This document shows, piece after piece, positions 1 through 64,000 of a DNA stretch of 64,000 bases. Within the stretch, counting starts at the first letter, position 1. Each line of letters begins with the position of its first letter. The translations under genes and the position numbers were made by a program. The notes under the pieces were generated by a model. The model had not been told where the DNA came from, did no database searches, and saw only the letters and a list, made by a program, of their open reading frames with translations. Source of the DNA: Euphorbia lathyris (lineage: Eukaryota > Streptophyta > Magnoliopsida > Malpighiales > Euphorbiaceae). The stretch is taken from positions 69,489,501-69,553,500 of the forward strand of contig NC_088918.1 of assembly GCF_963576675.1 (NCBI RefSeq). Direction: 5' to 3'.

Positions 1-1082
1 CAATGCCACGGTTTCGTCGGCTATGGTGAAATACAACTGGATATCTCAGCCCTGTTTTGGCACGGATAACAGGGGTGGCATGGTGAGGAAGGTCTTAATG
101 GAATTGAACGCCGCTTGACAGTCCGTAGACCACTTAAAGGGATGCTCCTTTTTTATTGCTTTGTAAAAAGGGAGGCAACGCTGTGCCGAGCAGGAGATAA
201 ACCGCCCTAAAGCGATGATCCTCCCGTTAAGTCTCTACATGGCTTGTAGATGTTATGGCGCTTTCATTTCTAAGATTTCCTCGATCTTTGCGGGATTAGG
301 TTCAATACCCTTCTCCGAAACTACGCAACTGAGGAACTTGCCCGAACGAATTCCGAAGAAGCACTTTTCCGGGTTGAGTTTGAGATTGTAATCTCGAAAA
401 ATTTTGAACACCTCTATCAAGTCGCGTGGGTGATCACTTTCCTCCGTGCTCAAGACGACCATATCGTCGATGTATACTTGTACCGTTTTGCCAATTAGGT
501 GAGAAAACATATTGTCTATCAGCCACTGATAGGTGGCTCCTGCGTTCTCCAGGCCGAAAGGCATTATGTTATAGCAATATGTGCCTTCATGTGTTATGAA
601 AGAGGTTTTTTCAGCGTCGGCTGGGTCCAAGGGTATCTACTGGAAACCGGCTATGGCATCAAATTGGGATAGGATTTTACGTCCTGCCGTTTGGTCGAGA
701 AGATGATCTATGTTAGGCAGTGGATAAGAATCTGTGGGACACATTTTATTAACATCGCTAAAATCTACACACATATGGTACTTTCCGCTGGCTTTCTTTA
801 CAAATACAACATTAGAAAGCCAATCCGGATAGTGAACTTCGCGAATAAATTTTACAGCCAGAAGCTTCTCGATCTCTGCCTTGACACCTGCCTACTTGTC
901 CTTTGCTTGTACCCGCTGCTTCTGTTTTAGAGGTTCGACAGAAGGGTCGATATTCAACTTGTGAGTTGCCTGCTCGGGTGAAACGCCAGTGATGTCTTCG
1001 GTGCACCAAGCGAACACGTCTGAGTGTTCGGTGAGGACGGCCTTTATTTCATCGGCCAGCTGGGGCAGCAACTTGGTCCCGA
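1..1082 (-). pseudogene. Ty3/gypsy reverse transcriptase fragment, broken
   Basis: This is the reverse transcriptase part of a Ty3/gypsy pol gene, which would copy element RNA into DNA. Read on the minus strand it shows the finger/palm block with 'WLSNVVFVKK' and 'CVDFSDVNKMCP', then 'PFGLENAGATYQ' and the catalytic 'YIDDMVV', then the stretch leading to the RNase H side ('FKWSTDCQAAFNSIK'). The best-kept ORF covers 253-630. Stop codons occur upstream of it (near 635 and 890) and downstream (near 250), so it is dead. The C-terminal part of pol lies beyond the left edge. The N-terminal side is cut at 1082/1083 by the Athila-like insertion and resumes at 14641 with protease and gag of the same orientation. 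Assignment to gypsy is firm; the Tat/Retand-type lineage is inferred from the gag style. Confidence 0.9.
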
Positions 1083-2723
1083 TGATAGGGGGGTCAAAAA
1101 CCCTTATCTTTGGGTACGGTTTTAGGACGGGTTTTAGCGTTATTTAGTTAATAAGCGAGCAATTCTCGCATTTAATCTCTTTTGTGTGAGTTAGTTAGAA
1201 ATTGGAAACGTTCTATTTACTTTTCGTTGTTTAGGCTCGTTTTATGATCAATTTAGGCAAATACGGCGAAAATGGCATGAGTATTATAATTCCGTTATCT
1301 TTTGAAGCTAATTGATCCGTCAAAAGTCGCACCGAATGAAGCGTTTGCTCGAAATAAGCGATTGGCGGGTCAATTTAGCCTTTGGACTAATGTTATCTGG
1401 AGTTTTTGTGCATGCGCAGGGATAAGTTTGGGCGAAAAGACGCATATTTGGCATTTGGCGACCGCGTGGGGGCGTATCGGGCAAGACTGCTCGACGAACT
1501 GGCCTATTTTAGGCCAGCTCGCCGAGCTGGCTATGCCAGCTCGCCGAGCAGGCCATGCCCGCTCGCTGAGAATGGCCCTCAGAGGTCTGCTCGGGCGAGC
1601 AGGGAGCCTGCTCGCAAAGAGCAGTGCCTGCTCGCCGAGCAGCTCGCCCTGCTCGGCGAGCAGACCTGCGGGAATTGGTCAAAAAGACCAATTCCGCCCC
1701 CATGACTCCACGACCGGTCCCACGACTTCCTACCTGCATAAGGACACGAAATAGGTCAAGAAAAGGGCCCGAGCCACGCCTATAAATAGGATTTTTCCAA
1801 TGTAAATTAGGCATCTTTCATTAATTGTAAATTACTTTAGCTTTCCCCTTGAATTTCCTCTCCATCTCCTCCATCTTCTTCAACCTCCATTGAAGCTCCT
1901 TCAAAGCTGTTCGTCGAGGAATATTCAAGGTCCGTCCTTAAGACCTAGGAAGCCGACTGCAGAGTAGACAGGTTCCCTGAAAGGGATTTTCGTATCTCCT
2001 TTTATCTTTCCTTGTTTGTACTCTTTGATACAGTCTATGAATCCTAGGCTAATTGTATCCTGTGACATTGTTCTTCATCTTTAATAATATCTTAGCTCTT
2101 ATTTTTTTCTATGCTTATTGTTTAATCTTTGTCTTACGCTTTATTCAATTGGTTTAACTCATTCAAAAGCCCCAAAATCGAGTAGGCACATATTGTGAGC
2201 TGAATCTGACCTAGTCAGAGCCTAGGAGATTGACGACCTCTTAGTTGATTAAGCCCAAATTGTTGAACCTTAGACCTAGTTTCGGCCTTACAAGGGAATC
2301 ACGAACTAGGAACTTTAGGAGGGTAAGTAGTGTTAATCGCCTTGAATACAAGTGACTTAGATTAGGTTTTTAATCAATAGACCTAATAACCTAACTTTAT
2401 TATTATCGTTCATACCATGTTCCTTCGGGTAATTGCATTAGTGAAAGATCACCTAGGAGTAGTTTAACTTAATTAGGCGTAGAATAACTTAGTTAGAATT
2501 AGATAACTTAGCTAGGAATAGTATAATTCAACCTAGGAGTAGATTAACTTAAGAAAAACAAACTCAAACCTCCCTAAGCCTAGATAACACCTGAAACCAA
2601 GTAATTCGATACTTGTGGTAAATAAGTCCTGTGGATTCGATACCTGGACTTTCCAGATTTATTACTTGATAACGACGGGGTACACTTATCCCTTAGTGAG
2701 TCTTCTTCACCGAAGGTGCATCA
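1083..2723 (+). repeat. LTR A, left LTR of copy I
   Basis: About 1.64 kb, beginning TGATAGGGG and ending GCATCA. The first 24 bases form an inverted repeat around a caaaa centre (here with a small internal mismatch). Around 1500-1670 lies a GC-rich array of short palindromes based on GCTCGCCGAGC. A TATA box follows at about 1781, so 1083 to about 1810 is probably U3 and the rest R-U5. The same sequence recurs at 8382, 10688, 13011, 36545 (reverse) and 62314. Confidence 0.92.
1781..1790 (+). promoter_or_regulatory. Predicted LTR TATA box
   Basis: The motif tataaatagg sits 3' of the palindromic GC-rich array and 5' of a pyrimidine-rich leader. It is kept in all complete LTRs of the family (near 9067, 11392, 13699 and 63139 on the plus strand; near 37486 on the minus strand). 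It is the likely core promoter for the gag transcript. Confidence 0.7.
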
Positions 2724-2729
2724 AGTTTT

Positions 2730-2747
2730 TGGCGCCGTTGCCGGGGA
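2730..2747 (+). other. Primer-binding site, tRNA-Asp type
   Basis: Six bases after the LTR end lies tggcgccgttgccgggga, the sequence known from Athila/Calypso-type plant retroelements as complementary to the 3' end of tRNA-Asp. It would prime minus-strand DNA synthesis. The tRNA assignment comes from family knowledge, not from a tRNA in this window. Confidence 0.85.
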
Positions 2748-2814
2748 TTTATTTCTTCTGCAATATCGAACCAAAGGTCGATTTGTTAGTTTAGGCATTC
2801 ATTGTAAATATCTT

Positions 2815-3175
2815 TGTTAATATCATCTATACTTGTTTATAATACTTATACTTGTTCATATTATACTTGTTTATATACTTGTTTATATTCATACTTACGT
2901 ATACAAATACTTGTTTGTTCGTTTATACCTAAAGTATATATGATCTTTCTATACTTGTTTATATTTACCGTGTTCTCTCATAACATGCATAGTTGTTCAT
3001 ACCTATTCTTATTTATACTTGTTTATACAAACATGTACCTATACCTGTTAAATTCATCTATATTTTTATGTCTGTGCTTGTTTATACCTTTTATACTTGT
3101 TCATTCTTATATTTATATTTGTTCATATTCTGAGTCATACTTATACATACTTGTTTATCTCTACTAGTTTGTACC
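2815..3175 (+). repeat. Low-complexity leader rich in tatacttgttta
   Basis: The 5' untranslated leader between primer-binding site and gag consists of imperfect repeats of a tatacttgtttata-like motif. It stays open in one frame only because of its composition; I see no protein in it. It may hold packaging signals, which cannot be read from sequence alone. Confidence 0.7.
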
Positions 3176-3311
3176 ATGTGCATCAATCTATATCTGTCAA
3201 TAATAAGAATACTTGTATAAAACTGTGCAACCTTGTATGATGTGTATAATTTTCTTTCATAAGAAAAATTTCTGCTTTCATTTATTTCTTGTATTTATTT
3301 CTTCTCAGCAT

Positions 3312-4760
3312 ATGCCTACAAGATCAGCGAAAATACTGTGTGTTCCTCTTAACCCTAAACTTGAACGTACTCTTCGTAGGAGCAAACAGATCGGAAAGCT
3401 GAAGCAAGACGAGATCATCGAGCCAATCAAAATGACTGACAATAAACGGAACAATGAACAGAACACTGAGAACACCGGGCCAGAAACTGACACTCGTCTG
3501 ATGAGTGAGATCCTGGCACCGCACCGACACCAGCATTTGTCCGGCATTGCCGCTCTGAATATTCCGACCAATACATACGAAATCAAGTCCGGTATAATTC
3601 ACTTGATTCAACAGACCGGATTGTTTGGAGGGGAAGCACACGAGAGCCCGAATGATCATCTGGATCGCTTCCTAATGTGCGGAGACACTGCAAGAACAAA
3701 TGGGGTTCCTCAAGATGCTGCTAGGCTGAAGTTGTTCCCATTTTCTCTGACTGGGCAAGCTTTGGAATGGCTAAGAACACTGGAGCCCGGATCAATCACG
3801 ACTTGGGCAGGATTGGAGAAGGAATTCTTGTCCTACTACTTTCCTCCCTCGAAGACAGCGATGCTCAGGGGAGAGATCACCTCATTCCACCAACCTGAGC
3901 ATGAAGCGCTCCATACATCTTGGACCCGATTCAGAAAAATGCTGCACATGTGCCCTCGTCATGACATACCCAAGCATCAATTGGTGAGCGTCTTCTACCA
4001 CGGATTGACACCCACCAATAGGGCTATTGTAGACTCCGCAGCGGGTGGAGATTTGTTCAGAAAGACAGCAACAAAGGCGTATTACATGATTAATGAGCTA
4101 GCGAGGAAGAGTGTGCAGTGGTAAGAACAGAAGCTCGCTGGCCCCATAAGGCAGCGGGTGTTTGCTGTGGAAGAACAAGAACAAAACCCGAGTGTTGCGG
4201 ATATAAGTAGGAAGATGGACGTCCTGTTGGCTAGATTCAGCCAACCTCCCACCTATGTGCACTATGGCGGCGACCACCATGGAAAGGAATGTCAGGCAGG
4301 TAGCCCTTTCGCTGGAGATGGGGTGGAGATAGTCAATTATGTTGGGGGGCAACCGAGGTACAACCAGAACTATAACAACTACAACCCCAACAACCACAAC
4401 TCCTACAACAACAACAACAACAACAACTATAGGAGGCCTCAGCACCCGAACCTATCTTACGGGAATTCAAATCAGAATGTGCTTCGACCTCCTAGCGGTT
4501 TTGTTTAGGAGCATAGAGATCAGAGGCTTGGCATGCCCTCATATCAGCAGCAGAATCAAGGGCCAATGCAACCTCCTAAGGAATCTGACGAGGTGGTTAC
4601 TCTCTTAAAGGAGATCTCGGCTAGGCTTGCCAACAATAAAGCTTTCTGTAAGGATCTGAGCAATCAGGTAGCCTTGATCAATAGGGACAGGCAGGAAAGG
4701 CCACAGGGTTCTCTCCCAAGCACAACGGAGAAGAATCCGAAGGTCCTGAGAAAGGACTGA
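3312..4760 (+). pseudogene. Athila-like gag, pseudogene (copy I)
   Basis: Gag is the structural particle protein of the retroelement. The reading starts at ATG 3312 ('MPTRSAK'), chosen because the intact paralogue at 41876-43333 starts at the same place; an in-frame upstream ATG at 3213 lies in the leader. The capsid-type domain (retrotransposon gag family) includes 'DHLDRFL', 'ALEWLRTLEPGSI' and 'FHQPEHEALHTSWTRFRK'. Two nonsense codons break it, at 4122-4124 (after 'SVQW') and near 4507 (after 'PPSGFV'). The zinc knuckle has also decayed: the paralogue reads CVHCGGDHNGKDC, while here both first cysteines are tyrosines (YVHYGGDHHGKEC). An Asn/Tyr-rich stretch follows at about 4360-4430. The C-terminal part (4533-4760) ends at the same position as the intact copy. 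No protease or pol follows. Confidence 0.92.
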
Positions 4761-5629
4761 GTAAGGGGGAGAAATCGAGTTCTCCTCGGTTTAAATTCAA
4801 AGCTTGAACAATTATTTCTGCAATTTTCTTTCCTTTTTGTTTTTGTTAAATTTGGTTGTTAATTTTAATTCGCATTTCAATTACATTGTCAAGCTTTGCA
4901 CCCCATACTCTCTCTAAAAAAAAATTAATAAATTTATATAAAGATAAGGATAGGGGATGACTCATCATCCCCTTCCTTACCTTCTTCTTTCTTCCATTCT
5001 TTTTATTTTTTCTTTCCTTCTCAAGTTTTTTTCTCCTTTTCCTTTTTCCACAAAACCTAAACCTCAAATCCTCCATACTAACCCGAATTCAACAACTAAG
5101 GTATGTATTCTTACCTAATTTTGATTTCTAACATGTTTCTAGGTTTAGATTTTAGTTTAGGGGGTTAATTTTTGAGATTTGGGATAAAACCTAAGTTTTG
5201 GGCTTTTATCTTTTTTCTCAAATAACCTTTTATTTGCTTTTAATTCTTGATATTCTTGCAATATATAGTTACATTATGATCAATATGTGCTTTGGGTATG
5301 ATTTTTGTTCTTAATTTGTGAATATTTGGAGAAATTGCTCAATTTGGGTAAAACCTCCATTTTAGCTCAAAATCCAATTATTCAGTTTATAGTTGAAAAC
5401 TTGTCAATAGAATTCTACATCACACTCTTAACACATTTTGGTCACTGGGCATCGTTGATTTTGCACGAATTTGGAACTACGGGTAAATTACTTAGGGACT
5501 GAAAGTTCATAATTTTGGTCCCTAAGCTTCTAAGCTATGGTTTATGCCTAATTGTTGGTTGTTTGGGGATTTATGTTTAGGTTTGTGAAGAAATTCTAAC
5601 TAGTCCACTTGGTCTATCTCTCAGGTACG
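4761..5629 (+). other. Non-coding spacer between gag and ORF2
   Basis: About 870 bp, AT-rich, without a convincing ORF. A pyrimidine tract ending ctctcag just before ATG 5630 resembles a splice acceptor, so ORF2 may be expressed from a spliced subgenomic RNA, as suggested for the downstream ORFs of Athila-type elements. This is inference. Confidence 0.5.
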
Positions 5630-6831
5630 ATGGGAAGGAAAGGCAAGGGCAAGATCACGGTTGACAATGAAGCCGACTCTGACGTCGAATTCAGTGATGC
5701 CCTGCAAGCTAAGTATAACTCACCTTTTGGATTGGTAGATGAGCGAGAGGGACTGTTATATCAGTGGTTTTCTAGGCAAGAACTTGCCACTCTAATCATT
5801 GTTGACCAGAAATATCTAGCATCTATAGGTCTGGAAAAGGATTTCAATGAAATCCTAAAATTCCATGGTTGGCATAGACTGGCCACAAAAAGGACCCTAG
5901 TGTATTACGACTTCACTGTAGAATTTCTGACTACCTTGAAAAAGGAGCTGCCTGTGGGGTGTGGCAAGCATTCTTTCAGACTGAACGGTGTACCCTATCA
6001 TCTCAGTGACGTTACGTTAGCAGCCTTGATGGGAGTCTATAACCATCCAGAGGCAGTCTCGGGTTTTGAGGAACCCATGACAAAAGATAAAGCTTGGGAG
6101 CAATTAACAGGCTTATCAGAATTTGACTCCCGCACTGCTAGCCCAATCCACCTCTTAGACCCTGTGCTAAACCTTGTACACAAGTTTGTGGCTCACAACT
6201 TGTTAGGCAAAAATGAGAGCAATAAGATCTCAAAGACAGAATTGCTCATACTGTGGTGTGTGGCCAACCATAAACCCGTTAATAGCATCAAAGCCATCTT
6301 TGAGGGCTTTTCAAGCCAAACAAGTAGAAAACGCGGGTCCGTTGGCCTTGGACATTTGGTACCAACTTCCTTGATAGCCAATTCAAAGATTTGGACATTC
6401 AGGAAGATGGTTTCCACCCCACCTTGCTTAACTCCACATTTCTGGGAAAATCTACTTTCCATTCAGTTTTGAACAGGAACTCATCTGGAGGAGCAAGCTC
6501 AAGTGGGAGGGCAAGAAAACGGGCAAGAAACCCACCACGACTAAGAGAGGGAGAGCACGACGAACCTGAGGAAGAAGAAGCTGCAGCAGCAGATGACCAA
6601 ACGGAACACCAAGGGTCGGGGACGGAGGCCCAATTCCAAGCCATTAACACCATGATGGCAGAAATGAGAGACCTTAACCTTCGGACCTTCAATACTGTTC
6701 AACAAATGGACCAACGGTTCACTACCTTCGAACAGAACATGGACCGAAGACTCACAGGCCTTGAATATGTAGCAGCAGACTACTATGAGCGCTACAACAT
6801 GCCGTGGCCACCTCCCCCGGCCGATCAGTAA
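5630..6831 (+). pseudogene. ORF2 of the pol-less element, frameshifted copy I
   Basis: The product starts 'MGRKGKGK' at 5630. It carries a central globular region resembling the plant retrotransposon ORF-1 / 'putative plant transposon protein' families ('LKFHGWHRLA', 'FTVEFLTTLKKEL', 'FRLNGVPYHL', 'LAALMGVYN', 'LILWCVANHKP'). An acidic, low-complexity linker follows, then a coiled-coil-like C-terminus ('MMAEMRDLNLRTFNTVQQ'). A frameshift near 6360, just after 'LGHLV', splits it into 5630-6472 and 6391-6831; the paralogue at 39641-40834 is unbroken. The molecular role is unknown. It sits where autonomous Athila elements carry a further ORF downstream of pol, but here pol is absent. Confidence 0.85.
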
Positions 6832-8368
6832 GTTGTCTTCTCCACCCTAAATTTTTGCACTTGTACTTTATGGTTTGTGATGCAATGTTGGAACTTATTG
6901 CCTATTTTTAGTGTGAGGAGGAGGGGTAGACAAACTTACAAAAATTGTATAAATTTTTAAATTTTTGTTGCGTCGTGTCTAGTTTAGTTTAGCGTTTTTC
7001 GGGTTTTATTTATGTTTTGCATGTTTAGGACCTAAAACCGTGAACCTCCTTCGAATCTAAACTTCGTTATTTGTCCTTGAGGGCTAAGAACCGAATCTAA
7101 GATTGTATGACAACTAGTTTAGGTGTAGGACACAATCCTTGTATCTGTAAAAGCATGAGCTAAAGTTTGCATTTAGACCCTACTTTTGAAGAAATGCTAA
7201 AATCATTACTTAGGTAGATAACTTAAGAATTGAAGGCATGTGATGTTAAACTTTGATTTTGGGGAGAACTAGTAAACACAAAATTGAAACTCAAAGAATT
7301 GTGAGTTGAATTTGAGCCTAAGAGCGAACATCAGAAAGCTCTTTTTCTTGACATTTTTGTGTGAATGCTTTGACTTGTGGAAGATTACAGATTTTGCACC
7401 TAATACTGTGTTGAACCTACATGCAATGATTTGAGATGATAAACGATGAAATCAGCCTCATTAGAATTAACCCTTTTCTTTACCTTATTTTCTCTTTTTC
7501 ATCCACTCTAGGAAGCCCCTTTGAGCCTATGTTTTTTGTAGTTTATAGATTTTTCTTTCGTTCTAACCCAATTTTTGCAAACCATCACTTGGTTTGCTAC
7601 TTAACCATAAGTTTTTGCAAAGCTCACATTGAGCCTTTGTCGTTCTAGCACTTTATCTTTGTTTATGGCATCATAGTAGAAAGCCAAAAGGCTAAGAAGT
7701 GAATGAGCATCGCCATCCCAAAAAGAAAAAAAAAAGAAAAACAGAAAAAGAAAAGAAAAGAAAAGAGACGAACAAAAAGGGGAGAACTTCATTCCCTAGT
7801 TCTTAAAATCAAAACGTCTCAAGAAAACATCCTACAAAGCGAATAATGAATGAATAAAAAGCTCAGTCACTTCATATTTGCTAAAGCCATTTGAACTTTG
7901 TTTTTCTAGCGCTAGAACTATTAACCCTTGTTGTACCTTTAATCCTCTAACCACATTACAAACCCAATTCGAGGTTGTTTTTGATATCATCGGAGTCATA
8001 TAGCATAGTAGAGGAACTCGGATGAACGTGCAAAATCAACGTAATCCTAAGCAAGAACATAAGCCGAGAGTAAACACTTTAGCCACCAAAATTGTGTGAA
8101 ATGAGTGAACTACCTATGGTGAGGTGTTTTACTTAGCGATCCCCTCAAGCTCGTTTAATTGAACATGTGTCCTTTTTCTTAAAACATATGACCTATGATA
8201 ATTGAAATGCGGCTTTTGGATATCGTGTCTCTACTTTGTATTTCCGAATGCATGTGATTACAGATGCTCGAAATTGTGTCAAGCATCTAGTCAAACCGGG
8301 AGGTTTTCTAGCTTGCTTGTGATTGCGGGTTTAGTTTTTAGTTTACTTGGGGACAAGTAAAGTTTTAA
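6832..8368 (+). other. Non-coding 3' internal region of copy I
   Basis: About 1.5 kb between ORF2 and the polypurine tract with no supported ORF. It contains an A-rich stretch near 7725-7770. The last 0.7 kb (from 7688) is repeated at 9994 and 12321. The same region is present in reverse at 38091-39640, so it is a conserved part of the element, perhaps holding cis signals. Confidence 0.75.
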
Positions 8369-8381
8369 GTGCGAGGAGGTT
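8369..8381 (+). other. Polypurine tract
   Basis: The sequence gtgcgaggaggtt lies directly 5' of the TGATAGGGG start of LTR B, where the plus-strand primer belongs. It recurs before LTR C and LTR D, and in reverse complement at 38078-38090. Confidence 0.75.
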
Positions 8382-9993
8382 TGATAGGGGTCAAAAACCC
8401 CTATCTTTGGGTACGGTTTTAGGATGGGTTTTAGCGTTATTTAGTTAATAAACGAGCAATTCTCGCATTTAATCGCTTTTGTGTGAGTTAGTTAGAAATT
8501 GGAAACGTTCTATTTACTTTTCGTTGTTTAGGCTCGTTTTATGATCAATTTAGGCAAATACGGCGAAAATGGCATGAGTATTATAATTCCGTTATCTTTT
8601 GAAGCTAATTGATCCATCAAAAGTCGCACCGAATGAAGCGTTTGCTCGAAATAAGCGATTGGCGGGTCAATTTAGCCTTTGGACTAATGTTATCTGGAGT
8701 TTTTGTGCATGCGCAGGGATAAGTTTGGGCGAAAAGACGCATATTTGGCATTTGGCGACCGCGCGGGGGCGTATCGGGCAAGACTGCTCGACGAACTGGC
8801 CTATTTTAGGCTAGCTCGCCGAGCATGCCTTCGTAGGCCAGCTCACCGAGCAGGGCCTCAGGGGCCTGCTCGGGCGAGCAGGGCCTCAGAGACCTGCTCG
8901 GGCGAGCAGGGAGCCTGCTCGCGACGAGCAGTGCCTGCTCGCCGAGCAGACCTGTGGGAATTGGTCAAAAAGACCAATTCCGCCCCCACGACTCCACGAC
9001 CGGTCCCACAACTTCCTACCTGCATAAGGACACGAAATAGGTCAAGAAAAGGGCCCAAGCCATGCCTATAAATAGGATTTTTCCAATGTAAATTAGGCAT
9101 CTTTCATTAATTGTAAATTACTTTAGCTTTCCCATTGAATTTCCTCTCCATCTCCTCCATCTTCTTCAACCTCCATTGAAGCTCCTTCAAAGCTGTTCGT
9201 CGAGGAATATTCAAGGTCCGTCCTTAAGGCCTATGAAGCCGACTGCAGAGTAGACAGGTTCCCTGAAAGGGATTTTCGTATCTCCTTTTATCTTTCCTTG
9301 TTTGTACTCTTTGATACAGTCTATGAATCCTAGGCTAATTGTATCCTGTGACATTGTTCTTCATCTTTAATAATATCTTATCTCTTATTTTGTTCTATGC
9401 TTATTGTTTAATCTTTGTCTTACGCTTTATTCAATTGGTTTAACTCATTCAAAAGCCCTAAAATCGAGTAGGCACATATTGTGAGCTGAATCTGACCTAT
9501 TCAGAGCCTAGGAGATTGACGACCTCTTAGTTGATTAAGCCCAAATTGCTGAGCCTTAGACCTAGTTTCGGCCTTACAAGGGAATCACGAACTAGGAACT
9601 TCAGGAGCGTAAGTAGGGTTAATCGCCTTGAATACAAGTGACTTAGATTAGGTTTTTAATCAATAGACCTAATAACCTAACTTCATTATTATCGTTCATA
9701 CCATGTTCCTTCGGGTAATTGCATTAGTGAAAGATCACCTAGGAGTAGTTTAACTTAATTAGGCGTAGAATAACTTAGTTAGAATTAGATAACTTAGCTA
9801 GGAATAGTATAATTCAACCTAGGAGTAGATTAACTTAAGAAAAACAAACTCAAACCCCCCTAAGCCTAGATAACACCTGAAACCAAGTAATTCGATACTT
9901 GTGGTAAATAAGTCATGTGGATTCGATACCTGGACTTTCCAGATTTATTACTTGATAACGGCGGGGTACACTTATCCCTTAGTGAGTCTTCTT
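8382..9993 (+). repeat. LTR B, lacking its last 16 bases
   Basis: Starts TGATAGGGGTCAAAAACCCC with a perfect 9-bp terminal inverted repeat. It carries a shorter GCTCG palindrome array than LTR A (about 8810-8950) and a TATA box near 9067. The 3' end is cut at the tandem junction 9993/9994. Confidence 0.9.
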
Positions 9994-10687
9994 AAGGCTA
10001 AGAAGTGAATGAGCATCGCCATCCCAAAAGGAAAAAAAAGAGAAAAATAGAAAAACAAAAGAAAAGAAAAGAGACGAACAAAAAGGGGAGAACTTCATTC
10101 CCCAGTTCTTAAAATCAAAACGTCTCAAGAAAACATCCTAAAAAGAGAATAATGAATGAATAAAAAGCTCAGTCACTTCATATTTGCTAAAGCCATTTGA
10201 ACTTTGTTTTTCTAGCGCTAGAACTATTAACCCCTGTTGTACCTTTAACCCTCTAACCACATTACAACCCCAATTCGAGGCTGTTTTTGATATCATCGGA
10301 GTCATATAGCATAGTAGAGGAACTCGGATGAACGTGCAAAATCAACATAATCCTAAGCAAGAACATAAGCCGAGAGTAAACACTTTAGCCACCAAAATTG
10401 TGTGAAATGAGTGAACTACCTATAGTGAGGTGTTTTACTTAGAGATCCCCTCAAGCTCGTTTAATTGAACATGTGTCCTTTTTCTTAAAACATATGACCT
10501 ATGATAATTGAAATGTGGCTTTTGGATATCGTGTCTCTACTTTGTATTTCCGAATGCATGTGATTATAGATGCTCGAAATTGTGTCAAGCACCTAGTCAA
10601 ACCGGGAGGTTTTCTAGCTTGCTTGTGATTGCGGGTTTAGTTTTTAGTTTACTTGGGGACAAGTAAAGTTTTAAGTGCGAGGAGGTT

Positions 10688-12320
10688 TGATAGGGGTCAA
10701 AAACCCCTATCTTTGGGTACGGTTTTAGGATGGGTTTTAGCGTTATTTAGTTAATAAGCGAGCAATTCTCGCATTTAATCGCTTTTGTGTGAGTTAGTTA
10801 GAAATTGGAAACGTTATATTTACTTTTCGTTGTTTAGGCTCGTTTTATGATCATTTTAGGCAAATACGGCGAAAATGGCATGAGTATTATAATTCCGTTA
10901 TCTTTTGAAGCTAATTGATCCGTCAAAAGTCGCACCGAATGAAGCGTTTGCTCGAAATAAGCGATTGGCGGGTCAATTTAGCCTTTGGACTAATGTTATC
11001 TGGAGTTTTTGTGCATGCGCAGGGATAAGTTTGGGCGAAAAGACGCATATTTGGCATTTGGCGACCGCACGGCGGCGTATCGGGCAAGACTGCTCGACGA
11101 ACTGGCCTACTTTAGGCTAGCTCGCCGAGCATGCCTTCGTAGGCCACCTCGCCGAGCAGGGCCTCAGGGGCCTGCTCGGGCGAGCAGGCCATGCCCGCTC
11201 GCCGAGCAGGCCCTCAGAGGCCTGCTCGGGCGAGCAGTGCCTGCTCACCGAGCAGCTCGCCCTGCTCGACGAGCAGACCTGTGGGAATTGGTCAAAAAGA
11301 CCAATTCCGCCCCCACGACTCCACGACCGGTCCCACGACTTCCTACCTGCATAAGGACACGAAATAGGTCAAGAAAAGGGCCTAAGCCACGCCTATAAAT
11401 AGGATTTTTCCAATGTAAATTAGGCATCTTTCATTAATTGTAAATTACTTTAGCTTTCCCCTTGAATTTCCTCTCCATCTCCTCCATCTTCTTCAACCTC
11501 CATTGAAGCTCCTTCAAAGCTGTTCGTCGAGGAATATTCAAGGTCCGTCCTTAAGACCTAGGAAGCCGACTGCAGAGTAGACAGGTTCCCTGAAAGGGAT
11601 TTTCGTATCTCCTTTTATCTTTCCTTGTTTGTACTCTTTGATACAGTCTATGAATCCTAGGCTAATTGTATCCTGTGACATTGTTCTTCATCTTTAATAA
11701 TATCTTAGCTCTTATTTTGTTCTATGCTTATTGTTTAATCTTTGTCTTACGCTTTATTCAATTGGTTTAACTCATTCAAAAGCCCCAAAATCGAGTAGGA
11801 ACATATTGTGAGCTGAATCTGACCTAGTCGGAGCCTAGGAGATTGACGACCTCTTAGTTGATTAAGCCCAAATTGCTGAGCCTTAGACCTAGTTTCGGCC
11901 TTACAAGGGAATCACGAACTAGGAACTTTAGGAGGATAAGTAGGGTTAATCGCCTTGAATATAAGTGACTTAGATTAGGTTTTTAATCAATAGACCTAAT
12001 AACCTAACTTCATTATTATCGTTCATACCATGTTCCTTCGGGTAATTGCATTAGTGAAAGATCACCTAGGAGTAGTTTAACTTAATTAGGCGTAGAATAA
12101 CTTAGTTAGAATTAGATAACTTAGCTAGGAATAGTATAATTCAACCTAGGAGTAGATTAACTTAAGAAAAACAAACTCAAACCCCCCTAAGCCTAGATAA
12201 CACCTGAAACCAAGTAATTCGATACTTGTGGTAAATAAGTCCTGTGGATTCGATACCTGGACTTTCCAGATTTATTACTTGATAACGACGGGGTACACTT
12301 ATCCCTTAGTGAGTCTTCTT
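10688..12320 (+). repeat. LTR C, lacking its last 16 bases
   Basis: Same structure as LTR B: polypurine tract in front, TATA box near 11392, palindrome array at about 11120-11280 with a different number and order of units. Truncated at the junction 12320/12321. Confidence 0.9.
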
Positions 12321-13010
12321 AAGGCTAAGAAGTGAATGAGCATCGCCATCCCAAAAGGAAAAAAAAAGAGAAAAACATAAAAAGAAAAGAAAAGAGACGA
12401 ACAAAAAGGGGAGAACTTCATTCCCCAGTTCTTAAAATCAAAACGTCTCAAGAAAACATCCTAAAAAGAGAATAATGAATGAATAAAAAGCTCAGTCACT
12501 TCATATTTGCTAAAGCCATTTGAACTTTGTTTTTCTAGCGCTAGAACTATTAACCCCTGTTGTACCTTTAACCCTCTAACCACATTACAACCCCAATTCG
12601 AGGCTGTTTTTGATATCATCAGAGTCATATAGCATAGTAGAGGAACTCGGATGAACGTTCAAAATCAACGTAATCCTAAGCAAGAACATAAGCCGAGAGT
12701 AAACACTTTAGCCACCAAAATTGTGTAAAATGAGTGAACTACCTATGGTGAGGTGTTTTACTTAGCGATCCCCTCAAGCTCATTTAATTGAACATGTGTC
12801 CTTTTTCTTAAAACATATGACCTATGATAATTGAAATGCGGCTTTTGGATATCGTGTCTCTACTTTGTATTTCCGAATGCATGTGATTACAGATAATCGA
12901 AATTGTGTCAAGCACCTAGTCAAACCGGGAGGTTTTCTAGCTTGCTTGTGATTGCGGGTTTAGTTTTTAGTTTACTTGGGGACAAGTAAAGTTTTAAGTG
13001 CGAGGAGGTT

Positions 13011-14640
13011 TGATAGGGGTCAAAAACCCCTATCTTTGGGTACGGTTTTAGGACGGGTTTTAGCGTTATTTAGTTAATAAGCGAGCAATTCTCGCATTTA
13101 ATCGCTTTTGTGTGAGTTAGTTAGAAATTGGAAACGTTCTATTTACTTTTCGTTGTTTAGGCTCGTTTTATGATCAATTTAGTTAAATACGGCGAAAATG
13201 GCATGTGTATTATAATTCCGTTATCTTTTGAAGCTAATTGATCCGTCAAAAGTCGCACCGAATGAAGCGTTTGCTCGAAATAAGCGATTGGCGGGTCAAT
13301 TTAGCCTTTGGACTAATGTTATCTGGAGTTTTTGTGCATGCTCAGGGATAAGTTTGGGCGAAAAGACGCATATTTGGCATTTGGCGACCGCGCGGGGGCG
13401 TATCGGGCAAGACTGCTCGACGAACTGGCCTATTTTAGGCCAGCTCGCCGAGCAAGCCTTCGTAGGCCAGCTCGCCGAGCAGGGCCTCAGGGGCCTGCTC
13501 GGGCGAGCAGGCCATGCCCGCTCGCCGAGCAGGCCCTCAGAGGCCTGCTCGCCGAGCAGCTCGCCCTGCTCGGCGAGCAGACCTGTGGGAATTGGTCAAA
13601 AAGACCAATTCCGCCCCCACGACTCCACGACCGGTCCCACGACTTCCTACCTGCATAAGGACATGAAATAGGTCAAGAAAAGGGCCCGAGCCACGCCTAT
13701 AAATAGGATTTTTCCAATGTAAATTAGGCATCATTCATTAATTGTAAATTACTTTAGCTTTCCCCTTGAATTTCCTCTCCATCTCCTCCATATTCTTCAA
13801 CCTCCATTGAAGCTCCTTCAAAGCTGTTCGTCGAGGAATATTCAAGGTCCATCCTTAAGACCTAGGAAGCCGACTGCAGAGTAGACAGGTTCCCTGAAAG
13901 GGATTTTCGTATCTCCTTTTATCTTTCCTTGTTTGTACTCTTTGATATAGTCTATGAATCCTAGGCTAATTGTATCCTGTGACATTGTTCTTCATCTTTA
14001 ATAATATCTTAGCTCTTATTTTGTTCTATGCTTATTGTTTAATCTTTGTCTTACGCTTTATTCAATTGGTTTAACTCATTCAAAAGCCCCAAAATTGAGT
14101 AGGCACATATTGTGAGCTGAATCTGACCTAGTCAGAGCCTAGGAGATTGACAACCTCTTAGTTGATTAAGCCCAAATTGCTGAGCCTTAGACCTAGTTTC
14201 GGCCTTACAAGGGAATCACGAACTAGGAACTTCAGGAGGGTAAGTAGGGTTAATCGCCTTGAATACAAGTGACTTAGATTAGGTTTTTAATCAATAGACC
14301 TAATAACCTAACTTCATTATTATCGTTCATACCATTTTCCTTCGGGTAATTGCATTAGTGAAAGATCACCTAGGAGTAGTTTAACTTAATTAGGCGTAGA
14401 ATAACTTAGTTAGAATTAGATAACTTAGCTAGGAATAGTATAATTCAACCTAGGAGTATATTAACTTAAGAAAAACAAACTCAAACCCCCCTTAGCCTAG
14501 AGAACACCTGAAACCAAGTAATTCGATACTTGTGGTAAATAAGTCCTGTGGATTCGATACCTGGACTTTCCAGATTTATTACTTGATAATGACGGGGTAC
14601 ACTTATCCCTTAGTGAGTCTTCTTCACCGAAGGCGCATCA
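13011..14640 (+). repeat. LTR D, complete terminal LTR of copy I
   Basis: Starts TGATAGGGG, ends CACCGAAGGCGCATCA and is followed by the target duplication cctga. TATA box near 13699; palindrome array at about 13440-13580. Confidence 0.92.
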
Positions 14641-15142
14641 CCTGATCTTTAGTGTCTTGGTTTCCCCAACCGGGCAATCGATAACTGGCTCAATTGGAGT
14701 GGGATTGTACCCCCTCATGTCCATCAGATCATCCTCAAGATAGTGTTGTCTGAGGCTGATTTGCTTGCCATTGTAGTTTCTTAGCCAAGATTCGATCTCA
14801 ATGGACGGTGATCTCGCCGCTTTGGTATGGTAGGGTTAGACACAAGTCGGAGACATTAATCATAGCCTTCATGCTAGCCAGCAGGGGTCGTCCGATGATT
14901 GCATTGTAGGCTGAGGGGATGTCCACCACTACCCATTCGGTGGTACTTGCTATCTTTCGACCGATATCACCAAGGATCGTAGGGAGAGAGATGACTCCTT
15001 TGACGGGGACTTCTATCTCGGACAGCCCCACCAGAGGAAAAGTTCCTGCGCAGAGGGCAGTGTGGGTATTTTTCATGGTGCACATCGCCGTCCAAGTTAG
15101 CAAACTGACTGAGCTTCCCGTGTCAACTAGCACCCGGTGCAC
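14641..15142 (-). pseudogene. Ty3/gypsy aspartic protease region
   Basis: The minus-strand reading contains 'HRVLVDTGSSVSLL', the DTGS active-site motif of a retroelement aspartic protease, which would cut the Gag-Pol polyprotein. The ORF from 15142 to 14798 covers most of the domain, including 'NAIIGRPLL', the conserved loop near its C-terminus. It belongs to the same element as the reverse transcriptase at 1-1082: same strand and correct order, with the Athila-like insertion between protease and reverse transcriptase. Degradation continues towards 14641, so I call it a pseudogene. Confidence 0.85.
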
Positions 15143-16734
15143 CTTAAAGCTGGCGATGTTGACAGTGACAACGAGGGCCTCCGAGTGGCTGGTTCAGAGC
15201 GGTGGCTGTAGTGTCAGGGTCTGATCGGCTGTCTTTCTCTTTTTGGAGGCCTCCAGATGGGGGCAAAACGCCGGTGCCCCCTCTCTTATGATATGAATCT
15301 CCCCGTGGAACCTTGGTCTCTTTGGTTCCTCTGCTCGGCTAGCTTCACGTTGCTTTGGGCTTTGTTCTTTTTTCCTGATGGGTCTTGGCGGGGCACCTTG
15401 TTGTGTGATTCGTTCGACTTCCTTTTGCAGTTGATAACAGTTCTCCGTGGAGTGTTCGGAGGATTTGTGGTATTTGCAGTATTCCTTTTCGATGCGGGTC
15501 TTCCCTTTGTCCGCTGGCGGGGTCAAGTGTGTGTATCACCGAACTGGGTTCTGAGCGACATAGTGTACCTCCTTTCTTTAGGACCGATCACCTCTGCGCT
15601 TTAAGTTCGCCGACTCTACTCACGGGGGAAAAGGAAAAAGGACCTCCCTACGGGTCTGTCCTCCGTCTCGGGCCTCCCGGGTTAGCTTGCCCTTCTCTTC
15701 TCTCCGGGAATCTCCCCTGGCTTTATCTTTTTCCAATTCCTCGTACCCTGTAGGCTGGTGACAATCGTCGTACCGGACAAAGGTTTGTGCCATGGTCATG
15801 AGCTCTTCGAAAGACCAGGGAATCTTCCTGAAGCATTTCTGTTTGAGGGGTTCGCACGAGGTGCCCTTTGCGAGGGCGTCGTGGGCTGCTTCCAGATTGA
15901 GGCCTTTGACCTGAGACGCCATGTGGTGGAACCTGGAGAGGAAATTCCGCAGCGGCTCGGTTGTCCGCTGTTTGAGTCCATTGAGGTCCGAGCTGATCTT
16001 CCTTACCTTTGCCGCCGCAGTGAACCTAGAGAGGAAAAGATCTTTTAAGAGGTCGAATGAGTCTATGGACTCAGGGGCCAGCCCTCGCTACCACTCTTGG
16101 GCACTTACTGAGAGCATGGTAGGAAAAACCTTGCACATGATGTCCTCGTCCTTGGAATAGAGGCTGATGGTGCTCATAAAAGAGGCCACGTGATCATTTG
16201 GGTCTTCGGTTCCCGAATACTGGGACAAACGTGGGGCTTTCCAGTCACGAGGGAACCTCGTTTTGATGATTCTCTGCACCAGCGGAGTTTTGCTGGAGGT
16301 GATGCTTCCCCCCATCACTCCCCCGAGCGCCCTCTTATCCAAGAAACGCTGGATCTTTTGCTCTAGCACGTCTTCATCGTTAGTGGTAGTCGGTCCCCCG
16401 GACGTCGCGCCTCTTGCTCCAAGTGTAGTCGTAGCGGGTTCGTGTCGCCTGTCAATGAGTGCCTTCGGGGCCGCTGATCTATTCGCAACCATGCCTGTTG
16501 CTGTGGTGTTATGACCTCCTTGAGGTATTGCCAGATTTTGGCGTTCTCCTCCTGTAGGCTCTTCTGCTCCTCCATGACCTTCATCTGAGCCGCCGTGTGA
16601 ACGACCTGAGTTGTCTGAAAACCTCGTATGGCGCTGAGGAGTTGCGAGGTATTGTAGGCTTCTTCCTCCTCGGGGTCCACTGTTGGTCCCTTATAACGTG
16701 ACAAGTTAGTTCCAATGGGGGGATAGGAACTATT
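15143..16734 (-). pseudogene. Ty3/gypsy gag, frameshifted
   Basis: Gag of the older minus-strand element, now in several frames: 16704-16363, 16492-16088, 15922-15620 and 15526-15194. Recognisable stretches are 'FLDKRALGG', 'YSGTEDPNDHVASFMS' (capsid), 'LSRFHHMASQVKGLNLE' and a knuckle-like 'CKYHKSSEHSTENCYQL', a style typical of the Tat/Retand branch. Together with the protease at 14798-15142 it makes the 5' half of the element. A stop after 'SVSAQEW' and frame changes make it non-functional. No upstream LTR of this element is seen; the sequence meets another LTR at about 16735, so the element is truncated or broken there. The exact boundary is uncertain. Confidence 0.82.
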
Positions 16735-18007
16735 TAAAAAAAAATTCGTTAAGGCTGACTTCTTTTCTTATGAAAAGGTTTACATAGCGTGACTAAGTAG
16801 TTTGAAGACACAAGCTTAGTCAACTTGTGACTAAGTCTGTTTCTTTTCTTGAGTCAGGAAATAGCACTTAGAGTCTATTCCTGAACTCAGCTTCTTAGTA
16901 AACTTCACTCAGCGTGAGTTCTTTACTTAGTCAGTTTTATAGCAAGCAAATTATATTAAGGAGTTTAAGGGATAGAAAGATATTACTCAGCAGACATATC
17001 CTAGTTCGGCCTCTCCGCCTACGTCCAGTCCCCGGAACACGTTCCGAGCTTTTTGAATTCTCTACTGAGCTCTTTAAAGGTAGAGCACGAAACCTTTTAC
17101 AATAGAAGCTGAGTATACAAGAGTACCTTCCTTTATACCTCTACTCACTCCTATATCTACCGCTGAGTACTATAACCAAGTACTCAGCCTCTCCTTTCTA
17201 TTCTTCTAGAAATGATAAAGTGTTTGTCCTAAACAACAATTGCTAAGACACTTTAGATGATTTAGAATCATTCTAGACTTTTACACAAAGATTGGAAATT
17301 GGTGTAAGGAATTTTCTTTGCTTTCCTTAGAGAACTTCAAGTATGAATTTGGTCAGCGTTTCGACTAGTTGAAGATCTGCATCGAATTAAGCAATTGAGA
17401 GGCCTATTTATAGTGACACTTCAAGCACCGGTTATTTCGAATTTCGAAATAACCGTTAGAGGGAAATGGCTTCCCGTCGTTGTCACTCTGGGCGTGCTCA
17501 GTGTCGTTGGCCAATAGGATTCTTGCATCTTCTATCTTCGGCAGCTTTTCGTTCGGTAAACAGAATGTTTCGACATTTAAGGTAAAGTCCACGAGACAGC
17601 TTCTTGCGCCTTCTGAACTTTTCCCAAAGTAGAAATACTTTGTCTCAAAGTTACTTATATTTTGCCGCTGTCCAGACTGTGTTGTCATTCAACTCAGCAG
17701 CTTCCTCTTGAAGCTTTTGTTTAGAAGGCTTCTCGATCCTTCTGCATGCCGAGCCGTCGTTTCATTTGATACAGCAACGTTTTGAGCTCTTGGGCCGTAT
17801 GGTCTTGATGTGTTGACTTGGGCTTGACTTACACTTATGGGCCTTTGGGCTTTTTAATCTTAATGTCTTATAAACAGTTAAACTCACATTGAACAAACAC
17901 ATTAGTATAAATTAATCAAAGTATTTAAATTTAATGTGTTTAGAATATTTTTATCAATACTTAAATAATTTTGTCAAATCAAAATCATGTGGAAAGGTGT
18001 TTCAACA
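16735..18007 (-). repeat. LTR of a second pol-less element (3' LTR)
   Basis: On the minus strand the LTR begins TGTTGAAACACC at 18007, directly after a purine tract. It contains a TATA box at 17405-17412 and runs to about 16735, where gag-like DNA of the gypsy element begins. The inner end is estimated because no second copy is present to compare. Length about 1.27 kb. The ORF at 17404-17688 lies within it and is not a gene. Confidence 0.65.
17405..17412 (-). promoter_or_regulatory. Predicted LTR TATA box
   Basis: Minus-strand TATAAATA in the context cactataaataggcctctc, a typical plant retrotransposon core promoter followed by a leader. Confidence 0.6.
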
Positions 18008-18021
18008 AACTCCCCCATTTT
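18008..18021 (-). other. Polypurine tract of the second pol-less element
   Basis: Minus-strand aaaatgggggagtt immediately precedes the TGTTGAAACACC start of the LTR. This arrangement identifies the LTR as the 3' LTR of the ORF at 18706-21264. Confidence 0.7.
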
Positions 18022-18705
18022 GATGTTGGCAAAAATATTCAGTTGAAGAACTCAGTGTTGAGCTCCCCCATGATAGTTGACCTTATATTACTCAAATTAC
18101 TCCCCCGTAAGGGTTGAGCTACTGACTTAGTTTTACTCTAAACATTTCAAGGTTTAATCAAGTAAGTCTAAGGTCAGTTTTCAGAAATAGGTCAGCTCAT
18201 AGAACATATTCTTTTTAACTCAGTTTAAGCGGAAGGTTTTCATTTCAGAGAGCGCTAAGTATAGCTTTGTTCAATGAGGTTTAGGTAAGTGGACATATAA
18301 TAAGTGGTCAACATATTAATTAACACAGCAGACAGTTATAAACAAATAGCACAGTTGATGCGTTAAAATAATTTACAAAACATAGATAAGCATCATATGA
18401 GATTGGTCAGTATGAATAAGAGATGCAAGCATAGTTTTGTATTGAAGTCAGCAAGGAAAGATACATAACAAAATAACTTAACAAAGGCTATGCCTAGCTT
18501 ATATAGTCATCACTAAGTCAAGCTATTTTTTCTTATAATAGTTCACTTGAGCATCATGCATCATTTTGGCTTTCCCTTTTTGCTTCTGTCACTGCTGACT
18601 TCCTTCTTCTGTTTGCTGGGTTCCTACAACTTGTCCTTTCTCCCCCGATTTGCCACCATCGAAATGAGGAGGGATGAAAGTGTCGTTAAGAGCAGCGTGA
18701 GTTAA

Positions 18706-21264
18706 TCATGCAGCGAATTCTTTAAGTTTGCGCTGGCTCTCACAAACCCCATCAATGACGACCACACCATCATCCAGGATGTCCTTGGGAACCTTTATGT
18801 TCGAGGAACTGAACATACTCAGAATGTATGCTTGAGACTTGCCAACCCAATGGATGCTTTTAGTCAGCATGGCAAATGCTTGATGGAACATCTTAAGCAG
18901 AGCCGAGTCATAGTACTGACGCTGGATATTCGCATGACGCACATGTTTGAATATTTGGTTGGTGTAGTCCAAAAGCTCATTCTTCTTGAGGTGGTCAGTT
19001 TCCATCTCTTGTTTATTCAGATTGAGTAAGCGGACAGCCTCACCAATTTGCTCAATGGAGCATTGCGAGAAGGAGGACAGCTGGTGATTGGTCTTTGTTT
19101 GCTTAGTGTGAAGCTGACTGAAGAGTTGATGAACTTCGGTAGAAGTTGCATAGGTTGAGTTCGCAGCTGACATAGCTTGAATTTGACCCTGAAGAGAGTC
19201 CATATGCTTTACCATAGTCAGCTGGAGTTCGACCAGCTTCATGATTGATTCCTGTTTGGGCTGTTGAGACTGAAGTGAAGTCATGACACTCAGTAGATCC
19301 TTGACACTCTTGATCTCTGTTAGAAGCTGAGTGACAGACGAAATCTGAGTTGGCTCAGCAGTAACAGACCCAGCAGCATTGGCGTTTGTTTGATGGATGT
19401 CTTGGAGTAGAGCTTGAGCCGAGTCAAGGATTCTTCGACCAGACTCAGAGGCATTCAGATAGGAGAGAGATCCATCATTAGTTGGCCCAAATGCCGGATG
19501 TTGAGTAGAACCGAATGGAGGCGGAGTTTGTTTCTGCTCAAGATTTGAAGTACCAGCATTATCAACTGCTGGACTAGAACGGGTAGTCTGTACTTGTGGT
19601 TGAGGAGTTTGTTGTTTGGCAGAATTGTGAACGTGCTCAGTATCAGGTTGACGCTGGTTAGAGATAGGAAATTGAGAAGTAACAGCGCTGACCTGAGCAA
19701 GAATTTCCTTAGTTTGCTCAACATTTTGAGGAGCATGAACTTCGAGCACATGCTCAGGATCATCTTGGTTCAGGGAAGCAGCTAAGTCGGCATGTTCCTT
19801 TGGCTGAGAAACAAAGGCTTGCTTTTGACGTTGCTCCAGTGGAGAATCAGTAAGATCAGAGAAAAACTTGAGATGTACATCTGTTAGGTCAGTGATCTCA
19901 TCCCTCAGAGGTGAGTCAAGCATCAGGTCAATGACTTGGGATTTGTTAGCCTTTCTCTTAAGTCTTTGCAATTTCCTGGGCTGTTGAGGAATGGAGTCAG
20001 CAGGAATGGACTCAATTGAGTCAGTGGGTGAAGCTGCTCTTTGATCAGCGGGATCATTTGCTCTTTGTTCAGTTTCTTCTTCTTCAATCAGCTTAGTGTT
20101 GATTGGTTCAAGTTGCTCATCATCTGCTATATCCTCAGTGTCATCCTGACCACTTTCTTCTTCATCAGACTGATCATCCAATTCTTCTTCTACATACTAT
20201 CCTTCCAAGTGTTCTTCTTCCTATTCATCTGATTGTTGCTCAGTGTCAACGTCTTGACTACATGCAAAATGCGAGTCAGCAGGAATTATGAAGTCAGTGG
20301 GAGCAGCATCGATAGGGGTTAGCTCAGGAATGATCTTTTGCCTCTTGCTGAGTGGCTGCTCATCATCGTCATCTTCTTCTTCTTCAGGCTCATCTTGCAT
20401 TGGTATTTTTCCAGCTGACTTAGGCTCAGCCTGACTTTGCTTCACTTGAGGCTTAGTTCCTCTAGACACAACTTTCAGGTTCTTTGGTGGAGAAATGACT
20501 TCTTTTGAGGGGCTTTGAACAGCTTTCCTCTTTCTTGTTGTCTGTACTTTACGGGTTTTCATCCCCTCAGTGTTCTCAACAGCGGCCCCTTTCCCTTTCT
20601 TGGACACAATAGGTTGATCGTAAAATAGACCAAACAGTGCAGCTGCTGTGATCTCTGTGCCCCATGTGTGGATTTCCTCAACCAAGCTCACCCTGTGATC
20701 TTTAAGGATTCTGGTGATAATGGAGCCTAGCCTAAGAGTTCCAGTGCTTCTTTGAAACCCACCGATTATGAAGACATGCATGTTTATCGGCGTGTAGGTC
20801 AGCATGTGCCATATGAAACACTGCTCAAAGTTTGTCACTGAGTTGGTGCAGTTGATTTTGGGGAAGAGGAAATTTGTCAGTATGTAATGGGCCATCTTTT
20901 GATGCTGACTCATGGAGGTACTAGAGAATTCTCCTACATGACCAGCATGTTTACAGAACTCAGCGACGTAGTTAGTCTTTTCGTGGTCACCAGACTTACG
21001 AAGTATTGCTCCTTCATTTTTTAGCTTGAGTAGTGAGGCGAGGTAAGCTGGGTTGATGAAAATATCCTTCCCTTTAACCTTGGTGACCATATAGTCCCGG
21101 TCATCATCTCCTACTCTTAGATTACCGTAGAATTCCTTAACTAGCTCAGGGTAGGTAGCATCACGAACTGAGAACAGCTCGGTCCAGCCGTTGTTTTTGA
21201 TCCACTCACAGAAGGGTGATATCTTAATCAAAATTTGATTATCAATATTCCAAGCTTCTTTCAT
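18706..21264 (-). pseudogene. Long ORF of second pol-less LTR element, two stop codons
   Basis: One frame of about 850 codons interrupted by two TAG codons, at 20221-20223 and 20197-20199. The N-terminal third (from ATG 21264) holds a globular region resembling the 'putative plant transposon protein' family: 'FCEWIKNNGWTELF', 'YPELVKEFYGNLRV', 'KVKGKDIFINPAYLASLLKL', 'FIWHMLTYTPINMHVFII'. A basic then very acidic linker follows ('EPEEEEDDDDEQPLSKRQK'). The last 491 codons are hydrophilic, Gln/Ser-rich and probably partly coiled. There is no zinc knuckle, protease or polymerase motif. Its function is unknown; it may be a particle or RNA-binding protein of a non-autonomous retroelement. The 5' LTR is missing, and sequence similarity to a retroelement cannot be followed beyond about 21270. 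Confidence 0.75.
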
Positions 21265-22287
21265 TGAAATTTTATAATTATTGAAAAGTTATTTGAGATT
21301 GTCGATGTAGGATAAATGCTCTAGCCATTTTATGCATTGAAAGAAGTGTTTTAGAACATACTAATGTACACAATATTATTAGTGATTTTACATCTAAAAA
21401 TACTAATAGACATTGTTTTGTATGGGAAACTGGATAATTAAAATGATATAAAATATTTTTCTTTCATATGAAATGTTTTTTTTTAGATTGTTTGTTAAGT
21501 GTAATAAAATAAGTATCATGTTGAAGATTTTTTTTTCACACAATTGAATTTCACACTTTATTTATTACTTGTACTTTATTTATTAGGGCCATCATTTAGT
21601 ATTTCGCCCCTAGGCCCCTAAAATCTCAGGATCGACCCTGCACACATGTCGAGTATTTTGAAATGTGACAAAACGTGTCTCTCGTTTTCTGAGTCAAACA
21701 CAATCTACTTAGAAACAGGGGGTTATTGAATGCAATTGGATAGGAATGTGAAATTATTTGAAACTTTTAAAACTTCATACTTTAATTAAACAAATGAAAA
21801 ATCTCAAAGAAAAAGAAAACAAAGAAGAGGGAAATGATAAGGTGGGGGTTTAAGAGAGACAAAGGGGTGTACAAGGAGTTTTTATAGTAAGCATTCAGTC
21901 TCCCACGTCATTTGGAGGATCCAAATTCACATATGGACACTTGTGACATCACTTAATATTTAAAATAGTGGACTCTCTTATAATATGCGTGGATTCATAT
22001 TATACATGATAAAATATGTATAAGAGGTATTCTATTTGACATGGAGAACCGGATGCTTTTAATAATTTCCCATATACTAGAGTACGATTAGCTAAAAGAA
22101 AATAATAAACTTATGGCTTTTTTTTAATCAAAATTTACTACATCAATTAAAACATAGTTAACATTATAAATTCTCTATGCTAACATTGTAAAACACATCC
22201 ATTTATTTGTAAAGTTTTAAAACACCAAACTATGTTTGCAAATGCATCAAACTATGTGGTGAAACTCTTAGTCTGTTAGTTGAAAGC
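21265..22287. other. AT-rich transposon debris, no gene
   Basis: No supported ORF. A short block at about 21595-21645 (cccctaaaatctcaggatcgaccctg) resembles the terminus of a hAT-like element; its reverse complement begins cagggtcgatcctgaga, and a related start lies at 27733. A MITE is at 21889-22058. Confidence 0.5.
21889..22058. mobile_element. About 170-bp MITE
   Basis: Imperfect terminal inverted repeats: aagcattcagtctcccacgtca at the left against aagcatccggttctccatgtca read inward from the right. Two related copies lie at 46860-47115 and 48068-48367. I see no clear target duplication, so the superfamily is open. Confidence 0.5.
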
Positions 22288-22785
22288 TTACTTATGACTA
22301 TTAAGGTCATGTGTTCGAATCACATTGATGTGGGATCCTGCACTGCTTGCAACTCTTTCAATGGAGACTGGGTCTCTTCTGTTTAGTGGCAGGTTTATTA
22401 GACGAATCCAGATAGCACATTGGTTCAAGGCAATGTCTGTTAAGTGTTCATCCCCATTGACAGCCTTTAGGATAACCAGATTCCTAGCAAAGTGCCAAGG
22501 TCCTTCTCGTAGGACTCGATTCTTGTCTCGATTACTTTCAAATTTGCACAAGAACATTCCATTTCCCAACTCTTTAAACTGAAAAATTTTGATTTTCCAT
22601 GCCACTACAAAGACTTGGGCCATCCCTTTGAGGTTCAGGGGCTTGCTGGAGAGCACTTTCCCCACCAAGCTAGGTTTAGTTGCATTGAGTTGGTGGTGAC
22701 CTTAGTCCTGTCCGAGGTCGATAATTCTGTCTTCTGAATCAGAAAGTTTGATTTTTGATAATTGGAGTTCTAGCGCATCAGCCAT
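22288..22785 (-). pseudogene. LINE ORF1 fragment (DUF4283-like)
   Basis: Minus-strand ORF1 of a plant L1-type retrotransposon. It begins at ATG 22785 ('MADALELQLSKIKLSD'), meets a stop after about 27 codons, then continues in frame with 'LVGKVLSSKPLN', 'GNGMFLCKFES', 'REGPWHFARNLVIL' and 'CAIWIRLINLPLN', the pattern of the DUF4283 domain of LINE ORF1 and related proteins. The protein would bind element RNA. The sequence loses similarity near 22288. The C-rich stretch up to about 22985 may be the 5' UTR. Confidence 0.8.
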
Positions 22786-23397
22786 TTGTGTGGTCGTAGT
22801 GGGTATGTTATGTTAGGGGTTGTTGGTAGCTTTCGGGTATGGGATGCAGGAATGTAAAAAAGAGGGACGTGAGTAGAGTTTGAGGGAGAAGTTTTGTGAT
22901 AGGGAAGTAGGGGAAAAAGTGGAAAGATTGGTGAAAAAAACAACAAAGATGTAAAGCCTAACACCCAGCTAGAAAACTAGTTGAGAGGAAAAAAGGAGCA
23001 GAGGGCACTAAATGCATCTGGAAGATCTTGCATAACAATATCAGTATTTGATTTGCATTGATGGTTGGTAAAAATAAGAAAATCAAATATTCATCCATTT
23101 AAGTATAGAGTGATAATTATTATTCTCGCGCTTTTTGTTTCCAACGCAATCACATCACATAGACAAATATTTATCGATAATCAGTATCACTAGATCCCCA
23201 ATATGACCAGAGAAATCATTCTGTTATAATTTCCAAGAGACGTTCCGGAAAAACTTTTCCATCAACGATCATTTTGTAAAATTTTAATTTTAATTTATTT
23301 CATATATATATTTCTAAACACAAAAATATATAGAGCCAAGTCTAAAAAAATCTATGCTTTCATGTTTTATCAAATAGGTATCTATGAAAAAAAAAAT
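22786..23397. other. No gene; probable LINE leader, then AT-rich DNA
   Basis: 22786-22985 is pyrimidine-rich on the minus strand and probably the 5' UTR of the LINE relic. The rest is AT-rich without recognisable content. Confidence 0.4.
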
Positions 23398-23835
23398 TTA
23401 TTCAAACCGGGAGTGAATTTTTTTTTTTTTTTTTTTTTTGCGACCGAAAGATGAGCTTGCTAAAAACAAGAATCTCAAAATTAAAGTGATCAACCTCAAA
23501 ATCGAAAATCTCAAAATTGGAGTCAGATTGTTCACGGTGGGAGGAACTAGCAATGGCAAGGCAACGGTGGATTGCGCAGGTCTGGCTGGAGAAGAAGGGT
23601 AGAGTTCAACCGGCACCGATGAAGAGGGAAGAGAGGAGGCCAGTGTATTATAACCTAAAATTGGGTTAACCATGGTTTCTGATACCATGTGAATACTAAA
23701 TTGGAGATTAAATGATTATGCTTTACTTAATTAACTAGAGTTAGAGAGTATGTATTTATATAACTTAGAAATTTAGTCTTACCCTAACTCTAATCCTACA
23801 GAGATAGGAGATAAGAGAGAAGAATAATAATTACA
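23398..23835 (-). mobile_element. Short copia-type LTR with Met-tRNA primer-binding site
   Basis: On the minus strand, a 148-bp LTR-like segment (23835-23688) starts TGTAATTATT, contains tatataaatac and ends TTCACA. It is followed directly by TGGTATCAGA (23687-23678), the usual initiator-Met primer-binding site of plant copia elements. Internal DNA follows to about 23420, where a long poly-T (poly-A on the minus strand) lies. No pol is visible; this is a fragment or a TRIM-like element. The ORF at 23398-23688 resembles no protein I recognise. Confidence 0.5.
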
Positions 23836-23845
23836 TTGGAGCATC

Positions 23846-24090
23846 AAGTTAAAATTTGAGAAGGGAGAATGAAAAATCAGCTCCAACAGCCTCTCAAATC
23901 ACTAGGAGCCTCTCCATCCTCTCTATTAATAGAGAGGATCTCTCCACCTCTTAGTGCATCATAACTTCATTTTTTATTAATAATTTATTATTAAAGACTC
24001 TCCTTTCACTATTGGTAAATATAACAATCATTAATAATTTTAATTATAAAATAATAAATAAGAAGTGAATGTAAGGAGATAATAGTAAGA
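23846..24090. mobile_element. MITE remnant related to 55091-55672
   Basis: The segment shares gagcatc, 'aaaatttgag', 'cagcctctcaaatcacta', 'tctctattaatagagag' and 'ttattaataatttattatt' in order with the Harbinger-type MITE at 55091-55672. It has internal deletions and no clear right end; it stops where the Gag-ubiquitin duplication begins. Confidence 0.55.
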
Positions 24091-24263
24091 TAATTACCGT
24101 TGACTCCAACATCCCAACCCTATATTACAGCTGTAGAACCAGAAGTAGACAATTAAAATCACAAATCAAGCAAGAAACGATGTTAAAGTGATAAGCAACA
24201 TAACATCAGGTGAATCCAGGAGAAACATTTCCACCATAATTTTCTGCAACTTCAAATCCCAAT

Positions 24264-24786
24264 CTGCATAATTAAACAAGTAATGACAAAATAAATTGCA
24301 AGTTCTAAATTAAAAGACAATTAAGAATGTGCAAACATATTCATTTCATATTCAATCTTTGATGTGCCATTTAAAGGCAGGCTATCAATTGAGTTTCATT
24401 GATCATGTCACATAATCATTGGAAAAGGGTGTATAAGTTTAAGTTCCCAGAAGTTCAAACATTAACATAAATTGGGATGGAAAAGCACATTCAGAATAAT
24501 TGCACATTACACATACTGAGCTGCTTCAAACCCAATTGACCCCAATGTTTTGCATCCATAGGAAGAGTAACATGTTGAGATTTAGAAAACTTATTCACAC
24601 AATGCTTTTAATTTTTAATGCATATTATTTACCTATTCATGAGTGACATAGCTTGAATGGAACCCTCCATTAAATCATATAATATCCATTAAGTTAAGAG
24701 ACCAGCTGAATAAGGACAAATTCTGCAAATGAACTAATATAACCTCTTTTACTCTACCGCATTTAGGTATCTACAAACGACATACC
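24264..24786 (-). other. Candidate spliced intron in the 3' part of the left Gag-ubiquitin locus
   Basis: Minus-strand donor AAG|GTATGTC at 24787/24786 and acceptor AATTATGCAG at 24264, separated by about 520 bp. The right copy lacks this segment and joins the corresponding flanks directly. Splicing is predicted, not shown. Confidence 0.5.
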
Positions 24787-24802
24787 TTGCTAGGCTCCAT
24801 TA

Positions 24803-25924
24803 ATGAACACATAAGAATATGGTAGACTGGTTTTGAATATTGTAGTCGGCTATAGTCCTTGTACCATCTACCAGAGCTTTACCAGCAAACAACAGAATCT
24901 GTTTGCATGGGGGCAGACCCATCATGTCCTGGATTTTGGTCTTCGCAGTATCAATTGTGTCAATACTCTCAACTCCCAAGATGAAGCTCGTGCCAACTAA
25001 ATGTTTCACGAAAATCTGCATACCACTTCCCGGACAAAGAACAAGGTTGTCGCAAGTAGACGACTTCTGAATGTTATAGTTTGGAAGCATGCACTCATTT
25101 ACATAATGCCCTTCCTAGTTACAGTTTAAGCACTTCACTTGTGAAATGTTCATTTTTGGTTTGTTCATCGAAGATTTGTCCACTTCATGTTTCTGCTTTG
25201 GCTTTTTAGGCTCTTGATAGTCATCAAAACAACTACGCTTGTTGGCATTGTTGTTGGAACTATTTTCAACAGATGTTGTTTCAGTGAAATGTGCCTCAAC
25301 ATTAATCTTAATAGATGTGAGGCGATCCTCTTCTAACTCTAGATGGCGAGCGACATCCTCAAAAGTCCTTATACTTTCGTTATTGATTAGGTGCATCCTC
25401 ACATGGTCCCAACTGTTTTGTAAAGAACGAATAACAGCTTGAACCTTCTGCTCTTCAGTCATTTTCTGACCGGCATCACTAAGCTCATTGATCATGTTAG
25501 ACATTTCTCTTAAATGCATCTTCATGGTATGATCATGACGCATCTTATAAGTATCGAATTTGAGAGCTAGGGAACGAAGCTTTGGTAGAGACATACCTCC
25601 AAACTTGTGTTTCAATGCGATCCATAGATCCATCGCATTGTCATAAAAGTGGAATTGCTTAGCAATTTCATCATTCATCGCACTAAGTAAGATGATGCAA
25701 GCAGTGGAGTTCTTCTTCCTCCAGGCCACATAGGCCTCTAGGTCCCTTTTATGTTGGGATGTAGTACCTTCTTCAGGTTTAGCCATAACTGAACTCAAAG
25801 AATCAAGAATCTCTTGCTCTTCTAGCAAGTGCCGGATTTTCATACTCCATACCTCATAGTTTACTCCATTCAACTTGAGACCTTTGTTGAGTTCAGCAAC
25901 AATCGATTTTGATGCTGAAGTCAT
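24803..25924 (-). pseudogene. Gag-zinc knuckle-ubiquitin-like fusion, broken left copy
   Basis: The likely start is ATG 25924 ('MTSASKSIVAELNK'), just after a candidate splice acceptor (TTGTAG, 25946-25941). A copia-type Gag domain follows ('LKLNGVNYEVWSMKI', 'DLWIALKHKFGG', 'MTEEQKVQAVIRSLQ'). The knuckle reads CLNCN-stop-EGHY..EC: a TAG at 25115-25117 replaces the residue after the second Cys pair. The frame then stays open through a ubiquitin-like domain (25021-24803) beginning '[10 protein letters not shown]' and including 'VESIDTID', 'KIQD' and '[10 protein letters not shown]'. It ends 'FLCVH' without the di-glycine C-terminus. With the nonsense codon and lost tail it is probably non-functional, though some ubiquitin positions (F4, K6, Q31-D32) are closer to ubiquitin than in the right copy. 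Confidence 0.85.
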
Positions 25925-25940
25925 TGATAATCCTAATGAT

Positions 25941-27180
25941 CTACAATAGAACATACTGTTAGTTGTACGTAATAAGAGAGAAACTAACTTGTAGAAATAC
26001 ATATAAATACATAACAATAACTCATTAAATCAGAATAGTAAGTAGCAAGTAAAACATAACTTGAAGAATTCATGAACATTATCAACAATAACTCATTAAA
26101 TCAAAATAGTAAGTAGCAAGTAAAACAATAAACCTACCCCTAAAAAAGAGCACCCTTAAATTGTTTCAGCAATCAAAATTCCCTTCGTTTGATCAATGGA
26201 GGACTTGTTTTATAGAACAACAACAACATAATTTATATATATAACAAGCTTAATACATTGAATAGATTCATGTACTTTTTCAGATTATTGCTTAAAATGA
26301 TCTATGTTTGAAATGATCCATTAGCCTCTGAAATTGCTTAAAATGATCCATTAGCCTCTGAAATTGCTTAAAGTGATATAAACGAACTTATCTAAATCGC
26401 TCATTACCACATGGACTAAGAAGGTTGAGATGTTTTAAACAAGTTTAAAAGGCTAATGATATAGACATCTCCAAAACTCAAAGGACCAATTAAATAATCT
26501 GAACAAGTATAGAGGCACCTAATATATTAATCCTATATAATATCAACTTCACATCACATGCATTGCCAAGTAACATGGAGTAGAACCCCTGCGAATACTT
26601 AATGGATACTAATAAATTATCAAATTCCCAAACACAAAATTCATATAAGGAAAGGGAACACCTTAAATCTAAAATTATAAGAACCACTATCGTGTTCATG
26701 ATCATCATTGGGATACAATGCCAATAATTTTGGTCACTGAGATGAGAATTTTTTGTTTCCAGATATTTATATGAGTGTCATTTTCCTAATCCCTACCATT
26801 TTTTAGCTATACACGAAACTTTCACTTAAATTGTGTCTTCACCCAAACAAACAATTCACGCTATCCAGTTGGAGAAAAGGAATCCCAAATTCATTTTTCA
26901 ATTTGTTCATATGCAGAATTTTCTAAGATGCCAAACAAAGCACATAAAACAAAAAGCAGCATGAATATAAACCTAATGGGCACTATCTCAATTCTAATCC
27001 CTAGAAAGAGAGAGAGAGAGAGATTCAGAGTATCTGACCAGTGGGATCTGTTCTGCTCCTCCTTTGAAGTTAGGCCGATATTCTGCTCCGGTCTTTATGC
27101 CAATGGACTTACCCAGTTCGATCGCCTCCTAAGCCGGAACAGAGAATCCGATCTCCTCTTAATCGGGACTTGAATGATGG
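25941..27180 (-). other. Upstream region of the left Gag-ubiquitin locus
   Basis: No ORF supported. A candidate 3' splice site lies next to the start codon, and a conserved, less AT-rich block at about 27010-27170 is shared with 53600-53760. The latter is a good candidate for a non-coding first exon or promoter region. Confidence 0.45.
26311..26370. repeat. Perfect 30-bp tandem duplication
   Basis: Two identical 30-mers (aaatgatccattagcctctg plus ten bases) abut at 26340/26341. A similar but diverged half-unit precedes them. Confidence 0.9.
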
Positions 27181-27297
27181 TTGAGTCGTCGAGAGATGAG
27201 GTGAAGAGAGATCAACTAGTGAGGAAATGGAAGGACAAACTTCTGTTGGACTAACCATTCCTTTAGCGAGAAATTATACAGCGTGTATTGAACCCTA

Positions 27298-27400
27298 GAA
27301 TAGCTGCGGCCGTAACCGGAAAAATGACTGAGACGTGGAACCAAGCCAATAAAATACAGAATAGCTGCGGGCGGAACCGAAAAAGGACCGAGACGTGTGT
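27298..27400. repeat. About 61-bp tandem duplication
   Basis: The block gaatagctgcggccgtaacc recurs 61 bp later as gaatagctgcgggcggaacc, followed in both by a gactgagacgtg-like end. A single related block occurs at about 55983. Confidence 0.7.
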
Positions 27401-28199
27401 TGCACGATATATATATAATATTTTTAAATATATTAAATATAGTTAAATTATTATAAAAAATGTAGTAATAGGTAATTTATAATCTAATTAATTTTATTCT
27501 AATAATCAGTAATAAATTATTAAAATTTTCTTTAAAAACTACATAACCCACTTACAAAATAAGAGCTTCAGATATATTTTTAGTTTGAATAATTGATAAG
27601 GATTATATTCACATATTGAAATATGTGATAAGCATTTATTGTTTGATAAAATCATAATATTATATTATTATCTATATATAATTTAATTATCTTTTGCTAC
27701 TTTGCAAACGTATAAAAAACATTAATATAAGCAGGGTCGTTTCTGATCTTTTAGAGGCTCGAGTCGAGATGATAAATTTGGATCTTTATATAAAAAATTT
27801 TAAGTTGGAGGTTGAATGATTTTTTTTATTACAAGGAATAAGGTACTAATTTTCCTTTAAAAAAAGTACTAATTTAGTCATATATTTATTAGGAGAAAGC
27901 AATTAACATTCATAAACAAAATAATGCAATTTTTAGCATAACGTTTATCAATTCGTACATTTTCAAGCTTAATTGATGAAACTGAGGTCTTTTATGTGTA
28001 ATTTCTTGTTATATCCTCACTCCTCTACCGTTCAGGTCATTAAATATGAAAATAACTCATTTTTAATGTTAATGGAAAAAACTCATTTTTAATCAACTAG
28101 GTTTGAAATTGCACCAACTCGTAAACGTTATAAATTGATAATTTAGATTTAAAGAAACATGGAAATTATAGTAACAATTCATTACAGAAAATAAATGGA
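27401..28199. other. AT-rich DNA, no gene
   Basis: Contains a possible hAT-like terminus at 27733 (cagggtcgtttctgatcttttagaggc), otherwise AT-rich sequence without recognisable content. Confidence 0.4.
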
Positions 28200-28419
28200 A
28201 AAAATATATTTGATAGCGATAAAATAAGGTGGGAAAGGAAAAAAATATTTGAAAGTAATTAAAAAATGGGAAGAAAGAGATCCGTACCCTCAATCTCAAT
28301 AAATGAAAAAAGTGTATGTTTGATAGTGATAAAATAAGGTGAGAGAGGAAAAAATATTTGAAAGTAATTAAAAAATGGGAAGAAGGAGGTTCGAACCCCC
28401 AACCTCAAGTTAAAACTAG
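28200..28419. repeat. About 110-bp tandem duplication next to the Helitron end
   Basis: The motif tttgatagcgataaaataagg at 28209 recurs 110 bp later, and both units end with a gaagaa.gag.t(t)cg.accc-like block. The right unit ends at the Helitron terminus. Confidence 0.75.
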
Positions 28420-30051
28420 TCGAAAACCCGTGCGATGCACGGGGTATGAAACTTTTATATAATTTAGATAAATAAATAAATTGACATATTTACTTTTAAA
28501 TAATTTTATATCAAGATATGAAAAAAATTTATATTATATATATTTGAAATTAATATATATTTTTTAATGATAATTCAAATTAAATTAATTTTAAAAATAA
28601 TTAACTACTTTTTTTTATAGAATTTTAACTAAAGATGAATGATTTATTTATTTTTACAAAATTCAATGATTTGTACTTTTTAAGAATTTTAATACATTTT
28701 CATATTCCAAATATTCTGTGAAACAATAATAATAAAATAGCATATTAATTAAGAAATATATTAGAATATAATAAAAAACTAAAAATTAAATTAAACTATA
28801 ATTAAAATTAAATATTATATTTACGATACAAAAGAATTACAATTTAGGTTAAACAAAAATTGAATTAAACAAACTATTACAATCAATACTTTTCTAATGT
28901 TGCATATGAAGAAATTTTATCAATTCAATATGTTACATATAAAAAAATAAAATTTGTAAGAATTAGTCACAAATTCATCTTGATGATAATTATTTTGGTT
29001 GGTGGAATTTTATAATCACCAATTATTTGAATTCAATTATTCATTCTGCTACAATAAAATTCACCCGAATGCATAACGCGTGGGACTGTGTAGCTTCGTG
29101 AATGGACAACAGTTAGCCAATCAGAAAGAAGAGCCACGATAGATCCGCAAGGCACCGAAAGCGAATGGGGCTGCCCACTTAATTGTTAGGTATTCCTGTT
29201 CCAATGCTAATTCTCATGTTTCAATTGTAAAACCGTTTTGGCTAACATCTGTTCTTGAACAGGACCTTCTATCATGTTTCGTTTAATTGAAGTCTTTTTT
29301 ATTTCAAAAAATAAAATAAAATAAAATTCACCTGAATTTCAGATTGATCAATTTCTTAACTAAAATTCACCCGAATGCATAACGCGTGGGACTGTGTAGC
29401 TTCGTGAATGGACGACAGTCAGACAGTCAGAAAGAAGAGCCACGACAGATCCGCAAGGCACCGAAAGCGAATGGGGTTGCCCACTTAATTGTTAGGTATT
29501 CCTGTTCCAATGCTAATTCTCATGTTTCAATTGTAAAACCGTTTTGGCTAACATCTGTTCTTGAACATGACCTTCTATCCTGTTTCGTTTAATTGAAGTC
29601 TTTTTTATTTCAAAAAATAAAATAAAATAAAATTCACCTGAATTTTAGATTGATCAATTTCTTAAGGAATTTTTAATTTGAATAATTTTTATATCACTAA
29701 CTAATATATTATGATTTCCATTATATATAAAAAGAAAAATACAAAAAAGAAAATCTATCAACTACATGTTTCTTTTATTTGAAATAATACTTAAATTGGA
29801 AAAGATATGATCCACTTCGCATGTTTATTGTTTGGTATTCATCTTTTAATGTTGTTTGAATTTTTTATCCAATAAATCCTTGAGAAATAATAGGATAGGA
29901 AGTAGAATTTCAGCCAAATTTTCTTGAAAAGGATTATAGCAAAAAAAGAAAAAATAAATAAATAATAAATATTATTTTTAATCGGTAAAAACTGAGGGAA
30001 CGACACCTCAACTCCATCGTTACTGTTTTAATATATATATATATATATAGA
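28416..30051 (-). mobile_element. Non-autonomous Helitron
   Basis: Read on the minus strand the element begins TCTATATATA at 30051. It ends with a hairpin (CCCGTGC-atc-GCACGGG, stem at about 28427-28443), seven bases and CTAG at 28419-28416. The base before TC is A and the base after CTAG is T, as expected for insertion between A and T without target duplication. Length 1,636 bp. No Rep/helicase ORF is present, so mobilisation would need an autonomous Helitron. Most of the interior is AT-rich; it carries a duplicated LINE-derived fragment at 29056-29666. Confidence 0.75.
29056..29666 (+). pseudogene. Tandemly duplicated LINE RNase H tail fragment inside the Helitron
   Basis: Two near-identical units of 306 bp start at 29056 and 29362. 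Each encodes a short RNase H-like C-terminal piece ('KANGVAHLIVRYSCSN', compare the 'ANRVAHxLAR' motif of plant LINE RNase H). This is followed by a stop and an A-rich tail (aaaaaataaaataaaataaaa) like a LINE 3' end. No complete domain remains. The fragment lies antisense to the Helitron. It was probably captured or inserted once and then duplicated. Confidence 0.65.
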
Positions 30052-30324
30052 TTATCCCACTCATCTTTTGGTTTTTCAAAAACTTTACAAAATAGAAGAG
30101 GAAAATTTCAAAATTGGATCAAATGGGAGGTCTATTTACATGTTTAGACCAATTGCCCAAACCAATACCTATATAGATTCTATATTTGTGACTTTCCAAA
30201 ATATCTCAAACCTTTCATCTTCCCCCTTTCATGTCTATCAGTTTCATCTTCCCTTTCTCTCTATCGTTTCATCTTCCTCTTTCTTTTGTCTCATTGTTTT
30301 TATGAAGGCATTGCTCTTCATTTT

Positions 30325-31914
30325 TGTCACACCCGACCCTAGACGACCCCAATCGGCATCGGGCGTGGAATAGAAAGATCACAATCAACACTTAATAGTC
30401 TCCAAATATCATCAATATCACTTTTCTAGGTATTCCTTTTAAACGTACATTCTAAACAAATCCATATTCCTATTACATTAAAACCTCAACATATTTATCA
30501 ACTTCATCATATTACAATTAAATACTAAAGTTCTAACCATAATTCTAACAATAAGCAGCCAACTTCCAAACATCGCCTAATCGGTCGGTAACATTTTCTA
30601 TATCCTGTACCTTCACCTAAAAACATTAAAACATTTAAAAAGGTGAGACAAAAATCCCAGTAAGAAATTATCAGCTATAAAAACCAACTTTACTTAACAT
30701 AGCTATAAATATACATTTATAAAGGGATTTAATCAAAACCTTATAAAATATACTCAAAACTTAAGTTTATAATATAATCATCAAAACCTTATAAAATATA
30801 CTTAAAACTTAAGATCATAAAATAAAATTTGTGTATGTGTATCCATCCTCGAATTCCACCCGTGTAGATCATAACATCAATCATAACAATATCGAGATAT
30901 CTCATTTATATCTCGTTCTTTGCCTAACAATTAGGACTACCAGCCGTGCACTCTGGCCATACCGTCATTAGGTATGGTCTCAATCCAAAAACAATTCGTA
31001 AGAAATCATCAAATTCATTTTATTTAATATATATATATATATATATATACATTGAAACCAAAAATATGTATGTATATATGTAAATACTTCACTTGTTCAT
31101 AATCAAGCTCACAATTTTTCAATTCTCCAAAACATCAAAATCCTTTATACCATCAATCAATAAAAATTCCAAAGTTACTCAACCAAATTAAGCCTTAAAT
31201 CAACATAATCAAGTAAAATCTGAAATTCACATAGAAGCATAGACAATAGCTTCATTTGAACTATAATTTCACAATAAAAAGCAAAATCGTGAAAAACCTC
31301 AATTTTACAAAATTCCTGCATAACCTTAAAATATCAATTTCTGAAAATTCTTTGATTATATATATATATATATGTATATATATAAAACTCAAAATATAGT
31401 TGATAGTTACTTACCTTGGTCACTAATTGAGAAAAACACACCCGTTCAATTCTCCTCTAAATTCTGTCTAAGACGTTTCCATCCAAACACTGCCGAAACT
31501 TAAAAACTCTTCAGTTAGGACTTAGATCTATACATAAGGATATTATGTTTTCAATTTCGAGTGATTCGGATGGTCGAATCTCCGTAAATCAAAGAAACGG
31601 TGGAGAAACGGTTCAGGAACGATAAAGATAAAGAAGATCAAGAATGAAAGAAAAGAAAAAGAAAAAAAAAGAAAAGATATCTTGATCTCCCACATTTTCG
31701 CCATATATATATACAAATCTGACGAATATCTATTTTGGTCCTCCATCTTTATATAATCTTTTAAAAATTACTTTAAACTTTTAATTTATACATAAAACTA
31801 TCAAATTAACTCCAAACTTTTTCTATAACACTGATTTAACTTCACACACCCAATAATTATAAGATATATTACTATCAAGGTATAAATTCTAGAAATTTAG
31901 ACTCGAACGTGATA
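30325..31914. repeat. Solo LTR with perfect 5-bp target duplication
   Basis: A 1,590-bp segment starts TGTCACACCCGACCC and ends AACGTGATA. The ends form a short inverted repeat (TGTCAC / GTGATA, with one C-to-T change from GTGACA). Identical 5-mers atttt flank it at 30320-30324 and 31915-31919. No internal coding DNA is present, so it fits a solo LTR left by recombination. Orientation is not certain. Confidence 0.7.
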
Positions 31915-32132
31915 ATTTTTCTGTTTCATCTTCATCTATTAGTTTTTGTCTTCTTGTGCGAATCGAAGACATCGTTATTCGACGTTCTTCTATGTTTATC
32001 ATATGTTTATTGTCGATTTCAATGGCAAAATGAGGAAATAAGGTAAGTAGCTAATGTTTCATCTTCATCTTTTTTTCCAGAAAATAACTTTGCAAAATGA
32101 GTTTGCTCACAATTTGCAAAATTTGCGAAGAG

Positions 32133-32210
32133 AAATTCACCTTGAAAAGGATGATTTTGCTTCGCAGAAAGCGAACCTGCGAAGCAAAATCATCATTTTC
32201 AGGTGAATTT
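32133..32210. repeat. Hairpin with 35-bp arms ending in TTCGCAG
   Basis: Arm 32133-32167 pairs with 32177-32210 (one mismatch and one indel) around a 9-base loop. Further TTCGCAG copies follow at about 32213-32245. Confidence 0.85.
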
Positions 32211-32728
32211 ATCTTCGCAGTCTTCGCAGATTCATTTTCTGCGAAGTAAAAATCATCATTTTTCAATTGTTTTTTTTTCTTCACAGACTTTGCAAATTCT
32301 CTCTCTGCGAAACATTTCTTTCATTATCCCCTAAAATGACTTAATTTTTGTGAAGGTTGAATACAAAAGCATCAATCACAGTGATCCATTTATCTTGAAT
32401 ACAAAGGCATCAATCAGAGTAAGGGGTGATTGGAATGTGATGAAGATGGTGAAGACCAAGGCATCAATCATAGTGAGGGGTGATTGCGATGTTCTAATTC
32501 CTTTTGCTTCTGAACTTTCCAAAGGCCATTAATTTTATATGACGCTGCCGATTTTTCTTGCTTCTGTAAAGCTTGGAAGTACTTGAATGTTATGATTATT
32601 GTTTAGGATTTAGGGTTTAGAGTTTGAATTATTGTTACAATCTTGTTGTAAATTTTGATAATGTTATGATTTTAATGTTATAATTATTGATGCAATATTT
32701 TGTTATTATGATTTTAATGTTATATACC

Positions 32729-32886
32729 ACTTCGCATTTTTCGCAAACTGCGAAGGTAAATTCTACTTCAGTACATGATTTTGCTTAACAGTTTGCGAAA
32801 ACTGCGAAGTAAAAGTAATTCTGCGAAATAGTGTTTACCTTCGCAGGCTTCGCAGTTTGCGAAAAATATGAAGTAAAATCATGTAC
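32729..32886. repeat. Second TTCGCA-rich inverted repeat
   Basis: The block 32729-32760 (acttcgcatttttcgcaaac, continuing) pairs with 32834-32874, and 32770-32787 pairs with 32869-32886. Together with 32133-32210 this makes a 750-bp region studded with TTCGCA/TGCGAA. Confidence 0.8.
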
Positions 32887-33160
32887 TCAAGAAGGATTAT
32901 CCTAGGAAAAAACATATAAAATATTAAAAAACGAAGCGCCAAGTTTGCAAGAAGAAAGATTTTACGTATATATGAGTCGATAATTAAAAACGGATGTCAA
33001 GTTCGCAAACTAAAAAAGAATAAAAAAGAGAAACGAAGAGAGAAAGAAAAAAGAGTAAAAAATTTCTAAATGGTTATATATATATATATGAATGACATTT
33101 TGAGAAAGTCACAAATATATAGTATAGATAGGTAATTACTTGGATAATTGGTATAAATAT

Positions 33161-33620
33161 GTTTTTTTTATAGAAATTGGGACAAGACAGAACTTGGGCG
33201 GGATGACACCCATGACCCAAGAACTGACAAACCCTCAATATATAAAAAAAAAAGAAAAAATTGAGTGTTTGAACAAGAGAAGAGGAAGGAGAACAAACAA
33301 AAGAAAGGGGGAGGAGAAAAGAAAGGAAAAGTTAAGAAAAACACAATTGTGAAATACTACAAATGTCATCATTGATAAACCTGTGGCAAAAAGCAGGAGC
33401 TGAAGGCCACCAATTGATCAAGGAGGAAGAGACTCCAAACTTTGCCAATGCATCAGCAACTCTATTTCCTTCCCGAAAGATGTGTGAAAAGATAATGTTC
33501 ATTCTAGAGAAAATGCTGAGACAATGTAACCACTCTTGTCGAATACTCCAAGGAACATCCATGGCGCGATGCCTAAGCAGATTAACTACGTACATTGAAT
33601 CTGACTCAATATGTAAATGA
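33161..33620 (-). pseudogene. 5'-truncated LINE: RNase H domain, 3' UTR and tail
   Basis: The minus-strand frame from about 33620 to 33332 encodes the C-terminal half of a plant LINE RNase H domain: 'LHIESDSMYVVNLL' (Asp-containing motif), 'FREGNRVADALAKFG' (catalytic His/Asp region of the family) and the C-terminal '...SISQLCFS' before the stop. A pyrimidine-rich 3' UTR follows with gggtcatgggtgtcatcccg, then a short A-run at about 33168-33161. The 5' end is missing, as is usual for LINE insertions. Only a fragment of ORF2 remains, so it is non-functional. Confidence 0.8.
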
Positions 33621-35476
33621 GCCTCTTATTTAACTCAGTTTTATAAGTATTAAATCAAATCAACAACTCTAAGATATTAAATTAATACTACATATAATAA
33701 ATATAAATCGATATTTGGGAGATACAAGGGACGAACTAACCACTACTCAAGGATGGAATTGGTGATCGGGAGGGATTTGGCCCCCCGGGCTATGAGCTAG
33801 CTCCGCCCCTGGGTGTTAGTCGGGCGTGCTTGGCCCTTCAAGATTAATTAGGATAGTCGGGAATGAATTAGGAGTTAGCCAGATTTATATTTTTGTATTT
33901 TTACTTGTTATATTAAATTTAATTAAAATATTTATTATACTATCTAAAAATAATAATGTAAAATTATTTAATATAGAAAAATATGTATATTTATAATATA
34001 TACCTTTAAAAATGTATGAAAATTAATATTTCAACAACAATGTCATTGAAACAACTCAAACAAATAAAATATAATGTTCACAAGTAATATAATTCATCAA
34101 AAGCTATGAAATAATGTCCTTCAAATCTTAATATGTGCCATGAAAATAAGTAGAAAACACAATTAAACTAAAATATTTGAAAATAATAAACACAATTCAC
34201 AAATAAGCATGTGACAATGTTCAAAAGTGAATTATAATAAAGAAATTAATAATAAAAAACGTTTTTGTTCACCATCGCTTAAGCGGCATTAAGGCATAGC
34301 CCAAATCGCTAAAATCATCTATGTGCCAAAAAACACTAGAGGGACTAATTAGAAAAAATCAGAGTAGATTCTCGATTTTGAGCACCTAAGTAGCATATGC
34401 ATCCTTGGTTTTGAACAATGGCCTCTATTATTAAATATCGTTGCTTTTTGGATCCAAAATAGTATTGCCTTAAGAATAAAAATGTTGCCTTTAGTTTAAA
34501 ATTCTGCTGCTTTACTTACTAAAGGTAACGATTGGATAAATGTAGGGGTGTTTGGTTACCTACTTTTCACCTCCTGTTTGTCTTTTCATTTTAAAAGGCA
34601 GAGTTTTAGGTGTTTGGTTAGACACCTCCTCCTATTTGGCTTTTATAGCTGAAAAGCAGTTTTTTACAAAAGTAGTGAATCCTGCTTTTTGCAAAAGCAG
34701 TCTTTCTAAAAAGCAAACAGCAAACCGTAACAACAAACAACAAACAAGAACAACAAATAACAAGTAGCCCACGAGTTCGTAATATCTTTGCTTTCAAGGT
34801 TCATTTTTTGTTGCCTTTAATTGTATCCTCCGAAGCGTTGCACTTGCTCAAACTTAAAGCAAAGATATCTCCGTCGTTGTAATACACAATATTTTCGTTA
34901 CGTTTGAGAGCAAGGCAATATACCAACAAAAAGAAATTGGCCAAATCCGTTGTCTTATCCCATTTTTAGTCCTATTGTAATAGATTTTTATGCATACGCA
35001 ACGAGTACATGTCATTGCATATGCAATCTATGGTGTAGTGTCCCAAGGATCGGTACTAGATTCTTAAATACAGTATCCTACAATATCCTCTTTTGCATTA
35101 TTCCATGATCTTGGTTCGTTTTATCAAGCTTCTCCATCTCATATCTAATAATCCAATTATGAAGAAAGACAATTCGATGAAGAAATTATTTATTAGTGGG
35201 AACATCATTAAATTTTTTTATCATGATATTTGTCATTTTGGTAGTTTTGAACGTTATTAAATCATCTTGTATTGTTTATCTTAATTTCTAAAATAAATTT
35301 AAGAAATCAAGTTAAACCTTTATTTTTTTTTATTAAAGTTAAGGTTAAATTTTAAATGAAAATAATCTTAATCTTTTATATTAATAATCATAGATATAGT
35401 TTTAAAAAATTTATTTGTTTTAGAAAGTATAAGTATAATTACAAATTATATATAAGTATATATTTAATTCGTAGGT
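33621..35476. other. Transposon debris without a supported gene
   Basis: 33820-34000 resembles, in diverged form, the interior of the hAT-type element at 54152-54662. 33770-33815 (ggccccccgggctatgagct, agctccgcccctggg) looks like a terminal fragment of another DNA transposon. 34544-34700 (ggggtgtttggttacctact) resembles one end of a hAT-type MITE. None has both ends visible. Confidence 0.4.
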
Positions 35477-36544
35477 TTGACCTTCCAGGGTTTTGGGGTG
35501 AATCGAAGGGAAAATGAAGTGGTAGGGAAACCAGTCTCAATGATGACTCAAAAACAAAAAGGTAAAGCATCAGGGAAGCATGGATATAGAAACAAAGAGA
35601 ACAGAGATCAGGGGCAGATTGTTCACACAAATAAATTTGGGAGTCTTATGCAGAATTCAATGGAAGTAGAATTGAGTGACCAGCTTCAGCCTGAGGGGAT
35701 GTCTAGCGGAGAAGCTGCAAACCAACTATCAGGTAGAGGGAAAAGGATACGAATTGAGCAAGAGCCAAGAACAGTGCTAAAGGAGTTGGAAACAAACATG
35801 AGCTTGGGAATGCATTTGTCGAAAGGGAATGACCGACTGTTACAAAAACTGAGGGACAAATCGGCTTCACAGAGTAAGCTGCGACTGAGGAACACGGAGG
35901 TCCAAGACCCGAGTCTGAATCAATTGTGATTAGCGGTTGCAGGTTCTTTCCCTTCCAAATCCTTGTTATGAAGATTATTACTTGGAATAGTTTTGGTGCC
36001 GGTGGCACCGCTTTTCAGCGATCTCTAAGATTTATGGTTAAGACTCATAAGCCGTCGATTGTTTGCTTACTTGAGACCCGTATCCCGGGTACCAGGGCGG
36101 CGGCTATTGGCAAGCAGATTGGTCTTTCGAGTTGTGAACTTGTCGAGGCAGATGGGTTCAGTGGGGGTGTGTGGTTATTCTGGGATGATACTAAGATAAA
36201 GATTTCAGTGAGGGTTAGAAACGCTCAGTTCATTCATTGTCAAGTTACAATGGTAGGAGGTGAGTGGCATAACACAGAGTTTGAGTTTACTGCAGTGTAC
36301 GTGAGACCGCAGATGGCTCAAAAGCGCAAGTTTTTTGCAGATATGGAAGAGCTTTGGGAAAGTGTGGATAGCCCCTGGTTGATATGTGGGGACTTTAACT
36401 GCATTAAAGAGAATAGCGAGAAGCAATGGGGGGCTACTCGAACTCTTGATAGATGTGGTTCGTTCTCGAACTGGATTAACCATCTAGAGTTAGTGGATCT
36501 GGGCTACGTGGGGCCCAAGTTCACTTGGTACAGAGGCTCGTCGC
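35477..36544 (+). pseudogene. LINE ORF1 C-terminus and ORF2 endonuclease, cut by LTR insertion
   Basis: 35477-35929 is a hydrophilic ORF in the position of a LINE ORF1 C-terminus. ORF2 starts at ATG 35968 ('MKIITWNSFGAGGTAFQ') and gives an apurinic-type endonuclease domain: 'SIVCLLETRIPG' with the catalytic Glu, 'GGVWLFWDD', 'TAVYVRP', 'WLICGDFNCI' and 'VDLGYVGPKFTWYRG'. The endonuclease would nick target DNA to prime reverse transcription. The frame runs into the LTR at 36545, so reverse transcriptase is lost. No other half is found downstream, because the inserted element is itself truncated at about 43378. The start of ORF1 is not seen. Confidence 0.85.
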
Positions 36545-38077
36545 TGATGCGCCCTCACCTAACTCGAGATGAGAACTCACTAAGGGATAAGTGTACCCCG
36601 TCGTTATCAAGTAATAAATTTCTGGTTTAAGTCCAGGTTATCGTCCACAGGATTTATTTCTGCAAGTACCGAGCTACTCGATCTCGGATGTTATCTAGGC
36701 TTAGGGGGTTTTGAGTTTGTTTGTTTTAATTAATCTACTCCTAGGTTGAATTATGCTAATCCTAGCTAAGTTATCTAATTCTAACTAAGTTATTCTACGC
36801 CTAACTAAGTTACTCTACCCCTAATTGATCTTTCATTAATGAAACTATTCGAAGGAACATGGTATGAACGATAATAATAAAGATAGATTATCAAGTCTTT
36901 TGAATAAAAACCTAATCTGAGTCACTTTTATTCAAGGCGATTAACCCTACTTACCCTCTTGAGGTTCCTAGCGCGTGATTCCCTAAGGCCGAAACTAGGT
37001 CTAAGGCTCAGTAAATTGGCGCTTAATCAACTAAGAGGTCGTCAATCTCATAGGCTCTGACTAGGTCAGATTCAGCTCGTAATATGTGCCTACTAGATTT
37101 TGGGGCTTTTGAATGAGTTAAACCAATTGAATAAAGCGTAAGACAGAGATTAGACAAATAATCATAGAACAAAACAAGAGCTAAATTATTATTAAAGGCG
37201 AAGATAATTGTCACAAGATACAATAAGTCAAGTTCGGCAACTGTATCAAAGAGTACAAACATGGAAAGATAAAAGGAGATACAAAAATCCCTTTCAGGGA
37301 ACCTGTTTACTCTGCAGCCGGCGACTTGATCTTAAGGACGGACCTTGATAATTCCTCGAGAAAAAGCTTTGAAGGAGCTTCAATGGAGGTTGAGGAAGAT
37401 GGAGAGGATGGAGATGAATTACAAGGGGAAAGCTAAAATAATTTACAAAAACGAAAGATATCTAAATTACAATGGAAAAATCCTATTTATAGACGCGGCT
37501 CGGGCCTTGTTTTGACATATTTTCGTGTCCTTATTGGTGTAGGAAGACGTGGGGCCAATCGTGGCTTCGTGGGGGCGGAATTGGTCTTTTTGACCAATTC
37601 CCGCAAGGCTTCTCGCCGAGCAGGGCGAGCTGCTCGGTGAGCAGAAATGGCCCACGGGGCCGTGCTCATCGAGCGTTTTCGCTCGGAATGCTCCCGAAGC
37701 ATGCCGAACAACCTCGATGTCCTTTTTCGCCCGAATTTACACCTGCGCACGTATAAAAACTCCAGATAACATTAGTCCAAAAGCTAAATTGATCCGTCAA
37801 TCGCTTATTTTGAGCAAACGCTTCGTTTGGTGCGACTTTTGACGGACCAATTAGCTCCAAAAGATAACGGAATTATACTACGCATGCTATTTTGGCCGTA
37901 TTTGCCTAAATTGATCACAAAACGAGCCTAAACGACGAAAAGTGAATAGAACGTTTCCAATTTCTAACTAACTCACACAAAAGCATTTAAATGCGAGAAT
38001 TGCTCGCTTATTAGCTAAATAACCCTAAAACCCGTCCTAAAACCGTACCCAAAGATAGGGGTTTTTGACCCCTATCA
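36545..38077 (-). repeat. 3' LTR of copy II
   Basis: Begins, on the minus strand, TGATAGGGGTCAAAAACCCC at 38077 and ends GGGCGCATCA at 36545. The U3 palindrome array is much reduced compared with copy I (about 37600-37690). Shares atttaaatgcttttgtgtga with the LTR at 62314, so these two form one subgroup. Confidence 0.9.
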
Positions 38078-39640
38078 AACCTCCTCGCACTTAAAACTTT
38101 ACTTGTCCCCAAGTAAACTAAAAACTAAACCCGCCATCACAAGCAAGCTAGAAAACCTCCCGGTTTGACTAGGTGCTTGACACAATTTCGAGCATCAGTA
38201 ATTACATGCATTCGGAAATACAAAGTAGAGACACGATATCCAAAAGCCGCATTTCAATTATCATGGGTCATAGTTTTAAGCAAATGGACACATGTTCAAT
38301 TAAACGAGTTTAAGGGGATCGCTAAGTAAAACACCTCACCATAGGTAGTTCACTCATTTCACACAATTTTGGTGGCTAAAGTGTTTACTCTCGGCTTATG
38401 TTCTTGCTTAGGATCACGTTGATTTTGCATGTTCATCCGCGTTCCTCTACTATGCTATATGATTCCGATGATATCAAAAACAGCCTCTAATCGGGGTTGT
38501 AATGTGGTTAGAGGGTTAAAGGTACAACAAGGGTTATTAGTTCTAGCGCTACAAAAACAAAGTTTAAATGGCTTTAGCAAATATAAAGTGACTGAGCTTT
38601 TATTCATCCCTTATTATTTTCTTTTTGGGATGTTTTCTTCGAGACGTTTTTTTTTATTTTTCTAAGAACTGGGGAATGGAGTTCTTCCCTTTTGCTCGTC
38701 TCTTTTCTTTTCTTTTTTTTCCTTTTTCTGTTTTTCTCTTTTTTGATTTTTTTTTTGGATAGTGATGCTCATTCACTTCTTAGCCTTTTGGCTTGCTACT
38801 GTAATGCCATAAACAAAGATAAAGCGCTAGAAAACAAAGGCTCTAATTGAGCTTTGCAAAATAAATTGGGTTAAATAGCAAACCAAGTTGTGGTTTGCAA
38901 AAACAGGTTAGAACGAAAGAAAAATCTATAAACTACAAAGATGTAGGCTCAAAGGGGCTTCCTAGAGTGGATGAAAAAGAAAAAAAATAAGGTAAAGAAA
39001 AGGGTTAATTCTAATGAGGTTGATTCATCGTTTATCATCTCAAATCATTGCATGTAGGTTCAACACAGTATTAGGTGCAAAATCTGTAATCTTTCCACAA
39101 GTCAAAGCATTCACACAAAAATGTTAAGAAAAAGAGCTTTTTGATGTTCGCTCTTAGGCTCAAATTCAACTCACAATTCTTTGGGTTTCAATTTTGTGTT
39201 TACTAGTTTTCCCCAAACTCAAGTTCAACATCACATGCCTTCAATTCTTAAGTTATCTACCTAAGTAATGATTTTAGCATTTCTTCAAAAGTAGGGTCTA
39301 AATGCAAACTTTAGCTCATGCTTTTATAGATACAAGGATTGTGTCCTACACCTAAACTAGTTGTCATGCAATCTTAGATTCGGTTCTCAGCCCTCAAGGA
39401 CAAATAACGAAGTTTAGATTCGAAGGAGGTTCACGGTTTTAGGTCCTAAACATGCAAAACCTAAATAAAACCCGAAAACGCTAAACTAAACTAGACACGA
39501 CGCAACAAAAATTAAAAATTTATACAATTTTTGTAAGTTTGTCTACCCCTCCTCCTCACACTAAAAATATGCAATAAGTTCCAACATTGCATCACAAATC
39601 ATGAAGTACGAGTGTAAAGAGTTAGGGTGGAGAAGACAAC
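38078..39640 (-). other. Polypurine tract and non-coding 3' internal region of copy II
   Basis: Mirror of 6832-8381: polypurine tract at 38090-38078, a T-rich run around 38640-38760, no supported ORF. Confidence 0.75.
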
Positions 39641-40834
39641 TTACTGATCGGCCGGGGGGTATGGCCAAGGCATGTTGTAGCGGTCGCAGTAATCTGCCGC
39701 TACGTATTCAAGACCCGAAAGCCTTCGGTCCATATTCTGCTCAAAGTTGGTGAACCGTTGGTCCATCTGTTGAACAGTGTTAAAGGTCCGTAGGTTAAGA
39801 TCTCGCATCTCTGCCATCATGGTGTTGATGGCTTGGAAATGGGCCTCCGTCCCCGGCGCTTGGTGTTCCCTTTGGTCTCCTGCTGTCGCAGGTTCTTCTT
39901 CCTCAGGTCCCTCGTCCCTATGCTGTTGTGGAACTCGTGCTCTTTTCCTCCCCCCTCTGCTAGAGCTTGCTCCTTCGGTTGGGTTCTTGTTTAAGACTTC
40001 ATGAAAAGTAGATTTCCCCAAAAACTTGGAGTTAAGCAAAGTAGGGTAAATCGCAATTTCGGGATTGTCCAAATTTTTGAATTGGCTCTCAAGTAGGTTG
40101 GTAACTAAGTGCCCAAGACCTAGGGAACCACGTTTCCTACTCGTTTGGCTTGAGAAGCCTTCAAATATGGTCTTAACATTATTCACGTGTTTGTGGTTGG
40201 CCACACACCATAGTATGAGCAATTCTGTCTTTGAGACTTTATTGCTCTCGTTTTTGCCCAACAAGTTGTGGGCCACAAATTTGTGAACAAGATTGAGAAG
40301 TGGGTCTCGGAGAGCGACTGGGCTAGCAGTCTGGGAGTCAAAGTCCGATATGCCTGTTAATTGTTCCCAAGCCATATCTTTTGTTAGAGGTTTCTCAAAA
40401 TCTGAAATCGCCTTTGGGTCGTTATAGACTCCCATTAGGGCTGCTAGTGTGGTACCATCGAGACGGTAAGGTTTACCGTTTAGTCTAAAAGAATGCTTCC
40501 CACCGTCCAAGGGTAGCTCTTTTTTCCAAGTGGTCAAGAATTCCATAGTAAAGTTGTGATAAACTGGAGTCTGTTTCGTGGCTAGTCTATACCAGCCGTG
40601 GAATTTGAGGATTTCATTGAAATTCTTCTTTAAGCCTATACTCGATAAATAAGTTTGATCAACAACTATGTGTGTAGCAAGATCTTGCTTGGAAAATCTA
40701 TCGTACAATATCCCCTCACGTTCATCAATAAGACCAAAGGGTGGATCATACTTAGCTTGGAGGCTTTCGTCGAACTCGACCTCAGATTCGGCTTCATTCT
40801 CGACGACGACCTTGGCTTTGCCTTTCCTACCCAT
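39641..40834 (-). CDS. ORF2 protein of the pol-less Athila-like element (intact)
   Basis: A 397-aa protein from ATG 40834 ('MGRKGKAKVVVENEAESE'); the frame is open further upstream, but copy I supports this start. Residues about 30-240 form a globular region resembling plant retrotransposon ORF-1 / 'putative plant transposon protein' domains: 'LKFHGWYRLA', 'FTMEFLTTWKKEL', 'FRLNGKPYRLDGTTLAALMG', 'LVHKFVAHNLLGKNESNK', 'LILWCVANHKHV'. Residues about 280-330 are basic then acidic and disordered. The C-terminus (about 335-397) is predicted coiled coil, ending 'NMPWPYPPADQ'. No enzyme motif, signal peptide or membrane segment is evident. It may be a nucleic-acid-binding or particle-associated factor; the role is unknown. 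Intactness next to an intact gag argues that it matters to the element. Confidence 0.85.
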   Translation of the reverse strand: MGRKGKAKVVVENEAESEVEFDESLQAKYDPPFGLIDEREGILYDRFSKQDLATHIVVDQTYLSSIGLKKNFNEILKFHGWYRLATKQTPVYHNFTMEFLTTWKKELPLDGGKHSFRLNGKPYRLDGTTLAALMGVYNDPKAISDFEKPLTKDMAWEQLTGISDFDSQTASPVALRDPLLNLVHKFVAHNLLGKNESNKVSKTELLILWCVANHKHVNNVKTIFEGFSSQTSRKRGSLGLGHLVTNLLESQFKNLDNPEIAIYPTLLNSKFLGKSTFHEVLNKNPTEGASSSRGGRKRARVPQQHRDEGPEEEEPATAGDQREHQAPGTEAHFQAINTMMAEMRDLNLRTFNTVQQMDQRFTNFEQNMDRRLSGLEYVAADYCDRYNMPWPYPPADQ

Positions 40835-41875
40835 AGTTCTTGAGGAATAGACCAAAAATGGAAAAGTTAGGACATATTTACAATTTTTAACATAAACCCC
40901 CAAATAAACCATTCATAGGCATAAACCATAGCTTTAGGGACTTTAGGGACTAAAACCATAAGTGTTTGGTCCCTAAGTGTTTTACCCGTAATCCACAAAT
41001 TCGTGCAAAATTGGACATACCCAATGACTAAAACATGGTAAGAATGCAATTCATAACTCTATTGACAAGTTTCTAACTATAATTTGAATAGTTGAACTTT
41101 GAGCTAAAATGGGGATTTTTGCCCAAATTGAGCAATTTCTCCAAATATTCACAAATTGAGAATAGAAATCACACCTAAACTATAAATTAATCATTATGTC
41201 AACCTAAATTGCAAGGAAATCAAGAATTAGAAAGCAAACAAGAAATTAATTTGAGAAAAGAGAGAGAAACCTAAAACTTAGGTTTTTCTTAAATCTCAAA
41301 AATTGTCACCCTAAGCTGAAATCTAAGCCTAGAAACATGTCAGAAATCAAAAATAGGTAATGATTCATACCTTATATCTTGAATTCGGGTCAGAATGGTG
41401 GATTTGGGGGATTAGGTTTTTGAAGAAGCAAAAGGAGAAGGAGAGGGGAAGAAAGAAAGAATGGAATAAAAGAAAGAAGAGAGAAGGGAAGAAGAAGGTG
41501 GGGAAGGTGATGATGAGTCACCCCCCTCTTTTTCTTATTCTTTTCTCTTTTCTTTTTTCTTTTATTTATTCTTCCTTCTTTCTCTTTTTTTTTGTTCGGG
41601 ATCTTTAAAATCCCGAACAGCCCGTGTCGGCCGAGCCGGCTGACTCGGTCGACCAGCCCGGCGGGCTGGGCATTGCCTAACTCGCCCGGGTTGGGCGAAA
41701 TTCGTTTTTTTTTTTAGAGTGCGGGGGAACAAAGTTTGACAGCGTAAATAAACAAACGAGATTAAAATTCAATTAACAATAAAAGAAAATAAAAACAGAA
41801 AGAAAAGGGAATGCATAATCAAATTGTTCAAACTTTGAATTAAAAATCGAGGAGAACCCGATTTCTCCCCCTTAC
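40835..41875 (-). other. Non-coding spacer between gag and ORF2, copy II
   Basis: Counterpart of 4761-5629. It holds an A/G-rich tract at 41430-41510 and a GC-rich patch at 41610-41690 (cccgtgtcggccgagccggc and following) that is absent from copy I. No ORF supported. Confidence 0.6.
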
Positions 41876-43333
41876 TCAATCCTTTCTCAGGATCTTTGGA
41901 TTCTTCTCCGTTGTGCTTGGGAGAGAACCCTGTGGCCTTTCCTGCCTGTCCCTATTGATCTGAGCCACCTGATTGCTCAAATCCTTGCAGAAGGCTTCGT
42001 TGTTGGCAAGCCTAGCCGAGATCTCCTTCAAAAGAGTGATCACCTCGTCAGATTCTTTAGGTGGCTGCATTGGCCCTTGGTTCTGCTGTTGGTATGGGGG
42101 CATGCCAAGCCCCTGCTCTCTATGCTTTTGAACAAAACCGCTAGGAGGTCGAAGCACATTCTGATTTGAATTCCCGTAAGAGAGGTTCGGGTGCTGAGGC
42201 CTCCTGTAGTTGCCATTGTTGTTGTTGTTGTAGGAGTTGTAGTTGTTGGGGTTGGAGTTGTTATAGTTCTGATTGTATCTCGGCTGCCCCCCAACATAGT
42301 TGACCATCTCCACCCCATCTCCAGCGAAAGGGCTACCTGCTTGACAATCCTTTCCATTGTGGTCGCCGCCACAGTGCACGCAGGTGGGAGGTCGGCTGAG
42401 CGTAGCCAATAGTACGTCCATCTTCCTACTCAAATCCGCAACAACTGGATTTTGTTCCTGTTCTTCCACAGCAAATACCCGCTGCCTTGTGGGGCCGGCG
42501 AGCTTCTGTTCTTGCCACTGCACGCTCTTTCGGGCCAGCTCGTTAATCATGTCATATGCCTCTGTTGCTGTCTTCCTAAACAAATCTCCACCCGCTGCGG
42601 AGTCTACAATGGCTCTGTTGGTGGGTGTTAGTCCGTGATAGAAGACGCTTACTAACTGATGCTTGGGTATGTCATGATGAGGGCACATGCGCAGCATTTT
42701 TCTGAATCGAGTCCAAGATGTGTGGAGCGCCTCATGCTCGGGTTGGTGGAAGGATGTGATCTCACCCTTGAGCATTGCTGTCTTCGAGGGAGGGAAGTAG
42801 TAGGACAAGAATTCCTTCTCCAACCCTGCCCATGTCGTGATTGAACCGGGCTCCAGTGTTCTCAGCCATTCCAAAGCTTGCCCAGTCAGAGAGAACGGGA
42901 ACAGTTTCAGTCTAGCAGCATCTTGGGGGACCCCATTGGTCCTTGCGGTGTCTGCGCACATTAGGAAGCGATCCAGATGATCATTCGGGCTCTCATGTGC
43001 TTCTCCTCCAAACAGTCCGGTCTGTTGGATCAAGTGAATTATACCAGACATGATTTCGTATGTATTCGCCGGAATGTTTGGAGCAGCAATGCCGGACAGG
43101 TGCTGGTGTCGGTGCGGTGCCAGGATCTCGCTCATCAGACGAGTGTCATTTTCTGGTCTGGTGTTCTCAGCATCCCGCTCATTGTTCCGTTCATTGTCAG
43201 TCATCTTGATAGGCTTGATAGGCTCGATAATCTCGTCTTGCTTCATCTTTCCGATCTGTTTTCTCCTGCGAAGAGTACGTTCAAGTTCAGGGTTAAGAGG
43301 GACAACCGGTATTTTCGCTGATCTCGTAGGCAT
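41876..43333 (-). CDS. gag: Athila-like Gag protein (intact)
   Basis: A 485-aa Gag starting 'MPTRSAKIPVVPLN' at 43333. A basic N-terminus is followed by the capsid-type retrotransposon gag domain (about 95-260) with 'DHLDRFLMCADTARTNG', 'LFPFSLTGQALEWLRTLEPG' and 'DIPKHQLVSVFYHGL'. Next comes a helix leading to a zinc knuckle, CVHCGGDHNGKDC, with spacing C-x2-C-x3-H-x4-C, usual in this Athila group and one residue shorter than the classic CCHC. An Asn/Tyr-rich linker and a C-terminal helical region ('LLKEISARLANNEAFCKDL') follow. It ends in a stop codon rather than running into protease. It would assemble particles and package element RNA. Pol would have to come from another element. Confidence 0.93.
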   Translation of the reverse strand: MPTRSAKIPVVPLNPELERTLRRRKQIGKMKQDEIIEPIKPIKMTDNERNNERDAENTRPENDTRLMSEILAPHRHQHLSGIAAPNIPANTYEIMSGIIHLIQQTGLFGGEAHESPNDHLDRFLMCADTARTNGVPQDAARLKLFPFSLTGQALEWLRTLEPGSITTWAGLEKEFLSYYFPPSKTAMLKGEITSFHQPEHEALHTSWTRFRKMLRMCPHHDIPKHQLVSVFYHGLTPTNRAIVDSAAGGDLFRKTATEAYDMINELARKSVQWQEQKLAGPTRQRVFAVEEQEQNPVVADLSRKMDVLLATLSRPPTCVHCGGDHNGKDCQAGSPFAGDGVEMVNYVGGQPRYNQNYNNSNPNNYNSYNNNNNGNYRRPQHPNLSYGNSNQNVLRPPSGFVQKHREQGLGMPPYQQQNQGPMQPPKESDEVITLLKEISARLANNEAFCKDLSNQVAQINRDRQERPQGSLPSTTEKNPKILRKD

Positions 43334-43378
43334 ACGCTGAGAAGAGATAAATACAGAAATAAATGAAAGCTGAATTTC

Positions 43379-45345
43379 CAGATTTATTCAAACACCGTAA
43401 ATTAGATCTATTCTATCGTTTTGGATCTCCGAGCTACCCAAATTGGATCATAGCCTATAACGGAGACTCCTAAAACGACGTTTTTATTTTAAAACGTTAT
43501 TTTGAAATACTTTTAAAACTTATAATTACAACGTTTTTAATTCCCGAACTACCCTTAAATCGGATCACGGTTCGTGTTGGGATATTAAAACGAGGTTTTT
43601 ATTTCAAAACAAAACCGAACGTTTATTTAACATGCGACGAAAATTAAATAAATACGGAATAATAAATAAAACGTGATAAATAAATAACTAAATAAATAAA
43701 AAAACTATAACATAAAAATAAATAAATAAGGAAGAATAAATTAAATTCAAATAAAATAAAACGAGTCTAGTCCTCATATAATACCTTAAGATCGGTATCT
43801 GACAGTTGAAGTCGGTTGATTCCACGAATTGTGATTTTTCGGTATTTTTTGTGTTTTTGATAAAATATTCAACTTTAGAAAATTTGGATTTTTTTAGGAA
43901 AAAAAAATATTTTTCCCAAAAAATTGACTTTCTCTCTCTAAAAATGTCTAGAGTGAGAAAGCTCCAAAAATTCCCCCTCCTCTTAAATGCATGGGGATCC
44001 GTGCCTTATATAGGCACGGATCCCGGAATCTTTGGGCGACGCCCGGCTAAAGTTGGGCGTCGCCCAAAGTAGGTTGGGCGTTCGCCCAACATGCGTTGGG
44101 CGTTCGCCCAACGTCGTTGGGCGCTCGCCCAGAGGCTACCGGGCGTGCGCGCCCAGCGGCCGTCGGGCGTGCGCCCCGCGCTGTCGGGCGCACGCGCCCA
44201 ACGGACGTCAAGCGTGCGCCCCGCGCTGCCGGGCGCACGTCCAACTGTCGTCGGACACGCATCGGCTGCCGCTAGGCGTTCGCACCTCGTCGCTGAGCAC
44301 TCGCGAGCCGTCCACTCGGCGATAGCGACTCCTACTGACCTCTCGTTTTTATTTTATTTTTTTTGCGTTAAAACTCCCGGCACCAACCGCTTCAACCGTC
44401 TTGTTTCAGGTTTTCGTCACAGGTCCTCCGACTCGGTGTCTACACCTGCGTGTCCTGCCTTTCTACTATCTATTGTAATTTCTCCTCTCATCTGATTCCC
44501 TTCAATTCAATTGAAGTTTTCTTATAGTAGTATTGAAATTAATATGTAATTTCAAGGCGCCATGGAGAAGACGGAGGACCTAAAGAGAAATATGTAATAG
44601 TTAGTATTTCCTTAGGTTTGCCCTTTTATTCCGTCTCTGGCTCGACGGAATAATTTAGATGATATGTCCATAACGCCAATGTATGTGAATGTATATGTGT
44701 CTGATGTATGCTAAAGCAAATCAAGACTAAGTTAGATTATGAGACTTAAATAAAATCCCTCGTTAAAAAGTTAAGTAAATAAGCAAGTTATTAAAATCGG
44801 TTGCCCCTGCCTAATATTATAATTCAGCCGGCAGTACTGGGGGCCTTTGGGTTGTTGAGCAAACTCAAGCTCGGGGTCTTATGGTAACACCTGAATTATC
44901 GAAAGTCATTCTTTCATGAATATGGGGTAATACTTAAATTAGATTATGATAATTGGATGAGCAAACTCATGTTGTCATAAACTAATGGGCAATATGGTTG
45001 GGATTAATATGAATAGCATATTAGTTACTAATGTGGTTAGTAACCCAATAACCTAGGAGTCACATTCAAGATGTGATTGATTACATGAATCTACCTAACA
45101 AATGAGACTAGCTTGTTGAGCAAACTCAAGGCGAAATCTCAGGAGTTAGGATCCTAGCTCACTAAAGGATTTGTGAAATTCTTCGAATTAATATGGAGGG
45201 CTATTAATTTGGCAAAATAGTGGGAGCAATCTGAAATAAATTAAAAGGCCTATAATTTTAGATTGTTATACTTTAAAGCAAATGAATGACATACGTTTAC
45301 TCTTTCTCACTCTCAGGTTTTGTTTAAACACACACTCTTAAAATC
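43379..45345 (+). other. LTR-like DNA upstream of a copia gag, no gene
   Basis: A T-rich region with a TATA-like tatataggcacgg at about 44017, a GC-rich tandem array (44028-44260), then a leader with several copies of gagcaaactca (near 44859, 44958, 45119). It probably includes the 5' LTR and leader of the copia element whose gag starts at 45346. I could not find an LTR boundary or a standard primer-binding site. Confidence 0.45.
44028..44260. repeat. GC-rich array of GGGCGNNCGCCCAAC-type palindromes
   Basis: Repeats of about 23-25 bp around gggcgttcgcccaac, later degenerating to gggcgtgcgcgccc. It stands out sharply from the AT-rich surroundings. ORFs through it are compositional artefacts. 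Confidence 0.8.
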
Positions 45346-45814
45346 ATGACTAAAACCAATATGCAAAACATTCTTACCGATAACAAACTGAATGGTTCAA
45401 ACTTCACCGACTGGTTTCGTAACCTCAAAATTGTTTTGAAGTTCAAGAAAATTGGGTATGTACTTGATACACCGATACCCCCTGTCCCTGAAGATGATGC
45501 TCCCATCGAGGAAATTGATGCTTATCAGAAGCACAAGGCTGATGACGATCATGCCGGATGCATCATACTTGCATCGATGACATCGGAATTACAAAGGCAA
45601 CATGAGGAGATGAATGCCAATTCCATCATCATGCACCTAAAGGAATTGTTTGGGAAACAAACCAGGTGCGAACGCTACGAGATATCCAAGCTGTTATATC
45701 GTTGCAGGATGCAAGAGGGCACATCAGTCATGACACATTGTGTCAAGATGATTGGCTACATTACCAAACTTTCTAGTATTGGATTTGCGATGGATAACGA
45801 ATTAAGTGTTGAGG
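45346..45814 (+). pseudogene. Ty1/copia gag N-terminal part
   Basis: Starts 'MTKTNMQNILTDNKLNGSNF' and contains the UBN2/copia-gag pattern: 'LNGSNFTDWFRNLKIVLK', 'ADDDHAGCIILASMTSELQ', 'LKELFGKQTRCERYEISK', 'CRMQEGTSVMTHCVKMIGYI'. The domain is the structural Gag of copia elements. The frame is good up to 'NELSVE' and then breaks into unrelated LINE sequence, so zinc knuckle and pol are missing. Upstream DNA is its probable leader/LTR. Confidence 0.85.
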
Positions 45815-46056
45815 AGGCATTGGGAAGTCACTGTAGTTCATCCCCTTCGGGAGGGTAGTAAAGCAGCAGATTGGTTGGCAAAATTCGCAGGATCGTTGAG
45901 CTTAGGCTATCACGAGTGTGATAATCCCCCTGCAGGCCTGATTGACTTACTTCATGCAGATAGTTCAGGCTCAGGGACTCTTAGGAGAACTCGAGTCTAA
46001 GTTTTTCCTTTTGTTTCTTGTTTTGGGGCCTAGCGCTCTTCCTACTTAGCAAAAAA
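45815..46056 (+). pseudogene. 5'-truncated LINE tail fused to copia gag
   Basis: The frame 'HWEVTVVHPLREGSKAADWL' followed by 'LAKFAGSLSLGYHECDNPP' matches the C-terminal part of a plant LINE RNase H domain. It ends at a stop after 'RRTRV', with a short 3' UTR and an A9 run at 46048-46056. It is a typical 5'-truncated LINE insertion; copia gag does not resume after the tail, so a deletion followed or accompanied it. Confidence 0.75.
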
Positions 46057-46852
46057 AAATTCGTAGGTTTGAAAAAATATTATAAATCAAATGTATAAAT
46101 TAAGAATTAAAAGTTGAAAATAATTTAAAATTTATTTATTTTTTAAATTGTTCGTCTGAGACTTTAATCTGGACACTAAGATGGTATTTGATAAAACTTA
46201 AAATTAAGTGCTTAATATTATAAATGATTAAAGTATTAAATGATACAAACGTTCAATAAATATTAAAAATAACTACTGAATTTAAAAATAATAGTTGATA
46301 ATGTTCAACTTAAAATTTTAAGTTAAATTTAATAGGTATAATTGTTATGAATAAATTAGTATAATTATTGTAACTCTTTATATTTTAATGTTGTAAATTT
46401 TTATTCATTAAGTTGGTAACTCTTTATCTCTTAATATTTGTAACTCTATAATTTATGTCCGTATCTAACTTTTATGTTCATAGAGAACAAGTAAAAAGAC
46501 AAGTGAAATACAAGTAATTTATGTTCGTATGTAGCTTATATGTCTATAAATATGGTTTCTTTCATATAACAGAGAACAAGTAAAAAGACAAGTGAAGTTA
46601 CCTCTATTGTTCTTATTATATTGCATATTATCTTCCTTATTTTATAGCAATAATTTTATTTTCTAATTTATAAATTTTTGACCTCAATTCATAAATCATA
46701 AATCCTTAAAAATATATATCTTAAACTCCTAATTCATAAACATAATTCTTAAACTATATATATATAAAAAAAACAATTATTTACTTAATTTGGTATTTTT
46801 AAAATTAGTATTTGATATAGTTGTAAATAACTTTTATGTGTAAATTTTTCTA
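46057..46852. other. AT-rich DNA, no gene
   Basis: The only structure seen is a direct repeat of about 25 bp (agagaacaagtaaaaagaca) at 46482 and 46571. Confidence 0.4.
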
Positions 46853-46859
46853 TCCCATT

Positions 46860-47115
46860 CTTTCATGTCATCCGGAAAATATCAATTCACATTTGGACAA
46901 ATGTATTGTGATCTCACCGAATAAATAAAATAATGAGACATCTTATATTACAAATGTCAAAATATGTGTTTCTAATAATTTCCCCACTGAAGCACCACTT
47001 ACCATATCAATTTATGGGGAAATTATTGGAAGTACCCGGTTCTCATCTCAAATGGAGGACTTTCTATACATATTTTGACACGTGTAACATGGACTCATAA
47101 TTATTATAAAAGGTC
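46860..47115. mobile_element. MITE pair A (two ends head to head)
   Basis: A left partial MITE in reverse orientation (contains caattcacatttggacaaat and ends at about 46980) is joined by a 37-bp linker (ccccactgaagcaccactta and following) to a second MITE start (gaaattattggaagtacccg) at about 47019. The same arrangement recurs at 48068-48367. Confidence 0.6.
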
Positions 47116-47675
47116 TCACTATTTTAAGAGGGAATTACAAAATGGACTCATAATTATTATAAAAGTGAAAAAATATAAAAAATATATGTAAAAACAGAAT
47201 AAGAAAAAAGAGAAAAAGAAAAAGAAAGAGTCAAAACAGATGTGGAAATATGAGCACTTTTTTAGTAAACACGACAAGTGATTTTAACGGTAAAATTGGG
47301 CATCCATTCGAATATACTTTGATTCGATTCCAAGACTGTTTGAAAGTTCAAGATCTTAGCTTTCAAATGACATCTTATAGACATCAAACAGACTCGTATT
47401 GAAGCTAGGATACTCTGTCAAATATTGCTGCTACCTAGAATTTCGAGAAAATTTCAGCAAACCCATCATATACAAGTTTCATGCCTTCAATCCCTATTAT
47501 TTGGCTTCAAGCACACCTATTATCTTCCCTTAACTTGTGGAAGGTAATGGACATGGTGGAGGAGAAAAACAAAGGTGGTTAAAGGTAGTTGGTTATCTAG
47601 AGAGCTATAAATAATAAAGCTAACTTTCTTCATTCCGATTTGGTAACCCCTCCAACCACTAACAATAAATTAACA

Positions 47676-48062
47676 TGTTGGGTAAATTTCGCAAGTGCAC
47701 GGTTTCGCTTGTAATAATAAAAGATATCGATCTCATGGAGAACGTTTTTTTTATTAAAATTACTGTTCTGATTAAATTCATTTTCTTGAGGTTTATAAAA
47801 AATCGTTAATCGTTTAAATGGTTTCTAATTCTAATTATGATTATAATTACAAATACAATTTATAGAGATTAAATTTAGATTACGACTTATTCCAATGTTA
47901 ATTTATACTAAGCAAAAACACAATTTTAAACTTTGGTTTATTTAAAGTAGATGTAATAAATTACCAATTGATTCAATTTAAAGGAATTGAACTGTTATCA
48001 TTTTTTACTTTCGGTCTAAGACTGAAAACCTTAATCAAATTCGGAATTTAAACCCGATTATT
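47676..48062 (-). repeat. LTR 3'-end fragment related to the solo LTR at 56847
   Basis: The minus-strand end reads gatcgatatcttttattatt, acaagcgaaaccgtgcactt, gcgaaatttacccaaca, closely matching the last 70 bp of the solo LTR at 56847-58326. Upstream similarity is weak and the 5' end is not seen. Confidence 0.6.
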
Positions 48063-48067
48063 CGAAT

Positions 48068-48367
48068 TATCGCAATGACCAAATGTCATCCGTGTATAGA
48101 ATGTCATTCGTTTGATATGGATAACCTGATGCTTCCAATAATTTCACCACTGAAGCACCACTTACTACGTCAATTTATAGGGAAATTATTGGAAGTACCC
48201 GGTTCTCATGTCAAATGGAGAACCTTCTATACATATTCTAACACATGTAAGATGGATCCATAATTATTATAAGAGGTCTCACTATTTTAATTATTAAGTG
48301 TGGTCACAATACACATGTCCAAATATGAATTGGAGATTCTCGAACTGACATGAAAGACCGGGTATTT
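48068..48367. mobile_element. MITE pair B, right member complete
   Basis: A MITE end (ataacctgatgcttccaata) is followed by the same linker as pair A and by a complete 175-bp MITE at 48193-48367. That MITE has terminal inverted repeats aagtacccggttctcatgtca and, read inward from the right, aatacccggtctttcatgtca. Confidence 0.6.
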
Positions 48368-48397
48368 AATATAAAAACTCCAGTTTATAAGTAGATT

Positions 48398-48900
48398 GCT
48401 AAATATCGTCCATTTTTTACTAGTTACCGCCCTAATTGAGACTTTTTTTTTTGCCATTTTCATAATTTTGATCCAAAACTGAAAATTCTCTCTTCAAAAT
48501 CACAAACCCGAACAACAATAATTGAAATTATGAAAATAATTGATGCATAACCACCCGAGAACCCCTGAAATGGATAAAAATATTAAAATTTATGTTTTTT
48601 TATCAAAAAATCATGAAATAATGCATGACAATTGAACAATTTTGCATTTTTTGTCATAAAAATTTACGATTTTGCATTTTTCGTCACAAAAAATTTGACG
48701 ATTTTGCTTAATTTTTTTGTGCCTAGGTGGATGCTTCACCCGCATGTCTAATGGTTAGGTGGATGCTCCATCCGCCTAGGCAAAAAAAAAAAAAAAATCT
48801 CCCAAAAATCCAAAATTTCAGTTTTGAATTTTTTTTTTATGAAAATGGTAAAATTGTCCAAATGAGAGCGGTGATAAGTAATTTGAGGACGGTAAATAGA
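48398..48900. mobile_element. Foldback-type element with about 90-bp inverted arms
   Basis: The left arm (48398-48490: gctaaatatcgtcc, ttaccgccctaattgagac, gccattttcataatttt) is the imperfect reverse complement of the right arm (48815-48900). A second, inner inverted repeat lies at 48720-48783 (tgcctaggtggatg / catccgcctaggca). No coding DNA and no clear target duplication. Confidence 0.6.
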
Positions 48901-49555
48901 AATACCCATTTATAACCATGTCATCTTTATCCTATTTTGTTCATCAATTTTCATTAATTAAAATTCATATATCATTTGATAGATAAGAAAAGTGGAAATA
49001 CAACCAAAGAATAAGAAATAAAACCTACACAAATACAAACTATGTCTAATACAAAATCCATATAAGTACATGTAATTCAATCTTCATCGTTTAAATTCTT
49101 CTGAATCTTCGGATCTGAATCTTTTTCTTTGCAACCACGTGGATGTAGTGATCTACGGATAAAATCTTACTAAATCAGAAAATAAACAACTGATGCAATT
49201 TAAGCGAATTTAAGCGGATTAAGAGATCCGATAAAATATATAAAATCTAACTAAAATAAATTTATTGAACAACGAGAAAAAACAAAAAAACAAAAAAAAA
49301 CATCTTTAGTTATAATTTTATAATTTTACTGTTTAAAATTTTCCATTTATAGAACTCGACGAACAAAATATTTGAAATATTCTTGCAAATATGACAACTA
49401 CCAAGTCAATAGGAATAAATCAAATAGAACAATTGATGTATCAGTATCAATTCATTGAGCTATCAGATAAGGGTTAGAAAACAATTACTCTGAATCTAAC
49501 ATATTCCTTTTCCTAAAATTGTCTCACTATTAACGGGTGTCTCGATGTCGATGAG

Positions 49556-49990
49556 TGTTATTATGTCTCGTTTGTCTAAATGGATCCGGTTATGGAACAA
49601 GTTCAGGGAGAGGATGTGGTGGAACAAGTTCGATCTCCCTAGCGGAGTATGGTGGGGAGACTGTTAAAAAACAGAACTATCAGAATTCCGTTCATGAAAA
49701 AATACATTTGGAGATCTTTGGCGACCGTCTAAAGGGTCTATGTATCACGGAAGTGGGAGTTAATGAATTTCAGTTTGAGTTTTTTCACCGGTTGGAGAGA
49801 GATCGGGTGGTTCAAAGGCATGTGGACGTATGAACAACATTTGATGCTTATGGCAAAATTAAGCGTGGATACAAATCCTTTTTGGAAGTCCCACTAGAGA
49901 CAACGGACTTTTGGATTCAAGTTCATGATTTGTTTTGAGGTTTCATCTCAGCTAAGATCGCTTAAAATATTAGTGATTTTATTCAGAGGC
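49556..49990 (+). pseudogene. LINE ORF1 relic (DUF4283-like)
   Basis: The stretch 'GDRLKGLCITEVGVNEFQFEF', a stop, then 'YKSFLEVPLETTDFWIQVHDL' and another stop follow the DUF4283-type pattern of LINE ORF1 proteins (compare 22288-22785). Several stops and frame shifts; the upstream gly-rich part is in other frames. Similarity ends near 49990. Confidence 0.65.
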
Positions 49991-51445
49991 AGACACAACC
50001 CGGAGCCCGAGGAGGCCGAAGCCCCCCGGTCTCCGGCACCGTCCATGAAGAACAGTGGTTTCGTTTTCGGTAGCCCCTAAGAAAGTATATGGATATATTA
50101 AACAAGACGTAAACATTTAACAAAAGAATGAGTTAGTACGATTGGTATAAGGAGTGAATAGTTTCTACCTAACCAAAAGATCTTAATTTCAAAACACAAG
50201 TATTGCATTTTGCAACTATCTAATAATTGTTTCACATTATTATCTAATTTTATTATTTTCCCCATCATTTTATTACCTAATTTCTCATTTTATGGGTGAC
50301 AACGGATAGGATACCTGTAGGTAGTGGCAATCTCAAACCCTTACACGTTTATTTTTTAATATCCGTACTCGTCCCTTACCCTAACGTGTATATTTTTTCA
50401 TCCTGTACTCGTTCCATTTAATTTAAGAATCAATAAATAAAATAAAAAATATTACAAATTTAACAAAGTATAAGTTTAATAAATCATCCATCTAAAAATT
50501 GAATAAATTGAAACTTAGGAGTTCAAATATCACATCTTACATCTAAAAAACAATAATATTTTTCAATATGTGTTCACGAGTATCATGGCAGGTAACGGGT
50601 ACCGAGTATCATGGCCTAGTTGAAATAGAAAGGCAAGGTTTGAAGTAGAAAGAAACCTATGTGTTCACGGAGGTCCGATGAGCGATGAGTGAAGGTCCGA
50701 CGAGCGATGAGCGGATGTCCGACGAGCGGACGTCCGAAGAGCGATGAGCGACCAGGAGGCTTTGAGGTGGTGAGGAATTTGAATGGAAGATGTTGGCTAG
50801 GGTTTACGTATTGGAAGGGGGTCGTAGCAAATTCTCTTTTTTTTCGTTTAAGATGGATTGGTGGATTAATTGGCTGGGTTATTATAACCCAGTCCATATA
50901 ACTAAAATATTTTTTTTTTATAACCCATCCTACCCATGGAACCCTGTTATAAGTCATCTATGCATATTCCATGGATTGGATGGATGGAGAATGGATGGGT
51001 TATAATAACCCATCCATATTTGAACACCCCTAAGCCTGGGGATAGTGCTGAGTATCCATTGCCATCTCGACCCTTAGGGCTGCATATATCAAAATCGTTT
51101 TTGAAAATAAAAAATTTAGTTTCATAATAAATATAATACTAAACAACTTTAATTCTTGAAATTTTTCATTTGGAAATCCTTAACCGTCATTTTTATAGTG
51201 TTAAATTAAAATATCGTCTTTAGCAAAACGAAAACCTCATTACTCATTTGGATAAAAAAAAAACAAATAATTCCACCGTTAACAAAATATAAAAGCACAT
51301 AAGTTTTTTTTTTTAATCGTAAAAAATAAAGTAAGCATAAAATGTACCTAAATACATATTTTCATTAATGAAATTAAAAGGTACTGTAATTTCTAACTTT
51401 GAAGTTCATTGTAAAGTATTCCAACATGCAAATACGTGTTCAGAA
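49991..51445. other. Repeats and MITE-like DNA, no gene
   Basis: 50671-50752 is a minisatellite of ggtccgacgagcgatgagcg-like units. 50870-51015 contains palindromes (gggttattataaccca; ggatgggttataataaccca) typical of small DNA transposons. 50280-50610 resembles a degraded dispersed repeat. Nothing coding is supported. Confidence 0.45.
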
Positions 51446-51449
51446 AGTT

Positions 51450-53800
51450 GAACTGAATAAGATAATTACGGTTGACTCCAACATCCCAACCCTATATTAG
51501 AGGTGTAGAACCAGAAATAGACAATTAAAATCACTAACCAAACAAGAAACGATGTTATCAGGTGAATTCAGGGGAAACATTTCCACCCTAATGTAAAGTT
51601 TATGGTGCATTAATGTTCCTATGACCAGCCAGAACTTTTCCACCAATTATTCTTATTCCCATATCAATGGTAGAGTGGTTTGGAATGTTGTACTCGGCTA
51701 TAGTCCTCGTACCATCTGCCAGACATTTACCATCAAACATCAGCCCCTGCTGGTCTGGGAGTATGCCAATTATAGCATGGATTTTGGCCTTCAAAGTATC
51801 AATTGTGTCAATGCACTCAACTTCCAAGATGAAGCTCATGCCAACTAAAGGTTGCACGACAATCTGCATACCACTTCCCGGACTAAGAACAAGGTTGTCG
51901 CGAGTAGACGACTTCTGAATGTTATAGTTTGGAAGCATGCACTCATTTGCATAATGCCCTTCCTGGTTACAGTCTAAGCACTTCACCCGTGAAATGTTCA
52001 CTTTTTGTTTCTTCATCGACGATTTGTTCCCTTCATGTTTCTGCTTCGGCTTTTTAGGCGCTTGAGCCTGCTCTTTGTCATAGTCATCGAAACAACTACG
52101 CTTGTTGGCATTGTTGTTGGAACTAGTTTCAATGAAATGTGACTCAACATTGATCTTAATAGATGTGAGGCGATCCTCTTCTAACTCTAGATGGCGAGCC
52201 GCATCCTCAAAAGTCCTTATACTTTCGTTATGGATTAGGTGCATCTTCATATGGTCCCAACTGTTTCTTAAAGAACGAATAACAGCTTGGACCTTCTGCT
52301 CTTCGGTCATTTTCTGACCAGCATCACTAAGCTCATTGATCATCTTAGACATTTCTCTTAAATGCATCTTCATAGTATGCTCAGAATGCATCTTATAAGT
52401 ATCGAATTTGAGAGCCAGGGAACGAAGCTTTGTTAGAGACGTACCTCCATACTTGTGTTTCAATGCAATCCATAGATCCATCGCATTGTCATAAATGTGG
52501 AATTGCTTAGCAATAACATCATCCATCGCACTAAGAAGGATGATGCGAGCAGTGGAGTTCTTCTTCCTCCAAGCCACATACGCCTCTAGGTCCTTTTTAT
52601 GTTGGGATGTAGTACCTTCCTCGGGTGCATCCATAACCGAACTCAAAGAATCAAGAACCTTTTGCTCTCCTAACAAGTCCCGGATTTTCATACTCCATAC
52701 CTCATAGTTTACTCCATTCAACTTGAGATCTTTATTGAGTTCAGCAACAATCGATTTTGATGCTGAAGTCATTGATAATCCTAATGATCTACAATAGAAC
52801 ATAGTATTAGTTGCAGGTAATAAGAGCAGAAAACTAACTTGTAGAAATACATACAAATACATAACAATAACTCATTAAATCAAAACAGTAAGTAGCAAGT
52901 AAAACATAACTTCAAGTTGCTTCAGCAATCAAAATTCACTTCGTTTGATCAATGGAGGACTTGATTTATAGGACTACATAAGAAATACATATAATAGGAT
53001 TAATACATTGAATAGATCTTTGTACTTAGTTTAGATTATTCGATTCCCTCCTGAATTTTAGAGATGTCTTATTAGTATCGGAACTTACTCACAATGGTCT
53101 ACTATTTCCTTGAACTTGTTTAAAATAATATATGCTTCAACTTATCTAAATCATATGCCACATTGATTGACATCTCCAAAATTCAGAGGACCAATTAGGT
53201 ATCTCAACAAGAACAGAGATCCTAATGTATTACGCCTATATAATATCAATTTCAGATACATTGTCATTGCCAAGTAGCATAGCGGACCCCTAAGAAGCCT
53301 TAATGGATACTAATAAAATCTCAAATTCTCGTATACATAATTCACATAAAAAGGGGAACTCATTGAATAACAAATTAGGGATAAAATACAAATTTAGAAG
53401 AACGTATTTAGCCTCTACAACCTTTAAAGGACTGTGCAATTTCAAAGCATATTAGCTTCAAATTTCATTTCTAATACAATGCCAATAATTTAAACAAGAC
53501 GCAGCATAAATATAAACCTGACGGCAACTATGTGAATTCTAAGACAAATATCATTGAATAACAGAACATTTTTCAGTAATTTTAATTCCCAGAAAAAGAA
53601 GAAGAGAGATTCAGAGTATCTGACCAGTGGGCTCCGTTCTGGCCTCCTTTGAAGCTAAGCCGATATTCTTCTCCGATAAGCCGGAACAGCGAATCCGATC
53701 ACCTACAGTGGAGCAGCGACTCTGATGCAGCGGCGGAGGAGGGAGAAGTAATCGGGAATTAAATTGTGGTTGAGTCGTCTAGAGATCGACTGTAAGGAGA
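51450..53800 (-). repeat. Right copy of the duplicated Gag-ubiquitin locus
   Basis: Colinear with 24090-27200 over the 3' flank, coding region, upstream intron-like DNA and the block at 53600-53760. It lacks the 520-bp candidate intron found at 24264-24786. Direct orientation, about 27 kb apart. Confidence 0.85.
51600..52772 (-). CDS. Gag-zinc knuckle-ubiquitin-like fusion protein (intact)
   Basis: A 390-aa ORF from ATG 52772 ('MTSASKSIVAELNKDLKLNG'); the start lies 18 bp downstream of a candidate splice acceptor shared with the left copy. Residues about 15-225 form a copia-type Gag domain ('NGVNYEVWSMKIRDLLGEQ', 'DLWIALKHKYGGTSL', 'KMTEEQKVQAVIRSLRNSWD'). A Lys-rich linker and a CCHC knuckle CLDCNQEGHYANEC (about 267-280) follow. 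Residues 302-378 are ubiquitin-like: 'MQIVVQPLVG', 'LEVECIDTIDTLKAKI', 'DQQGLMFDGKCLADGT', 'YNIPNHST', ending in di-glycine plus 12 more residues. Positions matching ubiquitin K27, K29 and K48 are kept; K6, K11, K33 and K63 are not. I44 is Met and V70 is Gly, so the binding patch is altered. There is one extra residue at position 54. The 12-residue tail could be removed by a deubiquitinase or make the domain a fixed fusion. No protease, integrase or reverse transcriptase follows, and I see no LTRs. It may be a domesticated Gag gene. Confidence 0.85.
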   Translation of the reverse strand: MTSASKSIVAELNKDLKLNGVNYEVWSMKIRDLLGEQKVLDSLSSVMDAPEEGTTSQHKKDLEAYVAWRKKNSTARIILLSAMDDVIAKQFHIYDNAMDLWIALKHKYGGTSLTKLRSLALKFDTYKMHSEHTMKMHLREMSKMINELSDAGQKMTEEQKVQAVIRSLRNSWDHMKMHLIHNESIRTFEDAARHLELEEDRLTSIKINVESHFIETSSNNNANKRSCFDDYDKEQAQAPKKPKQKHEGNKSSMKKQKVNISRVKCLDCNQEGHYANECMLPNYNIQKSSTRDNLVLSPGSGMQIVVQPLVGMSFILEVECIDTIDTLKAKIHAIIGILPDQQGLMFDGKCLADGTRTIAEYNIPNHSTIDMGIRIIGGKVLAGHRNINAP

Positions 53801-53989
53801 AAGAAAAACAAGCAAATTAAGAGGAAGCGGGAATTACAAAATCGAGAAGAGGGAAAGTGAAAGAAGCATCTCCTTTTCAATACCCGTAGGGCTGTTTGTT
53901 AGAAGTTGTATAGGAGGTCTGATAAAAAGAACGAAATAAGTTAGTATTCTAATAAATAAGGATACTTACATAAGTTATTCCTCTCCTAA

Positions 53990-54969
53990 AGGTTTAAATG
54001 CGTCGTTGGTCACTGAACTTATATGGTTGTCTTAAAATGGTTACTCAATTTCAATTTATCTCAATAAAGTCACTCAACTTTGAGTTTTATCTTAATTAGT
54101 TCATTCCGTCGATTTTAATGGTTAAAACGCATCGAAATAATAACATGGATGCAATGTTGTAAAAGACGCTAGACACTAATCGGGCGGAGAGGACCCTTAC
54201 TGATTAATCGGCGATTAATTGGATTTGTATTTTTTATATTTATTTATTTTTTATTAAATAAAGTATTATATAAATACCATTAATATATGAATTATACTAT
54301 GTAAAAATAATAATATAAAATATTTAGGATAGAAAAACATACATATTTTAATATTATTTATATTAATGTCCATAAAAAAAAAATAACAAATAGATCAATA
54401 AAATAATATTTATAACAAAATGTGTCAAAATAAAATAAAATTAATATTCTTAAAAATAAATTTAATAGTTTAAGGTTTTCTTTTAAATTTTTTTTTAAAA
54501 TTAAAAAAGTTAGACATAAAATTTAAGGATCAATTTTTTCAAAAAAACCGCCTAGGACCGCCTAGACAGTCAAAAATCGGTCAACCGATTTATACCGCCC
54601 GATTAGTAAAAATCGGGATAGTGTTCTAAAAGTCCCCGCCTTGGCCGATTTTTAGAATACTGCATGGATGACACGTCAACATAAGTTAATTCAAATCTCT
54701 GACCGAAACGAAATATGACAGTCGCATGTCGAGTATTTTTATTTTAGTTTTTTTCCATAAAAATAATTGACACGTGATAGCCATGTGGCGCATATGTGGA
54801 TGTCATGTGTCATTTCGTTTAAAAATATGAGTTGTCTAATATTGACGTATCACTTATGATGATTTTTAATCATTAAAATCGTTATAGTGACTTAATTGAG
54901 ACAAATTGAAGTTGAGTGACCATTTTGAGATAATCATGTAAGTTCAGTGACCAATGGTGCATTTAACCC
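53990..54969. mobile_element. MULE-type MITE with long inverted repeats
   Basis: Arms of about 100 bp: the left one starts aggtttaaatgcgtcgttgg and runs through cactgaacttatatg; the right one, read inward, starts gggttaaatgcaccattggt and runs through cactgaacttacatg. Flanks ctctcctaa (53981-53989) and ctcttgtaa (54970-54978) look like a 9-bp target duplication with two changes. It is split by the hAT-type element at 54152-54662; without that it is about 460 bp. No transposase. Confidence 0.75.
54152..54662. mobile_element. Non-autonomous hAT-type element
   Basis: 511 bp with terminal inverted repeats CAATGTTGTAAAA and, from the right, CAGTATTCTAAAA. It is flanked by a perfect 8-bp duplication catggatg (54144-54151 and 54663-54670), the hAT signature. 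No transposase ORF. It is inserted in the MULE-type MITE. Confidence 0.85.
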
Positions 54970-55090
54970 CTCTTGTAAATCAGTAAAAACTTTTCACTCA
55001 TCTCAATATTCAGACGTCCCTTCCCCTTCTAGGTTTTATTCTTGTGCCGCCATTCCTCTTTTTCTGCACCTCCTTTTCTGCTGTCAATTA

Positions 55091-55672
55091 GAGCATCTCC
55101 AACAGCGGCTTAATTTGGCTCTTAAATTAAAATTTGAGGAGGGAGAGTTAAAAATCATCTCCAACAGCCTCTTAATGGCTCCTCAAATCACTAAAAGTCT
55201 CTTAATCCTCTCTATTAATAGAGAGCATCTCTCCACCTCTTAGTACCTCCTAACTTTATTTTTTTATTAATAATTTATTATTGAGGTATCTCTCTCCTCA
55301 CATTATTGGTACGGAAAATTTTAAGGTACTCCTGAAGTAATACTCCCTACCACTCAATCCATGACACGTGTATATGTATTTCTCTTTCCACTAATCATAC
55401 CCATGTAGAGAGATTAAAAAAACGATTTTGATTGGCCGGAAGTCTTATTCCCGGAGTACTCTAAAATTTTTCCTATTGGTATATAGTCTAATCCATAACA
55501 ATAAATAATAATTTTAATAATAAAATAATAAATAAGGAGTGGATATAGAGAGTATTGTTGGAGATGATATATCTTAATTACTCTTAAATCACTCTTAATT
55601 ACTCTTAAATCACTAAGAGTCAATTATTTATATTATTTTTAGAGAGTGACGTAAGAGTTTTTAGAGATGCTC
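55091..55672. mobile_element. Harbinger-type MITE
   Basis: Ends gagcatctccaacagc and, read from the right, gagcatctctaaaaact, flanked by tta on both sides (55088-55090 and 55673-55675), the usual PIF/Harbinger target. The interior repeats the ctccaacagc and cctcttaat motifs. It contains a nested element at 55313-55473. Related remnant at 23846-24090. Confidence 0.75.
55313..55473. mobile_element. 161-bp MITE nested in the Harbinger-type MITE
   Basis: Terminal inverted repeats ggaaaattttaaggtactcc and, from the right, ggaaaaattttagagtactcc. Flanked by tattggta at 55304-55311 and 55474-55481 (8 identical bases; 9 with one mismatch), so a hAT- or MULE-type target duplication. Confidence 0.8.
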
Positions 55673-56846
55673 TTAATGATTACATACATAAATATTTAAT
55701 TTTAGTGAAAAGATTGGCTTAACCATTATTGCTACTCAAATTGAAATATTTATTCCTCTTTCATTCAGTGAACATAATAAATTACAAATCATTTGAATTT
55801 CTTTTTGTATTACAAGTGATTTGAATTTTTTTTTCCCTGTTTGGCCTGTTTTGTAGAGTTATTCATTAAAAAACTATATTAATTAGATTTGCGCAGAAAT
55901 CTCTAATTCCTTCCATTGAGAAAAATCTCATTTGCTAGAATAACGAATTTGTCACTTTTAGGATTCAATTTGGATTGAACCTTGAATAGCTGCGTCCAGA
56001 ATTTGATTGACATGGTGGTGACTGGCGGAGAACGAACGGAACAGTTCCGGTGGTAAATACCGTAAAAAAGGACTTTTTTTTTTTATCAGTCCGTAAAAAA
56101 GGACTTATATGTGAGAAAAACCGCTATTTTTTATTTGGTAGGATGAAAAACCGCTATTTTTAATTCTATTTTAACTATCTGTTTTTAAAACAGATATGCT
56201 TATTTAATTAGTTATGGCACACCACATTATACGTGACATGATTTCTCTTGTTTGGGAGATAGGAGAGTGAGACAAGGAAAGGATAAGCCTCTTATCCCAC
56301 TAAAGTTATACCTAGAGGTAGAGATGCAAACGGGGAGGGGCGGAGTGGGGAATGCATTTCCCATCCCCATCCTTGACTAGTCGGGGATTCCCCGTCCCCA
56401 TCCCCGCGAGTTAGAAGGAGAAAAATTTGTACCCATCCCCGTCCCTACGGAGATTTTCATCCCCGTTTAAAAACACTTTTTCCTTATTCCACATCCCCGT
56501 TCCCGCAGGGAATCGCCATTTATATTTAAAACAAAAGTAGTATATGTTTCTTTTCTCTCTCTTATCAAATTCTAGGTTTTGTTCGAAAGAATGGCAGAGA
56601 TGCTACGGGCGCAAACGAGACTTAGTAGTTCGCAAACTATTCGAGCTCGGCTTGGTGAAAGCTCGATCAAATATCGGCTCGATAGGGCTCGACTCGAGTT
56701 CGGGATCGGCTCGAGTACTAACGAGCTGAGTCCGAGCTTCCTTAGGTTCGGTTCGAAAGCTCGCGAGCAAGCTAGATTATTAATTACTATATATATTTCA
56801 TTATATATATTTAATATATATTTCATTGGTTATTTTTAATTTTCAT
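55673..56846. other. Degraded repeats, no gene
   Basis: 56325-56520 is a C/G-run-rich block (ccccgtccccatccccgcga and similar). 56640-56780 is rich in gctcg/ctcga words, and similar words resume at 58640-58680 beyond the solo LTR, suggesting one older repeat split by it. Short duplications (ccgtaaaaaaggactt; gaaaaaccgctattttt) lie at 56067-56165. Confidence 0.45.
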
Positions 56847-58326
56847 TGTTAAGCCCAAAATATACCTAAAATATCATCTATATTTACATCAGTTTTACTA
56901 TGAATTTGTGTTGTTTATATCTATTTAGAGTACTTTTATGTCCGAATATGTTTCTTTCATGCAAGGTACCTAAATGTTTGGTAAAATCCAAATAGGAGCA
57001 AAAAAGGTCAAAAACGAAGGAAAAACCCTACGGAAAGAGTCAAAGACGAAGAAAATAAAAACGCACCGAAACGATGACGGAACAGAGTCGAGACCGGGAA
57101 AAAACACCCGTGTCGCGATCGAGATTCCCTATTCTCGGTCGCGACACGCGTCCTTCTGACATCTCTCTCCTTTGTTTTCGAAGACCAAAACCTACCCCCC
57201 CTAATCTCGGTAGAGATTTTCCATTCTCGGTAACTTCAAATTTTCTGTCAGCACAACATACACATGTTCGATTTCAAAGAAACGCGTCCGTTCGAGTGGA
57301 TAAAAACGTCTCTTCACAGCAGACACGTCCCCTAGACACGACTCTTCAACATCTATAAATAAAGAGTTCAGAGTTGTGAAATATAGAATTGAGAGTTAAG
57401 ATTTAGTACAGAATTTATGCAGAAATTCTGAGTCAAACGATTCAGAGTTAGAAGTTCGATTTTTTAAAAACGATATGATGTACACACATTGTTTACTCAT
57501 TAATTACAAACACAGTAGTATTTAGATTTAGATTAAGATCTCTTCAGACTAGTTTACATTTTGGTAGTAGAAGAACCATCTCTATTCCGAAGATTCAGCG
57601 AGAAGATTAAGTAGCGGATTCGACCCCGGAGCCTGACAAACTCTAACGAGGTTTGAGGAAAGGATTGACGACCCGGAACTCTCATGTCGTTTTGAATGCT
57701 TCCATGTTTTTTATTCTCTGTAAACTTGTATCAAATTCATACTTCATCTAATAAAGTTCATGCAATTCAATATATTTTTATATAGCACTTCTGTAAATGA
57801 TCCGAAGTGAATTCTGGTGTTTTCATTAAAACGTAGTTAAATTCAACATCTTTACAAGGAAACTTTGTTGAACACTTATGTTGAACACTTAGGCAAATTC
57901 ATTCTTTGAGAATTAATTTGGTTAAGGTAACAATCTAACCCGACCGTAGGAGGATTGTCTGCGGTTCAAAGCCTTTTAATTGAAGGAGTTTACGTTATTA
58001 CATTTTCTCAATTTGTACAAAGTTTAAAGTTGTTTTCTTTGCTTAATGCAAACGAACACAATAAATCTCTTGTTTTAAACACTAAACGTTTCTGTTTTGT
58101 AATTCATATTCAAAACAGAATTGATTTCTAACATTCTACATATTCTAATCTAATTCTTATTCAATCAATCTCAAACCAATTTCAAACAACGATTATCTAT
58201 TTTTATAAAACTTAATTCGTATTTAAACTACACATAAATAAATTTTTGTTGAAAAACGTTCCCTGTGGGATCGATATCTTTTTATTACTACAAGCGAAAC
58301 CGTGCACTTGCGGAAATCGCTCAACA
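56847..58326 (+). repeat. Solo LTR with perfect 5-bp target duplication
   Basis: 1,480 bp starting TGTTAAGCCCAAAATA and ending CGCTCAACA, so TG...CA with TGTT/AACA ends. The 5-mer ttcat is present at 56842-56846 and 58327-58331. A TATA box (tataaat, 57354-57360) gives plus orientation. No internal region remains. The last 70 bp resemble the fragment at 47676. Confidence 0.85.
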
Positions 58327-58727
58327 TTCATCCCAATTAACAGCTCAAATAAGATTTAACCCATAAAAAAATGACACAAAAAGCTTAGACATTTGAGTCT
58401 TTAGCTAGACAATTAGGTTTTGATAAGGAATAAAATACATTACAAACTTTAATATATATGTCATTATTTGAACTTTTTCTCCGAGATTGTGTTTTCCGAT
58501 CACAAGTACCATATACTGTTTTGGAATCTCAACAATGACATGATTTTTTTTCTTTATAAATATTTTAAACTCATATGGAGTATGTTATAAGGATTTTCTA
58601 TTTTTGACGCTACTTATTCTATACATGTATGATGAATTTGGTTAAAGCTCGTTAGAAGCTCGATAAAAGCTCGGCACGATCAAAGCTTTGTACAGAAATG
58701 CTTACTTGTGTCACACTTTTTCAGGTT

Positions 58728-58895
58728 GTTGTGTCGCACTTTTGTGCGACACAACAAAGGTGCGAGACAAGAACTTTACACCGCTCTTGCTCTTGAGAGC
58801 GACACAAGCTACTCATCTGTTGTGTCGTTTGTCACGCGCGCGATACAATAGAACGATAACTCTTGTGGCGCACTTCTAGAGTGCGCGACACAACA
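58728..58895. repeat. Cluster of GTGTCGCAC hairpins
   Basis: 58728-58739 and 58744-58755 form a perfect 12-bp stem with a tttt loop (gttgtgtcgcac / gtgcgacacaac). Further tgtcg/cgaca words and a second imperfect stem (tgtggcgcact / agtgcgcgacaca) follow at 58864-58892. Such subterminal arrays occur in CACTA-like DNA transposons, but no end is seen. Confidence 0.7.
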
Positions 58896-58956
58896 TATGA
58901 TTTTTAATGCTCACAACATACGGTTAAAAACTGATGCCAAAGACCAAAAGCTTATT

Positions 58957-58991
<35 letters not shown>
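58957..58991. repeat. (ATT)n microsatellite
   Basis: About 11-12 uninterrupted att units. Confidence 0.95.
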
Positions 58992-59253
58992 GGATTGAAA
59001 TGGAGCTACATAATTATTTTTAATGCTCACAATTCCGTACAAAATATGTTCTGCTTCTAAAAGCTAATAACATTCAAACATACATAAGTTGAAAATGAAG
59101 TAGCATCTGAGACCAAACCTCACATTTATGTACAAAAAAATTTGGTATCATCTCTTGCATCTCAAGTATACAACAACTACCCGTCTAATATACTCAACAA
59201 AAGTGAAGTTATATGTACAATACAGACTGTACATCAACATTTAGTATTTGATA

Positions 59254-59370
59254 TTGTGGCAGTGGAAGCCACCATCTCTTGCTTTCTTTACCACTTTTAG
59301 TCCTTCCTTCTGCACGGCTGCCTATTTCCGGATACCAAAACTTGGCGTTCACCATCGAATCTAGTGTTTC
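59254..59370 (-). pseudogene. ROPGEF (PRONE domain) exon fragment
   Basis: A single 39-codon exon-like segment with '[20 protein letters not shown]' and '[10 protein letters not shown]', the pattern of a conserved block of the plant PRONE domain. PRONE proteins (ROPGEFs) activate ROP small GTPases at the plasma membrane. The segment is preceded by a good splice acceptor (ttgtttacag, ending at 59371), matching an intron position before the ETLDSM-type motif. After 'LPLPQ' the sequence diverges at once, and the expected GT donor is not there (the bases read TATC). No neighbouring PRONE exon is visible within the window. It is therefore an isolated, probably dead exon, either left from a destroyed gene or carried here by a transposon. 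Family recognition is from motif memory. Confidence 0.7.
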
Positions 59371-59754
59371 CTGTAAACAATTTTGAAATTAATCCAACAC
59401 ATGGCAATCAGTCATTACAGAAAACCAAACACAACATGAATAATAATGCATATAGTTACAAGATTGCAGTACAAAAGTAGATAAGCGCTAATTTTCCAGA
59501 AACAGAACTGTTTACACACTAAAATAATTGGCTTATCTATTTCTAGAAAAAAGTATGAGTTAGAGCATATTCAGAGGCAAAAAAAAAAAAAAAGCTACCA
59601 AGAGACACAACCTGCAACTATCGAATAAGTTAAAACAGTTTCACATTAATAAATTGTCCACATTAATAAGGAAGAATGAAAAAGAATATAAGATCATACA
59701 TTGCTCTATATTTCTTCTCAGGGCTTTAATTACTGCTCCATATTCACCTAATAT
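59371..59754. other. AT-rich DNA between the ROPGEF exon and the LINE
   Basis: No ORF supported. A run of 15 A at about 59580-59594 and possible intronic DNA next to the exon. Confidence 0.4.
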
Positions 59755-62021
59755 TTTTTTATCTCCCTATCATGGTAAGCACCCCAAGATACTTGGGAAA
59801 AGCCTGAGTTTCTTTGACCCCAAGCCATTAGAGATATTGTTCTTTGCACCCTCTTTCACCTTGGAGCTAAAAATGACTTCAGATTTTTCATAATTGATGC
59901 TTTGACCCGAAGCACGTTCGTATGTGTGGAGGATATGCTTGATTGCCTCACATTCTGATCCGTTAGCTTTGAAGAGCACCATTGAATCATCTGCAAAAAG
60001 CAAGTGTGAAACCATAGGAGCTGTAGGACTAACCTTAATACCATGTAGGATGCCGTCATCTTCAGATTGCTTAATCAATGCTGATAATCCTTCCGCACAT
60101 AGGAGAAACAAATAGGTAGATAGCGGATCTCCCCGATGGAGACCGCGACTTGGTTTAATGTAACCTTTAGGCACCCTATTTATAAGGAAAGAGAAAGAAA
60201 ATGAAGACATACATCGGACGATAGTACTTTTGAATTGGTCCGGGAATCCCATAGTTTTCATGACTTGCTCGATAAAAACCCACTCAACTCTGTCATAAGC
60301 TTTACTCATATCCAATTTCACGGCACACATCCCGTCTTTACCCCGACATCTATACTTCATCGAGTGGAACATTTCGAATGCGATGAGGGCATTGTCTATG
60401 ATTAGTCTCCTCGGGATGAAAGCACTCTAGGTTGGGCTTATTATTGAGTCGAGTATAGGTTTGATGCGGTTTGCTAGAACTTTGGCGATGAGTTTGTATA
60501 GAACATTACAGAGGCTAATCAGGCGAAGGTCTTTCATGGTGGTAGGGGATTTGATCTTCGGTATGAGAGTGATGAAAGTAGGGTTAAGATCAAGGGGAAT
60601 TCATTACCTTGTAATATGCCGAGGATAAGTGAGCAGACATCATCACCAACTATGTCCCAAAAGGAGGAATAGAAGAGGGCAGGCATCCTATCCGGCCCAG
60701 GAGCTTTGAGGGGGTGCATTTGTTCAAGAGCCCTTTTTATCTCATCCTTTGAGAAGGGGGAGGATAAGTCGTCTACCGCTTCAGTTGAGATACGACAGTG
60801 GATGGATCTAGTAACGATTTTAGGGTTCACAGATGTTCTAGAGGTAAAGAGACTGTCATAAAAGGAGATCACGATGTCCTGAATATCTTCTTCTTTGTCA
60901 CACTATATCCCGTCCACGTTCTTTAGCCGAGAGAGGCAGTTTGTTTTCCTCCTAGAAGAAGATTTGTTATGAAAATTTTTGTATCCCGGTCACCTTCTGA
61001 TAACCAGAATGCCCGAGAACGTTGACGCTACATAATTTCTTCTTTGTTTTGCAGGGAGAGGATATGCTTGGTTAGCCGCGCGATCTCAACCTCGACCTAT
61101 GGACTTGTGGGTAGCATCTGAAGAGAGGCCAATCTTTCTGTGCATCGTCGAATGGATTTGCCGATATTGCATATGACATCTCTATTCCACTTAGTGAGTT
61201 GTTGAGCACAAGACAAAAGCTTGGAGGCAATATTGGGACTGCTATCACCCGAGGCAGTACCCCATGCTTTTTCAATAAGTGGTCTGCAACTAGTTTCTTT
61301 TGTCCATATTGCTTCGAATCAGAACGGGCATTTTCTAGTTTTCTTAATTACGTCTGTGTCCAAAAGTAGGGGAGAGTGGTTAGATATGTACCTTGCTAAG
61401 TGGTGGACGATGGAGTTAACAAAGCGATCCAACCTCTCTTTAATGCTACCCGTTCCTTGACGTCCATTTTCCCAAGTAAATTTTGCACCTTTGTATCCCA
61501 TGTCGAGAAGCTCTTAGTCCTCACGAGAAGTTCGAAAGGCCCTTAGCATAAAGTCACATGGATGACGGCCCCCCTTGCTTTTCAAAGGAATACAAAATCT
61601 CATTGAAATCCTCGAAGCAGATCCAATGTAGTGTTTCCCTAGAACAGATATCTCGTAGCAACGCCCAAGTCCAAAACTTGTTACCTGATTTCGACCAACC
61701 GTAGACCCCCGTGCCTCTCCAACACATGATGTTATCAGAATTGTGTACCCTAAAGTGGATGCAGTGATCCGAGTATCCGAGGATGCTGACTTGTAGCTCT
61801 CGTTTCCACATCAGTATCAAACCGCCTGACCGACCTACTGCTTTTACTGAAAACAAATGGCACCCAAAAAACCTCCTGCGAATCACATCCATACTATGAA
61901 GACTTAGTCTGGTTTCCATGAGAAAGACTAAGTCTGGGCAGTGATGACTCATAGTTTTAGCCAAGGTTTGGACTGTTCAGGGGTTGCCCAGCCCCTAAAC
62001 ATTCCAGCTGAGAACCTTCAT
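59755..62021 (-). pseudogene. LINE (L1-type) ORF2: endonuclease and reverse transcriptase, broken
   Basis: ORF2 starts at ATG 62021, overlapping the ORF1 stop as ATGA, and meets stops within the first 15 codons. The endonuclease (61964-61554) shows 'DLVFLMETRLSLHSM', 'GRSGGLILMWKRELQV' and 'HWICFEDFNEIL', in which the usual Gly-Asp-Phe-Asn has Glu for Gly. The reverse transcriptase side shows 'PLKAPGPDRMPALFYSSFWD' (60872-60534), 'KLDMSKAYDRVEW', 'GLHRGDPLSTYLF' and the catalytic 'LLFADDSMVLF' (60372-59770). A frameshift near 59775 precedes 'YLGVLTMIGR', after which similarity ends at about 59755, so the C-terminal part and RNase H are lost. Many stops; non-functional. Confidence 0.88.
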
Positions 62022-62313
62022 GGTGACTGGCGGGGCTGGTGCCCAGCCTCCACCGATACAAGTGAGAGATGATCTTCAGTGCCTCCACAAAGTTTCTTTG
62101 GCATATAGTTCTCATCTTTAACTTCAATTTTGGAAATCCCTTCATCTGTAAATTTGCGTTTCGTGCCATGTACTTGATCCTTGTTGTGTGGAGCAGTTTG
62201 GGAGAAGGCCAATTGAGTGGGAGTAGTTACTTTTGGGTAGTTAGAATATATTTTTTTTGTTTTAAGTTTGTGTCCTTGAATGGGTTTAGGCTCAGGTTGT
62301 TGATGTGGATATG
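62018..62313 (-). pseudogene. LINE ORF1 C-terminal part, cut by LTR
   Basis: A Lys/Gln/Pro-rich C-terminus ('HGTKRKFTDEGISKIEVKD') that ends at 62018 in an ATGA overlap with ORF2, the usual dicistronic LINE arrangement. The upstream part is cut off by the LTR starting at 62314. Confidence 0.7.
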
Positions 62314-64000
62314 TGATAGGGGTCAAAAACCCCTATCTTTGGGTACGGTTTTAGGACGATTTTTAGGTTTATTTGGCTAATAAGCGAGCAATTCTCGCAT
62401 TTAAATGCTTTTGTGTGAGTTAGTTAGAAATTGGAAACATTCTATTTACTTTTCGTCGTTTAGGCTCGTTTTGTGATCAATTTAGGCAAACACGGCCGAA
62501 ATAGCATGCATATTAGAATTCCGTTATCTTTTGAAGCTAATTGGTCCGTCAAAAGTCGCACCAAACGAAGCGTTTGCTCAAAATAAGAGATTGACAGATC
62601 AATTTGGCTTTTGGACTAATGTTTTCTGGAGTTTTTATGCGTGTGCAGGTGTAAGTTCGGACGAAAAAGGGTATAGAAGTCACTCAGCACGGATCGAGCA
62701 TGCTTCGGGCGAATTGAGCATCGACGCACAGCTCGGGCGCTGCTCGGCGAGCAGCCCAGGCACTGCCCAGGCACCGCCCAGGCACCGCCCAGGCACTGCC
62801 CAGGCACCGCCCAGGCACTGCCCAGGCACCGCCCAGGCACTGCCCAGGCACTGTGCCTGCTCGCCGAACAGGCCACCAAGCGCCTGCTCGCCGAGCAGGC
62901 CACCAGGCGCCTGCTCGCCGAGCAGGGGCTGCTCGTCGCAATCCTGCTCGGCGAGCAGCCTTTCCTGCTCGGCGAGCAGCCTTTCCTGCTCGGCGAGCAG
63001 CCTTTCCTGCTCGGCGAGCAGACCTGCGGGAATTGGTCAAAAAGACCAATTCCGCCCCCACAAAGCCACGTTCGGCCCCACGTCTTCCTACACCAACAAG
63101 GACACGAAATTAGGTCAAAACGAGGCCCGAGACGCGTCTATAAATAGGAATTTTCAATTGTAAATTAAATATCTTTTGTTTTTGTAATTTTCTTATCTTC
63201 CACCTCGAGAAATCCTCTCCACCTCCTCCAAAAACCTTCAAACCTCCATTGAAGACGCCTCCGAAGCTCCATTCACCGAGGATTGCTCGAGCTCCATCCT
63301 TAAGTCCTAGGAAGACGCCTGCATTGGTTGACAGGTTCCCTGAAACGGATTTTTCTTCTTTTATAACTTGTTTATCCTATGATACATGCTATGAATCTTA
63401 GGCTTATTGTAACTTCGTGACAATGTTCTCCATCTTTGATTAATATAATAGTTTTGTTTCTTCAATTGTTTTAATGCTTTGAATCTTTGTCTTACGCTTT
63501 GTTTGATTGGTTTAACTCATTCGATAATCCCAAAATCAAGTTGGCACATATTGCGAGCTGAATCTGACCTAGTCAGTGCCTATAGGATTGACGACCCTAT
63601 AGAAGATTAAGCCCAAATTACTGAGCCTTAGAGCTAGTTTCGGCCTTACAAGGGAATCACGAACTAGGAACTTTAGGAGGATAGGTCGGGTTAATCGCCT
63701 CGAACACAAGTGACTTAGGTTTTAATTCAATTGTTTAAACAATCTATTTCCATTATCATCGTATCCCTCCATGATCCTTTAGATGATTGCATTGACAAAA
63801 GATCACTTAGGAGTAGTTTAACTTAATTAGGGGTAGAGTAATTTAGTTAGGGTTAGAATAACTTAGTCAGAATTAGATAATCTAGTTAGGATTAGTGCAA
63901 ACCAACCTAGGAGTAGATTAATTAAACAAAACCAACTCAAACCCCTTAAGCCTAGATAACATTCGAGATCGAGTAGCTTGATACTTGCAGAAATAAATCC
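62314..64000 (+). repeat. LTR of a third Athila-like family member, runs off the window
   Basis: Starts TGATAGGGGTCAAAAACCCC at 62314, within LINE ORF1; the preceding 5-mer is atatg. TATA box near 63139 (tataaatagg). The U3 holds the largest GC-rich array of the window: a 12-bp repeat (62755-62852) and several ctgctcggcgagcag-like palindromes (62875-63020). The sequence at 63960-64000 matches the region about 150 bp before the LTR end in copy I, so only the terminus is missing. The subgroup resembles copy II. Confidence 0.9.
62755..62852. repeat. Eight 12-bp units in the LTR
   Basis: Units cccaggcaccgc and cccaggcactgc alternate irregularly for 98 bp between palindromic ctgctcggcgagcag blocks. 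Not present in the other LTRs of the window. Confidence 0.9.

What the first reader, a model, noticed from the sequence alone, without database searches (positions are those of the whole stretch)
51600..52772. Intact retroelement Gag fused to a zinc knuckle and a ubiquitin-like domain
The sequence shows one 390-codon ORF with a copia-type Gag domain, a classic C-x2-C-x4-H-x4-C knuckle and a C-terminal 77-residue ubiquitin-like domain ending in di-glycine plus 12 residues. No pol, integrase or LTR accompanies it. Retroelement Gag proteins normally do not carry ubiquitin, and ubiquitin fusions normally put ubiquitin first (ribosomal and poly-ubiquitin). A Gag that could be processed to a free C-terminal Gly-Gly, or that tags particles with a ubiquitin-like surface, would be a new arrangement. 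Domestication of Gag as a host gene is my inference.
Basis: partly seen in the sequence, partly recalled or inferred. Interest (0 to 1): 0.88.

Follow-up and report, generated by a model that had tools for sequence, protein, structure and literature searches.

The report
Tandem plant Gag–ubiquitin fusion genes
In the caper spurge genome a capsid (Gag) gene from a jumping element became a resident gene, picked up a ubiquitin-like tail, and multiplied into a local family whose capsid part is kept under selection; what it does is unproven.

Summary
The ORF is real (minus strand, 51600-52772, 390 aa): copia-type Gag, CCHC knuckle, ubiquitin fold ending Gly-Gly plus 12 residues. It is not a lone oddity. 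The window is Euphorbia lathyris chromosome C9; thirteen Gag-ubiquitin genes lie in a 308-kb array on the minus strand, with two Gag-only relatives nearby. No fusion was listed elsewhere in this genome or in other species' proteins. The Gag tree fits one fusion event; no LTRs were found. Gag is constrained (omega 0.44 over 15 copies, p 5e-11), against 0.93 in 20 dispersed retroelement Gags; 60 of 91 dispersed matches carry stops, against 1 (or 2) of 15 here. The ubiquitin part evolves at omega about 1.15, but 13 of 13 copies keep its hydrophobic core and no stop up to residue 67 (neutral simulation P = 0.003). Gly-Gly survives in 2 of 13, so processed or conjugated ubiquitin is unlikely as the family function. 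Best reading: a domesticated Gag family with an integral ubiquitin-like tail, plausibly antagonising a related copia element. Expression and function are untested.

The parts
51600..52772 (-). Gag-ubiquitin fusion gene, 390 aa plus stop (copy L019 of the family)
52167..52664 (-). copia-type Gag domain, residues 37-202
   Evidence: PF14223 E 5.9e-22; block-mean pLDDT 83-93 over residues 121-200 of the model
51939..51980 (-). CCHC zinc knuckle, residues 265-278
   Evidence: sequence; zf-CCHC 17.6 bits, below its cut-off of 20.8
51870..51920 (-). junction, residues 285-301, resembling the tail of a preceding polyubiquitin unit
   Evidence: including it raises the match to a polyubiquitin chain from 54.5 to 60.7-64.2 bits; clade C copies mostly read LVLRPRSG-(T)MQIFVK against [14 protein letters not shown] in the genome's polyubiquitin
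51639..51869 (-). ubiquitin-like domain, residues 302-378, ending Gly-Gly
   Evidence: PF00240; of the 50 Foldseek PDB matches listed, all but two titles name ubiquitin or a variant of it
51603..51638 (-). 12-residue C-terminal tail
   Evidence: present in 2 of 13 copies, L016 and L019
52789..52790 (-). probable 3' splice site (AG) 16 nt before the ATG
   Evidence: AG|ATCATT in 15 of 15 family members; similar TTGTAG|ATCA in 6 of 7 retroelement leaders read; use in splicing is inferred
53511..53875 (-). conserved 5' block, probable promoter/5' UTR exon; invariant GGTCAGATA with a possible donor GT at 53623-53624
   Evidence: 11 of 15 copies aligned; use in splicing is inferred
24800..25924 (-). 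second family copy in the window (L018), TAG at 25115-25117 in the knuckle

Best explanation
This is one member of a young host gene family made by domesticating the Gag of a copia-type LTR retroelement. A resident Gag gene with a 5' leader intron (intron inferred) fused, probably once, at its 3' end to a piece of polyubiquitin running from the tail of one unit into the next, and was then multiplied by local DNA duplication. Selection keeps the Gag part and keeps the ubiquitin fold as an integral, non-conjugated C-terminal module whose surface is free to change or is driven to change. Most likely action, inferred: the Gag part co-assembles with the capsid protein of related copia elements and spoils particle assembly, and the ubiquitin-like tail either blocks the lattice sterically or routes mixed particles to the proteasome or autophagy. 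Shown: the gene family and its array, selection on Gag, retained ubiquitin core and frame. Supported by tree and shared features: a single fusion, spread by DNA duplication. Inferred: expression, co-assembly, degradation. I put the domesticated-family part at about 0.85 and the restriction mechanism at about 0.4.
For: Array of 15 genes on C9:69.28-69.73 Mb, 13 with ubiquitin and all 13 on the minus strand. The 15 form one clade (100/99), the 13 fusions one clade inside it (97/91), and all 13 have an extra residue near ubiquitin position 53-54 (seen by eye). The window copy shares flanks on both sides with the 5 other clade A copies, and a 5' flank with clades B and C; no LTR pair. Codon omega: Gag 0.439 over 15 copies (p 5e-11), 0.518 over 13 (p 1e-5), 0.259 in clade C (p 2e-4). 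Control: 20 stop-free dispersed Gags omega 0.93; stops in 60 of 91 dispersed matches against 1 of 15 (Fisher p 1.6e-5), or 2 of 15 if stops past L017's own end are counted (p 3e-4). Ubiquitin: 14 of 14 core positions hydrophobic in 13 of 13 copies; summed pairwise omega core 0.71 and surface 1.16 in clade A, 0.58 and 0.90 in A+B; no stop before residue 67 in 13 of 13 (L018's stop lies upstream, in the knuckle) where a neutral simulation expects 8.1 copies hit, P(0) 0.003. A related LTR family, 20 sampled stop-free Gags of which lie 1.7-5.4% apart, gives a possible target. Precedents for Gag-derived antagonists: DRT2 (PMC10951436) and RTL8 (PMC11684626), abstracts and outlines seen.
Against: No expression, binding or restriction data. 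The ubiquitin part as a whole has omega not different from 1 (1.15, p 0.43) and above that of Gag (p 3e-6), as expected if it were passively carried. The linker and knuckle of clade A also do not differ from 1 (1.085). Within clade A alone the absence of stops is weak (P 0.09). The knuckle is gone in 7 of 13 fusions and interrupted in L018; Gly-Gly is gone in 11 of 13. Only one species has it so far. The dispersed matches are at most 60% identical to the finding's Gag, which may be too far for co-assembly. Recombination between copies (L016 is mosaic) can distort omega. The p-values come from a fixed tree and a five-value grid of kappa.
Confidence: 0.45

Rival explanations
1. Domesticated Gag whose ubiquitin tail is a passenger: selection acts on the capsid part alone and the tail is a tolerated extension left from the fusion event.
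For: Omega near 1 over the ubiquitin part, significantly above Gag; loss of Gly-Gly in 11 of 13 and variable C-terminal ends; weak stop statistic within clade A alone (P 0.09).
Against: A passenger should be cut by stops: 0 of 13 copies stop before ubiquitin residue 67, P 0.003 under neutrality; the hydrophobic core is complete in 13 of 13.
Confidence: 0.25
2. Gag-ubiquitin serves a cellular role unrelated to retroelements, such as RNA-carrying capsids, with the ubiquitin-like tail as a docking module.
For: Gag constraint; 6 of 13 fusions have knuckle sequence, one of them with a stop inside it; domesticated Gags with cellular roles exist (PEG10, PMC10076021, abstract and outline seen; Arc, named in a search listing).
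Against: Copy-number turnover, loss of the knuckle in 7 of 13 and fast surface change fit a conflict better than a housekeeping role; no direct data either way.
Confidence: 0.15
3. Still-mobile non-autonomous Gag element, such as a TR-GAG-type element, that captured ubiquitin.
For: Gag kin are retroelement proteins; TR-GAG elements are reported in plants (search listing).
Against: The 13 fusions are in one 308-kb array in one orientation, with shared flanks (both sides within clade A, 5' side with B and C); no bracketing repeats around the window copy (the other copies were not scanned for LTRs).
Confidence: 0.04
4. Decaying chance fusion without function; gene models are predicted only.
For: One copy broken, single species, no expression data seen, omega near 1 in the ubiquitin part. 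4 of the 15 genes match a listed public protein letter for letter.
Against: Gag omega 0.44 with p 5e-11 and mostly intact frames at mean nucleotide distance 0.177, while dispersed Gag matches, 20 of which lie at 0.032, are often broken.
Confidence: 0.11

Closest known systems
DRT2, a domesticated Ty1' Gag that restricts Ty1' in yeast (PMC10951436, abstract and outline seen)
   Same: Gag of a Ty1 (copia-superfamily) element turned into a resident gene while related elements persist
   Different: DRT2 holds the capsid C-terminal domain; here a longer Gag plus a ubiquitin fold in a tandem array, and restriction is untested
RTL8/PEG10 pair of mammals (PMC11684626, abstract and outline seen)
   Same: Gag-derived host gene; RTL8 enters PEG10 particles and lowers their abundance
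   Different: Mammalian Mart-family genes, not a plant copia-type Gag; the abstracts mention no ubiquitin fusion (PEG10 is instead regulated by the shuttle factor UBQLN2, PMC10076021 abstract)
Polyubiquitin and ubiquitin-ribosomal fusion genes
   Same: Likely sequence source of the C-terminal part; a head-to-tail unit junction seems remembered in [14 protein letters not shown]
   Different: There ubiquitin comes first and ends in a cleavable Gly-Gly (established knowledge); here it is C-terminal and Gly-Gly is mostly lost
Proteins with integral ubiquitin-like domains (ubiquilin/Rad23 type; recalled, apart from the UBQLN2 abstracts)
   Same: Non-conjugated ubiquitin fold in a larger protein
   Different: In those the domain is N-terminal and tied to the proteasome (recalled); no such binding is shown here

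Membership tests
Copia-type LTR retrotransposon (as a mobile element) | copia-type Gag | tested here: met
   PF14223 5.9e-22
Copia-type LTR retrotransposon (as a mobile element) | flanking LTRs | tested here: not met
   no bracketing direct repeats in 46000-58500; only the window copy was scanned
Copia-type LTR retrotransposon (as a mobile element) | pol | tested here: not met
Copia-type LTR retrotransposon (as a mobile element) | dispersed insertions | tested here: not met
   the 13 fusions found are in one array (lists are lower bounds)
Domesticated Gag gene | coding sequence under purifying selection | tested here: met
   Gag omega 0.439, p 5e-11; dispersed control 0.93
Domesticated Gag gene | kept across species | tested here: inconclusive
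   of 53 proteins, 4 carry the fusion, all E. lathyris; other Euphorbia genomes could not be searched
Domesticated Gag gene | expressed | not testable with these tools
   no RNA-seq available; listed public protein models exist
Gag-derived restriction factor | related retroelement present as target | tested here: met
   dispersed Gag copies with similar leader; 3 of 7 upstream stretches hold a primer-binding-like TTGGTATCAGAGC
Gag-derived restriction factor | blocks particles or mobility | not testable with these tools
   needs experiment
Ubiquitin precursor fusion | N-terminal ubiquitin with cleavable LRGG | tested here: not met
   ubiquitin is C-terminal; IIGG in 2 of 13, Gly-Gly absent in 11 of 13
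Integral ubiquitin-like domain protein | ubiquitin fold inside a larger protein | tested here: met
   13 of 13 over the PF00240 cut-off; model of the finding matches ubiquitin structures; L018's lies behind a stop
Integral ubiquitin-like domain protein | binds proteasome or other ubiquitin receptor | not testable with these tools
   needs experiment; the Leu8-Ile44-Val70 patch is altered

The most novel reading that the evidence does not exclude
A plant lineage built an anti-retroelement protein family by fusing a copia capsid to a ubiquitin fold: the capsid part homes to copia particles, the ubiquitin-like part marks or jams them, and the tail's surface diversifies in an arms race while its core is preserved.
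Probability: 0.25. Interest if true: 0.87.

Novelty: new variant of a known kind. Interest (0 to 1): 0.62.

Why it matters
Domesticated Gags are known, but a Gag with a C-terminal ubiquitin fold, kept in 13 tandem copies with selection on the capsid part, was not seen in the paper searches made here (listings; one search found no paper). It offers a natural test of whether a capsid plus a ubiquitin-type module can evolve into retroelement control in plants, and a series of duplicates (knuckle lost, ubiquitin rearranged, Gly-Gly lost) for watching a new gene being shaped.

Tried and rejected
Origin of the ubiquitin part from the divergent tandem-ubiquitin genes of this genome (C9:17.9-18.3 Mb and elsewhere): I noticed shared motifs (one extra residue, LKAKI), but the tree puts the fused domains outside the unit-2 clade (100/99), so polyubiquitin is the simpler source; the tool warned of long branches there (unit-2 rows and clade B), and the exact donor is open. 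Retrotransposition as the spreading route: disfavoured because clade A copies share flanks on both sides and clades B and C share the 5' flank, including the probable intron region. A second species: the whole-protein, ubiquitin-region and profile searches gave none; the ubiquitin-region search missed a known fusion (P0004), and no search listed a clade C protein, so sensitivity is limited. I first took P0001-P0003 for possible orthologs in another species; the genome search showed they are neighbours in the same array. Fold of the full model: mean pLDDT 65.4; only the ubiquitin part gave the matches listed.

Rows left out: of 91 dispersed matches, 20 were fetched, all flagged stop-free, so the omega control leans towards intact copies. 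The Gag tree used these 20, the 15 family members and 9 of the 16 non-fusion proteins then held; the tree used 18 of 49 non-fusion proteins and 4 of the 20 dispersed Gags. Upstream stretches were read for 7 dispersed copies. The structure alignment left out P0016 (19 of 20 proteins). One search aligned 11 of 15 copies (L012, L014, L022, L023 left out). The 60 of 91 was read by hand from the table and recounted from that reading; the totals are lower bounds. One search failed to read omega; one search replaces it; the omega = 1 runs used an unmatched kappa and are not cited. The simulations drop some proposed substitutions and cover the whole tail; one search is the one relied on.

Full report
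What is there. The window holds one open frame on the minus strand, 51600-52772, of 390 codons. Pfam reads a copia-type Gag (residues 37-202, E 5.9e-22) and a ubiquitin domain (311-373, E 7.5e-13); the CCHC knuckle is present by letter but scores below its cut-off. Residues 302-378 align to ubiquitin over its whole length and end in IIGG, followed by 12 residues. The predicted model is moderate overall (mean pLDDT 65.4), with block means of 71-86 over residues 301-370; of the 50 PDB matches listed, all but two titles name ubiquitin or a variant of it.

Where it comes from. The window lies at C9:69489501-69553500 of a 1.02-Gb genome. C9 is 81,185,342 bases, the same as the contig of four public Euphorbia lathyris proteins, and the ORFs of L017, L016, L021 and L009 equal P0001-P0004 letter for letter. 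So the window is Euphorbia lathyris, and those four proteins are neighbours in one array, not orthologs. The other 11 family members, the finding's own included, match none of the 53 proteins held letter for letter.

The family. Fifteen related genes lie at C9:69.28-69.73 Mb. Thirteen, all on the minus strand within 308 kb, carry the ubiquitin part, and all 13 pass the PF00240 cut-off in a separate search. Clade A (L016-L021, with the finding as L019) has Gag, knuckle and ubiquitin; L018, the second copy in the window, has a TAG in the knuckle. Clade B (L009, L010) and clade C (L011-L015) lack the knuckle; clade C has an insertion inside the ubiquitin part that looks like a partial unit duplication. 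L022 and L023, on the plus strand about 130 kb away, are Gag plus knuckle only. The fusion was not listed elsewhere: the 91 dispersed Gag matches end between query residues 224 and 302, and the protein searches found the fusion only in E. lathyris (4 of 20 proteins; 3 of 3, which missed P0004; 4 of 53).

How it arose. The Gag tree joins the 15 genes (100/99) and, within them, the 13 fusions (97/91), with L022/L023 outside; clade C sits with L017 and L019 (98/98), so the knuckle was probably lost twice. Most clade C copies read LVLRPRSG-(T)MQIFVK across the junction and clade A NIQKSSTRDNLVLxPGSG-MQI or close to it; the genome's own polyubiquitin reads [23 protein letters not shown]. Adding the pre-unit tail raised the match to a polyubiquitin chain from 54.5 to 60.7-64.2 bits. 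The captured piece thus seems to run from the end of one ubiquitin unit into the next. The fused domains group away from the second units of the divergent tandem-ubiquitin genes (100/99), but branches are long and the donor is not resolved. AG|ATCATT precedes the ATG in 15 of 15 members, and the dispersed elements have TTGTAG|ATCA there in 6 of 7 stretches read, three of which also hold a primer-binding-like motif about 1.4-1.5 kb upstream, so the leader probably came with the Gag. A 5' block shared by 11 aligned copies holds an invariant GGTCAGATA, a possible donor site; splicing is inferred. The window copy shares flanks on both sides with the 5 other clade A copies and a 5' flank with clades B and C, while L022 and L023 share only 81 and 22 bases before the ATG, apart from one 32-base match in L022; no LTR pair was found around it. 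Spread by DNA duplication is the simplest reading. L016 is a mosaic: its Gag groups with L018/L020/L021 (99/96) and its ubiquitin part with L017/L019 (98/92).

Selection. Codon models (GY+F3X4) give Gag omega 0.439 for 15 copies (p 5e-11 against 1), 0.518 for the 13 fusions (p 1e-5), 0.519 for clade A (p 0.017) and 0.259 for clade C (p 2e-4). The linker and knuckle of clade A (1.085) and the ubiquitin part (1.15 for 13 copies, 1.25 for clade A, 0.62 for clade C) do not differ from 1. The ubiquitin part rejects the Gag value (p 3e-6). The two window copies compared alone give 0.41 for Gag and 0.90 for ubiquitin. A control set of 20 stop-free dispersed Gags has omega 0.93 at mean nucleotide distance 0.032; 60 of 91 dispersed matches have stops against 1 of 15 family members (2 of 15 if the stops past L017's own end are counted), although the family is more diverged (mean 0.177).

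The ubiquitin part is not plain junk. Fourteen of 14 tested core positions are hydrophobic (A, V, I, L, M, F, Y, W or C) in 13 of 13 copies; summed pairwise omega is 0.71 core and 1.16 surface in clade A, 0.58 and 0.90 in A+B, 0 and 0.58 in C (pairs are not independent, and the core list is recalled). No copy stops before ubiquitin residue 67, where neutral simulation expects 8.1 of 13 hit, P(0) 0.003; within clade A alone the figure is only 0.09, within A+B 0.005. Gly-Gly survives in 2 of 13; Lys48 in 11 of 13; Lys63 in none; the Leu8-Ile44-Val70 patch is changed in various ways. This fits an integral ubiquitin-like module, not a conjugated or released ubiquitin.

Mechanism. From established knowledge, Gag proteins self-assemble and Gag-derived proteins can poison particles; the abstracts of DRT2 and RTL8 give two cases. 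I infer that these proteins could join capsids of the related copia family, whose 20 sampled stop-free Gags lie 1.7-5.4% apart, and that the ubiquitin-like tail blocks assembly or recruits degradation. Nothing here tests that. The clearest competing view is a constrained Gag with a tolerated tail.

Novelty. Among papers listed I saw no Gag-ubiquitin fusion (titles and abstract openings only; one search returned none), and a review of extra ORFs in plant LTR elements, PMC7264820, has no occurrence of 'ubiquitin' in its main text (passages). I class it as a new variant of domesticated Gag genes. Limits: one species, no expression data, recombination among copies, and genome searches whose totals are lower bounds.

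Noticed in passing
window 24800-25924 (-) and downstream to about 24240: Second Gag-ubiquitin copy with a premature TAG in the knuckle and, after its stop codon, an apparent intron of about 0.55 kb (AGCAAG|GTATGT ... TTGCAG) that the finding's copy lacks; L020 and L021 have the same AGCAAGGTATGT.
   Followed up: partly
L011-L015, clade C: Ubiquitin part with an insertion that looks like a partial duplication of a ubiquitin unit, plus an 11-residue insertion in Gag; five copies, some nearly identical.
   Followed up: partly
L051-L055, L058-L061 (C9:17.95-18.04, 1.48 and 2.31 Mb; C4:51.4 Mb; C3:42.2 Mb): Divergent tandem-ubiquitin genes: one near-canonical unit followed by a strongly diverged second unit, several with a charged tail.
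   Followed up: partly
L024-L043: Most of the 20 dispersed Gags read share a short ...VPKVHYTNSC stretch after the knuckle, where the match to the query ends; open frames in the table vary widely, and whether this Gag is an ORF of its own was not checked.
   Followed up: no
window 5600-6472 (+) and 39641-40912 (-): Related long ORFs with MGRKGKGK/MGRKGKAK near their starts, on opposite strands, near other long repeat-like ORFs; unidentified.
   Followed up: no
window 45328-45858 (+): Weakly similar copia-type Gag fragment (26% identity to P0010 over 166 aa).
   Followed up: no
window 59770-60902 and 61554-61976 (-): Pieces that look like a LINE reverse transcriptase and endonuclease, by eye.
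   Followed up: no
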